A stretch of 64,000 nt of DNA, taken from positions 1,178,001 to 1,242,000 of the forward strand of contig WHVD01000002.1 of assembly GCA_015178975.1 (NCBI GenBank), written 5' to 3'. The first letter of the stretch is position 1. Every line of letters begins with the position of its first letter. Source of the stretch: Hysterangium stoloniferum (Eukaryota; Basidiomycota; Agaricomycetes; Hysterangiales; Hysterangiaceae). Positions 1 to 64,000 of this stretch are shown piece by piece. Under the pieces are notes generated by a model that was given only the letters and a program-made list of their open reading frames with translations, did not search any database and was not told where the DNA came from. The translations under genes and the position numbers were made by a program.

Positions 1-72
1 AGTATTGTAGTACAACTTGTCTATATAAACTAGACAAATTTGTATTTACACTCCAATCAGAAAATTAACTTA

Positions 73-1667
73 CAGTGAGGGACAAAACCCTTCCAATGAT
101 TTTAGTTGTGCAAAGATTCTTGAATAACTCAAGAACCACTGTAGATACAGACCTGAAATTTGGTGGTTGGTTAGGTCTATATGTTCTCTATATGCCATTA
201 AAATATTATGACATGACCACTGGTATTTTCCATGCTATAAATAAAATAATAATAAAATCACATTGGAAGGGTTTTGTCCATGGTATAAAAAGAACACAAA
301 TCAAACAATCTAGTACTTGGTATGGCCTCCCTTGGCCTTCAAAACAGCCTCAACTCTTCTAGGCATACTCTCTATCAAATTCTGACAAGTAGAGGCAGGG
401 ATCTTCTCCACTCTGTCTAAACCTCTCCCACAACTCATGAATACTCTTGGGTGCCACTTCATACTCTCCCAGCCTCTTTTTGAGGTAATACCAGAGGTGT
501 TCAATTGGATAAGGTCAGCAGACTGAGGTGGTCATACCATGACCACAAATCCATTATCTTTAAACCAATTGGTGGCCTTCTTGCTCTTGTGTTTGGGATC
601 ATTATCTTGCTGAAAGACCACATCTTCTGTGTTCTTCCATAATACTTCATGATTGCTTGAAGTTCATCTTCCATAATGCTAATATAAAGATCAGTATCCA
701 TCCTTCCATCAATTTTGGTGGAATATTCTGGTCCTTCCCACAACATACAGCTTCACAACATCAGATTTCCTCCTCCAAACCTGACTGTACCCTCAACCAC
801 CCTATCACTGAGCCCCTCTCCTGCCCTTTTCCATACCTACTTCCTCCCATATGACCACAAACAATTGATTTTTGTCTCATCTAACCAAACAAACCTCTTC
901 CAATCATCCACAGTCCAGTCCTTGTGTCCCAGAGCAAAGCCCATCCTTGCCTTCCTATGCCTCTTAGTGAGTAAAGGCCTTTTTCTCTTCACCACAGCTC
1001 TCATTCTAGCTTTCTTAGTGCTCTATGAAAAGTCTTCACTGAAATGGACTCTCCAGTCATATTTTGAAGGATTTTGGTGACCTCAGTGGCATGTTCTGCC
1101 TTCTGAGAAGTGATTTGTTAGAGGGAATAATGAATATCTGAGGGAGAAAGCTTGCATGGATAGCCACCAGGTGCTTTGGCAAGTGATGGGCAATGGGTAA
1201 AGTGAATTATGGATATAGTAAATTGACCTCTGCCAGTGATTGCAGAGATCTGAGAAGCAGACTTGCCCTTATTGAGCAAAATGAAAATGTGGCTAACCTG
1301 AGGAGGAGTAAGAGCTTTCATGGTGTAGAATGTTGAGTTGTGGGGATGTTGTTGAACTAGAAAGTGAACAGCTATATATATATCTAATTTTGACAGGTCA
1401 CATGATTTTTATTTGCACTTCTTTGCATATAATCAATAATGTTTTGTGCTGATCATGTGATTGGGACAAAACCCTTCCAATGTGATTTTATTATTATTTT
1501 ATTTATAGCATGGGAAATACTAATACTTATGTCATAATATTTTAAGAGAATATAGATAACATGTAGACCTAACCACCAAATTTCAGGTCTGTATCTACAG
1601 TGGTTCTTGAGTTATTCAAGAATCTTTGCACAACTAAAAGTCATTGGAAGGGTTTTGTCCCTCACTG
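73..1667 (-). mobile_element. Tc1/mariner-family DNA transposon with about 208-bp terminal inverted repeats
   Basis: A complete-looking Tc1-like element, 1595 bp long, flanked by TA at 71-72 and 1668-1669, the standard Tc1/mariner target duplication. The outer ends read CAGTGAGGGACAAAACCC on both strands. Left (73-281) and right (about 1458-1667) inverted repeats match over roughly 208 bp with a few differences. Each repeat starts with a CCCTTCCAATG-type motif and ends with the same motif inverted, an unusual repeat-within-repeat arrangement. The element sits inside the 5' LTR of the Gypsy fossil, so it is the younger of the two. Its transposase, on the minus strand, is decayed. Confidence 0.9.
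310..1321 (-). pseudogene. Tc1-like transposase, decayed
   Basis: This is the remnant transposase of the element at 73-1667. The N-terminus (1118-1321) begins MKALTPPQVSHIF and has a helix-turn-helix-like start. The catalytic part is seen at 501-746 (KIDGRMDTDLYISIMEDEL) and the C-terminus at 310-504, ending KAKGGHTKY, the same ending as the copy at 4164-4603. The pieces lie in different frames with stops between them, so no intact transposase can be read. The middle region, including part of the DDE catalytic core, has no open frame. Family assignment rests on the termini, the TA duplication and the shared C-terminal motif. Confidence 0.75.
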
Positions 1668-4117
1668 TAGTGTCCCTCAGTACACTCTATCAGTTAAGAC
1701 TTGTCACAGTGTATCTTTGGAGCCCATGGGCCCTGAAACTTGGACTCTTTGGGATTTCCTGTCTCAACTTCCTCTTATCTCCACCATCCTTCCCTCTTCC
1801 CAGACCTCCCAGACTTCCCTGGTCACGCTGTCTGAAATTGGACACAACAATCATGCAAGGTTGCAGCACATGACCTGAAGCCAAGTCCTACCTGTATACC
1901 AGACTATCCATGGGTTTCCCACCAGACCCTACTCATAAGACCTGAGCTTATCAGTATTTTCTGATTGCAGCTTGCAGATTGTTTTGGTCATGCCACCAAG
2001 AAGAAAGACACCTGAACAACTGGACCAACCCAGACCATCTACTCTCCAATCCCCACTTGTTCTGTACACCAGTCAGTCACACAGAATCCAGCCTACCACC
2101 ATGGACAAATCTTGTATTGAGGAAGTACCAGAGAATCTGGATGATTCAGAAAATGATGATGAGTCCATGGACCCTGACAAGGGCAAGACTGTTCCCAACC
2201 CCCTACTATCCAATGACCATGTGTCAAGGACCCCACTTCTGATGTTCTACCAGGTACTGTGACAAATTTATGTCCTATCTGCTCAAAGAAGGGAAGAAAA
2301 ATGATCAAGAACCCCCATGATCCAAAGTCAGCACTCCAGAAGCTTTTACTGGCTCCAACCCCAACAGACTGTCAACTTTCCTCATGCAGTGCCATTTTAA
2401 TTTCCACAATCAACCTGCTGCATTCTCCACAGACTCCCAGAAAGTCAATTATGCACTATCCTATCTCTTGGGATCCACATTGAAGTGGTTCAAACCAGCA
2501 TTTAGTGGACTTACCAAGGAAGATCCAAACTGGCTTGAAGATTGGAATGTGTTTGTTGAAGAATTGGAAACCAACTTTGGCCTGTACAACCTTACTGGAG
2601 AAGCTAAGAATAGCCTCACTAATCTTTGCATGAAGGACAATCAGCACATCACAGACTATATTGTGCAATTTAAACAATTTGGCCACATGTTGTCAATGGG
2701 GCAGTTCTGCACTCCACCATCAGTTTTATTCCAGTTTGCCATCCGCCTTAAAGATGAAGTCTCTAAAGGTGAAAGCAGCAAATCAAAAACATTGTCCTAT
2801 ATGTGCCTTAAGGTTCAGAATGCAGATGCACATTATTGGGAATGTCACATGGAAATCACCTGCAAGACACCTGCAAACAAAAACAATAAGTACATGGTGA
2901 ACAAAGGCAATAACAATCAGTCTGGCAATAACTTGAACCCCACACAATCCAACCAGATGAATGACAAAAAGTCTTCTGACAACAACAACAACTTTGGCAA
3001 TAGCAACAAAGGTCAACAATCTGGGAGGCAACAGTCAACCAGAAAACCTCACCTTACTGGCAAACTCAGGCCCCATGGCAAACTTACCCCATAAGAAAGG
3101 CAACATCACATTGACAATAACCTTTGTCTCTTGTGTGGGAAATCCAGCCATCAAATTCCAGAATGTCTGGTAGCTAAAGCTAATGCTACTAAAGCTCAAG
3201 TAGCTGCCACCTCCATGGGTTCCCTGCAGGAGAAGCTGGCCACCAAGTCAACAAAAAAGTAAGCAACTCTCTGGACTCTGTACAGACTGAGGGTGGGTTG
3301 TGTTACCTCTCCATACACTCCAGAGTTCACTCATCTTAATGCATCTGCTCTTTCAAATTCTGACTCATTATTTGTAAAACTTACTTCTGATATAATCATG
3401 GGCTCTGTGTTTTGTGTGCTTATAGACTCCAGCTCATCTCATTGTTTTATATGAAGCAACCAGACATTTTTCAACTCCTGAATCCCAGCCTATTGCAGAT
3501 CTAGAAGGCATCCTGGAGAAATATTATGACTTTGTGGATGTTTTTAGTAAGCAAAAGGCTGACCAGTGTCTGCCCCACAGATTGTATGACTTAAAAATTA
3601 ACCTTGAAGATGGGGCCCAGCCACCCCTTGGACTGATTTACCCATTGTCCTCCACAGAACCTTCTGCAATCTGGGAATTCCTGGATGAGCATCTGTCCAT
3701 AGGTTTTATTCAGCCATCTAAGTCTCCTTTTGGAGCACCCATTCTTTTTGTCAAAAAGAAGGATGGATCCCTGTAACTTTGCATCAATTTCAGAGGACTC
3801 AATCCAGTCACACAAAAAGATAAGTGTCCACTGCCACTTACATATTTCTGACCTACTCCACACTCTGTGGAATGCCTGGATTTATATCAAGATAGACCTC
3901 AAACATGCCTACCACTTGGTCTGGATTGCCAAGGGAGATGAGTGGAAAACCACCTTCTGTACTCATTATGGGGCTTTGGAATGGTTGGTGATGCCTTTCA
4001 GACTCACTAGTATCCCTTCCATTTTCCAACATTTTGTTAATGACATTTTTTCCAGCATGCTTGATGTATGCATTATCATTTATTTGAATGACATTCTTAT
4101 CTACTGCTTGAGTGACA

Positions 4118-4839
4118 GGCTGGTTGAGGGAACCCTGAAGTTTGGTGGTGGCTCTTTGATGGTATGGGGGTGCAGAAAGGGGGGTATGTATGCAAAATTG
4201 ATGGAAGGATGGATGGAGATCTCTACATCCAAATTCTAGAGGATGACCTGCAAGCCAGCCTCAATAATAATGGTAAATCTGCAGATGGCATCATCTTCCA
4301 GGAGGATAATGACTCCAAGCACATCTGCAAGAAGGCCCAGACTTGGTTCCAAAACAATGGTTTCAGCTTCTCTCATGGCCAGCACAGTCTCCTGACCTGA
4401 ATCCCATTGAACACTTATGGAATAACCTGAAGAGGAGGTTGGCAGGGTATGAGAATGCATCCCAGGGGATGGAAGAGCTTTGGGAGAGGGTGGGGGAGGA
4501 ATGGTACCAGATTGATGCAAAAGTGTGTCAGGATTTGATTGAGAGTATGCATAGGAGGGATGCAGCTGTTGTGAAGGTAAAGGGTGGCCATACCAAGTAT
4601 TGAATATGTATAAGTAGTTTTGTGGGTCAGAGTGGTCAGCCAAAAAACCCTTCCAATGAGTCTCCTGTATATAGATATTTGTAGGATTTCCATATTTGGA
4701 GCTTATGTAATGACATTGTATTTCAACGATATGATAGAGTATATTCACAAATATTTTTGATATTCTTGCATTTTTATTCTCTGAGTTAAGAGATGTAAAT
4801 CTGAAGTACCAAACATTGGAAGGGTTTTTTGAGGCACTG
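4118..4839 (+). mobile_element. Tc1/mariner-family transposon, 5'-truncated second copy
   Basis: A second Tc1-like element in the opposite orientation to the one at 73-1667. Only the 3' half of the transposase and the right terminal repeat remain. The right arm (about 4636-4839) again has an inner CCCTTCCAATG motif facing an outer inverted one, ends in CACTG at 4839 and is followed by TA. The left side begins abruptly inside the Gypsy reverse-transcriptase sequence near 4118, and no left terminal repeat is present. The junction may be a deletion that fused two elements. The exact joint is uncertain by about 10 bp. Confidence 0.8.
4164..4603 (+). pseudogene. Tc1-like transposase, C-terminal half
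   Basis: The sequence reads GGGSLMVWGC, then KIDGRMDGDLY, FQEDND and SPDLNPIEHLWNNLKRRL. These are the second D box, the beginning of the catalytic domain and the D(34)E/D region typical of Tc1 transposases. It ends KVKGGHTKY at 4603. At least two frames are needed to read it (4118-4239, then 4164-4400 and 4343-4603), so it is frameshifted as well as missing its N-terminal DNA-binding half. It is better preserved than the copy at 310-1321. It is not expected to produce a working transposase. Confidence 0.8.
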
Positions 4840-6940
4840 TATTATCTGTTATAGGCACTATATTCTGAATATCAGTTGATTCTTACTCTTTGTCAACTGA
4901 GACATATTATCTGTTATAATGTCCTTCTGGGTGAAGCTCTTCATCCCCTATCATAATATTATCAAGAAAAAATTAAATAAGAGGCTTGGTGACAATGCTT
5001 TTAAAAGCTGTCTTGTGAACTTACCATACTTTTACATCTTTATCTTATCAAAATTTCAAAGAAAAATATTTTATATTTTTCCGGCCATTTCATTATTTTT
5101 TGATCATTATATATAGATGTGTGGATTAGTTCCGACACCAACGTGACATGGGTCCAATTTGTTGGAGTCCTGTTAGGGTATGTACACGGTGGGTTGAGAG
5201 TGGAAGTGGGCTGGCACTGGAAATACTTTTTCCCGTCACACTTCATCATCCCCAGAGTAGAATTTTGTTGAGGCAGGAACAGAATCTGGCATCACCAGCT
5301 GGTGTTGCGGTGTAACAAGCTTTGGGAATGTGGGTGTGGGTTGCTTCAATTTGTTGATTAAAGTGATGGAACAGTAGCAGACAATGCATTGCTTGGACTT
5401 TGTAGGCGATATTTTGGTGCAATATGCTTTTATGTTTCAAATAACACACACTCCAAACACAAGAAATGAAGAATTAACCTTTTAATGTTGGAGAGACCAG
5501 TGTCACTAAGGAGGATATCTGAAAACTATTAAGTATACCAAATTCTAATATACTCTAAAGGTCATTTAAACATCTGAGATGTGATTCAAACATAATTTGG
5601 TTTTTAAAACTTTCAAAAAGTTTTAAACTCTCTCATACATTACAAACTAAAGAATCTTTCCGGACACAAGTAGACAATAAAAAGAATTAGTAGTTTGAAA
5701 CACTAATACTTTTAAAAAATAGATACCTTTAGATAGTCCATTTCATGCATATGTATATTATTGGCACCTCTAAATACATATGTATTACTTCAGAATGGAT
5801 CTGTCAATCTGAACAGATTTCTACTTGATTCAACATACCCAGAATATATAGGGGATTTTACTTAATAAAGACAGCTGTGGTATGAAAAATTTCCAATAAT
5901 ATTTTACATATTTTACATGGAAATAACTACATTACAACTTTTAAAAAACAAAGTACTAATAAAAGTATTAGTAGGCATCTGTAAAAGGAAGGAAATTATA
6001 TACAATGGAATTTGTTAAATAACTATGGGTTGTATAAGATGTAATATGGAGAACTATTTCTGATGGTTGTTTTTTGATGATATAATTGTTTCAGAATATA
6101 TATCACTATTTAAAGATGGAGTTTTGTAAAAATAAGACTTTTATTAGTAAATATTTGAGATTATAGTAATTATAAACACCCTCCTAAAGGTACCATAGTA
6201 TTCAACGCCCAGATGCGAAGTCAACAGAATGAATGTTACTACCTTTATCCTATTCATAGGTATTATGAACGAATTGAAATCTGCAAATTTTAGCATGCTT
6301 GCAGTTTTTGCCAATAGTTGAAAAGAATTTTATTTTACAAGTATAGTGACCTTGATAGCAGAGCAATTAACAGCAGGGCAAAGTTGCAGCATAACAAAAC
6401 AAACAGAACAAAAAAAACCAGAAGGAAACAAACAAAAAAAAACAGACTACACAAAAAAAACAATAAAATCGATCGAAAAAATCAACAAGAAATTAAAGTC
6501 ATCATCACAAAGAAACCTTGGGGCTCGGTTGGTTCACCTCATTCCCTTCAAGAACGTTGCTGGATTTGGAAGTCTGTCTGTTAGTAGATTTTGTGTCATC
6601 TAAATGAGAGGTCAGATTAAAGTATGAAAACTTTTACTAAGAATGGAAACTCACCGAAATCACAGTCAGACTCGTAGGCAGGCTACACTCGTAAAAGATA
6701 CAGAGTGTGGTGAGAGGCCTTGTACGAGTCCAAACAACAAAACCGTTCCTTGGGGCCGCTTGAGATCCGATGAGATGAGTATGAGGGCATAATTTTACTG
6801 GAGTGAGAGTAACTCACAGTTACATCGATGCAGGGTCGCCGTTTGCCGGATTGACCCGTACTAGCTCATACACTCCAAGGTAGGACGCTAACGAATTGAT
6901 AAAAAATCCATTAAAATGTGAGAAGATAAGCATACGAGCG
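4840..6940. other. AT-rich stretch without recognisable genes
   Basis: No open frame of convincing length or family resemblance on either strand. It holds a 25-bp scrap of the Gypsy LTR start at 5171-5195 and A-rich runs near 6400-6480. Nothing else can be supported. Confidence 0.6.
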
Positions 6941-7378
6941 TATATCTTCACTTACAATGTCGATATATCTTCACTTACAATGTTGATATATCTTCACTTA
7001 CAATGTTGATATATCTTCACTTACAATGTCGATATATCTTCACTTACAATGTCGATATATCTTCACTTACAATGTCGATATATCTTCACTTACAATGTCG
7101 ATATATCTTCACTTACAATGTCGATATATCTTCACTTACAATGTCGATATATCTTCACTTACAATGTCGATATATCTTCACTTACAATGTCGATATATCT
7201 TCACTTACAATGTCGATATATCTTCACTTACAATGTCGATATATCTTCACTTACAATGTCGATATATCTTCACTTACAATGTCGATATATCTTCAATTAC
7301 AATGTCGATATATCTTCACTTACAATGTCGATATATCTTCACTTACAATGTCGATATATCTTCACTTACAATGTCGAT
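6941..7378 (+). repeat. 23-bp minisatellite, about 19 near-identical units
   Basis: A head-to-tail array whose unit contains TATATCTTCACTTACAATG followed by TCGA (or TTGA in two units near the left edge). The 438 bp divide into 19.0 units of 23 bp. Variation is very low: the two T-for-C units near the left edge, and one unit near 7296 with AATTAC for CACTTAC. Because 23 is not a multiple of three and the unit has no stop in any forward frame, all three forward frames stay open across the array; this is a side effect, not a gene. Each unit contains the palindrome GATATATC. Confidence 0.95.
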
Positions 7379-8367
7379 AAATGAATAAAAAGTAAAAACC
7401 TACACAATTTGCTGCGAAAACCTGAAGTCGGCACCAAGGGAAGACTATAAAAATCTAGGTCAGTAGTTAGTCTTTACGTCCTGCGTCAAAGGTGTGGGAG
7501 TAGAATGGGATCAGTACCTAAATTATGTAATACATGGGACGATAAGAACCCACCAGGTATCATTTTGAATGGTTCTTGCAGGTGCTCTATCCAGCCTCAA
7601 GTCCGCTCAGTAGGTCTCAACGCCAATGTCGCCTATTTACCGAAAGCAGATGCTGAAACCGTCCTACCTTGGCTACGGTACTGGAAAAAAAATGCGTTAG
7701 AAGAAATGAAAAGAAATATGAGAATCGTGCATACCCAACCAGTCGAGAATTCCCAGCAATCCCTCGCACGGATGCCCCATTGCACCCAAGCCGCTGAAAG
7801 ACGAAGAAAGAAAGAACACATTAATTAGAGTAGACTACACTATCTTAAGACAAAGAACGTACGTTTAGTCATCCAGCGTGCAGCACGTCCTCATAGCGAT
7901 GTCCCAAAGGCTTGCACAGCAAGCCCGTGGCCTAGGAGACTCCGAAAACACAATACTCACTAAACAGACACAGCTACAGGGCAACGAATAAGTAAACTGA
8001 GGCAGGAAGGTGAACAACAGCGCACCTTGTTCTCAAAGACAAGAGCCTGAACCAGTCGAGCCAATAACCCAAGGAAAGTAAATAGGAGGGCAGAAATAAT
8101 AGAAGAAAAAAGGGAAGAAAAATGAAAACAAACACAAAAACAAAAACAACAAACAACAAACAAAAACAAAAACTACCCACTACTGGGCTAGTTTGACCTC
8201 TGCTGGCATTAGCTCTGCACAAGCCTCCCCTACTTCTGCTTCTTCATTGGGTAAAATACGGCCCAGAAATACCCCTTATCTTCTGAGACACCGGCATCAC
8301 CAGGTCCACTCCCGTTACACCCGCCCTCCCACGCTGCAAAGCAGTGTGCAACCCTCAGCGGCCTGGT
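7379..8367. other. No recognisable gene
   Basis: A 107-residue open frame at 7505-7828 (+) begins MGSVPKLCNTWDDKNPP but has no family resemblance I can name and no splice-site support. A purine-rich A-tract stretch lies at 8090-8180. I see no other feature. Confidence 0.4.
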
Positions 8368-10637
8368 TCAACTGTAGAGTTCCATAACCCCCTGCTCCAG
8401 TTCATCTAAGTTGGCATCCCAGTAATCTTTTCCCCCCCATGGTTCAAGCTTTACACCCTCCACCTCTGGATTCACATCTTCTGGCCCGCATTTTTCCAAC
8501 TGCGTGGAATGCATAGTGGCTGCCCCCTCCTTGTAACTCAATCCCATTCGATGACCACATGAAGAGTCACTCATATCGTGGGATGTCTCTTCATAATTGA
8601 ATTCATCGTCATGGTCCTCGTTGATGTTTTAAGGGGTGACTGGGGAGGAATCTGCAAAAGTGGGGGTGGATGAAATCAATTTAGAGGTGGCGGTGGATGG
8701 AATCAGTTGAGTGATGGCAGTGGATAGAATCAGTCCAGGAGTGGCAGGGGATAGAATCAGTTCAGCAGTGGTGGAGAGGTAATGTTATTCTGACCTATTA
8801 TAGCCTCTGTAACAACCGGCAGACCGTCAATAAGACCACATGAAGAGGTGCGCATCTTGCGGGACATCTCTTCATAGTTGAATTCCCTGTCATCGTCATC
8901 ATCCGTGTTGATGTTTGCAGGGGCGACTGGTGTGGAATCTGCAGAAGTGGCAGTGGATGAAATCATTTCAGAGGTGGAGGTGGCTGGAGTCAGTTCAGCG
9001 ATGGCAGTGGATAGGGTTGGTCCAGGAGTGGCAGGGGATGGAATCAGTTCAGCAGTGGCGGCAGAGGTAATGTTAATCTCACCTATTACAGACTCTCTAT
9101 CAACCCGTGGACCATCAGTGGGACCACTTGGAGAGATGCCCATATTGCGGGACATCTCTTCATTGTTGAATTCCTCGCCATCTTCCTTGTTGATGTTTTC
9201 AGGAAGATCAGTGTTTGCAGGGACGACTGGCTGTGCTTCCCTGTGTGTGTTAGCACCGTTGACTGTCACTTGAATGGGCACCGGGCGAACAGCGATGGGA
9301 TTGCGGATGACGAGGACAGGGACAAGAAGGGGGCATGACATGATGTCTGCAAGAGAATATGAATGCTGCGCTGAGACAGTGTGGGTACACCACAAAATAG
9401 ATTTCAGTAATTGATGCCCAATGGTCGCTGCAATGATGAGCAACCAAAACAACATCATTCCCGTGGCTCATGCTGCAACACATAACGCTTGATAGCAAAT
9501 GTTCTGAATATGTCTGCGGAGAAACACTACAATGAGTGGTGTAACTACGACATATGCGAACGTTGCCGTGATCCTGAATGTGCAGCTTGTCAATGGTCGG
9601 GACATAAATGAGGGAATGTGGATCTACCTTGAAGTAACCATGGGGCAAGCCTCTGCCTCAAGAGAGTGTTCAACACTGGAGAACAAAGAGATGACCTGAT
9701 CCATAACGTCTGCGGGCATCAGAGTCTGAGCCAGCATGTATGGGATGGCAGGCAACATCTTCCAGAGAGAACCTCTGACAGGGGCGAGGATATGGACATG
9801 GTTAGATTAAGGGATGGGTTGCTACATAAACGGACTAGCTCACCTTTGACGATAGCAGGTACGTAGCATCAGTTGTGAGGAGACACTGACTGGCAACAAG
9901 TTGACAATGACGTTTGCGTCATACGGGTCAATCTTCCCTCCTATCATGACCTTGAAAAATGCCATGAATTTTGAGGAGGAAGACATATGCGCTACAGGTG
10001 CAGGAAGCAGCGATGGTCCAAAGAGCTCCTTCACCACAAAGCTGAGAAAGTTCAAGATGCTCCATTGATGGAGTGGAAACCAAGACGTAACGAGTAATAT
10101 GTGAAGACCATATCTGCACATCTTAATGTAGCAGGCGAGAGCATGTGTCACAAAGTGACGGAGATGGGCAGTCAGTTCAACAGCTTGAAGGTAAGGGGAA
10201 AGTTGCGGAATACTATACAAAGGACATTAAGGCCATGTGTGGAGGTGAGGAAGATGAACCTACAATGTGCCTTGGGCAACTATTTTCACGGCATATAGGA
10301 CTCCAAGAAGGAGAATACTGACATTGGCCAAATGTCCAATGTTGCGAGCCATAGCTTTGATGACCATGGCGTTGATTTCGGAGGTTGTAAACTTTCAGTA
10401 TATGGGGTTGAGAGCAAGGTTGAGTTGCAAGTGACTATGATCTCCGACAAATCAATAAATCGATCTTCCCGGGCGTCTAATGTGGCATTGGTCAATTGAG
10501 TCACTCACTGCATAATTTGCTGTCAAGGAGCCACGAATGGGAATTGTTATTAAGCCTGGCGGATGTCCGACGGAGTGTTGACGGGTGGGCAACCGACTAT
10601 ATGAGAATACCTGACAGGTTGTGTAGAAGATCGCCAT
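8368..10637 (-). pseudogene. Decayed multi-exon gene, hydrophobic N-terminal part and acidic repeat C-terminal part
   Basis: I do not recognise this family. Reading leftwards from about 10637, several short stretches look like exons of one protein: a start region (10286-10637, with REDRFIDLSEIIVT), a segment with IGHLANVSILLLGVLYA near 10300-10350, a hydrophobic segment at 9840-10220 (LLVTSWFPLHQWSILNFL), a segment at 9700-9790 (MLPAIPYMLAQTLMPADVMD), and a C-terminal part (8368-9260) rich in Ser, Thr, Pro and acidic residues, ending ELEQGVMELYS. The C-terminal part is three tandem copies of a unit of about 95 residues containing EFNYEEMSR. Unit 2 has a one-base loss relative to unit 1, and unit 3 has an in-frame TAA, so I call it a pseudogene. 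Exon borders are not secure, and an intact gene with unusual splicing is not excluded. Confidence 0.4.
8579..9175. repeat. Tandem triplication, period about 281-289 bp
   Basis: The landmark CTCTTCAT..TTGAATTC occurs near 8579, 8860 and 9149, giving spacings of 281 and 289 bp. The copies have diverged moderately. They lie within the decayed coding sequence, so the repeat is also a protein repeat of about 95 residues. Confidence 0.8.
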
Positions 10638-13254
10638 TTGCTTTGTAACCGGCTCCTCCCATACACCCTCTCACTGTTAATTGTCTTCCTGATGTGACAC
10701 AACGATAAATAATAGGTCTATTGCAGTCAGGCTCGCGCGATTGAGAGAGGGGTGAGCTTGCATTTCGAAAGTCACGCCTTCATTACATTTTCGCATGCAC
10801 GGACAGCCCCACGTCATGCTTAAGACCCTAGTGAGATCAATAGTGGGATTGAGAAGCGCGCTTCCAAGCGCTACAAACGTGTGATATGAATGCTATTACA
10901 GAAAAAGTACGACATGCCCTTATCGTGTTTATCTCGTGTGACCCCAAGTGTTCCCTTGGTTTGACGATATAAAATCAAATTATCCATCAAGTCTGCATGT
11001 GATTCAGCCCGAATAGCAAAGTGGCGAATTCCTTATCTGAAACTACAGAGATGCCACTACCCTCTTCACTCCAAGGCAGGATTCCAAAAGTATGTGGCGA
11101 AAATTCTTTACATGGCAAATCATGAAATTGTTGAAAGTTGGAGGAAAAGGAGCGGATTAAATGGTAAGATTATGGAGGGTGATAAGGGGCAACGTTGAGT
11201 GGCTGGGCGACAATAAGGTCATAGCTCACTAACCAATCGGTACACACCTCTAGAGGCTGGTATTCTAAGATACCATCCAGCATTCCTCCAGTGTCACAAA
11301 AATACCGACATTACTCATCGCCATCAACCTTGTGATGCTGCCTAACCGTCCCAAATTCCGAATCCAGTACAGTAACCAGTCACGATTGTTGCATATCGCA
11401 AGCAGAGATTGCGCTCCACTCCTGTCACATGTATAAATAATAGTGGAAAGTAACAGGATGTATGGCTATTTGATACAAACACAAGACCTTTTAACAGGAA
11501 AGAGGGGGTGAATGTCACCTACCAGCTTGCCATGAATTTTGAATTTTGAGTTTGACAGATTGATCCGCGCTTCGGCTGTGCCGGCAACACTTGCCCATTT
11601 TGGGTAAGTTTGATGAGTCAGCCATCCTTGTTCGTTCTGCAGCATAATAAACATCATAAAATTGTAGATTATATCTTTTACAATGAATTATTATGAAAAG
11701 AAATTATGTAGACTATACACTAGTCAGCTCCCCCATGTACTGATGATGCCACTGCCCCAAAAACCACAACAGCTTTTTTTGATCTGCTGTCTAAAAGGTT
11801 TGCACATCTTGAAGAGGAAGTTTTGTGTGGTTGATGTGATAAACTGGACCGAAATCCCTCAGAACCCAAAAAGAAAGTTATTCTGGTGAGTTCAGTCATT
11901 TATGAAATTCACATAGATAACAAATGAAAAAATAGACAAAACCCCAATGCAAGGGATGTGGTGTAATTTATTCATTTTTGACAGAACCTCTCTGCAGAGG
12001 TTGTGTAGATGGAGCAGACAAAAGTACATATGTGGTTCTTTGTGTGAATTGTTTGCAAGGTTTAAAGAGCTTGTGAAATACTAGGGCCCCAGCGGTTGCT
12101 TCATTCTGACTGTTCACTACTATCGTATGATCTATGGAGCTATACGAACTGTTGTAACTGCCATCATTGCACTGCATTGGAGATCAATATTCCGAAAGAT
12201 GAAAACCATCGATTCCACCTTCCTCAAGGCTTCATTAAATGCTGCCTGTATGAACACCATTGCCTATGTGAATATCCGTATTTCCGAGATATATCACAAT
12301 TAAATGGGATAAGAATCCAAGCTGCTGTGGCAGATCTCATATTTTCGATCTGTTCACTATATTTGTCCTTGGAACCATTTCAACACTTGGTCATCCATAA
12401 TTGGATGGGTGGGCGTACAGCTAACATCACTTTGACAGTGCAGCATATGTTGACCCACTGTCTGGATATCCAAATGCTAGAGATAGCTGAGAGTATTACT
12501 CCTATAGTTCTCCCACCCACTGCATTACCCAAATTAAAATAGATCTCTGCACATTACAGTACATTGGTCGAGATCCTGTACCACCACTGTGTGGAAACGG
12601 TCAAAATTGCCAATACACGTCTCGGGAATCTTCCCTATTGGTCGAATCTGCACAGATTGGGACATTCTGATATGGCGATACGTCTCGTTGGGGAATGCTT
12701 CTGAAGAGCAAAGAGACCAATACTATTGTTGAAACCGTAGCAGCCTTTTTTTCGGCCCTCGGTGGCGGCGTGCTTCTTTGGTCAGCCAGTACGAAAACTA
12801 TAAATTGGCTGAGTTGCATTACAGTGCAAAGAGATTGTTCTTAATCAAACCTTCTTGAAAGCGTCAAGTTGTCTTAAGGGCCATGTCAATAACACCATGT
12901 CTCCGTCATGCCTTCGGGGAAACTTAAGTCTCTTGATCTGTTTTAATAACATTATATTCCAATATCGACGTCGAACAGTTCAACCCTTGTTTACTGTTAA
13001 ACCACATTGATATTTATGCCGTCTCAGCTTAGGTCGCTCGGTACAACGTCAACTCAGCTTATGCCAACATCGATAATACCATTGTCAACAACCAATGACA
13101 TAATTTAAGATACATCAAAGTAATCCAAGAACAACAACAGAGGCCTTTAATAATGACAAAAAAAAATCTATAAATAGAGCCGTTATTTCCAACACCATAA
13201 TAACATTTAGGAAGTGAAATACCATCGTCATCAATGAGGGAAATTTAAAAGAAA
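10638..13254. other. Long intergenic stretch, no recognisable gene
   Basis: Only short frames appear, such as a 148-residue one at 12096-12542 (+), rich in Cys and His and without a recognisable domain, and a 72-residue one at 12601-12819 (-). No clear repeats or RNA genes are seen. Confidence 0.4.
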
Positions 13255-13803
13255 TTATCCGCTGGCTCCACATCGAACGCATCTTCTTTCTTGATCAACG
13301 CTATCCACCAGGGATAAGCCCGCAAGAACAACGAAGCACATTAAATACTTACAATAAGAAGAGCAATCCTATCGGGAAAAGAAGAATCGCAGCAATGATA
13401 CCACATGCACCATAGTGAACACGATAACTATGTTGGCCTGGATTGCATTGGCCATTCATTACCACCACTAGGTTCGCAGGACAGCAAAACGTAAATATAA
13501 AGAGCCTCGGAAGGACCATTTCATCACCGCACCTTGGGGTTGTGTGACGAGAACGTTAGGTTGCTGCTGTACTGGCACAAGAACCGTATGGGTCTGTCCT
13601 GGCTGCTGCTGTGGGTAATGTTGGCCTTGAGGCGGATAAGGCGAGCCTTGTGGCACATATTGTCCTTGTGTTTGGACATTGGCGTAGCCCGCTTGACCTC
13701 CTGGACCGTTGAAGTAAGTCTGCTGAGGTTGTTGGTTCGGATAGTTCTGTTGCGGGTAACCTGGCGGGGGTGGACTCGATTTCGTGTCCGCCATTGCTGC
13801 CAT
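13255..13803 (-). CDS. BRI3-like (brain protein I3 family) small membrane protein
   Basis: Three exons on the minus strand: 13533-13803, 13353-13467 and 13255-13300. The introns of 65 and 52 bp have GT..AG ends, and the total of 432 nt gives 143 residues. The N-terminal two thirds is Pro/Gln/Gly/Tyr-rich (repeats such as YPQQ, YPNQQPQQ, YPPQGQHYPQQQ). The C-terminus carries the family core: Cys..His..YGACGII, then a hydrophobic helix (AAILLFPIGLLFLF), then a short tail RRCVRCGASG with a CxxC pair. Human BRI3 and fungal relatives have this layout and sit in endosomal or lysosomal membranes; the fungal role is unknown. I chose the ATG at 13803; the ATG at 13794 is equally possible. An upstream in-frame ATG at 13905 would add 34 residues not seen in the family. 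Confidence 0.8.
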
Positions 13804-16448
13804 CTTAGAGAAAGGTTCAGAAAATGAAACGGTTTTGGCTGTGAACGACGATGGTCGTGGTCGCAGTGCTGAGAGTGGGAATAGGATATCTGACACTTTC
13901 AACACTAGACATACTTATGCCACATGATGCGTCTGGCCGCCAAGATAGTCTCTGATCACGGGTACCTAGGCGAGGCACTTGTGGGTTGCACAATTGCTTT
14001 CGCCAAAAAAGACTTATTGATCTCGCCCTGAGTGATGCTGAGCGTCCTTTTCATATCGCATACATTTCAAAGCGGTGTTTTTAAGAAAATTGTCTGGACA
14101 AAAAGACAGCACCGTAATTATAAGTATTGATACGATTTACGTGTGAATTGAGAAACAGGCGTTGCTGAATACGTCCACCATGCAGCAACAGCCGAAATTA
14201 TTTGATCCTTCAACTCTCTTACAAGATTCTTTTTTAAAATAGAAGGGTATTTTAAGAAGTGATCGCAATCAGCCATAAATAGATAGGAGTTACGGTCTAC
14301 AGGAAACCAGATCGACCTCGGTGATTTACCATATGTTGACCAATATTGGTTTATTAGTAAACTCTTGGGGCTGGCGGAATTTATGGCCAAAGCGGATAGC
14401 TGTATATCTTTCAGCTGTCAAAAACTAAACCTGTGCAAAAACTGACATTTTCATATCAGGGGCCTGTCACCACTAAAATAGTCCGCGTTAATTTAGTCTC
14501 CTGAATCATTCATTGTTTTCCATCGTTACGTTCAATTCCTGTCGTATCTATCTCCTGCTTTGATGGCTTTATACAATGCAGTATCCCGTTTTTCACGTAG
14601 CGTTGACATACCTCTTGGTGTTAGGGCAAGGCTGAGATATCCCCCCTGCCGGTGAATCTAGCATTTGTACTAGACTACCCGTTGTTGCTATTTAACAATG
14701 TGAAGTGGGATCCGAACAATGGCCCAACAATAACCTAACAGCGTTATGTAAGCTACCTTTGGTAAGCTGGAACGCAGTGTAGGGCAACTGTATAGTTGCA
14801 TTACGCTTACGAATACTATATAGTATAGAGACCGATCGTGTAGCCTCAGTGAAGCATTATCACTCACTGGGTATGCACTTTTCCCTAGTTCTACATTAAT
14901 ATTACTTACTATTAATTCAGTGTTATTTAGGTAGATAACAATACATATTATAGTGAAGCTTTATCACTCACTGAGAGTGTTATTTAGAACTGCGCAAATA
15001 ATCTCAACATAACTGATACAACATCTTAAACCGCTGGCTATAAAGTGATGAAGAAAATCACTGAGATACATTACACTCGTCTCAACCACTCAAGATTGTC
15101 GACACGTCTGGTAGCACTTACCAGATGCAAATCACAGAAGGCATCTTGAGAGCACTCTGCCGTAACCTCGCCAACGACTGAGACCTCCACACCAGACATT
15201 CACTACAGTAGGACTGGGCATTGTTCATTGTGAGGGTAGGAGGAACTTTCTTTCCCTTAGGTTGCCTCGACCAAACCTTTGCACCTTCTCCCCTTACCGT
15301 CTACGCACGGACCAGGGCCGCAACATATTCAAGGTTAACTGGAATTTACATCAAGCTGTTTTTGGTTAGATGTAAGAGTCGCATTGATTGCCCATCATCC
15401 ATAAAGCCACGGTCCATGACGTTTTCTCTGGCAGAGCCAAGAAATAGTAAAGTTGGTGAACATCACGATAGGTAGGCTGTTCCAGCATGTTTACCTTGAG
15501 GCAGGGAATAAGGAACTATAAGTTGTCCCGGTATTATTTAAATACCTGATAGCCTCTCTGTTTTACTTTGACACTATATTGCCTGTGAGGGAGGTTCAAT
15601 GGCATCTGTGCTTCTCTTTGTCGATCAAGCCATACTTATCAGTTTTCGATACACCCCAGGCTACATCAATTCAGCCTACTAACCTTGTGTGATTACCAGT
15701 TTTGTATATTTACTTGAAGTGAACTCCTTTTGTAAGGCAGGTACTGTTTCCAAGTTGATAAATCTCATAGCTCGCGAAAGAATATTAATGTCACCAAAAT
15801 GTGGGTATCAGTTCGTTAATTTTTTGCGAAGAGTTTATCCTATTATTACGCATTCCCCCAAGAAGAGGTTACATAGCTCCCAAACAAAAAAGTGAAGTGG
15901 CCGATGCTCACTGGTTGCACTGCTTGAGGAACAGATCCAACCACCAATACGAGTAGCTAAAGCACTAGTACATATTCTGACATCCTTCTTCAAGAAGACT
16001 GATATGATTTGACAAATAATTGCGGAAGATATGGAACTCATGGGTCTGAATTTAAAACGGGCGGCCGCTGCCAGTGGCTTCGGTAATGACTTAGATTGTA
16101 AAAGGAAAGGCCAGGAAAGAAATGATATAATGCCGTGACTCGTCATGAATCGCACACTTGTGTGCTGCAGGTCAATTATGGCTGGTTTTGATGGTTCAGT
16201 GCGCCATTTTAAACGAGCAACTGATACACTGTTAACCCATCCGACTCGACTAGCTGACAAAAGCTGCATAAGAAAGCAGGTATTATGAACCATTTTAGTT
16301 TCAAATAAGAACAACAGTGACATATGTCAGTATTTTAAAAATTCTGGAAAGAAGATAAGTATACAAATCACAAAGGAACAGAAGAGTGCTATGAGATGTG
16401 ATGCGCTCGCAAATAAAAGGCTCACCATCAGTCCCACAGAGTTCATGC
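13804..16448. other. Intergenic, no recognisable gene
   Basis: Short frames at 14118-14390, 15221-15475 and 15835-16323 show no family features. A 22-bp near-repeat around TATCACTCACTG occurs near 14850 and 14955. Nothing else can be supported. Confidence 0.45.
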
Positions 16449-17978
16449 TTAGACGGCTTCAATAACGAATAACTTTGAAGTTGGCTTGATGATTATTATG
16501 TTAAGGTTTAATGAATTGAAACCTACCTCTCCGCTACCATCGCTACTAACATACAATCGGCCATCTATCCCAAATGCAAGTCCAACGGGCCTTATACAGT
16601 GACCAGGGCACGGCGCAAGATCAGTCACCTGAATCATGAATGAAATATTTTCCGTGGAAAGATCTGGTCCAGAAAATGGTACGCTGAGTTCCCATTAGTA
16701 AATGAGAAGCGCAAGTAGCAAAGCACTCAAACTGGACGACTCCGTATCCTGTTGGTGGGATCCGAGAAAAGGATCCATGAAGTGCGACAAAGGCATCATT
16801 TTTGAACGATTGCGGGAAGGCATGCTGGCTGGAATTTTCTGGTGGTGCGTAGAATTTGATATCGAGAGGTACCGAGTGAGCCTCCATACACAGATCATTG
16901 TCTAAAAGACATTTACAAAACCTCATCTCTTACCTGAAAACTTAATGCAGGTGGTATATTATTTCGTTGATCTTGACAAAATGCATCCCCCTTGTCAGGC
17001 TCGAGAAGGAGACTGAACTGTGCTCCTTGTGTGAGGTTTGTAAAGTTCTCATCCCCAACGGGATCTGCAAATGGATTCCACAGTGTGGTGCAATCGGGGA
17101 ATCCATATGTTGCTGCGGGCTGCTGCAAATCCACAAGTTCGAGTTCGTCAGCTGGATTATCATTGACAAATGCCGCTGTAAGTCCCGTGGTGTTGTCGAT
17201 CGAGGCGCCGTTCTCCACTACATATAATGTTGTGGACGGAGATGTTGGTGAAAATGCTAGGCCAGCGGGGTTTCGGATTCCAAAAGCGATCAAGTCACCG
17301 TTGATAAAATTTTGGGGAGTGCTATCGAATGGATTGCGGGGAAGAATGAAGCTTCGGATTTGGGAACGCCCAGAAGATGGATCACGAGCTGTCGGGTCGA
17401 TGTTTGTGAAAGGACCGCTCGCGATAAGTAGTTTTGTGGTGGTGCCGATGCGTTGCAATTGTAGTGTGTGGGTTGTCAAATCTTCGAAGTAAATTTATTA
17501 TTAATTAATTCCCTTAGCTCAATGTATAAAGCAAACACGAACCTCCATCTGGGGGGATTCCATTTACAACTATGGCAGGGTTTTCTTCTACAGTCTTAGC
17601 CGCAGCATTATAATTGTATACCAATGCCTGTCCTGCAGTGCTAACATAGAGACGATTATCGTCCACCTGAATCCCCTGTGTAAAGTTGGGGCTTGCAATA
17701 ACAACTGTCCTCTCCCATCCAGAGCCGTTTCGAGCCTCAGTGAACGCCGTGATTCCGAAACCCCTTTCTACAACAAGCAAATTTCCAACAGAATCAAATG
17801 CAATCCCACGAGGAGTTGTAAGATTTGAGAACAATATGTGAGCATCGAAGCCGGACGCGACCGTCACCGGGTTTTCAAACGGAACACCAGACGATTGGAA
17901 GGTGGAACGATTGTCGGCACTTACGAGGCACCCGAGAAACAATGCACCCAGAATTATTGGACGATATATAGCAAACAT
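16449..17978 (-). CDS. Secreted L-sorbosone dehydrogenase-like (PQQ glucose/sorbosone dehydrogenase fold) protein
   Basis: Five exons: 17543-17978, 16934-17481, 16733-16881, 16527-16683 and 16449-16472. The introns are 61, 52, 49 and 54 bp, all GT..AG. The 1314 nt encode 437 residues, the usual size for fungal members. Residues 1-21 form a signal peptide (IYRPIILGALFLGCLVSA). Recognisable family blocks are TPRGIAFDSVGNLLVVE, GDLIAFGIRNPAGLAFSP, TLYVVENG, ELELVD, YGFPDC, and, in the last exons, CPGHCIRPVGLAFGIDGRLY followed by VSSDGSGELFVI. The fold is a six-bladed beta-propeller that in bacterial relatives oxidises sugars with PQQ. Whether this fungal protein binds PQQ is not shown by the sequence. 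For intron 2, a 32-bp alternative was discarded because the 52-bp version restores the family block FQAHSVPLDIKFY. Confidence 0.85.
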
Positions 17979-18039
17979 CCTTAGGTTGAGTGACGTTGTG
18001 AGTGGGAGGTTGTACTTTTGACTCCACTTCTCGCTCAAC

Positions 18040-18045
18040 TATATA
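18040..18045 (-). promoter_or_regulatory. TATA box upstream of the sorbosone-dehydrogenase-like gene
   Basis: TATATA lies 61 bp upstream of the ATG at 17978 and is followed by a short leader. It is the only TATA-like element close to the start. The assignment rests on position and motif only. Confidence 0.4.
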
Positions 18046-18049
18046 CTGA

Positions 18050-19289
18050 TACTAGGCTATGACGCCGATTTCCAAAATACAGGGCAACGTATCAGGAGCA
18101 GCCTGTTATGGATGACAGTGGATGAAGCGCCATCATTGGTTCCTCATGTAAATAAGTTATTGATGCAGACGAGGGAATCAGAGCGGTAGCATTTGTGTAA
18201 ATCAGGAACAGATGTTATTGGAATTAGACGCGTACAACAAACAATTTGTGTAGAATAAACCGTATAATATAAATACGTGAAGACGTAGAAAAAATTGCAC
18301 TCGCAGGCTGAGGCTCGAATTCTCAATCTCTGAATATCCTCTCACATTTGGGGAAAATATAAAATGTTCCTGAGTATTCACACTCTTGAAGACACCCAGG
18401 AGTTTTGTAACCTAAGGGATCCTCCTGGCACTTTAAATCAAACTATAAATATATATCATATTTAAAGAGAAGACTTTATTTATACTAGACAAATTTGCCA
18501 AAGCACTTTCAAAGAATGGAACATTCTCAGGAAAATTTTATATTTCCCACCAATTTCAGAGCTATTTATGAATGGCGTGTGATGTTGTAGAGAATTAGAG
18601 GTGTGTTAAAACTCTAAAGTATGAGGAGTGTCGTATTTCCAGTGCCAAGGTCAGCATGCAGGAATCTGGCATGTTGCACCGGTTTGCACCGTATTGTTGC
18701 TTTCTTGGGATGTTCTGGACACTATTGTATTATGCGGTTAAATAAACTTTTCCTTTGAGACTCGTCTAGTAGTATTATATGGCTTTCCATGCATAATTTT
18801 CCCACTCAGTCTGGGTGCCATGTCAGGTATCATGTATATCAGTCCAGGGATGAAAGGGCTGTTTTCGTGCTTGGTATAGCTGGAGGCAGCGACGAAGAGA
18901 TTGTAATAGAATGATGATCGCAGTCACTCGGACTCTCTGATTTGTTGAAAAGACCAACGTTGACCCGTACAGCAGCAGCACATATGTCCAACAGCCGAAC
19001 TTTTTCAATCAAAACAAGCTGCACGGGAAACCTCATTCGGCTTTGGTCATACGGATAGACTACAGACCCACGTTAGTCAGTCATTTGATTAATAGTGATA
19101 CTAGTACGACAGGCTCATACCGAGTAGACCGTGACGTATTTTGACCGTACTGGCGGTGGGGTGGATATCGTGCTGGGGAAGAACCGCGAGCTATCCTAAC
19201 ATGGCACCAAATAATACCTCTGAAATTTCCTGAAGACTGTGAGAGATCTCATGTTGCATTTCACTAGACGGAAGTTTGGTTCGGTCGAG
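18050..19289. other. Intergenic, no recognisable gene
   Basis: AT-rich sequence with a stretch at 18470-18500 faintly like the Gypsy LTR seen at 1-50. No coding or RNA feature is recognised. Confidence 0.45.
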
Positions 19290-19710
19290 CCGGTACCTTC
19301 CAGGACAGTCAAGCCTGACAATCTATGATGGCTTCACGGGTGAACGCAAAGGATTTTTAACCATGAATTCTGTAAAATCTTGATAGTCATCTGATACAGA
19401 TGTCATTGGCACGAAAGATGTCCATTGAATTTTCTAGTCCGAGTCATTTGGATATAATCGAAGTGAGAAAACTATACCATACCCATAATATCAATTTAAC
19501 GATATACTATGACCATATACAGGAGATTCATCAAGGCTCTATAATTTAAAATCAGCATCGAAAGATAAATTCTACCATAAATGTGCAAACCCACGCGTGT
19601 TGCATGTATCGACGAGGAAAAAGAGATATATGTAGGAAGGAGCCCGTGATTTAACGGGATAAAAATATAGCCTCACGCGCGCGCAACCTTAAGACTCTCA
19701 CCCTGGACGC
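19290..19710. repeat. tRNA-Lys-associated dispersed repeat, copy 1 (tRNA part ruined)
   Basis: Bases 19300-19680 align with 40660-41010 in the same orientation, sharing GATATAATCGAAGTGAGAAA, AACTATACCATACCC and ATCAATTTAACGATAT. Where the other copy has an intact tRNA-Lys, this one has only traces such as ACCTTAAGACTCTCACC (about 19685-19705) inside unrelated sequence. The repeat ends at or just after that point. Confidence 0.8.
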
Positions 19711-19821
19711 AATTCTGGCTACGTGAACACGTGGAAATGCGGAGCTTGAATACGACCCTCAATCTTCACACGCCATCCAGCCTACACGACGTATAAGCAC
19801 TGTCATATACAATAATAAGTC

Positions 19822-20373
19822 ATGCCTTGGCCAGAGCACGTACGTGAACAGTTCGGCACCGTCACCGCATTCGGTGAGATTGACGAAACCGAATACTATG
19901 GCCCATATAATGGTCTCCTTTTGCACCTCTTCCCCGGCGAAGAACACTTCATGGTCGTTCCACAGTACAAACGTCCAACATATCCCCAGTCCATCGATTT
20001 CACCACTATTTTCATTGTACAACACCAGAAGCATCCCGTTTTGTTCCTCGAGATAAAGCCAGCGGGACATATCAAGAAGACCTCTAACCGCGCCTCCGCA
20101 GACGAACAGATGCGCCAGAGGTTCAAAGACCTGCGTGACGAAGTCTCTACCCCGACTCTCTACGGAATCAGTGCTTTGGGGACTAAACTTTGCGTCTATA
20201 CGTATAAGTCTCAGTCAAGAATAGTTATACCTCCGGAAATTAAAGATGACCCAGTGGTCCTCAACGATACAGCTCCAGCGAACAGATGGGATCTCGATGT
20301 AATGGAGTTCGAAGGAGAGCAGCGAATCAGGGAAATTGTGGGGCATATAAAAATCATGTGTGATGGGCTTTAA
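19822..20373 (+). CDS. Small PD-(D/E)XK nuclease-like protein, Agaricomycete orphan family
   Basis: A single uninterrupted frame of 183 residues, unusual in a window where almost all genes have introns. The fold signature is an acidic residue, Asp59 (QSIDF), 18 residues before a beta-strand with Glu77-x-Lys79 (VLFLEIKPAGH), followed by a charged helix (DEQMRQRFKDL). This is the D..ExK arrangement of the PD-(D/E)XK nuclease superfamily. Later blocks TLYGISALGTKLCVYT and NRWDLDVMEFEGEQRIREIV recall a group of short uncharacterised basidiomycete proteins from memory; I cannot confirm this without a search. No partner domain is attached. It lies between a tRNA-repeat copy and a retroelement-rich block, so a link to mobile elements is possible but unproven. 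Its 3' end overlaps a minus-strand open frame. Confidence 0.55.
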   Translation: MPWPEHVREQFGTVTAFGEIDETEYYGPYNGLLLHLFPGEEHFMVVPQYKRPTYPQSIDFTTIFIVQHQKHPVLFLEIKPAGHIKKTSNRASADEQMRQRFKDLRDEVSTPTLYGISALGTKLCVYTYKSQSRIVIPPEIKDDPVVLNDTAPANRWDLDVMEFEGEQRIREIVGHIKIMCDGL

Positions 20374-22458
20374 GGTTTGTGAAATATTTCATACCAAGTT
20401 TTGCGTCCACTAAAAATAATCTGCTTTCATCCTGATTCCCACATATAGAGCTAGCTTTATCTATATCCACCATTCCTCTTTGTATCATCTTTGTAAAATT
20501 GATGACTTCTTCATGGATCGTTCTCTTCACCACTGGTTGATGCTCAAATATTTCCGCCATTACAGTCCTTGAAACAGCTCTCTCCTCTTCTGAAAAGGTG
20601 CTGTATAATCTGTAGAATGGTTAGGTGTGAGCCGAGAACATGAAAAGCCGGAGTGTATACACACGGTTCTGCTTGTGTGTCGTTTTCCGTTTCCCGGTGG
20701 GCTGACCCCCTCATTTCGCTGGTTCTGACTCATCTGAAAAATAGTTTATCTGTTCGACTGTCTGGGAGTATTCCGCGCTTCCTGTCAAGTATGCGAGGTC
20801 TCTATATTGCAATTTACATGACATTAAGTCAATAAGTCCCTGAACAGGGTCAATATCAGGTATAAACCACATTCCCCAGCGTCAGACAAACCACAGATAA
20901 AAAACTCCAACCCCGGGAATAAAATAAGTCACAACTACACACTCACCGACCCATTAAACAGTTCACTCATATTTCCCTCCCCCTAATCAACACCATACAC
21001 CCATTCCAAAGCATACCTCATCGGCCGCCACCTGATATGTCCCGCAGCCGCACAAATAGTCCCTTCCGGAGTCAGCCTATTAACGGTTCATGCCTCCTCC
21101 TCTGGAAGGTGTTTGGCAGATGTCCAGCGCACGCAGAGGATGAGGGAGTGGCGTGGAACGAAGAACGAGAGTGTCTGAGACTTGAAGGGAGACATAAGGG
21201 CGTGTACAGGAAAGTATGATGTGAACACACATGCGAGAAGTACAGGCGTAGGGGTAGAAGTGAGGGCATCAATGGTACCAACTCATCTTCAAACTCCACG
21301 CAAATAACTCCCAACGTCGACTTCACAATCTTCAACAGCCCTGTCGCCACCATGCAAGTCCTCTCCCCAATAAGCCACATCAGAACCAAATCTTCGCGGG
21401 GTGTCTGCATTATCTCTGCGAATGTAAGTGTGTCGAGGACAGGGGCGGCATCGCGGTACAGAGGTTCAAGAAGGGGGAGGATGGCGAGGGGGCGGATGCT
21501 TGTGATGGTGAGATGGGGAGGGGGAGGGGGATCCCCTTTCCCTCTATTTTTGTCGCTACTCCTTTGCACTGGTCTGGATCGGTGCAACGATGCGTAACCG
21601 TAACCACAACGCCTCCATCCCGCCCGTTAGGATCCACGACCCGCGTCGAAAAGGCCCTTGCGCACCGCCCAACGGGGTTAGTCCGAGTCGATGAACGGGA
21701 AGAACAGGCAGAAATACTCAGTGTGGGCTTGGACAAACATATCCATGCCGTGTGGGAGATCCCCTGTTCCAGAGCCCATTCCAGTTCTGGCTTCGGTTCC
21801 AGCTTCAAGAGTGAATATCCCATGTCCGGTCGTCTTTCTAGCTCGGTTAAGTAGTTTGATGAGACGCCGTGCAGGGAATGACGATCGTGACCGTGGTCGT
21901 GAGAAAGTCAATCCGCCATTCTCGTGCTCGTCCGCCGCCTCCTCCGTCCACCCTGCCTCCTCTTCTCCAACACTCCTACAAGCCGCCATAGCCCACAATT
22001 ATTTCCCATTGCGACCACCTCCCTCCCCTCCCCTCCATCCAGCTCAGCCTTCCTCGTCAGATATAACCCCAAAGCGCTGAATGCACCAACTCTGTTGGTG
22101 CAAATTGCGACGGCGCGATGTACGAATAGCACATGGTGGGACTTGCCTTTGGTCGTGCAGGTATCGACGTTGGTGATGATGTAGTAATTGTCGTTGTTAT
22201 TGTCATCGAGCCTGTCGTAATGGGGATGGCGACCGTGCTTCCTGTGATGTATTTGTGAGGGTTGTGTTGGTATTGGTCTTGAGACCAGCCGATGAAGCCG
22301 AAGCAGGTGATCGAATGAAGACGTGTCTGGGCTCCCTGCATACTATAATGTCGCCGTCTGAGTTCAGCACTATGCTGCGAAATAAAAGAAGATCGAGTCA
22401 GGATAATCGTCGCATGATTAGTAGACCCTTTTGCAACCCAGACACGCTGATGCTTCAT
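20354..22458 (-). CDS. Unrecognised minus-strand coding region, exons uncertain
   Basis: Several minus-strand stretches look exon-like: 20354-20620 (RLYSTFSEEERAVSRTVMAE, ending at a stop at 20354), about 20740-20870 (LQYRDLAYLTGSAEYSQTVE), about 21250-21590 (LTITSIRPLAILPLLEPLY and TFAEIMQTPREDLVLMWLI), and pieces at 21678-22458. The block LQYRDLAYLTG weakly recalls the helical repeats of GH47 alpha-mannosidases, but no GH47 catalytic motif is seen and I do not assign it. No continuous model could be built. It may be one degenerate gene or parts of two. Its last exon would overlap the end of the plus-strand gene at 19822-20373 by 20 bp, tail to tail. Confidence 0.25.
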
Positions 22459-22468
22459 AATGCCTATC

Positions 22469-23137
22469 TGTTAGAATATGATAATGTGATTAATCATAAT
22501 CTCATATCTTGTCTTGTGACTGTATAGGTTCTGACCAGTTCACACATGTGATTGTTATATTTAGTTTAGTGTTCACTAGATCCATATCTTTGTCTCTGTC
22601 CATGTTTGGCTGAGTGGACCCCTGGTGGAAGCAAATCCAGGGGCCACAGGCTCCATTGCACAAAACATGCTGATGAGGATATGAGTGAGCTCCAGCAGCA
22701 TGCCAAACTAATAGTAAATACATGAGAAATCTATCTAAACTACAAGTTTTAGGGCAATAAAGGAGCAAGAAAGGGTGGGATGGTGGGAAAAAGAAAAAGA
22801 CTCAAGGAAAGGCTGAGCAATCCTTGAGGGCCAGCCACTCAGATGATGGTGGAAAGAGACAAAAGGCAGTGGGAGCTGACTGCATGATGGCAGAGCTTAA
22901 AAGGGGAAACACTCCCAATACAAAGAACATGGATTAATGAGATTAGTCCATTCCAGCATATTTGTGCACAGACCATGTATTCTAGTATATAGTTAGTTCA
23001 GATGAGGAGTAGATCCCTCATCTGAAAGCCTAGTTATATCACCAGTTTAGCATCTACCTGCTCTACTCTTAGTGGTTATGCCCCAACAGTAGAGAGTCCT
23101 TGTACTGTGATCACCAGGTTAGCAGATTCTTTTAACA
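22469..23137. mobile_element. Solo LTR (669 bp) with CTATC target duplication
   Basis: The sequence starts TGTTAG and ends TTTTAACA, flanked by CTATC at 22464-22468 and 23138-23142. The inner part (about 22575-22975) is an inverted relative of 45000-45410. The left flank runs directly into the unrecognised coding region ending at 22458. The family of the internal element is not shown by the LTR alone. Confidence 0.8.
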
Positions 23138-23142
23138 CTATC

Positions 23143-23390
23143 TGTTAGGGTACATACACAGCAGGGTTCTGGAGAAACCCACGGGATATCCAGTAGGACT
23201 TGAGCTTATAGGCTGCACCCTCACAAGATCATGTTGTCCAATTTCAGACAGGTGGACAGGAGTCCTGGGGAGTCTGGGCAGGGTTCGTGGGTCGAGGGGT
23301 TGTAGGTTGGAGGTCATGGGTCGAGAGGTCGGGAGTCGAGATAAATAAGAGAGATAGATGTGTTGGAGCCCATGGGCTCCGACTACGTTC
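23143..23390 (-). mobile_element. Gypsy-family LTR fragment
   Basis: Begins TGTTAGGGTACATACAC and matches the first 240 bp of the LTR at 24860-25683, including GGCTGCACCCTCAC and the GGAGCCCATGGGCTCC palindrome. Similarity fades near 23390. It abuts the preceding solo LTR's target duplication. Confidence 0.7.
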
Positions 23391-23545
23391 TTGTGAGCTT
23401 AATTCTACCAGTAGCCAGTAAAGTGTTTACCTTCAGTGTGAAAGGAACAAATGAAGCCTAGCCTTATGTGACACAGTGTCACAACAGTCACAGTCACAAC
23501 ATTATCACAAAATATTTAAGGTAACTTTTGATGCCTCTTTGACTC

Positions 23546-23657
23546 ATCTTTGACACATCAATTTATCTTTGACACATCAATTTATCTTTGACACATCAAT
23601 TTATCTTTGACACATCAATTTATCTTTGACACATCAATTTATCTTTGACACATCAAT
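23546..23657 (+). repeat. 19-bp minisatellite, about 6 units
   Basis: The unit ATCTTTGACACATCAATTT is repeated head to tail almost without change, then ends in CATCAATCAG. There is no coding sense and there are no spacers, so it is not a CRISPR array. Confidence 0.95.
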
Positions 23658-23938
23658 CAGAAAATCTCTCCATTGTATATTAGTTATATTATTAATCTAC
23701 CTCTCAATCTTATCTTATGTGATTGTCGAAACTCTTTGACATTTACATCTGTGAGCCTTTGCAACTGGAATTAGCCTCTTACTTCATCGACAGGGTGAAT
23801 CTATACTTTGTCAAACGAGGCCTCTGTATTCAGTTTAGTAGAATATATTACAATTATTATTTGACTTGATTGAAGGAAATTTGATTCATGTCACACAGGT
23901 GGGTGGATACTGGATGAGGCTTGACTTGTTTAGCCCAT

Positions 23939-24483
23939 TGTTAAGTGCCATGTCGGGAACTTATTCCGGAACTATTGGAAAGTCACCAGGAAGTCGGGAA
24001 CTATCGGATAGGGTCAGGATGTCGGCTTCAGCTTATATGCTGCGCCTCTACGCAAATGCTCAAAGTCCTTAATTTCAGAGGTGAGACTTACAATGGAAGA
24101 TACGGATATTCAGAGTTCTGAAGAGTTCCGAATATCGAGCGTACAGAAAGACGGGAGAAGGACTAAGAAACTAAGTCGATATCAGATCTGAGGTAAAGTA
24201 CAAATTCGCAGAAACTAATATAAGTCTACTCGTTATTGTACTACAAACTAAGACCATAATAAGACGGAAACGGAAATGTTCTTAAAACGGAAATACAATA
24301 AGACATATTAGGGAGACAATATTCTGAAATGGGAATACAACAAACAAACGAGTGAATACTTGTCAACAGACAAATTACCAAATGCGGAACAAGGGAAGAA
24401 CGCGGATGATATGGTAACTATGATGTTCCGTAGTCGGAGATCGGAAGTCGGATATTGAAAACATCCGGGAATGGGTCGTAACA
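23939..24483 (-). mobile_element. Solo LTR (545 bp) with CCCAT target duplication
   Basis: Begins TGTTAAGTGCC, ends GGGTCGTAACA, flanked by CCCAT at 23934-23938 and 24484-24488. The uninterrupted counterpart of the insertion point is at about 45747-45765. It shares the core GGCTTCAGCTTAT.TGCTGC with the other Gypsy-family LTRs, but is otherwise a different subfamily. Confidence 0.9.
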
Positions 24484-24587
24484 CCCATTTTGTTTGTATC
24501 TGACCAGTTTTATCTTGTCTGTGTGTTATAGAGTGTAACATAGCTAGCATTTCTTTTTGAAACTTCTCACCTTGAATACGACTTTCT

Positions 24588-26236
24588 TGTTAAGGGTGCA
24601 TACATGGAGAGTTTCTGGAGAAACCCACAGGAAATCTGGTAGAACTTGGCTTCAGCTTATAGGCTGTGCCCTCATGAGATTGTGTTGTCCAATTTCAAAC
24701 AGGCGGATGGAAATCCTGGGTAGTCCAGGTGGAGTTCGTGGGTTGAGGGGTTATGGGTCGAGAGGTTGGGGAGTCGAGATAGATAAGTCGGAGGTTGAGT
24801 GATAGATGTGTCGGAGCCTGTGGGCTCTGACTAGTGAGAGCAGTGTAATTCAAAGAGGATGTTAGGGTACATACATGGTGGGTTTCCTGAGAAACCCACA
24901 GAATATCTGGTAGGACTTGGCTTCAGCTTATAGGCTGCACCCTCACGAGATTGTGTTGTCCAGTTTCAGACAGGCAGATGGGAATCCTGGGGAGTCCAGG
25001 TGGGGTTCGTGGGTCGAGGGGTCGTGGGTTGGAGGTTGTAAGTCGAGAGGTTGTAAGTTGAGATAGGTAAGAGACATAGATGCACTGGAGCCCGTGGGCT
25101 CCGACTAGTGTGAGCAGTGTGATTCAAGTAGGAGTTTAAAGTGGAAAATGTATTAGATTACTGGTGGGAATCTAAGCCAATTTTCTGACTGGATTGTATG
25201 TACAACATCTGCCAGTTTAAATAGACCGTGGAGTGAATGACATACCAAATCCAGTAATGATGAAATGAAACTAGCAAAACATGAAACGGGAATAGTAAAC
25301 ACCAATTTGGTGTTAGGAATGGGATGGAATGGAGCAGAGTCTGAATTGTGATAAATCATAAACCATAATGGGAAACGGAGTGGGAGCGGAGTCCAAATTG
25401 TGACAGGTTATTTGACTAAAACAGGAACGGGGCTCTGTTAGAGGGATGATGGATTTGACAAGTGGGGTCCAGTGACTGACACGTGGGACGAGGATGGACA
25501 TAGACAGGGACAGGGTCCGGTGAGTATTTTGGTGACTGAAACACAATGTAACGAAGTCGAATGTAGACAAGTCTGACATATGGAGTCTGGTGGGAATTCT
25601 GGTGAACTGACAATGGGTGCATATAGGGTGCGGGTGCATATAAGTTAGTGCCTGGAGTCCGGTGGGAATTCCGGTTCGTAACAGAGGAGTTTAGAGCGGA
25701 AAATGTACTAGATTACTGGGGAGAATGTCAGCTAATTTTCTGACTGGATTGTATGTACAACATCTGCCAGACTATATAGACTGTGGAATGAATAACATAC
25801 CAAATCCAGTAATAATGAAAATGAAACTAGTAAACATAAAATGAGATAAGTAAACATTAAACTTGGTGTTAGGAATGGAATGGAATGGAGTGGAGTCTGA
25901 ACCATGACAGGTCATAAAACCATAAAGGGAATGGAGCAGCAGTGGAGTCTGAATCGTGACAGGTCATTGACTATAATGGGAATGGGGCTCAGTTAGAGAG
26001 ATGATGGGTTTTCCGAGTGGGGTCCAGTGACTGATGCATGGGATGAGGTTGGACATAGACAAGGACGGAGTCTAGCAGGTATTCCGGTGACTGATACATG
26101 AAGTAACAAAGTTGAATGTGGACAAGTCTGACGTATGGAGTCCAGCAGGAATTCCAGTAAACTGACAATTGGTGTGTATAGGGCATGGGTGCGTATAAGT
26201 TAGTGCCTGAGTCTGGTGGGAATTCTGGTTGTAACA
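24588..26236 (-). mobile_element. Solo Gypsy-family LTR 'A', interrupted by LTR 'B'
   Basis: Starts TGTTAAGGGTGCATACATGG and ends GGTTGTAACA. Without the inserted LTR B and its duplicated GAGGA, it is about 820 bp. The flanks are TTTCT (24583-24587) and CTTCT (26237-26241), a 5-bp duplication with one difference; the empty site ACCTTCTAGCC survives near 45868. By comparison with the Gypsy fossil at 1-4117, where this LTR lies upstream of Gag in the other orientation, the sense strand here is minus. Confidence 0.85.
24860..25683 (-). mobile_element. Solo Gypsy-family LTR 'B' nested in LTR 'A'
   Basis: An 824-bp LTR running from TGTTAGGGTACATACATGG to GGTTCGTAACA, with GAGGA duplicated at 24855-24859 and 25684-25688. 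It interrupts LTR A at the matching GAGGAGTTTA point, so it is the later insertion. It is the cleanest full-length LTR of this family in the window. Confidence 0.9.
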
Positions 26237-26249
26237 CTTCTAGCCAATG

Positions 26250-27794
26250 TGTTACAACCAGAATTCCTACTGGACTCCAGGCACTAACGTATATGCACCT
26301 GGACCCTATATGCACCAATTGTCAGTTTACCATATTTCCCACCAGACTCTGTACATCATACCTGTCCACGTTCGACTCCGTTACTTCATGTATCAGTCAC
26401 CAGAATACCTGCTGGACTCCATCCCTGTCTATCTCCGACCTTGTCCCACACATCAGTCACCGGACCCCACTCAGAAAACCCATCAGCCCTCTAACTGAGC
26501 CCCATTCCTGTTATAGTCAAATGACCTATCACAATTCGGACTCCGCTCCTGCCCCATTCCCATTATGGCTTTATGACCTGTCACGATTCAGACTCCACTC
26601 CATTCCATCCCATTCTGTTAAGAACTGAAAACTGACTAATGTTGGGTAGGCCGATGGGGACCGATCAGAAGGACTTGGCTTCAGCTTATGTGCTGCACCC
26701 TCACAACTATCTGTCAGGTGTCCTTAAATTTCAGGCAGGCGAAGACTAGTCCTAACGATTTCCCACTGGTGAGTTACTGATTGGGACCAAAGGATAAGTC
26801 CAGTGTCAGGCCAAGGGGTCGGAAACTGAGAGTGGGCGAGCACACCGGAAGGTGGATAGCGGAGTACTTAGTATGAGACTTCCAGAGGTGTAAGAGGGTA
26901 TTCTGAGTCGATATTCTGATTGCCTTGTAACTAGAACTACAGCGGGTTCATATACAAATATTCGGCATCTAGAAAATACTAACTAGGAGAAGAGTGGAAA
27001 ATGGTATTGACAAATAAGCTTGACGAGGAACGGGAAGGTTACAATTAGTTCAGAGGCCGTGAGATAACCGAGAGTGGAATTATGAGAAAAGGAAGTAGTC
27101 TGAGGGTTACAAGTATATATAGACATATGTGAAACATAAAGTAGAATGGATCATCATAATAAAAAAGGGACGTATCAGAGTTTAACCAGATAGTATGAGT
27201 ATATTTTGACAGGGGCGTAAATGGAGTTTGATCACCACGAAGGCATACGTCAGCATTGGGAAACCAATGGTTTCCGATGTGAGGACTTCAATGATGACTT
27301 GAATTGTCAATGTGTGGCAATAACCTCGGGGACTGTCAGGTTGTGACATGGTCATAACACATTCCTAACACCAAGTTTGGTGTTTATTTATCTTGTTTTA
27401 TGTTTGTTAGTTTAGTTTTCATTATTACTGGATTTGGTATATTATTCATTCCACAGTCTATATAGTCTGGCAGATGTTGTACATACAATCCAGTCAGAAA
27501 ATCAGCTTAGATTCTCCCCAGTAATCTTAGTATATTTTCCACTCTAAATTCCTCTTTGAAACACACCACTCTTACTCATAGGAGCCCATGGGCTCTGACC
27601 CATCCATCACTCAACCTCCAATTTATCTATCTCAACTCCCCAACCCCTCAACCCATGAACCCCGCCTGGACTCCCTGGGATTCCCATCCACCTATTTGAA
27701 ATTGGACAAGATGATCTCACAAGGGTGCAGCTTATAAGCTGAAGCCAAGTCCTACCGGGTTTCTCCAGAAACCCTCCATGTACGCACCTTAACA
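26250..27794 (+). mobile_element. Solo Gypsy-family LTR 'C', inverted, interrupted by LTR 'D'
   Basis: Starts TGTTACAACCAGAATTCC and ends CACCTTAACA, in the opposite orientation to A and B. It is flanked by CAATG at 26245-26249 and 27795-27799. Removing D and its duplicated CATTC leaves about 796 bp. It entered the background repeat only 13 bp from LTR A, giving an A/C arrangement that looks like a long inverted repeat. Confidence 0.88.
26616..27359 (-). mobile_element. Solo LTR 'D' (744 bp) nested in LTR 'C'
   Basis: Starts TGTTAAGAACTGAAAAC and ends GGTCATAACA, with CATTC at 26611-26615 and 27360-27364. It shares the GGACTTGGCTTCAGCTTAT core but differs elsewhere, so it is a sister LTR subfamily. 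It is younger than C. Confidence 0.88.
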
Positions 27795-28140
27795 CAATGT
27801 ACCAATTCCATATCCAACAGTAAAGCAATACGGGAAAACAAGTGTAATATAAACATGTGTATACTTACCTAGTAGCCATCCCATACAAAATGGCCAATAC
27901 AGGGGTATTGAGCCAAAGAATGGATATGAGGCTCTGGTTAGAAGGGAAACACAATAAGGCTGTCAACCTGAGGAACCAATATAAGGCTCTGGTTAGAAGG
28001 GAAACACCATTCAGGTGTTTCTGTTTCATCTGCCTATCCAGCAGCCATATACAGTCCATATACATAGGTAAACTGCTCCAGGAGAGAACCTCATTCAAAC
28101 ATCCCTTCAGTCATCGTGCATGTCCTGTTAGAGTTTTTAA

Positions 28141-29393
28141 GTTCAGAATACACTTGACTCGTTTTGGGTACTAAGAACATGTTGAAAACATATGAAGTGT
28201 AGAGTACAAGTACCTAGTTTAAGTACCTACTACTGGTAATACCATACCCGGTTACCCATCAATCATATGCTACATTGTTTGCAAACCCAAAAAATCTAAT
28301 ATGTCCATTCCTTCATCCCTCACAAGGTTGTTGGCATACTCCAGGTTATGGTGTGCAAGGTGAGAACAGTATCTTCTGACCTGCAGCTCCTGATCTGAAT
28401 CATTGCTTGTTCAGAAATTCTGTGAATGATATTAGGCCAGCTATCCCCATGCCATTTCATATTGAACCACTAGGCTGGATTGAGCAAATGCTGGTGGGGT
28501 AAACATCAGATGGTCAGCAGGTTTGACAAGCAACAGATTGAAGGCCTTACTTGAGATGCATCACATGTTCACTGACACTCCACTTCCATCATAATCTGCC
28601 ACATGGCAAGTAAATCTCCTGCCCACTGATGCTCGGACCTTTTAAAGCTCTCCAAGTGTCCAGCATCACCAAGCTTCCTGGGCAAAGATACATTCCATAT
28701 TCTGTGCCACACTCTTCACATCTTCCAATATGTCTGGACAATACCTGCCTGTCCTGAGATGGCAGCAAATTCAACGGCACACAACATGTTAACAACACCA
28801 CTGTGCCCTCCCAAGTGCAACCATCTCATCACACTATTAGTTTTGTGATTGAGAATTGACTCGAACACAAGTGAAACATGACCCAATAAAACCTTGTGAA
28901 TTGAATTCCAATTTTTTCTTGGACAGTCAGCTGGATTGGGCACTAGAAGGGTATTGTCAAACAGGGCACTGAATAGTATTAAGGTTCCCTCTGTGTATCT
29001 TGTGGAGGTGAAGTAATATCAATAATACCTCCTGACTGGTAACAAGGTTCTTTAATTAGCCCTTTCCATTGACAGCTGTCACTCACAAACTTCATGTCAT
29101 CAAACCTGTCACTTGCTTCAATGAATTGTGCACTTTGTACACAAGATATCCCATATTCACCCATGGAATCATTGTTCCAATTGAACACAATCTCTCGATT
29201 TTCAAAATTAGTAAGCCACTTTAAACAACACAGATTAGAAAACATATCACTAAATTTAACATCTTGCTGCTCATCCCTAAACAATCATCAGGTTCAAATG
29301 AATGTGTTGGTTGTCCTTGCCACATTATTTTCTCTGAGTCTCCATTATGCTCACCACTTTCTGTGTCTGTTTGAGTTTCATCACAGAGGATAC
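28141..29393 (-). pseudogene. Unrecognised protein-coding remnant among retroelements
   Basis: Minus-strand frames at 28979-29284 (begins MFRDEQQDVKFSDMF, with CVQSAQFIEASDRFDDMKFV and GGIIDITSPPQ) and 28716-28943 (begins MPNPADCPRKNWN, with VLLGHVSLVFESILNH and MRWLHLGGHSGVVN) appear to belong to one protein broken by stops and frameshifts. Further degraded coding sense continues to about 28300 (for example WLDTWRALKG-like and LLNPAWW-like stretches). I do not recognise the family. The acid-rich, tryptophan-rich style suggests a multi-copy basidiomycete protein, possibly carried by a transposon. The Copia LTR that starts at 29394 adjoins its upstream end. Confidence 0.35.
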
Positions 29394-29646
29394 TATTAAA
29401 AATAGTATGAGTTGACTCTATTGCAATACACAATATACAAGGGTTTAATAAGCTTGTAATAAAAGTACTTTGTGTCTCAATATCTTGTGTCAGTTAGTGT
29501 AGCACCTCCTGACAATATAGGTTGGATGCTCTGGGAGGTGTATAGTGGTTCTGACACACATTAACCTCCAAATGCATGGTCCACAATTAGCATCGTCATA
29601 TGAAGAGTTGCAATAATTGGTGGACTCCCCCTATAAAAAGGTGTGT
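29394..29646 (-). mobile_element. Copia-family LTR remnant (same family as the element at 52659-57474)
   Basis: Reads TATTAAAAATAGTATGAG.. to ..AAAAAGGTGTGTTT and matches the 271-bp Copia LTR in inverted orientation, nearly identical until about 29646. The outer end of the LTR is missing. The neighbouring solo LTR begins 16 bp further on. Confidence 0.9.
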
Positions 29647-29661
29647 TTTGTGTTTGGTAGC

Positions 29662-30719
29662 TGTTAAGTTCCCGAACAAAGCTCCACGGATAGTCCCATG
29701 GAGGTTTCCAGTAACTATTCCGAACACACACTTGCTTCCGGGAATTGTCCCACGGAGTCCCCGGGAAATAGGTCCCGGGAAGTTCCGGGGATTATTAGTA
29801 CAAGGAATGGTGATATCAGAATAATTACCAGAAAGTCTGGTGAACGACTGAGATGGACTTGGCTTCAGCTTATAGGCTGCACCCTCGTACACTCATCCGG
29901 GTGTCCATATTTCGAGCTGACAGAATGCAGACAGGAAGGTATAGATTCCGGAGTTCCCGTGGGAGTTCCGGGAATCGAGTGTGCAGACAGACAAGAGGAC
30001 TAGAGACTGTTCAAGGATCAAACTTGTTCGGGGGAAAACTAGTTCGAGATTGAAACTGGATTCTAAGTACATGAATATACTGTAGCAGACTTATATACAC
30101 TGTGAAATGTAATAATACCAAATCCGGTATTAATGAGAGGCAGAACTAATAAACATAAAACGAAACAAGTAAATACTAAACTGGGAATTAGGGACAGAAT
30201 GGAACGGGAGTGGAGAACGAATCATGACAGATCATTTAACCATAACTGGAGCGGGGCTCAGTTAGAGGGGTTCTGGAAGTCCAGTCAGAGTCCAGTGACT
30301 TGGTGCACAAGATAGTGTCGGGTATAGACAGGCTTGATGTGCAGGAGGTCTGGTGGAGTCTGGTGGGTTTTCTGATGACTGGTGTGTGAGATGCAGAGAC
30401 AGATAACAGGAGTGGGTTCTATGCTCTGTTAGAGGGGTTCCAGGAGTCCGGTCAGAGTCCGGTGACTTGGTGCACAAGACACAGAGTGTCGTGTGTACAT
30501 AGAGTGGAGTCCGGAGTCCGGAGGAGTCCGAGGACTGGTGTATGAGACACAGAGGGTTAGGTGCAGACAGGTGGGGTGCGTACAGAGAGTCAGGCATAAA
30601 CAAGTTGACATGTGGGCTCCCGTGGGAACTCCGGTTGTTACTATACAATATACAGGGTCGGGAGCATGTAGGACGGGGTCCGGGGGCCTGGAGGCTGGCG
30701 GGTTTTCTGGTTCCTGACA
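29662..30719 (-). mobile_element. Solo LTR (1058 bp) with GTAGC target duplication
   Basis: Starts TGTTAAGTTCCCG and ends GGTTCCTGACA, with GTAGC at 29657-29661 and 30720-30724. It has the family core CTTGGCTTCAGCTTATAGG and the same general layout as the 820-bp LTRs. Its extra length is partly a tandem duplication of about 165-170 bp: the block around GAGTCC.GTGACTTGGTGC occurs near 30290 and again near 30460. Confidence 0.88.
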
Positions 30720-30724
30720 GTAGC

Positions 30725-31540
30725 CTTGTTAGTGTTGCTGTGAAGGGTATGCACATATCATGATCAGGCTGTTAAATATTAGACATATTTTAGTACATTA
30801 TTATCTAGTATTGTTTCCTTTCTTTAATTCCTTATACTTTTCGAGCATACCTTTATTTCTTAGTTCGAAGCTTTGTGTATACCTGTGGGTGCACTCGGCG
30901 CCAGAAGACAAGACACTTTTTACCCAGCAGACACCACCTCGTAACAACCCAGACGTCAAATAGCAAGAGGTGTCAAGGGTAACATCTCAGCTACCTATAA
31001 AGGTAGTGTTTTCTCGCATACTAATAGTCTTTGGACTTGAACCACGAAGGTTGAGTCCCACTCTCAAGTCTTTGCACTCATCGACACTGTAGTCGACTTG
31101 CGCTGCTATCTCTCTACCCTATATATTCAGTCTTTCACTGATTATCTCTCTCACTTCTAGCTACAAGTTGTACCGTAAAGGTCAACTCTTCTATTCTCTT
31201 GTTCTATTCGTCACGAGCAACTGTACAGTTGCTCTTGTGATGTGTAGTGCATCTCTCTACTAGTACTATCAGTCTAGTAACCTACTGTATTGTACTGAAC
31301 AGTCAATACTTACTAATAGTAGTTGAATAAACACTATTCTTTGTATATCGAGCGGTCAGAATCTATTGACTCTTCACAGCTGCCCTAACATCCCCCAGCT
31401 TGGATAACTATGTATGTGGCCTGACCATGAGGAGCAGTTGTTGAGCTCTCCTCTGAAATCAGCATCCACATACATAACCTACAGGCTTATGTAAGATCTC
31501 TGAATTCTCCTTCATACATGATCTTGTAGTCTAGAGTTCC
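30725..31540. other. Unassigned sequence with an LTR-like 3' end
   Basis: No gene is seen. The part up to 31391 ends GCCCTAACA after a polyadenylation-like GAATAAACACTATTC. This looks like the right end of an LTR, but no matching left end or target duplication was found, so it is left unassigned. Confidence 0.35.
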
Positions 31541-32230
31541 TTTGATATAATGCAACATAAGTGTAGAACATTCCAATGAGTGTGTCCTGGGTTGGAGGTG
31601 TAACAAATGCACTCAGTCGACATGAAAGAGGTTTGACTGTATTTGTTACCTGTAACAAATGCACTAATGATACATATTAGTAAGCTAATGTAACTGAAAG
31701 TATGAAAGTAATAACATACCTCAGTTGACATGAAAGAGAGGTTCAACTGAGGTATGGGGATGTGATTATGGTAGCTAATATGTTTCAGCTAGTATGAGAG
31801 TAAAACAAAAGGTATACATGTTTTAGGGTACAGTATGGCTTGGTATTGAAATGGTCATATAAGCTTGATGTGGAATAGTGCAGCACTGCTTAGTATGGTC
31901 GTGTCAGCTTGATGTAGGGTAGTGTGCTAGAGCCTATTTCAACTGGAGGTGAATTTGCTGAGTGTTGAGATGCTATATGTATATATGTCTGGTCAAGTTG
32001 CTATCTGGGCACATGAGAGAACTTAACATTTCATGGTATGGTTTGTCTGCCATGAATGAACACTCTTCCCACATTTTCGGTCCCATATCTTGAGTGAGCA
32101 TGATGCCAGGAGGCAGAGGCATTTCCCAAGTGTTGCAATCTTTCATTCCAAACATGTCAAGCACCAGCTCAAGATATGCACATTGTGAGATACTAATTGT
32201 CCCTGCCACTCTATCCCAGTCAATATGTGC
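31541..32230 (-). mobile_element. Copia-type retroelement fossil (end of reverse transcriptase plus LTR-like sequence)
   Basis: Bases 31973-32230 on the minus strand encode a Copia reverse-transcriptase tail (VAGTISISQCAYLELVLDMF, then CNTWEMPLPPG and KPYHEMLSSLMC). The adjoining 31541-31960 is an inverted relative of 50485-51180. It is a broken, old copy, unrelated in detail to the young Copia element at 52659. Confidence 0.75.
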
Positions 32231-32516
32231 ATATTCCTAAGACCAAATTAGCATCTCCTAAGTCTTTTGTTTTATATGTCCACCCCAACTCCTCCTTTGC
32301 TCACTCAGCTTCCACCTTTGAAGATGAAACCACTGTTGTGTCATCTGTATAGGTACTTGTGATTGTCACATTACTGCCAGCATGTTGGGGTCATAGTGCT
32401 AAATCCACCTTTGACCTGTAGTAACCCAGCACCCCCTGCCCAGTTTTATGCCCCATCCATTGTTCCATACAATGTTCTGTTGAGACATTCAATTTTTCCC
32501 TCCATTTTGACACCGT

Positions 32517-33085
32517 CAGGCTCTAGTGATTGGCAAGGCCCGGCTCAGGCTGTGGACCGGCTGAGCCGGGCCCTGAAAAGCCCAAGCTGGGCCACCAGGC
32601 CGCGCCTGCTAGTGGCCCCACAAGGTAAGGACAAGGTACCGCATGCTCAAGGATGGTCAGATTTTCTTTTGTATAATGTAAGTGACCAGTTCAATTTCAT
32701 TCAGCCCCTTTCGCCAAAGTCAAAATCTTGCCTGGGACGGCCAAGTAAGTCCCAGGGGGATATTGAGAGTGGCGAGGAAATCGAAACAACTTCGCGGTGG
32801 GAAATTTTGGCCAGCAGGGATTCAGACGCCGCATTACTTGAAGTTGAGCTATCCTCTGAGGAAATTTATGTGTAATATACATTGATAATATTTTTGAGAA
32901 GTTTATTTTATTTTATTAGTAGGCTACAAGTTTACAAATGCTATCTTGTACCATTTTTACCCGCGGCCTGGGCCCAAGCCCGACTCTTAAAGCCCGGCCT
33001 GAGATATTGGCAGAACCAAGCCACCAAAGCCGAGCCCAAGCCGGGGCTTTTAGGCCGGGCCGGGCCTTGCCAATGTAATCACCTG
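32517..33085. mobile_element. GC-rich non-autonomous DNA element, hAT/MITE-like
   Basis: The ends are inverted relatives: CAGGCTCTAGTGATTGGCAA on the left and, on the other strand from the right, CAGGTGATTACATTGGCAAG. Just inside each end is a dense set of GCCCGGC / AAGCCC motifs in inverted orientation, as in subterminal repeats of hAT-type elements. The middle carries no transposase. No matching 8-bp target duplication was found, so the exact ends are tentative. Confidence 0.5.
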
Positions 33086-33481
33086 AATAATAAATGTAAG
33101 CTATTGACGCCCATTGTGCACGTGACGAAAAGTACCATAGAAGGATAGAATGATGGACCGACCAGCTGAAAAAAAAAACTCCGATTTTTCCGTTCCGCCG
33201 CATGACCAGCAGATCGGTATAACTGATTGAAAATATCAAATACTATCTACTCGGAAAATTCAAAGAAACTTCTTTTAATTAAACTATCGTAAATTTGTTA
33301 CGAATGGTCAAGAGCTTTATATTTCCGCAAGTACCGTGCTGTCGGTGGCCCGACGCCTATAAAGGCGCGGATCACCCGTCGCAGTCGAGTATGTCTAGTT
33401 GAGCATATCTTCCCTCAAAACAAGTTAGATATAACTTATCCCGTTCTCGCGTTGAACCAAGGAGCTATATCGAATTCCATT
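33086..33481. other. Upstream region of the carboxylesterase gene
   Basis: No gene. The proximal 130 bp hold the TATA box at 33358 and a probable 5' leader. Confidence 0.5.
33358..33364 (+). promoter_or_regulatory. TATA box of the carboxylesterase gene
   Basis: TATAAAG lies 118 bp upstream of the chosen ATG, inside a GC-rich setting, with a CT-containing leader after it. The position suits a start site near 33390. Confidence 0.45.
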
Positions 33482-36057
33482 ATGTTCAAATGCTATGCCA
33501 AGTTATCAATCTCTGTGATAACAGCTGCTCTCTGTACAGCAGCTATCCTGGAGGATTCAAACCCATCTCTCCAAATAACAACCTCTATCGGGACATTCCA
33601 AGGCTATTTAAACTCAACTTCCCACCTGGAGATATGGAAGGGAATCCCTTTCGCCCAACCTCCAGTGGGTGCTTTGAGGTTTAAAGCTCCTGTTGGAGTT
33701 ATTGTGCCCTTCGAGGGCGTCCAAGACGCAACGAGTTTCGGTGCTGATTGTCCTCAACCTGTAAATATTCCTAATCAGCAGTTACGTAATTCTCATTTGA
33801 CTGCAACAAATACAGGCATCCAGTGGCACTGTTATTAGCGAGGACTGTCTAGTACTACATGTGAATGGATCTTGAACGCATTTCACTCCGTCGCATCTAA
33901 CGTCATGTATATTTTTCCTCGTCCCTAGGTTTTCCGTCCGGAAGAGACCTCTCCTTCTGCAAAACTGCCCGTTCTGGTGTGGATATATGTGCGTGTCGCT
34001 TGTTATACACATGAGCAAACAAGAATATCTACATAGCCTATCTTTTGACTTGAAAAACAAAGGGCGGCAACTATAACCTCGGGTACGTCCCTAGGCGCAA
34101 TATTTGTATGGGCTTTTCTAACGACTTTTCAGCGCAGCATCTAATCCATCATACGACCCGACATGTACGTATATACATCGCATCGCCTAGCGTTATCTTC
34201 TTGAACACCTGAAGCTGACCTGGCTGACCACAGTGCTCCTCCAACGGAGCATTGCCATCGGAAAGCCGATCATATTCGTTTCATTGTGTGGAATATCATT
34301 TTTCTTCCGAGTTTCAATAATCTAATATTATATTCACTTTATTAGCAATTACCGCGTAAACACCTTCGGATTTGTATGTCGATCACCGATACTCACCAGT
34401 GCGCATTTCTGACGTTAGTATTCCTCCAGTTGGCCAGTTCCTTCGTAGAACCAGAGGATCTCAATGCGGGGTTGCATGGTATGTATAAGTTTGCCGAGGA
34501 TCCGACATAGGCCTTGTAACTTAATAACTAACAGATCAACGTGCGGCATTGATGTGGGTGCAGAAGGAAATTGCTGCGTTTGGTGGCGATCCAGAGAAAG
34601 TGAGTTTTGAAAGCCTAGGAGAAATACATCTCATAGACTGATTAAAAAACCTGAAGGTTACCATTTGGGGGCAGGTAATTACCTGCTTAGCCTATCCCTC
34701 TTATAGACAATTTTTTCTCTGATCATGTGGATTTAAGTCTGCTGGTGGAGGCGGCGTTGAAGCGCACGTTGTGTACCCCTCTCAAACCCCTCTTTTCAGA
34801 GCCGCGATTGCCGATTCTTCCGCGGGTCCCTTGTACGTACTTCACAAATATTTCTTTTGGTGTTACCTGTATCCTTCCCCTCACCTTCTCGCAAACCACC
34901 TAGTCACTCGGCGCCACTGGCAGCCCAGTACGATGATCCAGGAACACCTTACTCTCGTTTAGTCAATCTTCTGGGATGCCCTTCTGGCAGGGAGTCACTG
35001 GAGTGTCTTCGTCAAGCTCCGTATGAGGTATAATAATGATAGCTCCAAGACCCACGTCATAGCGTCTAATTATCTAAATATTAGAACCTTCTGAATTCGA
35101 CAAACTTCCTCCTAACCACAACACTTAATTACCAGCTTTGGTACCCAGCTGTTGGCCCTCCGGGTAGCTTCGTCACAGAGAGAGCCTCCGCCAAAATCGC
35201 TTCCGGAGAGTTTAGACATATTCCTATGATAATGGGAACGAACGTAAGTTTATTCGAGAAGCCTTTTAGAATCTTCTTTTCTGAGAGACATTCCTAGCTT
35301 AATGATGGCACGATTTTCAGTCAGTCGGTATTCGGACTTTCGGCAATGAATGCCACAGTGGAACAAGATCGATTTGACCAGTTTATTGCCGCCAATTTTC
35401 CAAATGAGCTCTCATTGAGTACGGATGTATTGGATGAACTGCATAAACTTTATCCCGCGAATGATTCATCACTAGGGGGACGGTTTAATACAAGAGACTC
35501 GCTCTACGATCGGTGTTCCGCCTGGTTTACAGACCAGATGTACCTGGCCCCTCGAAGGTATTTTTTCGACAAGGCGGTTTCATTGCAACCGCTTTTTGGG
35601 TATTTATTCGATGCGTTTTATCCCGGAGGAAAACAAGATCTTGGGGGTACGAACGGTTTCCATCTCTGCTGAGGAAGCTAACAGTTTCTGAAGTATATCA
35701 TGGATCGGAATTGCGCCTTATATTCGGAGGAGCTCCTGCTTCTGAAGATAGTCTGTCAAACTCTTTTACAGATGCTTACATTAACTTCGTCACGGATCTA
35801 TACCCCGGGTGTATGTCCTTTCTTATGGTTTCCACCTTATCCTAATTTAAAATAAACAATTCAGCCTTCTGGCCCCAGTATACCTCCGAGAATAAACAGC
35901 TTGTGCGCTGGGCGAAAAATAATATTACTGCTATTTTAGATGGTAAAATGCTTCACTTAATACGGATTTATTATATACTGATAACTCTCCAGATTTTGAT
36001 ATAACCAAGACGGACTATCTGAATTCAATGAGGGTTCTTAACGAATCTCAGAAGTAG
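33482..36057 (+). CDS. Secreted type-B carboxylesterase / lipase
   Basis: Seventeen exons: 33482-33760, 33816-33860, 33929-33988, 34063-34082, 34133-34164, 34234-34285, 34346-34373, 34430-34478, 34535-34599, 34657-34674, 34738-34832, 34904-35027, 35085-35243, 35298-35646, 35694-35810, 35865-35942 and 35993-36057. All introns are GT..AG; the 1635 nt encode 544 residues, normal for the family. An N-terminal signal peptide (LSISVITAALCTAAIL) marks it as secreted. Family signatures are SEDCLVLHV, GGNYNLG, NYRVNTFGF and FGGDPEKVTIWGQSAGG. Catalytic triad by homology: Ser217 in GQSAGG, Asp345 in NLNDGT (the Glu/Asp position) and His461 in VYHGSEL. It would hydrolyse ester bonds of lipids or plant compounds outside the cell; the substrate cannot be told. 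The first ATG at 33452 would spoil the signal peptide start. Confidence 0.9.
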
Positions 36058-36631
36058 TCCGAGTTCACCATTGGCCTTGTACAATGCCATAGAGTTTCGA
36101 GAAAATACTAGAATTCTGTTAGACTACAGGTCGCTGTATACTTACTAAGCCACCATCAGGGTGAACTTTGCGGAGAAGCCTGTGGAAAAGTAGTAAGTTA
36201 ACGAGCTGATAAGCATGCTCAAACCTGGGAGCCTTCTATTCAGGCAAGTTGTAAGCCTGGTGGCTTACAACATACCGATTACATTATGGTCAGATTTATG
36301 AATTCTCTCTCATTTTAATTTGTAATTGACTTGTCCATAATTAACCCTTCCATTGTTTCCTCGTTATTATAACAGTGCTTTCACCAAACAGAGCAAATCA
36401 GCCGGGAACTGGGAATGAGTTTAGAACCCGTAGTATGGTCAATAAGAAACAGGCGGTGTTCATAAATAATAAAGAACTGGACTATGCTTTGCATTGAAAT
36501 TGGATAAAAGAATACAAAGTTGCATGGAAATGAAAGGTTGACTCGCAGGACAAGAGCATGAAACGTCGATTTCGGGCACAACAATCCAAGTATATGCAGA
36601 AGGCACCGCCGTCCGAAGAAGCATGTTTCCA
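36058..36631. other. Convergent intergenic region
   Basis: The carboxylesterase and RAP1-like genes end facing each other across 574 bp. A short direct repeat around AAGCCTG(G)TGGCTTAC occurs near 36250. No gene is seen. Confidence 0.5.
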
Positions 36632-38618
36632 TCATCTCCGCATCCGTAACTCCTTCCTCTTCTCGGTGATATACATTCTGATGTCATGGAAATGCCGCTC
36701 CGTAATATTTATATCACGGCTCACTTCTTGATACACTTCTTCCACCTCTTGAAACGAGAAGCGATATTTGGAAGCAATCTCATTAAGGGCCCCATGAGTG
36801 TCGGAATGGGACAATAGTGGTACAGGGGCACGCGCCGGCCCCATTCCAATTTGGCTCTTGTCAAGATTATTATCGAAATGAGGAAGTTCGTCGACCACTA
36901 GGCCAACAAGGTTTCTGTTCGCGTCAAGTAATGCTTGTGTTTCGCTGCCGATGTCGGTCATATCGTAGCTAGACGGTTGCGTCTGGGATAATTCATTGTT
37001 ATTGCCTCCGGTGGTATTGTTTGCTTGAAAATGTTCGCCTATGTTTTCATATTTTTCTGAAACAGGTGGAGGTACGAGGTCGGCCTCGATGGATGACAGG
37101 TTATCCTCCGAATCGTCGACCCTGTAAAATACTTAGTATGGAGATATGTTGCAAATTTAACTCGCTATATACCTCGTCTTCTTGCTTTTATGCAGACCTT
37201 GAACTGCGCTCGGCCCCGCAGTATCCCTATCTTCCGTCATCTCCTTTCTCTTTCCTTTTCCTTTCCCCCAGTTAGGAGGACTCTTATTCCCCTGTCGAAC
37301 TTCCCACTGACTTCCCCCCCACTCGTCGTCGCTGCTATGGGGAGCATCTGAAGGTATCGGCCCGTTGTGTTCACTCTTTGCTTTAAATACACCCGGAGAT
37401 TTGACAGCCTTCCCCGTTGATGAAGGAGCTCTGACGAACCCATGCAAACCCTTCCCGTTTTCTGGAGCAGGATGAAGTGCAAGGTGAGCGTTGATCAACT
37501 TACGGAACCGAGGGACGTTGTTTTTGTATCGTTCTCGCCATGACTGCCACGGGTGACGTTGTGCCCATGGGTAAAGATCAAGCTACATATTATAAACTGA
37601 TTAACGAGGTTGTACGGGACAATGGCTAAGATACGCACTTTAGAACATAAGTCTTGGTATAGTTTATTGCCTGTTCGGCCGCGCATGGTTTGATCAGGAA
37701 GGCGAGCGGCAATGTAGCCTGCAAGATACTGGTCATCTTCTACTGTAAAATCTGTACGCCTGAGAGTGGGACATGATATGTCGGGACGGAGTTTATGACA
37801 TAAGGAGATTACGGACCGACTGCCTGCGATACGGCCTCCAAAATTCTTTTTCACGACAGGGGTGTTCCTATACACACCAGACTCAATGCACTCTTCAACC
37901 CAAGGGATGCCTTCTACATATTTATTCTGGTAGTGGTCGAATCGTTCAACGAGGCTTTGAAATCCTGGCCAGTCTTCATCCGCTACTACAACGTCAGCGA
38001 ATCCGTTGACAACCCGCCCACCGGAATGCTGAATGAAACAAAGTGAGTGTAATATATGAAATTACCAAGCTTACAACGAACCAAGATACAGGAAGTTAAA
38101 TGATCTATCAAACTTCCAGTAATGCATGAATGAATATTGATCCTGAGGCTAACGCCATCCCTTCTAAACACCTGTGGGATAAGCTTGCCGGCGTCCAAGC
38201 AGGCATCCACAAAGGTGGGGGGCACCAAGTTCCTTTTTGGACGGTCCGGCGTATCCCAACAATCTAGGTTCGGTTCAGAAAAAATAACTCGATCCAAGAA
38301 ATAGTTCGACGCACCAATGAGTCGCTGGCCTTCTTCAGTATCTGGGTTGATCAATAAGAAGCCTTGCAAAGGAACTTTAGCCTCAATGCGTCCTCCATGT
38401 CTCTGAGCTTCATCAAAATATGTCCTTATTTGTGTTCATACACATACTTTGATATTCTTCTGTAATTGCTCGATCACCTTCTCGTCAAGGTCTTTCTGGA
38501 TAAAGAATTTGATAGCGTGGTCATCCACCTGAAATATAAGGCTCTCTGTCTAAAGCTTTGTTATAAGCATGAAAATCAATCGCGTGCTAATACTAACAGA
38601 TTGCTTATCTTCCTGCAT
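36632..38618 (-). CDS. RAP1: RAP1-like telomere protein (tandem BRCT and Rap1 Myb domain)
   Basis: Six exons: 38598-38618, 38448-38528, 38082-38402, 37639-38028, 37173-37582 and 36632-37121. Introns are 69, 45, 53, 56 and 51 bp, and 1713 nt encode 570 residues. BRCT repeat 1 spans about residues 20-108 (NIKRHGGRI, then PPTFVDACLDAGKLI). BRCT repeat 2 spans about 112-195 (GVSLRINIHSCITGSL, HSGGRVVNGFADVVVADED, YVEGIPWVEECIESG). The Rap1-type Myb domain is at 231-301 (TDFTVEDDQYLAGYIA, GRTGNKLYQDL, HPWQSWRERYKNN). A basic Lys-rich linker (KGKGKRK) and a helical C-terminus follow. RAP1 proteins sit in the telomere complex and regulate telomere length and silencing. A shorter exon 3 with a 143-bp intron was rejected because it removes the start of BRCT2. 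Confidence 0.85.
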
Positions 38619-38727
38619 TCTCACTTGAAAGGACAAGGGGGGTTAGGGTTAATAAGTGTGGCAGCGTGGCACCCGGCAAAGAATCGGCAGCACCCGGAGT
38701 TTAAACCCGATACCTCATTCAACCATC
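38619..38727. promoter_or_regulatory. Shared divergent promoter region between RAP1-like gene and FRG1
   Basis: Only 109 bp separate the two start codons. The interval includes GGTTAGGGTTA (near 38640-38652), which is close to fungal and vertebrate telomere-repeat (TTAGGG) units, just upstream of the telomere-protein gene. Binding of any factor there is inference. Confidence 0.45.
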
Positions 38728-39708
38728 ATGTCAGACCGTGTACGCTCTACTAAACTCACTTTCAAAGGTGATAAAACAAAGAAAAAGAAGCGAAAGCATA
38801 GAGATGGGGGTACTGGGAACGAGGAGGAAGGGATCGATCCTCAAGCATGGGTTCTTCCCGAGAACGCGAATCAAGTTTATGGCCCAACATTCATCGTCCA
38901 TCCCTCCGAACCTGCTATCTGTATCACCTACGATTCCACCCGCTCTCGCATCATGCTCCATGCTGTTTCGCATGAGCCTGGAGAGACGGCGTTGAGCCTT
39001 TCTCCTGCTGAAGTTTCCCAAGTTTGGGTCGTCACACGGGTGGCTGGTTCGCCTACTATCAATCTTCGCACCGCTGAAGGGAAGTTCCTATCATGTGACG
39101 CGCATGGGTTAGTGAGTTCAGATCGGGAAGCACGGGGCCCTCAGGAAGAATGGACACCAGTTGTACTCGAAGATGGCATGGTTGCATTCCAGAATAATTA
39201 TCAGAAGTATTTGTCTGTAGATGAAGTTGCCGGGGGATCGCTTGCGCTGCGGGGTGATAGCGATATTGTTGGTTTTGGAGAGAGGTTTTGGGTGAAGGTT
39301 CAGCAAGAGTATAAGTTAAAGGCGGGAGAGGAAGAAAGGAAGAAAGAAGGGGTGGCTAAGAAGCGGAAAATTGATGAGGTTGAGACGAAGTATGTATACT
39401 CCTTTCTTTATATTTTGTGCTCCTGTGACCAATCTCTCATTATTTATTTTGATAGCCACACGTTCCAGGCTTGGGGTGCGGGTAAATCCGTAGTGTCCCA
39501 AGAGGACAAGACTGAGGTACGGAGGCTACAGAAACTCAAGATCTTGCTATATTCATGAAAATATTTTGACAGTTGAAGAAGGCACGGAAGGATGGCCGAC
39601 TTTCGGAAGCTATGCTCGACCGCCGATCTAAGCTAAAAAGGTGGGTTATTATTATTATTCTATGGGCCTCAATTAATACTCCTGAATTTTAGTGACCGTT
39701 TCTGTTGA
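38728..39708 (+). CDS. FRG1: FRG1-like protein (fascin-like fold, RNA/actin associated)
   Basis: Four exons: 38728-39389, 39456-39516, 39573-39640 and 39693-39708. Introns are 66, 56 and 52 bp, and 807 nt encode 268 residues, the family length. The N-terminus has the basic cluster KKKKRKHRDGG. The middle is a beta-trefoil of fascin type (TINLRTAEGKFLSCDAHG, FQNNYQKYLSVDEVAGG, FGERFWVKVQ). The C-terminus reads HTFQAWGAGK, QEDKTELKKARKDGRL, SEAMLDRRSKLKSDRFC, the hallmark ending of FRG1. Human FRG1 is linked to pre-mRNA processing and actin bundling; the fungal role is presumed to be nuclear. It is transcribed away from the RAP1-like gene, sharing a very short promoter region. Confidence 0.92.
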
Positions 39709-40649
39709 CGATATAACGCCATCGGATGTATTTTATCATTCTGTGCACTGGCCGTGCACCTCATGTAGCAATAAAATAAGTTATGATCCAGAATGATCAC
39801 CTTTGAATCTTGATGTGCAGCTGGCAGAACAGCCCCATCTCCGCCATGGGATTCAAATATGAAACCGGTCTTTTATCTATAATGTGTACTACTATATGCT
39901 TTTATAGTCTAACGTCCTATTAGAGACAATTAAATTTACTATCAGCTTCCTACCGCAAGACATCTGAGCACCAATGGCATTTCAGTGACTCGGGATTGAA
40001 AGACCCTAATACCAAACTCATCGAGCGTATGGATTTAACTATGGGACTGTATACTATACCACCTTTCACGTTGGCCGTTGAATATCCCCGAGTTGGCTTC
40101 CACTAGGCTCAAATTTCCAAACACATGTCCTCAGACTGGTGGTTTTTACATTGCTTACCCATGTGGCGACTTTGAAGAAAAGAGCCTGGTGTACAGAGAC
40201 AAATATAATATACTCACACGACTCAAGTTTTCGAGACACATTTAATCAGCCCTGACCCCTCCGTTGCGCTGCCAGAGTGACATCCAAGGCACTCTGCTGT
40301 TTGATGCGACGTGCGACCGCTAAGCTTCCTGACTAAAAAAATTACCTCCCTGCTTGTCATCAGATCTCCCGCAACTACAAATGACATCGACAACTACTCT
40401 TTCAACCCGATATCTAGCAGGCCTTACCATCGTCGTTCAGAAGAAGCTATTTAGTATACAGCAGCCCTTCACTTTCAATTGTCTGCAAATATGAAAATAT
40501 TAAGACAATCAACTAAGATTGTTATTACAAAGAATTCCAATATTGGAAAAATATCCAAACAATAGTTTTAAATATAAACATTACTAAAAATTAGAAGCAT
40601 ACCAAATATATATTTAATTAATAATTTTTATGATATAGACATTGATAAC
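39709..40649. other. Intergenic, no recognisable gene
   Basis: No open frame of note and no known repeat. The AT-rich end (40480-40640) leads into the tRNA-bearing repeat. Confidence 0.5.
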
Positions 40650-41270
40650 CAGTCAAGCCTGACATCTATGATGGACTATTATGGGTTTCACGAGTGAACG
40701 CAAAAGAATTTAACCATGGTTTCGGTGAAATCCTGATAGTCGTCTGATACAGATGTCAGTTGATATGAAAGATGTCCGTTGGACTTTCTAGTCAGAGTCA
40801 ACTGGATATAATCGAAGTGAGAAAACTATACCATACCCATAATATCAATTTAACGATATGCAGTAGATTCATCAACGCTATGTAATTTAATATCAGTATC
40901 AAACGATAAATACTACCATAATTATGCAACCCTGCGCGTGTCGCATGTATTGACGAGGAAAAAGAGATATGTGTAGGAAGGAAGCTTCAACGGGATAAAA
41001 ATATTACCCCGCGCAGGAATCGAACCCACGACCTTAAGACTCTTACCCGGTCAGAGGGACTGTAAAAGTCTTACGCTCTACCAACTGAGCTAGCAAGGCA
41101 CGATTGAAAGGTTCAACATTGTAATAAATACTGAACCGTGACACCACCGTTGTTACATTCTACATTTGAGTCTGTTATTTTTTTCCCCATTCCAGACTTC
41201 TTGTCATACTACACCTTAATTTTGTTGTGCTAGTATATACAGTAACAAATAAATAAATTCATAAGACTAA
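40650..41270. repeat. tRNA-Lys-bearing dispersed repeat, copy 2 (fullest)
   Basis: About 350 bp upstream of the tRNA match 19300-19680, and about 170 bp on the other side match 46580-46760, including GAACCGTGACACCAC and TTTTTTTCCCCATTCCAGAC. This is the only copy here that has both flanks. The tRNA lies on the minus strand in the middle. Confidence 0.8.
41005..41099 (-). tRNA. tRNA-Lys, anticodon TTT, with intron
   Basis: A 95-nt gene with a 22-nt intron one base after the anticodon. The A box TAGCTCAGTTGG and B box GGTTCGATTCC are intact. The anticodon stem TAAGA/TCTTA surrounds a loop with TTT, where the two sister copies have CTT. The acceptor pairs GCCTTGC with GCGGGGT using several G-U pairs, and the T stem also has G-U pairs. 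It may be a functional variant or a decaying copy, because the change that makes TTT also weakens the pairing between the anticodon and the intron. Confidence 0.7.
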
Positions 41271-44200
41271 GTTAATGCAGAAATGGAGTGTTTATCGTTT
41301 TCTACGTATGTCTCGGTAGCCTCGCTCCCAATTTATAAAGACGGTCTAGTTAAATGTATCTGTATAGGGCATTTCTAGTTTGCTATAGATCCTGTCAAGT
41401 ATTAAATAATGAGGGATGGTGATTAACAAGAGGAGAAACATTCCCTTTTTGCTTTCCTCTCGCTTGATTGTGTCGAAGATCAATAAACAACATTGTATTA
41501 CTACTCATTTGTCGGGCAAGAAAAACACAGAAAAAATGGAACAAACACTTAGAATTAGGTGGACGATATCCTGAGGGAGTGAGGGGCTATACACGCTGCC
41601 CGAGCAATGAGATTCTGAAGAACCAAGGCCACGCATTCGGACTGTGTCAATGGAAAGCCAATTAGATTGATCACATTCTGCGGTATACCCACATAAATAT
41701 TCATCTGGGCCTGATGTTGGATGCAGAAGAGGCAGAAAGGCAATCGAGGAAAAAAGTTCAACACGCTTTAAGGAAGATCTTCTGCATCTAAGCCTAGCAG
41801 GCATAGAATGGAAAATAACGCATGATTATTTTGTCTAGGGTATCGTCCTATTGCGCATGTGGCTGCATAATGGGTAAGAAACATCAGGGATTTGGGAATG
41901 TCTACACCCACTATCTAGACTCCCTAGATCTATAGTAAGCTTTTATACCGACTAGTAAATAGGGATCTCGCGAATGTGGGGTGTCTAGCCGAGCTAGCTA
42001 GCTCTCCTAGATGGCTCTAGACAATATAGACGGCATACTTACTGATCTTCCCACTTTTCTGATTGAAGACGATGGGTCGTGGGATTACCCGATGAACAGC
42101 ATGATATTAGCGGTGAGAGGAAGGAGTCAGAAAAGCAGACTAGGAGTAAGTAAGTATTTAACGACGCTGTGACGACTCAGACTTGCCATCGTCAGTTCCT
42201 GGCAGACGTTAAACACAACGGAGTAGTGTGAAGATATGACAATACAAGGGACTGGAGAGAATGTGGTTTAATGGCACTACCCGATTCTCAGAAGGGAAAG
42301 AGAGATAATCGCCATGATAGAATGCTGGTAGCATTTCACGCATATCGGAATTGACATTTATAAGTAACCCTCTTTGAGTAGGACAACTACCTCACTCTAT
42401 CTTCATGTGCCATTAACTTCACACTGACTGGCATAAGTATGGATAAATATCTAAGAGCGCTCAACAATTTTTGTATAGCATTTGAATAATGTACGAGGGG
42501 CCGTCATCCATAATTGTCATGCAAGTGAGAGAAGCAATGATGGCTCAATCGAATGCAGAAGGGGTGTTTCCAATCCATCCGTATTTTTCTAGCACCGATA
42601 TGCAATTTGAATTGGATAAGAGTGACGTTCCGGTGAACGGAATGGCGATCAGACATAGGAAAGACCGGGAAGCAATTTTGCAACGCGAAAGGTATCCGAA
42701 GTAGTCGATCAAGGCGTCTACCGCCTCTGCTGCCCGTATTTGTGTACACGAAGATTGCCAGTGGGCATCCGGAGAAGCTGCTATTAACTTTATTATGATT
42801 TCGATTGTTTCGGCGACACGGTAGGGGTGCGTTGTATATTGATCGTGTCGGGCCGAAAGGGTACTGAAGGAGAAGGTAATTTAATAGATTAGACATGTAT
42901 TTAACGTGCCGTAGGTAGAAAAAGAAAAGTGAATCTAGCGATCGACCTTTCTGGTGTAGTTCACCAGCATTACCCTGTCCGCAAAGCAACTGCTCATAGC
43001 CCATTCCCCTACGAAGAGACGGTCATAAATTCAATAGTGTTTCAACAATTGCGTTGTGCCAATTAAATCAAAAAAATGTCCAATTGCGCCTCGGTTAAGA
43101 TCTTAAACCGTGCACCCTGTTGTAAACATGCTATGGATAAACCCACTTGTGGGTTAAGGAGGAGACAATCTCCTCGAGAAATCTTCTTCGATTGCATCTG
43201 CTTCAAATCAGCGTAGGGAATATAGACGCATATCTCGGTTGCAGCGAGAATTCCAAGTAGCTGTGAATAGCATCGAGCTCTCCGGGTGATAACTTACCTA
43301 AATGCCGGACATTTTCCACGATCCTTGTAATCACCATAGAAAGAAGCGAATCATCCTGTTCCGACAACCCATTTACAGACGTGAGAATGACAATGAGTGG
43401 AAGTGATTTCATTATAGTCCATATGCAGTGGTGCGCTGGTCAGGCCTTTATACAGCGCGGACGCAATTTCTGTCGAGCCTATGCAGTACCTCAGGTCATC
43501 GAAGTATTGAATGCGTCTCCTAAGCATGTAAGGAGGGACGATTGATAACACTTGTCAGCATCGGGCCTCAGTGGGCCGACAGGAGGCAAAAACACGCACG
43601 TCCAGACATTGCGTAAATGTTCATTGGCTCGCTGTCGTATATATAATGGGTAACAGGGTCTATAAAGACGTATAAAAGTCGATGCGGAAAATTAATGAGT
43701 GGATAATTAATGCTGGTGAGTCATACCTCATTAGAGCAGCAGTTTTATGTATCATTATGCCAACTACCTGTGTAGGTGGACGGCACGGGCCTGCCAAAGC
43801 CTTTGTTTGCGTTTGTACAACGCTAGTTTGCACACCATCCTGAAGACCTTCGAGCCATGCAGCAGTTTCCGGTTCTTTTCAAAGCGAGCCCACAGAAATA
43901 CCCTCGCCCAATCGCAATACCATCAATGCTGGCGTCCGTTTCTCCCCAATCGGTAGGTTCATCCTCGTTACACTCGAAGCTTGTTGAGACAGTTGGGGCG
44001 TGCAGTGCGTTGAGACCTGACCTTCGCCCTTGACAATGGAAGGCAAGGTAGTCAGTCAATGGTTTGTAGTAGAGGTTTTAGTAGGGCACGCACGATGTCC
44101 TCTACCCAAATTGTTATCTGTCCGTCCGAGAGCGGAATATGGTCGACGGAATGCTCCCCTCGGAGGCAAAATTTATGGCCAAATCTGTTACACGCCCACT

Positions 44201-44665
44201 TTTCTCGCAGGATATTGCGGATATTGCTCCTAAGAAATGAATGGTGACGCTGCTCGAGACTGGAAGCTACAGCTGATGAAACCAAAAGTGGTAAGGCTTC
44301 CGCATTGTCGTCCTGAGTGCAAGTTGTCATTTCATAACTATTATGTGTCGTCTCCGTCTGCCATGTTTTGTAAAGCGAAGCCTTTGTATTGACGGCCTCA
44401 TGGATTTAATTCCAAATGTGCAGTTTCCTCCACAGCCCCACTGTCCAGGTTGACAAACAAGTGCCAAAACTATTCACAGATTGTCCGTCTAAGAAGAATA
44501 AACAACAGTTTTGTTTCTCGGAAAACAGGCCACGGCATCTGACATGAGGCTGCGCAGGTTCGTCCAACTCCATATGAATTTCTGAGAGCACGTATGGTGC
44601 GAGACCCCGACTTTTGGACAAGAGGAGTGATGTAAAAAGGGTCTAATTTCGCAATAAGCCCGTGC
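41271..44665. other. Long stretch without a recognisable gene
   Basis: Short minus-strand frames at 42504-43004, 43203-43412, 43823-44330 and 44406-44621 give no convincing protein. The one at 43203-43412 starts with a hydrophobic, signal-like segment (MKSLPLIVILTSVNG) but is only 69 residues long. Degenerate coding remains are possible. Confidence 0.4.
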
Positions 44666-44760
44666 GTCCTGCTAGCTCAGTTGGTAGAGCGTAAGACTCT
44701 TACAGTCCTTCTGACCGGGTAAGAGTCTTAAGGTCGCGGGTTCGATTCCCGCGCAAGGCA
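44666..44760 (+). tRNA. tRNA-Lys, anticodon CTT, with intron
   Basis: A 95-nt gene with an intact A box (TAGCTCAGTTGG) and B box (GGTTCGATTCC). The T stem GCGGG/CCCGC is perfect. The anticodon loop is CTCTTA plus intron. The intron's GTAAGAGT is complementary to ACTCTTAC at the anticodon, as in normal nuclear introns. The acceptor GTCCTGC/GCAAGGC has one mismatch and one G-U pair. This is the best-formed body of the three copies. Confidence 0.85.
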
Positions 44761-44990
44761 ACTTTTTTATCCCGTTAAAGCACGGGCTCCGTCCTATATA
44801 TATTTCTTTTTCCAAGCGTGTGAAATATTTTTAAGAATTATGGAACTAGCCATTAAGTACTAAACATGTATATGCAGAACTATATAGAAGTTCAGAGTTC
44901 GCACCCCAAGATATATTGACTTAGCCTTTTGACTCTATCCTTTTGTCACTGTAAATACTATTATAACAAAAGTAAGTTGTAGTATGCAAA
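44761..44990. repeat. tRNA-Lys-associated repeat, copy 3, rearranged
   Basis: Bases 44761-44835 are the inverted match of 46425-46484, and 44836-44990 are the inverted match of about 46700-46860. The two parts lie on opposite sides of the tRNA in the other copy, so the order is changed. Confidence 0.75.
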
Positions 44991-44999
44991 TAATTCTGG

Positions 45000-45410
45000 A
45001 ATGGGGGAGAAAATAACAAACACAAATGCAGTTACATGGAACGGACTAATTCCATTAGTACGTGTTCTTTGTAATGGGAATGTTTCCCCTTTTAAGCTCC
45101 GCCATCGTGGACGCCGCCTTTTGTCTCTTGCCACCATCGTCTGAGTGGCCGGCCCTCAGGGATTGCTCAGCCTTTCCTTGAGTAATTTTCTTTTTCCCGC
45201 CATCCCACCCTTTCCTGCTCCTTTATTGCCCTAAAACTCGTAGTTTAGATTGAATTTTCATGTATTTACTATTAGTTTGGCATGCTGTTGGGGCTCGCTC
45301 ATGTTTCCATCAGCATGTTTTGGAGCCTGTGGCCCTTGGATTCTCGTCCACCGGGGGGTCCACTCACCCAAACATGGACAAAGACGAAGAACAGTGGCTG
45401 GTGCCTTAGT
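45000..45410. mobile_element. Partial, inverted copy of the LTR at 22469-23137
   Basis: Aligns in reverse with about 22575-22975 (shared GGGATTGCTCAGCCTTTCCT, GCTCCTTTATTGCCCTAAAA and TACTATTAGTTTGGCATGCT). It retains CG at many sites where the other copy has TG or CA. The two LTR ends are missing. Confidence 0.8.
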
Positions 45411-45714
45411 TCAGTAGTAAGCTCAGAATATACACCTTGCCATTGGACCAAGGAAATTGACAGTTCAATATCAAATGGCTTTAAATGCGTGCCGTTGCCA
45501 TGCCAAGTTTTATGGAGGCTATGAGTCAAGTAATATGGTCCAGATGCAGAAATAATTTTGATGGACTGGTGTTTTGGCCATGGTCTGAAAGGGAACGCTG
45601 GTTGGACAATCACACATGTTATCTATCACGATGGTTGAGTAGGCCGATGTTTGGGAGCGGAAACCGGGCCTGATAACTTCTGCGGGGGAAAGGAACAAAC
45701 GGACGACTAGCGTT
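45411..45714. other. Unassigned sequence between repeats
   Basis: No gene or known repeat is recognised. Confidence 0.4.
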
Positions 45715-46280
45715 ACGCGACGCAGATGGTTGGATGCTGGATGAGGCATGACTTGTTTCCAATTTGTTTGCATCTGATTAGTTTTGCCTTGTCTGTATGT
45801 TATAGAGTGTAGCCTAACTAGCATTTCCTTCTAATATTTGAAACTTCTCTCCTTGAATACGACCTTCTAGCCTATGTACCGATTCCATATCCAACGGCAA
45901 AGCAACATGGGAAAGCAAATGTAATATCATCCCGTACGAGATCACCAGTATGGGGGTATCGAGCTCTCCGAGGTTTAGGTCTGTTAAACATGGGCCCCGT
46001 GTGGGTCGAGGAGCTTACGATTATAAGCATTAGGAAGTTGCTAATGAAGAGTGGTTAGGATTAGTAATAATTCAAGCTTCGACATGTGCCTCCATCTCCC
46101 CACAGTTTGTGTTGGCACAGGTCACTGTATCACAACCGTTGGCACCGAGCTGGATGGACTGTGAGGAACCGAAATGAGACTCTGTTTAGAAGGGAAACAC
46201 AATAAGGCTGACGACCTGAGGAACTTGTATGAGACTATGGTTAGAAGGGAAATATAATAAGGCTGTTCCAAGACCGATAG
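45715..46280 (+). repeat. Background repeat, uninterrupted copy 2 (carries empty sites)
   Basis: Continuous match to the four split pieces at 23890-28140. It holds the unoccupied sites for the LTR insertions seen there: near 45750 (CCCAT site) and near 45868 (CTTCT and CAATG sites). It is more CpG-rich than the split copy. Bases 45970-46110 are extra relative to copy 1. Confidence 0.8.
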
Positions 46281-46424
46281 TGAAGAGGAGGGATCGTTTT
46301 TATTCAAAGTAGCATCTCCAAAAATGATATACACGGTGGTGTCCAAGTTGCACCTGGCATCCTTGTTTTAGCTCTGATTTGTTAGCCAAGTTCCTACACT
46401 AGTTCCATGCTTAAAAACATTTCA

Positions 46425-46860
46425 CGCACTTGGAGAAAGAGATATATGTAGGAAGGAACCCGTGATTCAACGGGATAAAAATGTTACCCCGCGCAGGAAT
46501 CGAACCCACGACCTTAAAACTCTTACCCGGTCAGAGGGACTGTAAGAATCTTACGCTCTACCAACTGAGCTAGCAAGGCATGATGAAAGGGATCAACATC
46601 GTAATAAATACTGAACCGTGACACCACGGTTGTTACATTCTGCATTTGAGCGTGCTATTTTTTTCCCCATTCCAGACTTATTTGTCATACTACACCTTAC
46701 TTTTGTTGTACTAGTTATTTACAGTGACAAAAGGATAAAGTCATAAGGCTAGGTCAATATATATTGGTATGCGAACTTTGAACCTCGATATAGTTCTGCA
46801 TATGCATGTTTGGTACTTAATGGCTAATTCCATAATTCTTCGTCCGAACCTCGTCGCTCG
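46425..46860. repeat. tRNA-Lys-bearing dispersed repeat, copy 4
   Basis: Contains the motif GAGATATATGTAGGAAGGA and the hairpin CCCGTGATTCAACGGG ahead of the tRNA, and the same right flank as copy 2. Bases 46700-46860 are shared, inverted, with 44836-44990. Confidence 0.8.
46485..46579 (-). tRNA. tRNA-Lys, anticodon CTT, with intron (variant copy)
   Basis: Same 95-nt layout as the other two copies, with intact A and B boxes. The anticodon stem reads TAAGA/TTTTA with one G-U pair, and the acceptor has GCCTTGC/GCGGGGT with several G-U pairs. It may be functional or weakened. Confidence 0.7.
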
Positions 46861-47137
46861 GCTTCACAAATGGTAATTTCACATGATGAGACAGGCTCCA
46901 AGGCGTGAATCGGTGTCATTGCGACAAAGGGTGTGATCGGGCCATACCGAATATTAGTTGAGATGCTTTCTTTAACGATAACATAGGCCCTGAAGAATAT
47001 AGATGGCTCCAACACATTATCGGGAGCCCCGTCTGTGTTCAACTTGCCCAGCTCAAGCCGCAATATAAGAGGTTTGGAAAGGCAATTAAGACATCTACAA
47101 ATTAGAGTACATATTGACCGCACAACCGTCTCAAGCA

Positions 47138-49259
47138 TTATTCCACCTTGCCAACCTCCCAATTCTCTCCACCAAAGTCCACAACCTGTATCATCTTATC
47201 TCGGTCCGCACATGTTGTCACAACGAACATCTTCCCCACAGACTCATCAAACGCCACCGCTGTCGTGCCCTCCATCATATCTTTCACCAATTCGCACGCT
47301 TGGTCAGAAATACGTAGCGTACGTACATCCAGGGGGAGGTCATCCTCGGCTCTCACGCCCTCAGTTTCATCGTCCACATCCATCGCATCAGGTCCCCGGG
47401 CCGAATCATCGATCTCACGATGCCCCGTTGTGGCGGGTGTCGCAAATTTCCGGTACTCCCGTGCTGAATTACTGTGCAGCATGAATCGTATGATGGGAAG
47501 CGCCCCACCCAGACCTGGGACCGTTAAATTGTGCTTTACGTGCGGGCGGAAAAGGAGGATGGAGCGGTAGGCGCCAGGGAGAAATACGGGGCGCGAGAAC
47601 GTGTCAGACCAGGCATGGCGCTCGACTTTATCCACGGGGAGTGTGTAGATGTGGCGGTTAATCCGGCCGCGGTTGTTCGGGAGGGTGATGTATTGGTTCT
47701 CGACTGCTCGGGGAACTAGCATGGCGTGGACAAAGCCCCGGGGGTTTCGATAGGTGATATAGCAAGACTTGAAGTTCATATTATCAGTAAAAGCGAGGAT
47801 ATATGAAAGAAAATTGTTAGACTGACGATTGGTGGAGGTTTGCGGTTCGCAGGCGCAGGAAGTAGACTTTCAGTGTCATGGAGGGACGCAAACCACGACG
47901 TTTCCAGGGAAGACATATAGAAACCGTCGATCTCCAGACCGCCGAGAATTTGGGAGCACATAGGGAACGGACCGCGTGTTGTTTCGTCTGCCTTGGGGAG
48001 AACAAAAATTTCGAGGGCAAAAAGTGTACTTCTATTTTGCTCAGCTCCGGCCTCCATTAGGACGCGAGTCACTAGTACAGAATTTTGTCCGGAGAGAAGT
48101 TTTGCAGTCCATATGGCACTCCGCTGAGCGTTGTCGATGTGTGATCAGTAAAGATAAAATTGCTTTTGAAACCGCGCTCACCAAAGTATCGTACGGATTA
48201 ACAGGACCTAACCTCAACGTTCCACATTTGTCACAGTTAAGAAATAAAAACACAAGTGTCGTAGGACGGTGCATGACCATTAGTACCATATCGCTCTCGA
48301 GTTGCGCCAATTGCAGGGCGTCCACAGGGGAGGATGTTTCAAAGGTTTTGATCACGTAAAACGGAAAGCCGTACAGATTATCACATTCATAGTGCTTAAG
48401 TTCATCGTCATAGCAGTCCCCGTAGCGTTCAAGTTCCTGGATGTCCACAGCAATAACGACTACGCTGGTGGCATTCCTGTAGAACAATGTTAATTTCAAT
48501 TCGCGGTGAGGGCTTGTTGCGAAACTTACCTTTCCTCCCTTTTGGACCAAGTGGAGTACGCTATGACAATAGCCATATTGCCTCCGATTTTCCCGAAAGC
48601 CACGTCCAAATTAAGGAACGGCTTGTTTGTCCTGGCGCTACTGAGTGGCACACGCAGGCCTTTGTGGTCGAGATCCCAAACGACCAGTGCGTAAAGTCTG
48701 CACGGATCGTCCATCTGGTCCATAGCACTGCTCTCACCGCCAATTTGGATTACGCTAACCATGTACTTGCCGCCTGGGAGGATCTTCAATGTGATAGGCC
48801 GTCCAAATGCATGGAATCGACTTAGTGCACCAACAGGATGCGGACGACGCCAATTCAGCTCAAGGTAAAGACTGCGCCTCATGAGCCACTCGTATTTATG
48901 GGGGCTGATCGTACCGAAATGATGTCGTGATGTAGCAGGGAGAATGGGAAGGGGGATGTTGAGCCTTCGGAGTTTGGAGAACCATATATCTGTTAACGCT
49001 GTATAGCGCGAAAGCCCCTTGCTTGTCTGAAAGAATGACATTGGTGGGATTAACTGTGTCGGTTCTTAGTACAAGGAAAAATACTCACCATCCTCAGAGA
49101 CAGAATATCTCTGACGGACAACCACTCGCATATGTTGATAAAAACATCAGCAGGTATGCTTGCGAAACTAGCACCATGTCCATCTATTGAACTTGAAGAT
49201 CTCAAGGACGTCTCCGCGTCCGAGTTCGGATAAGTTTCTTCGTCATCGGATACTTCCAT
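47138..49259 (-). CDS. F-box domain protein
   Basis: Five exons: 49089-49259, 48530-49026, 48182-48476, 47827-48123 and 47138-47767. Introns are 62, 53, 58 and 59 bp, and 1890 nt encode 629 residues. After an acidic N-terminus (MEVSDDEETYPNSDAETS) the F-box lies at about residues 32-75 (FASIPADVFINICEWLSVRD, ILSLRMTSKGLSR). F-boxes bind Skp1 and bring substrates to SCF ubiquitin ligases. The remainder (KILPGGKYMVSVI, LYALVVWDLDHKGL, TLFALEIFVLPKAD, MFVVTTCADRDKMIQVVDFG) looks like degenerate beta-propeller blades, as in many Agaricomycete F-box proteins. An earlier ATG at 49323 is possible. Substrate unknown. Confidence 0.82.
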
Positions 49260-50484
49260 GTCAGGTATGGGTGGGGCGAAAAGCAGAGCCCCGCTGCTGA
49301 ACCAACGCCGTATAACTTGATGCATTAGAATCTGAGTCGTGGTAGAAGGAAGGAAAAATAAGTGTGGCCGGCACACAAACAAAAGGCAGCGGAAAATAGC
49401 TTGAACGGTTTCATGCTAATCAGTGGTTTATGTGGTTTAAGTCGAGGAAGTTGCATCCACAACCGCCCATACTCAAAATACAAGGTGAAGTCAGCTTCTC
49501 CGCTTCGGTTAAGTTTCCCGCTGACCCACCCCCTTGTTCCTCGCTAACGTTCTCAAAGGGGTCGCCGTGCTTATTTCTTATTATGAAGGGGGTCAAATAG
49601 TCGCTTGTTTGATTGTAAACAAACTTGATGGCCTTCGGATTTTGTTTGTGTTTGTTGACTGAGGATTTACGGTGAAGCTTCCTTCTTGTCTAGATAGTTG
49701 CCATTAGCATGGGAAACTGATGTCGTGGACCCACAAAGGAAGCTTTTGTGTGAGTAAGACAAATGCTATACCATTGTCTACTGAAGGTCGTGTACGGCCC
49801 ATTTTAGACATTACATTTAAGCCACCGCGCCTCCCCAGATCTTCTCAAGCCCTGTTCATCTAGTTCCCTCTCTACAAACTCAGATACACGTAAGACGAAA
49901 ACAACAAGATCGTCTCTTTCACTTCAATAAACATCAATGTATATAAAATCCGTTTCAACTTCACCTAAGCTGTCTAGGTGAACTCGTTGAATTAATAGGG
50001 CCTTATGCTTCTTTTCAATTTAAAAGGAACCTGTCTGGCCGGTAGTGTATTTTCTGCAACCGATGTCTAGTAGGGTCTATTTGCTTTGAGGGTCACACCT
50101 TCTGCGTTTGCTACCACCCTCTCCCCGGCCTGCTACGTGGGATGATTGCAGTATCATACGCTCCTTCCCAGGCACTCAACCTACACCTGCCGAGATACAA
50201 GTCTCTCGCCACTCAAGGAGTTAACAGCACAATGTTGATATCGGAGGTTTATTACGGCAATTGCTGTCAGAGCTCACGGTAAATAAACGAAAATAATGAG
50301 CATTCTCATACCGTAGTCGCCCCTTTTTCTATCAATGTGGAATGAACAGGCCAATTTCTGAACTTTATCTGGTCTCAAAGCTCTTCCCATTCCATCTACG
50401 AGAAATGTCAATGATGATGATGCAACTGGCGGATCCCGCATCTGTTTCTTAATATGATGATTACACATTTTTATTCCAACCTCA
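49260..50484. other. Intergenic, no recognisable gene
   Basis: No coding region or known repeat is found. A 71-residue frame at 50274-50489 (-) has no family features. Confidence 0.45.
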
Positions 50485-51180
50485 CTCACCTCTTGTTGAA
50501 ATTATTAAAAATAGTATGAGTTGACTCTATTGCAATACACAATATACAAGGGTTTAATAAGCTTGTAATAAAAGTACTTTGTGTCTCAATATCTTGTGTC
50601 AGTTAGTGTAGCACCTCCTGACAATATAGGTTGGATGCTCTGGGAGGTGTATAGTGGTTCTGACACACATTAACCTCCAAATGCATGGTCCACAATTAGC
50701 ATCTTCATATGAAAAGTTGCAATAATTGGTGGACTCCCCCTATAAAAAGGTGTGTTTCATCATCAAATTTAACAGAAATAGGCTCTTGCGCTCTAGCGTA
50801 CGTCAAGCTTACATGACCGTACCGCTCTAGTCTATGTCAAGCTTACACGACCATACCATTGTCTCACTCCCATATTGGCCGTAACCTGTTTTGTAAATCG
50901 AGGAGATATCTAAGTGCTTATTCTTGCTCACTAGCAGCTGTCTTTAAACACATTTACTAGCTAATTATAATCTTAAAGAGGAGTACAACAACTATTGTTA
51001 GTTATTGTACTCTTGTTGTTCTACATAACAGTCGCAGACAATTATGCAGCATTACCAAGTTGCTGACACAGCTGAATTGCTGTTCAACATGTTTAACTAC
51101 CATAATTGCAGCTCCATTCCTCAGTCGAACCACCCATTCGTGTCGACTGAGCGTATATTTGTTACACCTCTCTCTTATAT
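50485..51180 (+). mobile_element. Copia-related LTR-like repeat, interrupted by a solo LTR
   Basis: Reads TTGTTGAAAT[insertion]AGGCTCTTGCGC, then ACGACCATACCATTG and CTCAGTCGAACCACCC. It matches the inverted 31541-31960, which adjoins a Copia reverse-transcriptase remnant. Around the solo LTR at 50503-50774, the relative at about 31945 shows the uninterrupted GTTGAAATAGGCTC. An old, incomplete copy. Confidence 0.65.
50503..50774 (-). mobile_element. Solo Copia LTR (272 bp) with GAAAT target duplication
   Basis: Almost identical to the LTRs of the element at 52659-57474 but inverted. It is bounded by GAAAT at 50498-50502 and 50775-50779. It confirms that this family's LTR starts TG and ends TA rather than CA. 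It lies 847 bp upstream of the hydrophobin start codon. Confidence 0.95.
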
Positions 51181-51620
51181 AATAGTCTAGGTGGCCGGAC
51201 TGCGGCCATACATGTTGGTCCAGCTTCGTCTATTAGTACTGCCCAAAGCAAAGAGCTGTATGGTTGAGGTGGAGAGCTTCAGCTCTCCCCGTATGCGTGG
51301 GAAGACTCGCCGCTCGGGAGGGAGGGTCCTCCGTCACGTGTTTGTTATAGTCCACTACGGTCCACAACCTCCGTATACATTTGTGTATGCGACGTCAAAA
51401 GCATTATATATGCTATAAGTCTGAGTTAGAAAGTTTTTTCCTCACTTCTCGTTTACATACTGAGACTGAGGTTAGTATGTTTATTGAATAATGCACAATA
51501 ACTAATTACTGATACTTCTATTAGTATTGTTCGTATCTCAACAATACAGACTGTCTTATCGTTGACAATTTCCCCTAGAGCACTCCTTGTCTTTCACTGC
51601 CTCTAACACTACTATTCGAC
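51181..51620. other. Upstream region of the hydrophobin gene
   Basis: No other gene. TATATAT at 51405-51411 is a possible TATA element, 210 bp before the ATG, followed by a pyrimidine-rich leader. Confidence 0.35.
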
Positions 51621-52124
51621 ATGCACGCGAAAGCCGCTTTTTCTGTCATAGTCATCTCTGCTGTTCTCCTTATATCTGGCTATCCAAACCCGTACATTCC
51701 TCTCACCTTGATTGATAGTCCCAGTTGATCCAAATCACAACAGGGCACCTGGACGGGTTGGACACGGCGGGCGTGACGGTTCTCTATGCAGCACCGGCTC
51801 TCCTCAGTGCTGCGCTGCCCTTATCGGCAAAGACGATGCAAACGCTCAAAATTTCCTAGACCTGTTGGGAGTGACACTTGATCACATTACTGCGCAGTTC
51901 GGATTCCAGTGCAATCCCATCAACGAAGGCGGGGAATGGTCAGTGTATTTAGCCCAATGTGTCACTGGGCCTCATCTGACACATATAACCCACTATTTAG
52001 TGCTGTGCAGACTGTTTGCTGCCAATATGAAGTATCTGGTGTAATTATCCTACTTGTCAATGTTTTTGAATACACTGCTGAATATTGTCGCATCTAGCTT
52101 GGTATCAACTGTGTTTCACCATAA
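51621..52124 (+). CDS. Class I hydrophobin
   Basis: Four exons: 51621-51691, 51744-51938, 52001-52040 and 52098-52124. Introns are 52, 62 and 57 bp, and 333 nt encode 110 residues. A signal peptide (FSVIVISAVLLISG) starts the protein. The eight cysteines follow the hydrophobin order exactly: CSTGSPQCC, a 32-residue gap, then GFQC, eight residues, C, AVQTV, CC, QYEVSGLGIN, C. The 32-residue gap and the C-terminal pattern put it in class I. Hydrophobins self-assemble on aerial hyphae, spores and fruiting bodies to make water-repellent coats. The exact cysteine pattern emerges only with these splice sites, which supports them. The last exon has nine codons. The gene is bracketed by Copia sequences on both sides. 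Confidence 0.92.
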
Positions 52125-52658
52125 GCCTTTAAATGAAATTTTGTCATTGATGTGTTCAGTCCTGCGTATTATTGATGTATATATCATCCAGTAGGATTTG
52201 TGCCTGACATCATAACTCACTTTTGCACAATTGTGATTAAGCATAACAACGTGACCCACATGTGTAGTTGATCCAATATGGACCATAAATCTTCGTAATT
52301 GTACCGCCGCCATATGTAAGATATTACCCTGTTCTCAGCACCCTGAATTAGAGGGTTCGCCTGCTTCGGTGTGCTTGCAGCATTAGAAAGGGACGTTGAT
52401 GTTTGGGATCATATATGAATTTATTTGCAATGAATGGAGTGTGATTGATACAAAATATTGCAGAAGTATGTAGAATTTCCAGTATATTATTTGGCAGCCA
52501 TACTTAGGTATTTTAGAGCCGGCCTAGGTTGACCGTGTTCCTGGAACGGGAACTTGACAACGCTGAACTCCTGCTGCTCGTGGCTATTATATGGGATTAG
52601 CTTTGACATTCTCTTCTTTATAAAATAAACGAGACTGTGTGTGCCGGTACAAAAAGAG
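52125..52658. other. Downstream region of the hydrophobin gene
   Basis: 534 bp without a gene, ending at the AAGAG target duplication of the Copia element. Confidence 0.5.
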
Positions 52659-55600
52659 TGTTAAATTTGATGATGAAACACACCTTTTTATAGGGGGAGT
52701 CCACCAATTATTGCAACTTTTCATATGAAGATGCTAATTGTGGACCATGCATTTGGAGGTTAATGTGTGTCAGAACCACTATACACCTCCCAGAGCATCC
52801 AACCTATATTGTCAGGAGGTGCTACACTAACTGACACAAGATATTGAGACACAAGTACTTTTATTACAAGCTTATTAAACCCTTGTATATTGTGTATTGC
52901 AATAGAGTCAACTCATACTATTTTTAATAGGTTATGGGCCCCGGCTTCTAATTGTAATACACATTACTATAAGTACTTGAATTTGGAGGCATAACAAACC
53001 AACTTTTGTGTTTGGTTGAGCCTGTCACTTTTGCTTGCATAAGCAAGAAACCTTAATTTTCGGATTTTCGAAAATTTCCCTACTGTGTCAAGCATGACAT
53101 CCTCAGAATCATTACCAAAATTCAAACCATTAAACAACCAAAATTATCCAGAATGGTCTGGAGAAATGAAGGCATGGTTGATGAAGTTGGGTTATTGGAA
53201 GCTTGTTTGTGGAAAAGAAATCAAGCCAGTAAATGGCAGTGATAACATTGAGAAGTGGGAAACAAAGGCAGAGAAAGCAGCTGCAGAGATATATCTTATG
53301 GTGGAAAATGATCAGAGGGTGCATTTCCGTGGATTTGAAGAAGATCCAATCAAAATGTGGGACTTGTTGGAAAGGACACACTTACAACAAAAACCAGGAG
53401 CCCGCTTCAATGCCTATGATGACCTATTCTCAATCCAAAAGGATGAAAAGGAGTCTTTGATGGATTTGGGTGTCAGAATTGATAAAGCAATGGGGACTAT
53501 TCAAAACCTGCGCCCAAAGGACTTCACAATTGAAAAGTTGGATGAAGAATTACAATGCATGGCACTCATCCGGGCTCTTCCTGAGGAATATGCACACCTC
53601 TCCTCATCATTATTACTCATGGAGAAGTTGGACAAGAATACCATTCTCCAGGCATTTAGAAGCGAGGAACTAAATTGCAATCGCCGTGGAGAAATGGTTA
53701 ATAGGGCCAAAGCACCCATCAAGCATCGAAAAAAGATGGTTTGCTATAATTGTGACAAGGAAGGGCACCTCAGCTATGACTGTCCAAAGCCAAGGAATAA
53801 AGAAAAGATACAGCAATACTGGCAGTCACGCAACAGTGCTAACAAGATGGAAGAGGCAAAAATAGAGGAAGTAGAGGAACAGACAGGAAAAGCAAGTGTC
53901 TTTTCACAACATGATGCATGTGCAACCTCAGCTAATATCTATGATTGGAATACAGACACAGGGGCCACATCGCATATGACACCCCATTACAACTGGTTCC
54001 ACACCTATACCCCATACAGAACCCCAATAAAACTTGCAGACAATAGAATTGTATATTCTGAAGGTGTTGGGAGTGTTATTTTTCAACCAATCATTGATGG
54101 AAGAGTTAGCCGGGAGGTTGAATTCACAAAAGTATTACATGTTCCAGCTTTACATAATAATCTTCTTGCTGTCCTATACCTCACACGTTATAAAGAATTT
54201 GATGTACACATTTCATCCAAAACCATAAGATTTAATCGCCATGGGAATCTTTTATTCACTGCATCAATCACTGATCGAAATGTGGGCTACTTGGATGGCA
54301 AGACTATTATAAATAGAATGGAGAATGTGCACATGTCCTCTACTTTACCTCTAGATCTGTCTCTGTGGCATAGAAGATTGGGACATCACCACTATGAGGG
54401 GATAAAGAATATAATGAGAAGAAACATGGTCAAAGGATTGGTACTTAATTCAAAGGCTAAACCAGATCCAATTTGTGAACCATGTCTTGCAGGAAAGATG
54501 CATGCCAACCCATTTCCCCCCTCAGAACATCACTGCAATGAACCTTTGGAGTTGGTACATACAGATGTACATTATATTGGCACAAGATCCCGATCTGGAT
54601 GTTACTATTGGGTTACATTCATTGATGAGGCTTCAAGATTCTATTACGTCATCCCAATCAAGTCCAAAAGTGGTGTTTTCTGGGCATTCAAACGGTACAA
54701 AGCATTTGCAGAAAACCTCCTTGGACGGAAAATAAAGAAACTTAGGGATGACAAGGGTGGAGAATACATGTCAAGGGCATTCATTGAATTCACCGATAAA
54801 CATGGTATCTTGCGTCAGCATACAGTCCGTAATAGACCTCAACAAAACGGAATGGCAGAGCGTGCAAACCGGACATTAGCAGAAGGGATTACAACCATGC
54901 TAACAGAGTCTGAACTACCCAAGAACTTCTGGGAGTACTGCCTGGCTGCATTTGTACACATCTGGAACCACTGCCCATCATCTGCCTTAAAGGACAAAAC
55001 TCCATATGAAATTTGGCACAAAAGGAAACCAAATATCAGTCACATCAGAGTTTGGGGATGCATTGCATATGTCCACATTCAAAAGGATAAACGATCAAGC
55101 CTGGGATCTCACATGGAGAAATGCATCTTCATTGGGTATCCTGAAGGGTATAAGGGATGGTTATTCTACAACCCATTGACAAGAAGGATAGTGATCAGTG
55201 AACGAGCTGAATTCGATGAACGATACACATGGAAACACCAACCACCACAAGTTCCAGATACTGGTGGGAAGGATGAATCAAGTACTAGGGATTATATCCC
55301 AGGGGGTCCAGTTGTTGAAGAAGATGATAATCCACCAAGTGAATTACCAACTGCCCCTGTGGAGGATCATGAAATCCCTGTACCCGAATCCGAAGACAAT
55401 GTTATCACACCATCCCCCCAGATCACAGATAATGAGGAGGAGGAAGAGGAGGAGGAAGATAACAGACCAATTGCTATTCGAAAACCTTTGCGCAACAAAA
55501 AACCTCCTAATGAATGGTGGAAAACCTGGGAACCCAATCCTACCACTTCTGACAGTACCGATGAAGTGGAATTGGAGGAGGCACATGTGTCAATTATTTC

Positions 55601-57474
55601 TGAACCAAGGACATTTACAGAGGCAATGAATGGTCCACAGGCAAGACAATGGAGAGAGGCAGCCTTGGAGGAAATGAACATACACATGAGCAATGGAACT
55701 TGGACCATAATGAAACTACCACCAGGAAAAAAGGCTATAGGATCAAAATGGGTTTTCAAAGTGAAACGCAAGGCAGATGGATCAATAGAACGGTTTAAGG
55801 CACGATTGGTTGCTAAAGGATACAACCAGAGACCAGGATTTGACTATACAGAGATTTTTGCCCCAACAATGCGCCATGCTACTATTCGTCTAGTATTAGC
55901 ACTGGCTGCAGCAGAAGGCCTTCACCTCCGATCAGTTGACATATCACATGCATTCATCAACAGTGATATTGATGCAGAAATATACATGGTCCAGCCAGAA
56001 GGATTTCACCAAGGAGGATCAGATGTAGCATGTGGACTAGACAAGTCGCTCTATGGACTCAAGCAGGCAAGCAATCTCTGGAGCAAACACCTGCGGAGTG
56101 TACTAGAGAAAATGGACTTCAAGCGGATTTATTCTGATCCATCGGTCTATATCTATCAACGAGATGGAATCAAAGTCATTGTTCCCATATTTGTAGATGA
56201 CATCACCCTTGCAGGACCATCCGAAAAAGTCCTGGATGATTTTGTAGCTGAATTAGCTACACATTTCAAACTCAGGGATCTAGGACCTACATCTTTCCTA
56301 TTAGGCATTGAAATCACACAAGATCGAGAAAAGTGGACTATCTCTCTATCACAACGCCAGTACATCTTGAACAAATTACAGGAATTTGGGATGTCAAATT
56401 GTCATACAGTGGGTACACCCATGGATCCAGGGGCAAAACTATCATCAGATCAGTCACCCAAAACCATGGAGGAACAGAATGAAATGTGTGACATTCCCTA
56501 CATTAATGCAGTTGGGTCCATGATGTACTTGGCCACTACCACCCGTCCCGACATTGCATACACTGCAGGAGTATTGGCTCGGTTTAATTCAAACCCTGGT
56601 ATAGCACATTGGAAGGCTGTCAAGCATCTATTCCGATATTTGAAGGGAACTATGGATATGAAACTCACATATGGTCCTGATCCATTAAATACAGATCTAT
56701 TCGTTGGCTTCAGTGATGCTAGTTATGGTGGAGACAAGGACAGTGGAAAATCAACAACAGGGTACATAATCAAAGTGGGATCAGGAGCAGTATGTTGGAG
56801 CAGCAAACTACAACCAATTGTGACACTATCCACCACAGAAGCTGAATATGTTGCTGCAGTTGCAGCAGGGAAGGAGATCTGTTGGATGCAGAACCTGTTA
56901 AAGGAATTGGGATACAAGGCACCATGTCCATCAAAACTCTTCATTGACAACCAGTCAGCATTAACTGTAGCCAAGAATCCAGAACATCATGGACGAATGA
57001 AACATCTGGATCTATGCTACTACTGGTTACGTGACATGGTAGAAAAGGAATCAATCAACCCTATCTACCTACAAACAGATGAAATGCCGGCAGATATCTT
57101 AACCAAAGCATTACCAAAACCAAAGGTGGAAAAATTCAGATCTATGATGGGATTAGGAAATTGAACAGATATGGGATTAAAAAAGTGTTTCATCAAGGGG
57201 GTGTGTTAAATTTGATGATGAAACACACCTTTTTATAGGGGGAGTCCACCAATTATTGCAACTTTTCATATGAAGATGCTAATTGTGGACCATGCATTTG
57301 GAGGTTAATGTGTGTCAGAACCACTATACACCTCCCAGAGCATCCAACCTATATTGTCAGGAGGTGCTACACTAACTGACACAAGATATTGAGACACAAG
57401 TACTTTTATTACAAGCTTATTAAACCCTTGTATATTGTGTATTGCAATAGAGTCAACTCATACTATTTTAAATA
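52659..57474 (+). mobile_element. Ty1/Copia LTR retrotransposon, looks whole
   Basis: A 4816-bp element with a 5-bp target duplication AAGAG (52654-52658 and 57475-57479). The LTRs at 52659-52929 and 57204-57474 are 271 bp each and, as far as I can read, differ at about one position, so insertion is recent. The LTR begins TGTTAAAT and ends AATA, a TG..TA type. The sequence after the 5' LTR, GGTTATGGGCCC, fits priming by an initiator-tRNA-Met fragment cut in its anticodon loop, as known for Drosophila copia. A purine tract (AAGGGGG) precedes the 3' LTR. A single open frame covers the inside. A solo LTR (50503-50774) and an LTR remnant (29394-29646) of the same family are in the window. Confidence 0.95.
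53085..57164 (+). CDS. Copia Gag-Pol polyprotein (inside the LTR element)
   Basis: One 1359-residue frame in the Copia order. Gag comes first, with a zinc knuckle near residue 219 (CYNCDKEGHLSYDC). The protease follows near 290 (DTGATSH). The integrase has its zinc-binding start near 430 (HRRLGHHHYEGIKN, CEPCL) and catalytic domain near 490-620. The reverse transcriptase is at about 850-1090 (KARLVAKGYNQRPG, FVDDITLAG). RNase H is at about 1200-1350 (STTEAEYVAA, HLDLCYYWLRD). The frame is uninterrupted and the protein looks whole. The codons contain few CpGs compared with the host genes. Nothing suggests use by the host. Confidence 0.95.
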   Translation: MSSMTSSESLPKFKPLNNQNYPEWSGEMKAWLMKLGYWKLVCGKEIKPVNGSDNIEKWETKAEKAAAEIYLMVENDQRVHFRGFEEDPIKMWDLLERTHLQQKPGARFNAYDDLFSIQKDEKESLMDLGVRIDKAMGTIQNLRPKDFTIEKLDEELQCMALIRALPEEYAHLSSSLLLMEKLDKNTILQAFRSEELNCNRRGEMVNRAKAPIKHRKKMVCYNCDKEGHLSYDCPKPRNKEKIQQYWQSRNSANKMEEAKIEEVEEQTGKASVFSQHDACATSANIYDWNTDTGATSHMTPHYNWFHTYTPYRTPIKLADNRIVYSEGVGSVIFQPIIDGRVSREVEFTKVLHVPALHNNLLAVLYLTRYKEFDVHISSKTIRFNRHGNLLFTASITDRNVGYLDGKTIINRMENVHMSSTLPLDLSLWHRRLGHHHYEGIKNIMRRNMVKGLVLNSKAKPDPICEPCLAGKMHANPFPPSEHHCNEPLELVHTDVHYIGTRSRSGCYYWVTFIDEASRFYYVIPIKSKSGVFWAFKRYKAFAENLLGRKIKKLRDDKGGEYMSRAFIEFTDKHGILRQHTVRNRPQQNGMAERANRTLAEGITTMLTESELPKNFWEYCLAAFVHIWNHCPSSALKDKTPYEIWHKRKPNISHIRVWGCIAYVHIQKDKRSSLGSHMEKCIFIGYPEGYKGWLFYNPLTRRIVISERAEFDERYTWKHQPPQVPDTGGKDESSTRDYIPGGPVVEEDDNPPSELPTAPVEDHEIPVPESEDNVITPSPQITDNEEEEEEEEDNRPIAIRKPLRNKKPPNEWWKTWEPNPTTSDSTDEVELEEAHVSIISEPRTFTEAMNGPQARQWREAALEEMNIHMSNGTWTIMKLPPGKKAIGSKWVFKVKRKADGSIERFKARLVAKGYNQRPGFDYTEIFAPTMRHATIRLVLALAAAEGLHLRSVDISHAFINSDIDAEIYMVQPEGFHQGGSDVACGLDKSLYGLKQASNLWSKHLRSVLEKMDFKRIYSDPSVYIYQRDGIKVIVPIFVDDITLAGPSEKVLDDFVAELATHFKLRDLGPTSFLLGIEITQDREKWTISLSQRQYILNKLQEFGMSNCHTVGTPMDPGAKLSSDQSPKTMEEQNEMCDIPYINAVGSMMYLATTTRPDIAYTAGVLARFNSNPGIAHWKAVKHLFRYLKGTMDMKLTYGPDPLNTDLFVGFSDASYGGDKDSGKSTTGYIIKVGSGAVCWSSKLQPIVTLSTTEAEYVAAVAAGKEICWMQNLLKELGYKAPCPSKLFIDNQSALTVAKNPEHHGRMKHLDLCYYWLRDMVEKESINPIYLQTDEMPADILTKALPKPKVEKFRSMMGLGN

Positions 57475-57479
57475 AAGAG

Positions 57480-59380
57480 GCCTCCTTAGTCAGCTCGCGT
57501 TCTTCACTGCCGAGATAGCAATTCCAATCAGAATTCAGCCTGCAACCATTTTCCCGGTTACGTGCCAAATCCCATGTTCGGGTATGATACACTCACGCGT
57601 CGTCCTCACCATTTTGTTTCTCTCTTCCATTTACAAATTCTGATATTTCGCATGTCGTATACGCGAATTTTAATAACCGCCTGGAGAGCGGTGTTCTCAT
57701 AAAAGTCTGTACGTTATTTTCAATGGCATAAGTTTCTGTCGGGGTGTCTTCCGGCTTTGGAATTGCGCCAGTAATTGCTGCTTTCGAGTTCCTTGTTTGT
57801 GTTATCAGACACGTTATAGTCCGGTACACTCGGAGCTATTTCAGGCTCAAAAACAATGGCCCGCCACATATTCCTTAATCTTACTTGTTCTTTTGTGCAT
57901 TCTTTTGTTACCAAATTCCTCTTTGTTCAATAGATCCTAGTTAGCTTCACCTCAGCTATTCGGCATCTACTGGGTGAGATACTTGCTATTGACCTTTATT
58001 TAGTTTCTTTATGTATTGCATTTATCCAGTTATTATTTTGTATCTAGCACTCTTATTTTTCACATTCCCAGGTGCCATCCTGAGGGTAAAAGAGTACTTC
58101 ATTCACTTCTCGATCCAGGTACATGTTTGGGTGAATGGCCGGACACTTCTACCTCTCCTAACGGTGCTCTGTGGTGATTGTTGGCCAGCAACATGGAATG
58201 GAAGTAACTGAAGTGTATGGATCTCTCTATAGAAAGAAAAATAGAAAGTGTTTCTTTCTCTCTGGGAGGATGCTTAAAGATATCAAAGTGAGGAGGAGTC
58301 CATTTGAGGAGATGCTGATGGGATGTTGTTATGAAGGAAAAGATGAATATAATATATATTATTGTCATCCACAGTGGGCCCGTCCACTTCCCTAATTTCA
58401 TACATAAAATACATACAAGGGGGGGGTAGACATATAATTTGGTAGAAGGGGTTTTTGGATAAACCCTAATTTGTGGGAAAAAAGACGGATTTTTTGTGTC
58501 CATGTGTGGAAATAATACATATATATAATATAATATAATATACAATATTTGGAGACTTCAAAAGACTGAGATGAGACGTCTTGGCAGTGAACTGATTTTG
58601 GAGTGTGTGACGGATTTCCTGAAGAGGATCTACCTGCAAATTCTTCCTACTTTTCATCAGGAAAGCAGTAAGAATCACTCCCTGTAAGCTAAGCAGGAGA
58701 GCGCTGGGGCCATATGACGTCCCCATGTTAAACCGGTGGTAGATGTATATTTAGAAATTGGGTGCTAGTACAGGGACAGATGCCCTGCATTGACGCCCAT
58801 CTCAGAGGGGATTCATTTTCTAGAGTGGCATCGCGACTTCACAGGGCTAAGTCCTAATTTTTGCTGGAAAAAAAAAAGACAGGTAAAAGTTATGTGATGT
58901 ATATATGTAGGCATGTATCGAAATAATACATACATACATATATATATAATATAATATAATATAATACAGTTAATAAGGACCATTGCTGTTTTGACACAGG
59001 AAGATTAGTAAGCAGACAGTGACCTACCTCTCACTCGTCTTGTGACTCAACTTTTTTTATTTTTATTTTATCTCACTCCAGTCTGGTGAACAACATCATG
59101 TTGGGGTCTAAAGCAGAAGCCAGCTGCAACGACAGGTGACAGGCATCAATGGCTGCAGGCGTGGGCGGCTACATGAGACTAGTTACAGTACCAACAAATT
59201 GAAAGAAAAGAGAAAAGTGGTAGGAAATGTGAAAGGGGATGGTGGGTGGGAAATAAAAAGAACTGTCCCAAATGCTGCAAGCATCCTGTGAGATGGAAGA
59301 GGGGAAAAGTGCTAGTGAACAATAAAGGAAGATGGTCACGCAAAAGTGACATTGAGTGTTGGACCTGGGTTAATGAAATC
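57480..59380. other. Mostly non-coding, with simple repeats
   Basis: Short minus-strand frames at 57593-57914 look like a scrap of an unidentified gene. TA-rich microsatellites occur at 58505-58540 and 58920-58965, each preceded by GAAATAATACATA, so they may be copies of one short repeat. A 58466-58726 frame has no family features. Confidence 0.4.
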
Positions 59381-59389
59381 AATCGACAT

Positions 59390-60214
59390 AAAAGGTAGGG
59401 TTTCCGTTCGCTGCTTCGATGCTGGATCATTTTCTATCCCATCCACATAGTATGCAAGATTGATTTAATACATCAAAAACTTGATCCTTTTCGGAGTAAA
59501 AGATCAAGTTTCCAAGGCTAATGTCACAATGAATGATTTTTGCCACTGTATAACCAATGATGACCGGTCTAGCGAGGACAACTATCTTTGCTTTGTCAGA
59601 AATTTTAGAATCGTCATCATTGCAAATACACTTACATTGTCCAAATTAGATGATATGTTTCTGCATGGTCTCATCCCCTGCTTCCCAGCCTGTCCAAAAT
59701 GAATTTCATGAGTTAGCGTCCAAGTCAGGTGTAGGTAATTGAAACATACAATCCTCCTCTCAAGTAATTCAGGTCCAAAAATGTCATTTATGATATGTCT
59801 TTCCTCAGTCACAATATCTTCTGTCTTCCAAATATCAAATCGAAGCTCCAAAGTTGGTGGCTGCAGTCCCAACTAGTCTAGGCCAACCAGTGAAAAGCGT
59901 TTAAAGCCGAATAAGTGGCCAAATCCAAGGTAGTAGTACATTGTTGTTTTGTGGCATTCGCACTTAGACTGATCTGATTTCATTTCATTTCTTCATCTGG
60001 AAGAACTTGGTCATATTCCCACATCACATCCGCCACCGCATGTGAAAGAAGCGGCTCTGAAGGATAGCATGTTTCTTTCCAAGATCGGTCCTCTGTGATG
60101 GAGATGCAGATCCGCATATGACTGGCCACGGACGTCTCCATATACTCGACCATCTCGGGGTGCCCAAACACTACATCCAAGGTGAATCATTGCGAAACTA
60201 GTGCAAGCGAACAT
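59390..60214 (-). pseudogene. Protein-kinase remnant, possibly fungal-specific FunK1 type
   Basis: On the minus strand near 59500-59540 the sequence reads KIIHCDISLGNLIFYS, matching the kinase catalytic-loop pattern H-x-D-x-x-x-x-N with the DIS.GN form common in FunK1 kinases. Upstream stretches at 59582-59872 (LRFDIWKTEDIVTEERHI, ERRIVCFNYLHLTW) and 59980-60214 (MRICISITEDRSWKETCYPS) could be earlier parts of the same gene. The parts are in different frames with stops, and no ATP-binding lobe or complete C-lobe can be read. Assignment to FunK1 rests on one motif and style; the catalytic-loop motif itself is clear. Confidence 0.35.
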
Positions 60215-60780
60215 GCTGCCTTTGTATTATCATAATCGTGTGCCAGCATCAGCTTCCGCTTAGCTACTGCCACAAGCTCCGAAATCGGAACGCACATGTT
60301 CGTCGTAGACCATCTGTATATAGACATGAGATAAATCCCACCGTAGTGTTGTCCCACTCACAAAGGATGCATGTTATTGTTCATTTTAGTTTTAAATATC
60401 ATGGTTGTCACTCTACCCTTTTCTCTCTTTTTCCTCTTCTAGTTACTGTTATCATACTAGTACTGGCTTCTGTATTTTTGCATAGTTTTTACTAGATGAT
60501 CCATGGCATAGGTTTCAGTAGAAGGATTCTGAACAGTCACTCAGGCTATGTCAACACATTAAGTACATGGGTAAATTAAGAACAAGGTAATACAGGCTGG
60601 TATCTGATTAGTAATGGTCAAAAAGCAATAGAATATCTGACAATGAGACGTGGAGGACAAGGGAGGAGCATGCTGAGGTCAGAGACAACTATCGTGTCTG
60701 AAATAGTACCTAAGTATATCAGCAAAAAATGTCACAGTGAAAAGAAGAGGAGACATACAGAATGACTACAAAGGTTAACA
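60215..60780. other. No recognisable gene
   Basis: A hydrophobic 85-residue frame at 60238-60495 (+) lacks family features. Confidence 0.4.
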
Positions 60781-61884
60781 TTACTTCCTCTGGATAGCCC
60801 TCTCTAACTCGTCTATCTTGGCCTGCAGTTTTCATCTTTCCTCTATACCCTCTTCCCTACCCTTTTGTATACCCTCTTCCCTACCCTTTTGTATACTCTC
60901 TTCCCTACCCTTTTGTATACCCTCTTCCCTACCCTTTTGTATACCCACTTCCATACCCTTTTTTATACCCTCTTCCATAGCAGTCTGCTTGCGTTCTTTG
61001 AGCTCAGCTTCCCACCACTCTCGTGCTAGGCGAATCTGTCACCAGCTATAAGCCTCCAAAAGAATCCCCATATCCAAGACACACACCTCATCACAAACTC
61101 TATCATGTTCCTTGTGAAATTTTCCAGCGATAACTGCAACTTGCTCCTGTCTTCATTCATGCCAGGGAATACCCACCCACCCACCTTTGCTGTATTCTTC
61201 ACCCAACCAAGCCTGCCCAACATCAACATCTTGAGACAAAGACCTGTCAACACGAAATCTATATGCATCTTCTAATACCCTCAAGACCATATCTGAATAC
61301 CAGTAACACTGCCTACTCAACAGCCGGTATTGGCTATTATCGGTCCTGACCACCCAAGCAGCGATAGCGAGATCGATGAGGGTGATATTGGCGTTTGTAA
61401 CGTCAACCTTTTCGAGCACCCTGTCGTGTCTTGGCCATCCGCTAACCGTGGAAACCTCGTCCTAAGCTGCACGCTCTTTGAGTGAGTCCATCGATGATGA
61501 GACACGAGAGGCGGAATGTTGCCTGCTGGTGGTGGTAGGAGTATAGTCTTCCGGAAACCGCTCAATGCGAAGATAACGAGTGCAGCCGTCAGCATGCTGA
61601 ATCTTAGCAATGAAGTATTCGTGCACTGCCGACGTATCCCTTTCCTTCATCCGCCGTAACTCCAGCGCTCTTGAATTTTCTATAATGTGGGCATACTCTG
61701 CTGAAACGACATAATTGCGGAGATTTTGATGCCATGAATCGATTCCAGATTTGTCGGGGCACCCTGTAGATAGGTTGGCTTCGTGGTTGGCCATGTGAAG
61801 AAGTCGTCGCAGGGCTGGGATAAAGGAGTTGGTGAAGGATGTGAGTGAGAATCGTGAGGTTCGCTGGCCTTTTGACGGCTTCAT
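60781..61884 (-). pseudogene. Charged-repeat orphan protein gene, recently inactivated
   Basis: The frame starts at the ATG at 61884 (MKPSKGQRTSRFSLTSFTNS). It continues through SWHQNLRNYVVSAEYAHIIE, ALELRRMKERDTSAVHEYFI, then SLKERAA, an in-frame TAG, and straight on in the same frame (DEVSTVSGWPRHDRVLEKV, QCYWYSDMVLRVLEDAYRF). After short introns it gives LAREWWEAELKERKQTAMEE and five or six GIQKGREE repeats, then a TGA, then the natural-looking tail KLQAKIDELERAIQRK. Both stops can come from one C-to-T change each (CAG to TAG, CGA to TGA). The family seems to be an Agaricomycete orphan with a QCYWY-type core; its function is unknown. Two intron borders are unclear, one being only about 30 bp. 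Confidence 0.5.
60840..60965. repeat. 24-bp minisatellite inside the charged-repeat gene
   Basis: The unit ATACCCTCTTCCCTACCC plus TTTTGT repeats about five times. On the minus strand it encodes the 8-residue unit GIQKGREE, so the length change keeps the reading frame. Confidence 0.9.
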
Positions 61885-62614
61885 TATTACCAACTGTGAA
61901 CTTGTTGTAGTTATGCGATAGATCGATAAAGCCACGATGAAAACTAACTTGCCCGTGCAACGACAATCCAACGTTTTTTGCCAGAGGGTGGAACGCCCAA
62001 GGCAACTGAATCAGAATTGAATTTGGCAGGGTGTCACCTTCCTAATGACGTTATGCAAGGTGACACAAACGAGGTCTGACGGTTCAGTAAGGAAACGAAG
62101 GAAAGGTCGTTTTCTAATTGGCGCCTAACGATAAGTGGTGCAAATTCAATTCAATAAATATTCATACCGATTTTTCACCTGTCCTCGACCGCAGTGATAA
62201 TCGTACTTTTTCATATTTATTTGTTACGTTCCTACTCATTTACATATCCCATAAACACATGTCTATACATCCATAAGTGACATGTATACACTGCACATAT
62301 CTTTCGTACTGAAGTATCAAGTGTCACACACAACTCCACGTTATAAATACTAACCAAAGGTTATCAATAACAATTGTATCGTTGTTCAATTCTTGCTGTA
62401 AAGCCTGCATATTTCACATTGGTCATCTTTCTACACTTCACACTTGTATTATTGTGCCAGATTACCAGCACCAGGGGGGAAGGGTACTTCTTGGGTTGCT
62501 CAGGGTTATATCAAGGGGCGACTTCGGATCGTACCCTGTGAATACTTGATGAAAAACAGAAAGAAAAATTTGGAAGTTGTAGAGCTTCTATATCTAAACA
62601 ACACTAGTAATTCA
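61885..62614. other. Intergenic, no recognisable gene
   Basis: AT-rich, with no coding region or repeat recognised. Confidence 0.5.
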
Positions 62615-64000
62615 TTAGAATTTGAATACCTGTGTCGGGTCAACGAGCGGCTCTGAATTTGTCACAATCACACCCACCTGTTCAGTGGTATAACCCAGTT
62701 CCTTCAATATACCGCCAACTTCGCCCTGCTTCATGCCCTCTTTCTTGCCGGCGACTGCAGCGACTTGTGCGGGAGGTCCTGGCTAAAGGTTAGAGTGCGG
62801 CCCTCGTCTCAGGCCTTGCACACGAACCACAAATAAAGACTTTGACTTTATCGCCTACACTCGCAGGTGCCACATGTTTCTTGAGCACGTCTTTAGTCAC
62901 GTACCCCACCTCTCCTTCACAAAAGATCAGTGGCTGAAACCAATTTGTCAGACATGTGCGCGGACCTTTCCAAGCCTTATCGACATTCTCTAAAACATAG
63001 ACCACGTCGAATTTATCGGGGTATTGTTTCTTCCACTCGTCAAACCGTTCCCGGAGAAGAATGTCTTTTTCAGTAACGTTGGCAAATATGAGCTTGAATT
63101 TAGTTTTGTTGCTCGGGTCGGGGAGCGCATAATCAAGTATTTGGTATAAGGGTGTTCTAGAGAGGGGATTAGTTTAACATAGAGTGACGTGAAAATAGTA
63201 AATAATAAACCAAAAAAAAAAAACTCACATTCCGCTTCCGCCGCCGATTAAAGCGACTTCCTCGAACTGGTTGACTGAGGTAAAGAGTTAATATATCAGC
63301 AACAAAAACATAAGACATTGGGGTGTATGACAATACTTGTGTATGGGAACTTAGCAATTGGCCCTTTAATGGCCAAGTCTTCTCCCTCCTTCAAAGAATG
63401 GATATGTTTAGACGCGTTTCCATTTTCGTACTTCTTGATAAGGAGATGTAATTCTCCGGGAAGATCAGGATGTGACGTAGGTGTGTATGGACGGATGATA
63501 GGTTTTCCTTTGGCGTCGTTTAATGCGTCAGGGTCGGCAGCTTTAACGACTACACAGGATGCAACGGGGAGTAAGGAGGATTCGCCGTCGGGTAGTTCAA
63601 AAACAAATCTAGGAGGGGTATCACAATAAGGACAAATGAGTAATGGGAGAGATAAGAGTTACATACGTAGAGGTATTATGATTGTATGGTATGACTTGCT
63701 TCAACTTAAAGTTGATAAACTGTTGGGGGTCCAATGGGCTCTTCTCTTGCTTTGGTTTAACAATTCCGGAGGTTAAAGCTAAAGATTTTCCAGAGGTGGA
63801 AAAAAAATAATAGCCCAAGCCTGCAGCAGCGGCACCTGCTCCTAAAGCAACCAATGTGTTGTTCGACTTCTTAGCCGCCGGTGGTGGTGGTGGTGGTGCT
63901 GTAGAATACCGCCTCGCCGCTCCTGTCTAATATATAGTACTATTAGAATAAGCCACAGAGTCAAACTAAAGTCCTTGAACTCACAAGAGTACGAGAAAAT
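62615..64000 (-). CDS. MCR1: NADH-cytochrome b5 reductase, mitochondrial type, 5' end outside the window
   Basis: Exons (minus): 63985-64000 (partial), 63667-63922, 63337-63608, 63229-63274, 62828-63156, 62678-62778 and 62615-62629. Introns are 50-72 bp with GT..AG ends, and reading phases agree throughout. After a presequence-like RRYSTAPPPPPP comes a membrane segment (TLVALGAGAAAAGLGYYFF), as in mitochondrial Mcr1. The FAD domain has IIRPYTPTSHPD and GPIAKFPY. The NAD domain has GGGSGITPLYQIL and CGPPAQVAAVAG. It ends GYTTEQVFKF, the usual Mcr1 ending; the last exon is only 15 nt. The enzyme passes electrons from NADH through FAD to cytochrome b5 and other acceptors, supporting sterol synthesis and ascorbyl-radical reduction. 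Confidence 0.92.

Follow-up and report, generated by a model that had tools for sequence, protein, structure and literature searches.

Nested and solo LTRs are known from plants, yeasts and other eukaryotes, and the order of arrival of nested elements is read from which one interrupts which, as set out in parts of the REANNOTATE paper (PMC2672092); the same source, which also cites TEnest, treats solo LTRs as products of recombination that keep their target duplication. For Tf1, passages of two papers (PMC7175516, PMC4600332) describe a primer site complementary over 11 bases to the start of the element's own transcript. Self-priming has been proposed, in a passage of PMC7175516, for Tcn1 of the basidiomycete Cryptococcus neoformans, and a passage of PMC2864245 reports that none was found for the related spikemoss element SM-Tcn1. 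Papers on self-priming in basidiomycetes or mushrooms, taken by title and the start of the abstract from an index that mostly leaves subscription journals outside its coverage, included none on the families described below.

In the window (the whole 64,000-nucleotide stretch of Hysterangium stoloniferum DNA analysed here) a 3.9-kb patch is a pile of five solo LTRs (A–E) that landed on or inside one another (Table 1). Their ends, duplications and interruptions can be read directly: each is a single LTR without interior and with TG...CA ends (on the plus strand A–D start with TGTTA and end with TAACA), B, C, D and E are each enclosed by an exact 5-bp duplication, and A is enclosed by one with a single mismatch. 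Taking the ends as given, four exact duplications would occur by chance about once in 10^12. The left duplication of A must have mutated in this copy, given the first base of its counterparts in the paralog at 45868 and all ten other copies. A sequence-only reading had described A–D, and those positions and 5-bp repeats were borne out to the base, as were, by coordinates and alignment, the inverted orientation of A and C and their spacing of exactly 13 bp within one background repeat. It overlooked E, which lies 104 bp upstream of A in the same background copy. A is split by B and the inverted C by D, so the part of its readable insertion order that stands is A before B and C before D; the order of A and C, that of B and D, and the place of E are not readable.

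We propose, with a probability of roughly 0.9, that E, A and C inserted separately, B and D nested in them, solo LTRs arose by recombination, and the families are most likely self-primed. E, A and C would have entered one copy of a dispersed background repeat through 5-bp staggered cuts, B would later have entered A and D entered C, and in each element its own two LTRs would have recombined, with loss of the interior and one LTR, leaving a solo LTR between duplications. We infer this recombination step, and likewise the transcription start and the priming discussed below.

Table 1. Features of the LTR stack and of its background repeat, by position in the window
Feature	Positions	Strand	Remark
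Background repeat, piece 1	23893..23938	+	23893-23931 aligns to 45720-45758
Target duplication of E, left, CCCAT	23934..23938	.	
Solo LTR E, 545 bp	23939..24483	-	TG..CA ends, CCCAT both sides; sense from L072, gag-encoding interior
Shared core motif in E	24024..24043	-	
11-mer of E	24179..24189	-	complementary to E-family primer site; TATA 33 nt upstream
Target duplication of E, right, CCCAT	24484..24488	.	
Background repeat, piece 2	24484..24587	+	24485-24587 aligns to 45759-45868
Target duplication of A, left, TTTCT	24583..24587	.	C at first base in paralog and 10/10 copies
Solo LTR A, first part	24588..24859	-	family sense from element L036
Shared core motif in A, one difference	24648..24667	-	
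Target duplication of B, left, GAGGA, within A	24855..24859	.	
Solo LTR B, 824 bp, inside A	24860..25683	-	
Shared core motif in B	24919..24938	-	
11-mer of B	25180..25190	-	complementary to A-family primer site; without expected TATA
Target duplication of B, right, GAGGA	25684..25688	.	
Solo LTR A, second part	25689..26236	-	
11-mer of A	25735..25745	-	complementary to A-family primer site; TATA 33 nt upstream
Background repeat, 13 bp between A and C	26237..26249	+	
Target duplication of A, right, CTTCT	26237..26241	.	
Target duplication of C, left, CAATG	26245..26249	.	
Solo LTR C, first part, opposite to A	26250..26615	+	
Target duplication of D, left, CATTC, within C	26611..26615	.	
Solo LTR D, 744 bp, other LTR family, inside C	26616..27359	-	family sense from L063
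Shared core motif in D	26677..26696	-	
11-mer of D	26911..26921	-	complementary to D-family primer site; TATA 33 nt upstream
Target duplication of D, right, CATTC	27360..27364	.	
Solo LTR C, second part	27365..27794	+	
11-mer of C	27492..27502	+	complementary to A-family primer site; TATA 33 nt upstream
Shared core motif in C	27727..27746	+	
Target duplication of C, right, CAATG	27795..27799	.	
Background repeat, last piece	27795..28010	+	parts align to 45874-45927 and 46162-46266
Paralogous background repeat copy without E, A or C	45712..46280	+	

A site free of inserts is likewise directly visible. Once the inserts are removed, the flanks align continuously with 45712-45940 over both the A and the C junctions, the outcome expected of a comparison with the region 45715-46280. 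An undisturbed site had been placed near 45868; the alignment does cross the junctions there, but the sequence belongs to a paralog of the repeat and does not represent the empty allele of this site. Ten further copies span the site in the assembly (111 Mb, 554 contigs), none of them with A or C. Eight read through it with 2-6 differences of 29, and L015 and L018, identical at the site, have 11 differences, by eye a one-base deletion that shifts the remainder. The background unit at 44.6-46.6 kb bears tRNA-like genes, and ARAGORN found one or two tRNA genes in six of the ten background loci scanned. Insertion targeted to tRNA genes was considered and rejected, as ARAGORN found no such gene in the stack or in any of 25 scanned loci with LTRs (among these, two pairs overlap or mirror each other). 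An Rfam scan of 22900-31000 gave no match at the gathering score.

The five LTRs fall into three families: A/B/C, D and E. Pairwise alignment matched A, B and C over their whole length at 80-86% identity; D shares with them a stretch of only ~35 bp, and E is 94-96% identical to 39 other full-length copies among the matches listed. The differences between A and C are mostly transitions (92 of 111, 22 of these at CpG), so decay has been uneven. Dating the insertions by divergence was tried and rejected: solo LTRs have no partner LTR, and identity to the nearest relative is no higher for the inner LTRs than for the outer (B 89% vs A 93%; D 89% vs C 92-93%), so that divergence lends the order no independent support.

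Relatives that still bear interiors are observed for each family. In L036, a relative of A, two LTRs enclose 6.8 kb with matches to gag, protease, RT and integrase (Retrotrans_gag, RVP_2, RVT_1 and Integrase_H2C2 above the cut-off, rve below it); the element is on the minus strand and, in the sense direction, RT (5583-6914) comes before integrase (4894-5388), unlike the copia order. One LTR with interior is present both in L072, where an E-type LTR adjoins gag, and in L063, where a D-type LTR adjoins RVT_1 and RT_RNaseH. Judged by sequence, the LTRs belong to three Ty3/Gypsy-type families, with the full domain set in no single family, the interiors being broken and searched piecewise. No chromodomain, which chromoviruses have at the end of integrase, was found in the broken pieces searched. 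L036, the only relative with both LTRs among those examined, shows no match between its two outer flanks, so it is not a clean insertion.

The 11-nt complementarity is also a direct observation. Two nucleotides past the LTR, each of the three families has an 11-nt site that is the exact complement of an 11-mer in its own LTR (seen in A, D and two E copies; the E copy L080 has 9 complementary nt, not 11). The letters of the pair differ between families, and a primer site finds 11 complementary nt in its own family's LTR vs 5-8 nt in those of the others. At the start of the interior the family's 11 letters recur in seven of eight further D and E copies; in the D copy L091 the primer site differs by a single letter. 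A fourth lineage in the window, the last of the four lineages examined for this feature, has an altered 11-mer (at 55) and a correspondingly altered primer site (at 1956). We consider it most likely that the A/B/C, D and E families start reverse transcription by Tf1-like self-priming, without a tRNA, in which the first 11 nt of the transcript would pair with the 11-nt site that follows the 5' LTR after 2 nt.

Priming by a tRNA or some other route, with the complementarity incidental, appears unlikely, considering that the 11 nt keep a constant +2 offset, with different letters, across the three families and the further lineage, that none of 770 (overlapping) control 25-mers elsewhere in the interior reached 11 nt, and that TATA stands 33 nt upstream of the 11-mer in four of the five window LTRs (B has none at the expected place). 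Shuffled LTRs, 2000 each, reached 11 nt in 2 cases for A, 1 and 0 for the two E copies and 0 for D. The interior's first bases (GTAT...) also lack TGG, the usual start of a tRNA primer site. Pointing the other way, the A-family leader (L036) does not fold mainly into the pairing between 11-mer and primer site, its probability being only ~0.2, in contrast with 0.6-1.0 per base for D and 0.75-1.0 for two E copies. Nor is the 11-mer specially conserved: 18 of 20 E copies and all 8 D copies have it unaltered, but 144 of 534 (E) and 62 of 736 (D) windows, its own included, score equally well. Other, novel priming has moreover been proposed for Tcn2-5 of Cryptococcus, in a passage of PMC7175516.

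Genome-wide, we examined 86 high-scoring LTR copies, taken as the best-scoring and not as a random draw. The solo LTR is the majority form in this sample, and 58 of the 86 have matching 5-bp flanks (4 or 5 of 5 bases). The many genomic copies that are exactly LTR-sized with perfect duplications would also fit short non-autonomous elements, each integrating as a lone LTR, with no LTR–LTR recombination; yet the same LTRs border coding interiors (two LTRs in L036, one in L063 and in L072), and several copies show the primer-site or polypurine side in place of a duplication, which leaves such insertion very improbable. We know of no established route by which a lone LTR inserts.

Stacks had been thought uncommon and the site special, a claim that finds no support, since nesting of LTR in LTR is frequent among the sampled best-scoring copies: 7 of the 58 flank-matched copies lie inside another LTR, and, of the 39 listed relatives of B, 7 either adjoin or interrupt another LTR of the A/B type. 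For this genome the stack looks unremarkable. Relative to the predicted start, nests lie at -434, -76, -71, -6, +209 and +212 in the sampled copies and, placed by hand, at -128 and +58 in the window LTRs and at -210, -16, -16 and +115 among the B relatives (a single duplicated event may account for both -16 positions). In L180, a further nested copy, the start of the host LTR was not placed. Tf1-like promoter-targeted insertion was rejected as the cause of nesting, the 12 positions being spread broadly; a slight excess near the start was noticed post hoc, and we claim nothing from it.

From outside, the stack could pass for one composite DNA transposon of ~3.2 kb, of the foldback or TIR kind, with long inverted repeats and made of LTR-like pieces, its inverted arms being 79-92% complementary. 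We give this scarcely any credence, in agreement with the sequence-only reading: every LTR has a separate 5-bp duplication, no single duplication encloses the whole (the outer flanks are TTTCT and CAATG), and none of the ten stack junctions recurs in the genomic loci compared. With up to 3 mismatches allowed, the 24-mers across the A/B and background/C junctions each have a single match in the assembly. The C/D junction pattern has two 3-mismatch matches there. A local origin, in which one LTR was duplicated or inverted in place to give A and C (or A and B), is just as hard to credit: A and C are of one family, opposite in orientation and 8 bp apart in insertion point, but their target duplications are separate, and the three LTRs have nearer relatives in the genome than one another: the second part of A reaches 84% identity with C and 82% with B vs 88-93% with 39 listed genomic copies, B is 82% identical to A vs 86-89% to its own 39, and C reaches 88-93% with 39 listed others.

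Beside their family-specific 11-nt pairs, the three families also share a core. They align mutually only over 23-35 bp, a stretch that contains this core, GCAGCNYATAAGCTGAAGCC, at a near-fixed distance of about 60 or 85 nt from the LTR end. Its occurrences in the assembly number 6,413, against 0 for the control. Our tentative suggestion, which we hold to be possible but doubtful, is that GCAGCNYATAAGCTGAAGCC may be a common cis-acting RNA signal (a packaging or priming structure), with self-primed families sharing or competing for one machinery. If so, a shared RNA signal would help to explain the thousands of such LTRs stacked in this genome; as a family-shared core present thousands of times, it is in any case a defined element to test.

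By itself the stack matters little, being a tidy example of textbook nesting among solo LTRs, and it is the primer-site evidence that offers something to build on: the stack does not differ in principle from the nested LTRs treated by REANNOTATE, and here all five visible members are solo. The priming layout bears comparison with more distant systems. The RT of the D family has its best solved-structure match in that of Ty3 of Saccharomyces cerevisiae (E 2.1e-42), a tRNA-primed element with which we claim no close kinship. With Tcn1 the likeness is one of priming mode, the proposed self-priming in a basidiomycete. The layout is the same as in Tf1/Tf2 and Tj1, the self-primed Ty3/Gypsy elements of Schizosaccharomyces, and the present families differ from these in their letters and in sitting in another, larger genome. 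Several families of one genome with differing 11-mers, each matched by its own primer site, would offer natural covariation for self-priming outside fission yeast.

To set the unit boundaries of LTRs A-D, all TGTTA and TAACA occurrences across the region were listed; this listing, together with reading of the sequence, matched to the base the solo LTRs that the sequence-only reading had claimed, four in number, with B inside A and D inside the inverted C. Its count was nonetheless one short, since a fifth LTR (E) had been overlooked in the same background repeat, the dispersed repeat that received E, A and C. E was exposed by the broken copy of that repeat, in which 23893-23931 corresponds to 45720-45758 of a paralog and the next matching piece starts at 24485. 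Full-length alignment gave 80% (A-B), 86% (A-C) and 80% (B-C) identity; D has only about 35 bp in common with these three. Strand sense was taken from the coding interiors of family relatives. Next to the stack are an A/B-type piece, truncated, at 23143-23385 and, at 29663-30800, an LTR-like stretch that is divergent and has repeats within it; a 19-bp tandem repeat of unit ATCTTTGACACATCAATTT lies at 23546-23657.

Features of the stack and its surroundings, in window coordinates
Feature	Position	Strand or sense	Detail
LTR A	24588-24859 + 25689-26236	minus	flanks TTTCT/CTTCT
LTR B	24860-25683	minus	flanks GAGGA/GAGGA
LTR C	26250-26615 + 27365-27794	plus	flanks CAATG/CAATG
LTR D	26616-27359	minus	flanks CATTC/CATTC
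LTR E	23939-24483	minus	TG...CA ends; CCCAT both sides
20-bp core	24024-24043, 24648-24667, 24919-24938, 26677-26696, 27727-27746, 29861-29880		GCAGCNYATAAGCTGAAGCC; one change at 24648-24667 (A)
tRNA-like gene	41004-41100	-	ARAGORN 'Stop, tta'
tRNA-like gene	44666-44760	+	ARAGORN 'Stop, tta'
tRNA-like gene	46483-46580	-	ARAGORN 'Stop, tta'
LTR 11-mer, A family			AGTCAGAAAAT; exact complement at primer site
LTR 11-mer, D family			AATCAGAATAT; exact complement at primer site
LTR 11-mer, E family			AGATCTGATAT; exact complement at primer site in two of three copies

That these are independent insertions, as had been proposed, is borne out by their separate duplications, by closer relatives elsewhere and by their junctions, none of the ten of which recurred in the retrieved loci outside the stack site. 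When relatives were searched, scoring the best 40 of thousands of first-look candidates per query, the second part of A was 88–93% identical to 39 other copies vs. 84% to C (shared part) and 82% to B; B was 86–89% identical to 39 others vs. 82% to A; and the second part of C matched 39 others at 88–93%, with A and B absent among the matches listed. A, B and C thus did not arise by copying one another locally. For three of the ten junctions a 24-mer was sought across the whole assembly, allowing 3 mismatches or fewer: the A/B and background/C junctions each occurred once (the reversed control of the latter had one match), and the C/D junction had two further matches, both at 3 mismatches.

The site near 45868, claimed as the undisturbed target, does align once the inserts are removed, but it is a paralog and not an empty allele of the stack site. 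Minus E, A and C, the stack aligns continuously with 45712-45940, the differences being substitutions and two short length changes (3 bp at the E site, 7 bp between E and A). Ten other assembly copies of the background repeat span the site (L010-L019; independent copies may be fewer, L016 being identical there to L017 and L015 to L018), none with A or C at the target; it is uninterrupted in eight, at 2–6 differences of 29, and shows 11 differences of 29 in L015 and L018, by eye a one-base deletion. Ten wider background loci (L040-L049) searched with A, B, D and E gave no match. The first base of A's duplication is C in all ten copies and at 45868, so the left duplication copy (TTTCT) is the changed one. 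Inverted arms around the 45.9-kb background copy contain two of the window's three tRNA-like genes, which by eye we take to be more like intron-bearing Lys-CUU; one or two such genes also occur in six of the ten other background-repeat loci.

The order of insertion, said to be readable, is so in part: interruption shows that A preceded B and that C preceded D, but does not rank A against C, B against D, or E among them. Identity to the nearest relative is 93% (second part) and 90% (first part) for A, 92–93% for C (second part), 89% for both B and D, and 96% for E, so that inner LTRs were not seen to be closer to their relatives than outer ones; such values bound ages from above only and are no help with order. 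Transitions account for 92 of the 111 differences between A and C, 22 of the transitions fall at CpG, and CpG is depleted (observed/expected 0.35–0.55), a combination that would suit methylation decay.

The supposed rarity of the stack is not borne out, solo LTRs and LTR-in-LTR nesting being frequent among the sampled copies, which were best-scoring rather than randomly drawn. The first sample comprised 37 full-length copies in retrieved loci outside the window, after dropping six window-site copies, seven re-fetched loci and two overlapping or mirroring others; flanks matched at 4 or 5 of 5 bases in 25 (24 perfect), and several of the 12 without matching flanks have element interior on one side. 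Flanks of further D and E copies matched in 33 of 49 (29 perfect), one of the 33 (L129) resembling an interior edge. Combined, 58 of 86 had matching flanks (53 perfect), against a chance rate of 1.6% with fixed boundaries, somewhat higher in the 49-copy sample, where boundaries could move by up to 2 bases. Seven of the 58 (four in the first sample, three in the second) extend across a second LTR, as judged with the small library used, and 7 of 39 relatives of B, from the best 40 of thousands, interrupt a different A/B-type LTR or lie immediately next to one (within 50 bp). At G000:C144:25114-27690, six A/B-type LTR pieces are piled in both orientations, comparable to the window stack. Frequent matching flanks and nesting make the stack a normal product of this genome: the locus is ordinary, the original observation correct and here extended, and its interpretation mostly right. 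A B-type LTR sits at the same position (343-349) of an A/B-type LTR at G000:C86:32476-34111 and G000:C208:64119-65752, which may reflect a single event that was duplicated, paired haplotypes or a target hit more than once. Near a contig end, L037 and L038 (G000:C334:1957500-1966500 and 1969000-1976920) carry the same LTR and flanks in opposite orientation, which could come from the inverted duplication of a large segment or from the assembly folding back on itself.

Parent elements were represented by broken interiors. At locus L036, A-type LTRs (477-1277 and 8074-8885) surround a 6.8 kb interior whose minus strand matches gag, retroviral protease, RT and integrase zinc-binding domains; no matching duplication was found at its outer ends. 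Gag adjoins an E-type LTR at L072, and RT with RNase H, gag missing, adjoins a D-type LTR at L063; the first match of the D-family RT among solved structures is Ty3 RT (E 2.1e–42). The window also holds an uninterrupted Ty1/copia gag-pol frame of 1,373 aa (53043-57164), and sequence of 29394-29500 recurs at 98–100% identity around 50.5, 52.9 and 57.4 kb.

Families that otherwise hardly align have in common a 20-bp core, exact in LTRs B to E and in a stretch around 29.86 kb, and with one change in A. The exact core occurs 6,413 times in the assembly (3,226 + 3,187; reversed control 0). With 2 mismatches or fewer allowed, retrieved sequence contained 70 distinct sites (25 E-type, 18 A/B/C-type, 14 D-type and 13 unclassified), shares biased by the choice of loci for carrying these LTRs; only 3 of the 13 have a TAACA-like end within 110 nt, so their LTR status is putative. 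From core to LTR end is mostly 59–61 nt at A/B/C and D sites (exceptions are the window's C at 48 and two further sites at 54 and 76) and 84–85 nt at E sites, one of which has no end in range. A small hairpin, CAGC...GCUG, was predicted (by eye) in three of four folded leaders. We regard this shared core as a worthwhile lead beside the covariation described below.

In the A, D and E families the interior begins GTAT... immediately past the LTR, and the 11 nt from interior position 3 are the exact complement of an 11-mer of the element's own LTR in A, D and, of three E copies, all but L080, which has 9 complementary nt. Shuffled LTRs attained 11 nt in 2, 1, 0 and 0 of 2000 trials (A, E, E, D), none of 770 overlapping control 25-mers from elsewhere in the interiors did so, and matches between families reach 5–8 nt at longest. 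Eight additional D or E copies include the start of the interior, and seven of them have the family's letters (L091 has one change). At the left end of the window, a related element carries AATCAGAAAAT at 55 together with the complementary letters at 1956, the change being mirrored on both sides. Remains of this fourth self-primed-type lineage occupy 55-1966 and 2321-3094, where a primer site and what looks like an LTR end lie near 1950, ahead of a gag-like frame; its LTR seems to be interrupted by more than 1 kb. Four of the five LTRs (A, C, D and E, but not B) have a TATA that precedes the 11-mer by 33 nt. Predicted leader folding pairs 11-mer and primer site with probability 0.6–1.0 in D, 0.75–1.0 in two E copies and about 0.2 in A. 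Among family copies, 18 of 20 (E) and 8 of 8 (D) keep the 11-mer unchanged, with no special constraint seen, 144 of 534 (E) and 62 of 736 (D) windows, its own included, being equally conserved.

This covariation is a worthwhile lead of the locus. According to an excerpt of PMC7175516, Tf1 primes with the first 11 bases of its own RNA, and self-priming has been proposed for the basidiomycete element Tcn1. The A, D and E families have the same layout as Tf1, as seen from sequence alone, and the 11-nt complementarity with this precedent suggests that it works like the Tf1 mechanism, a likeness of layout rather than a claim of descent from the Tf1 clade.
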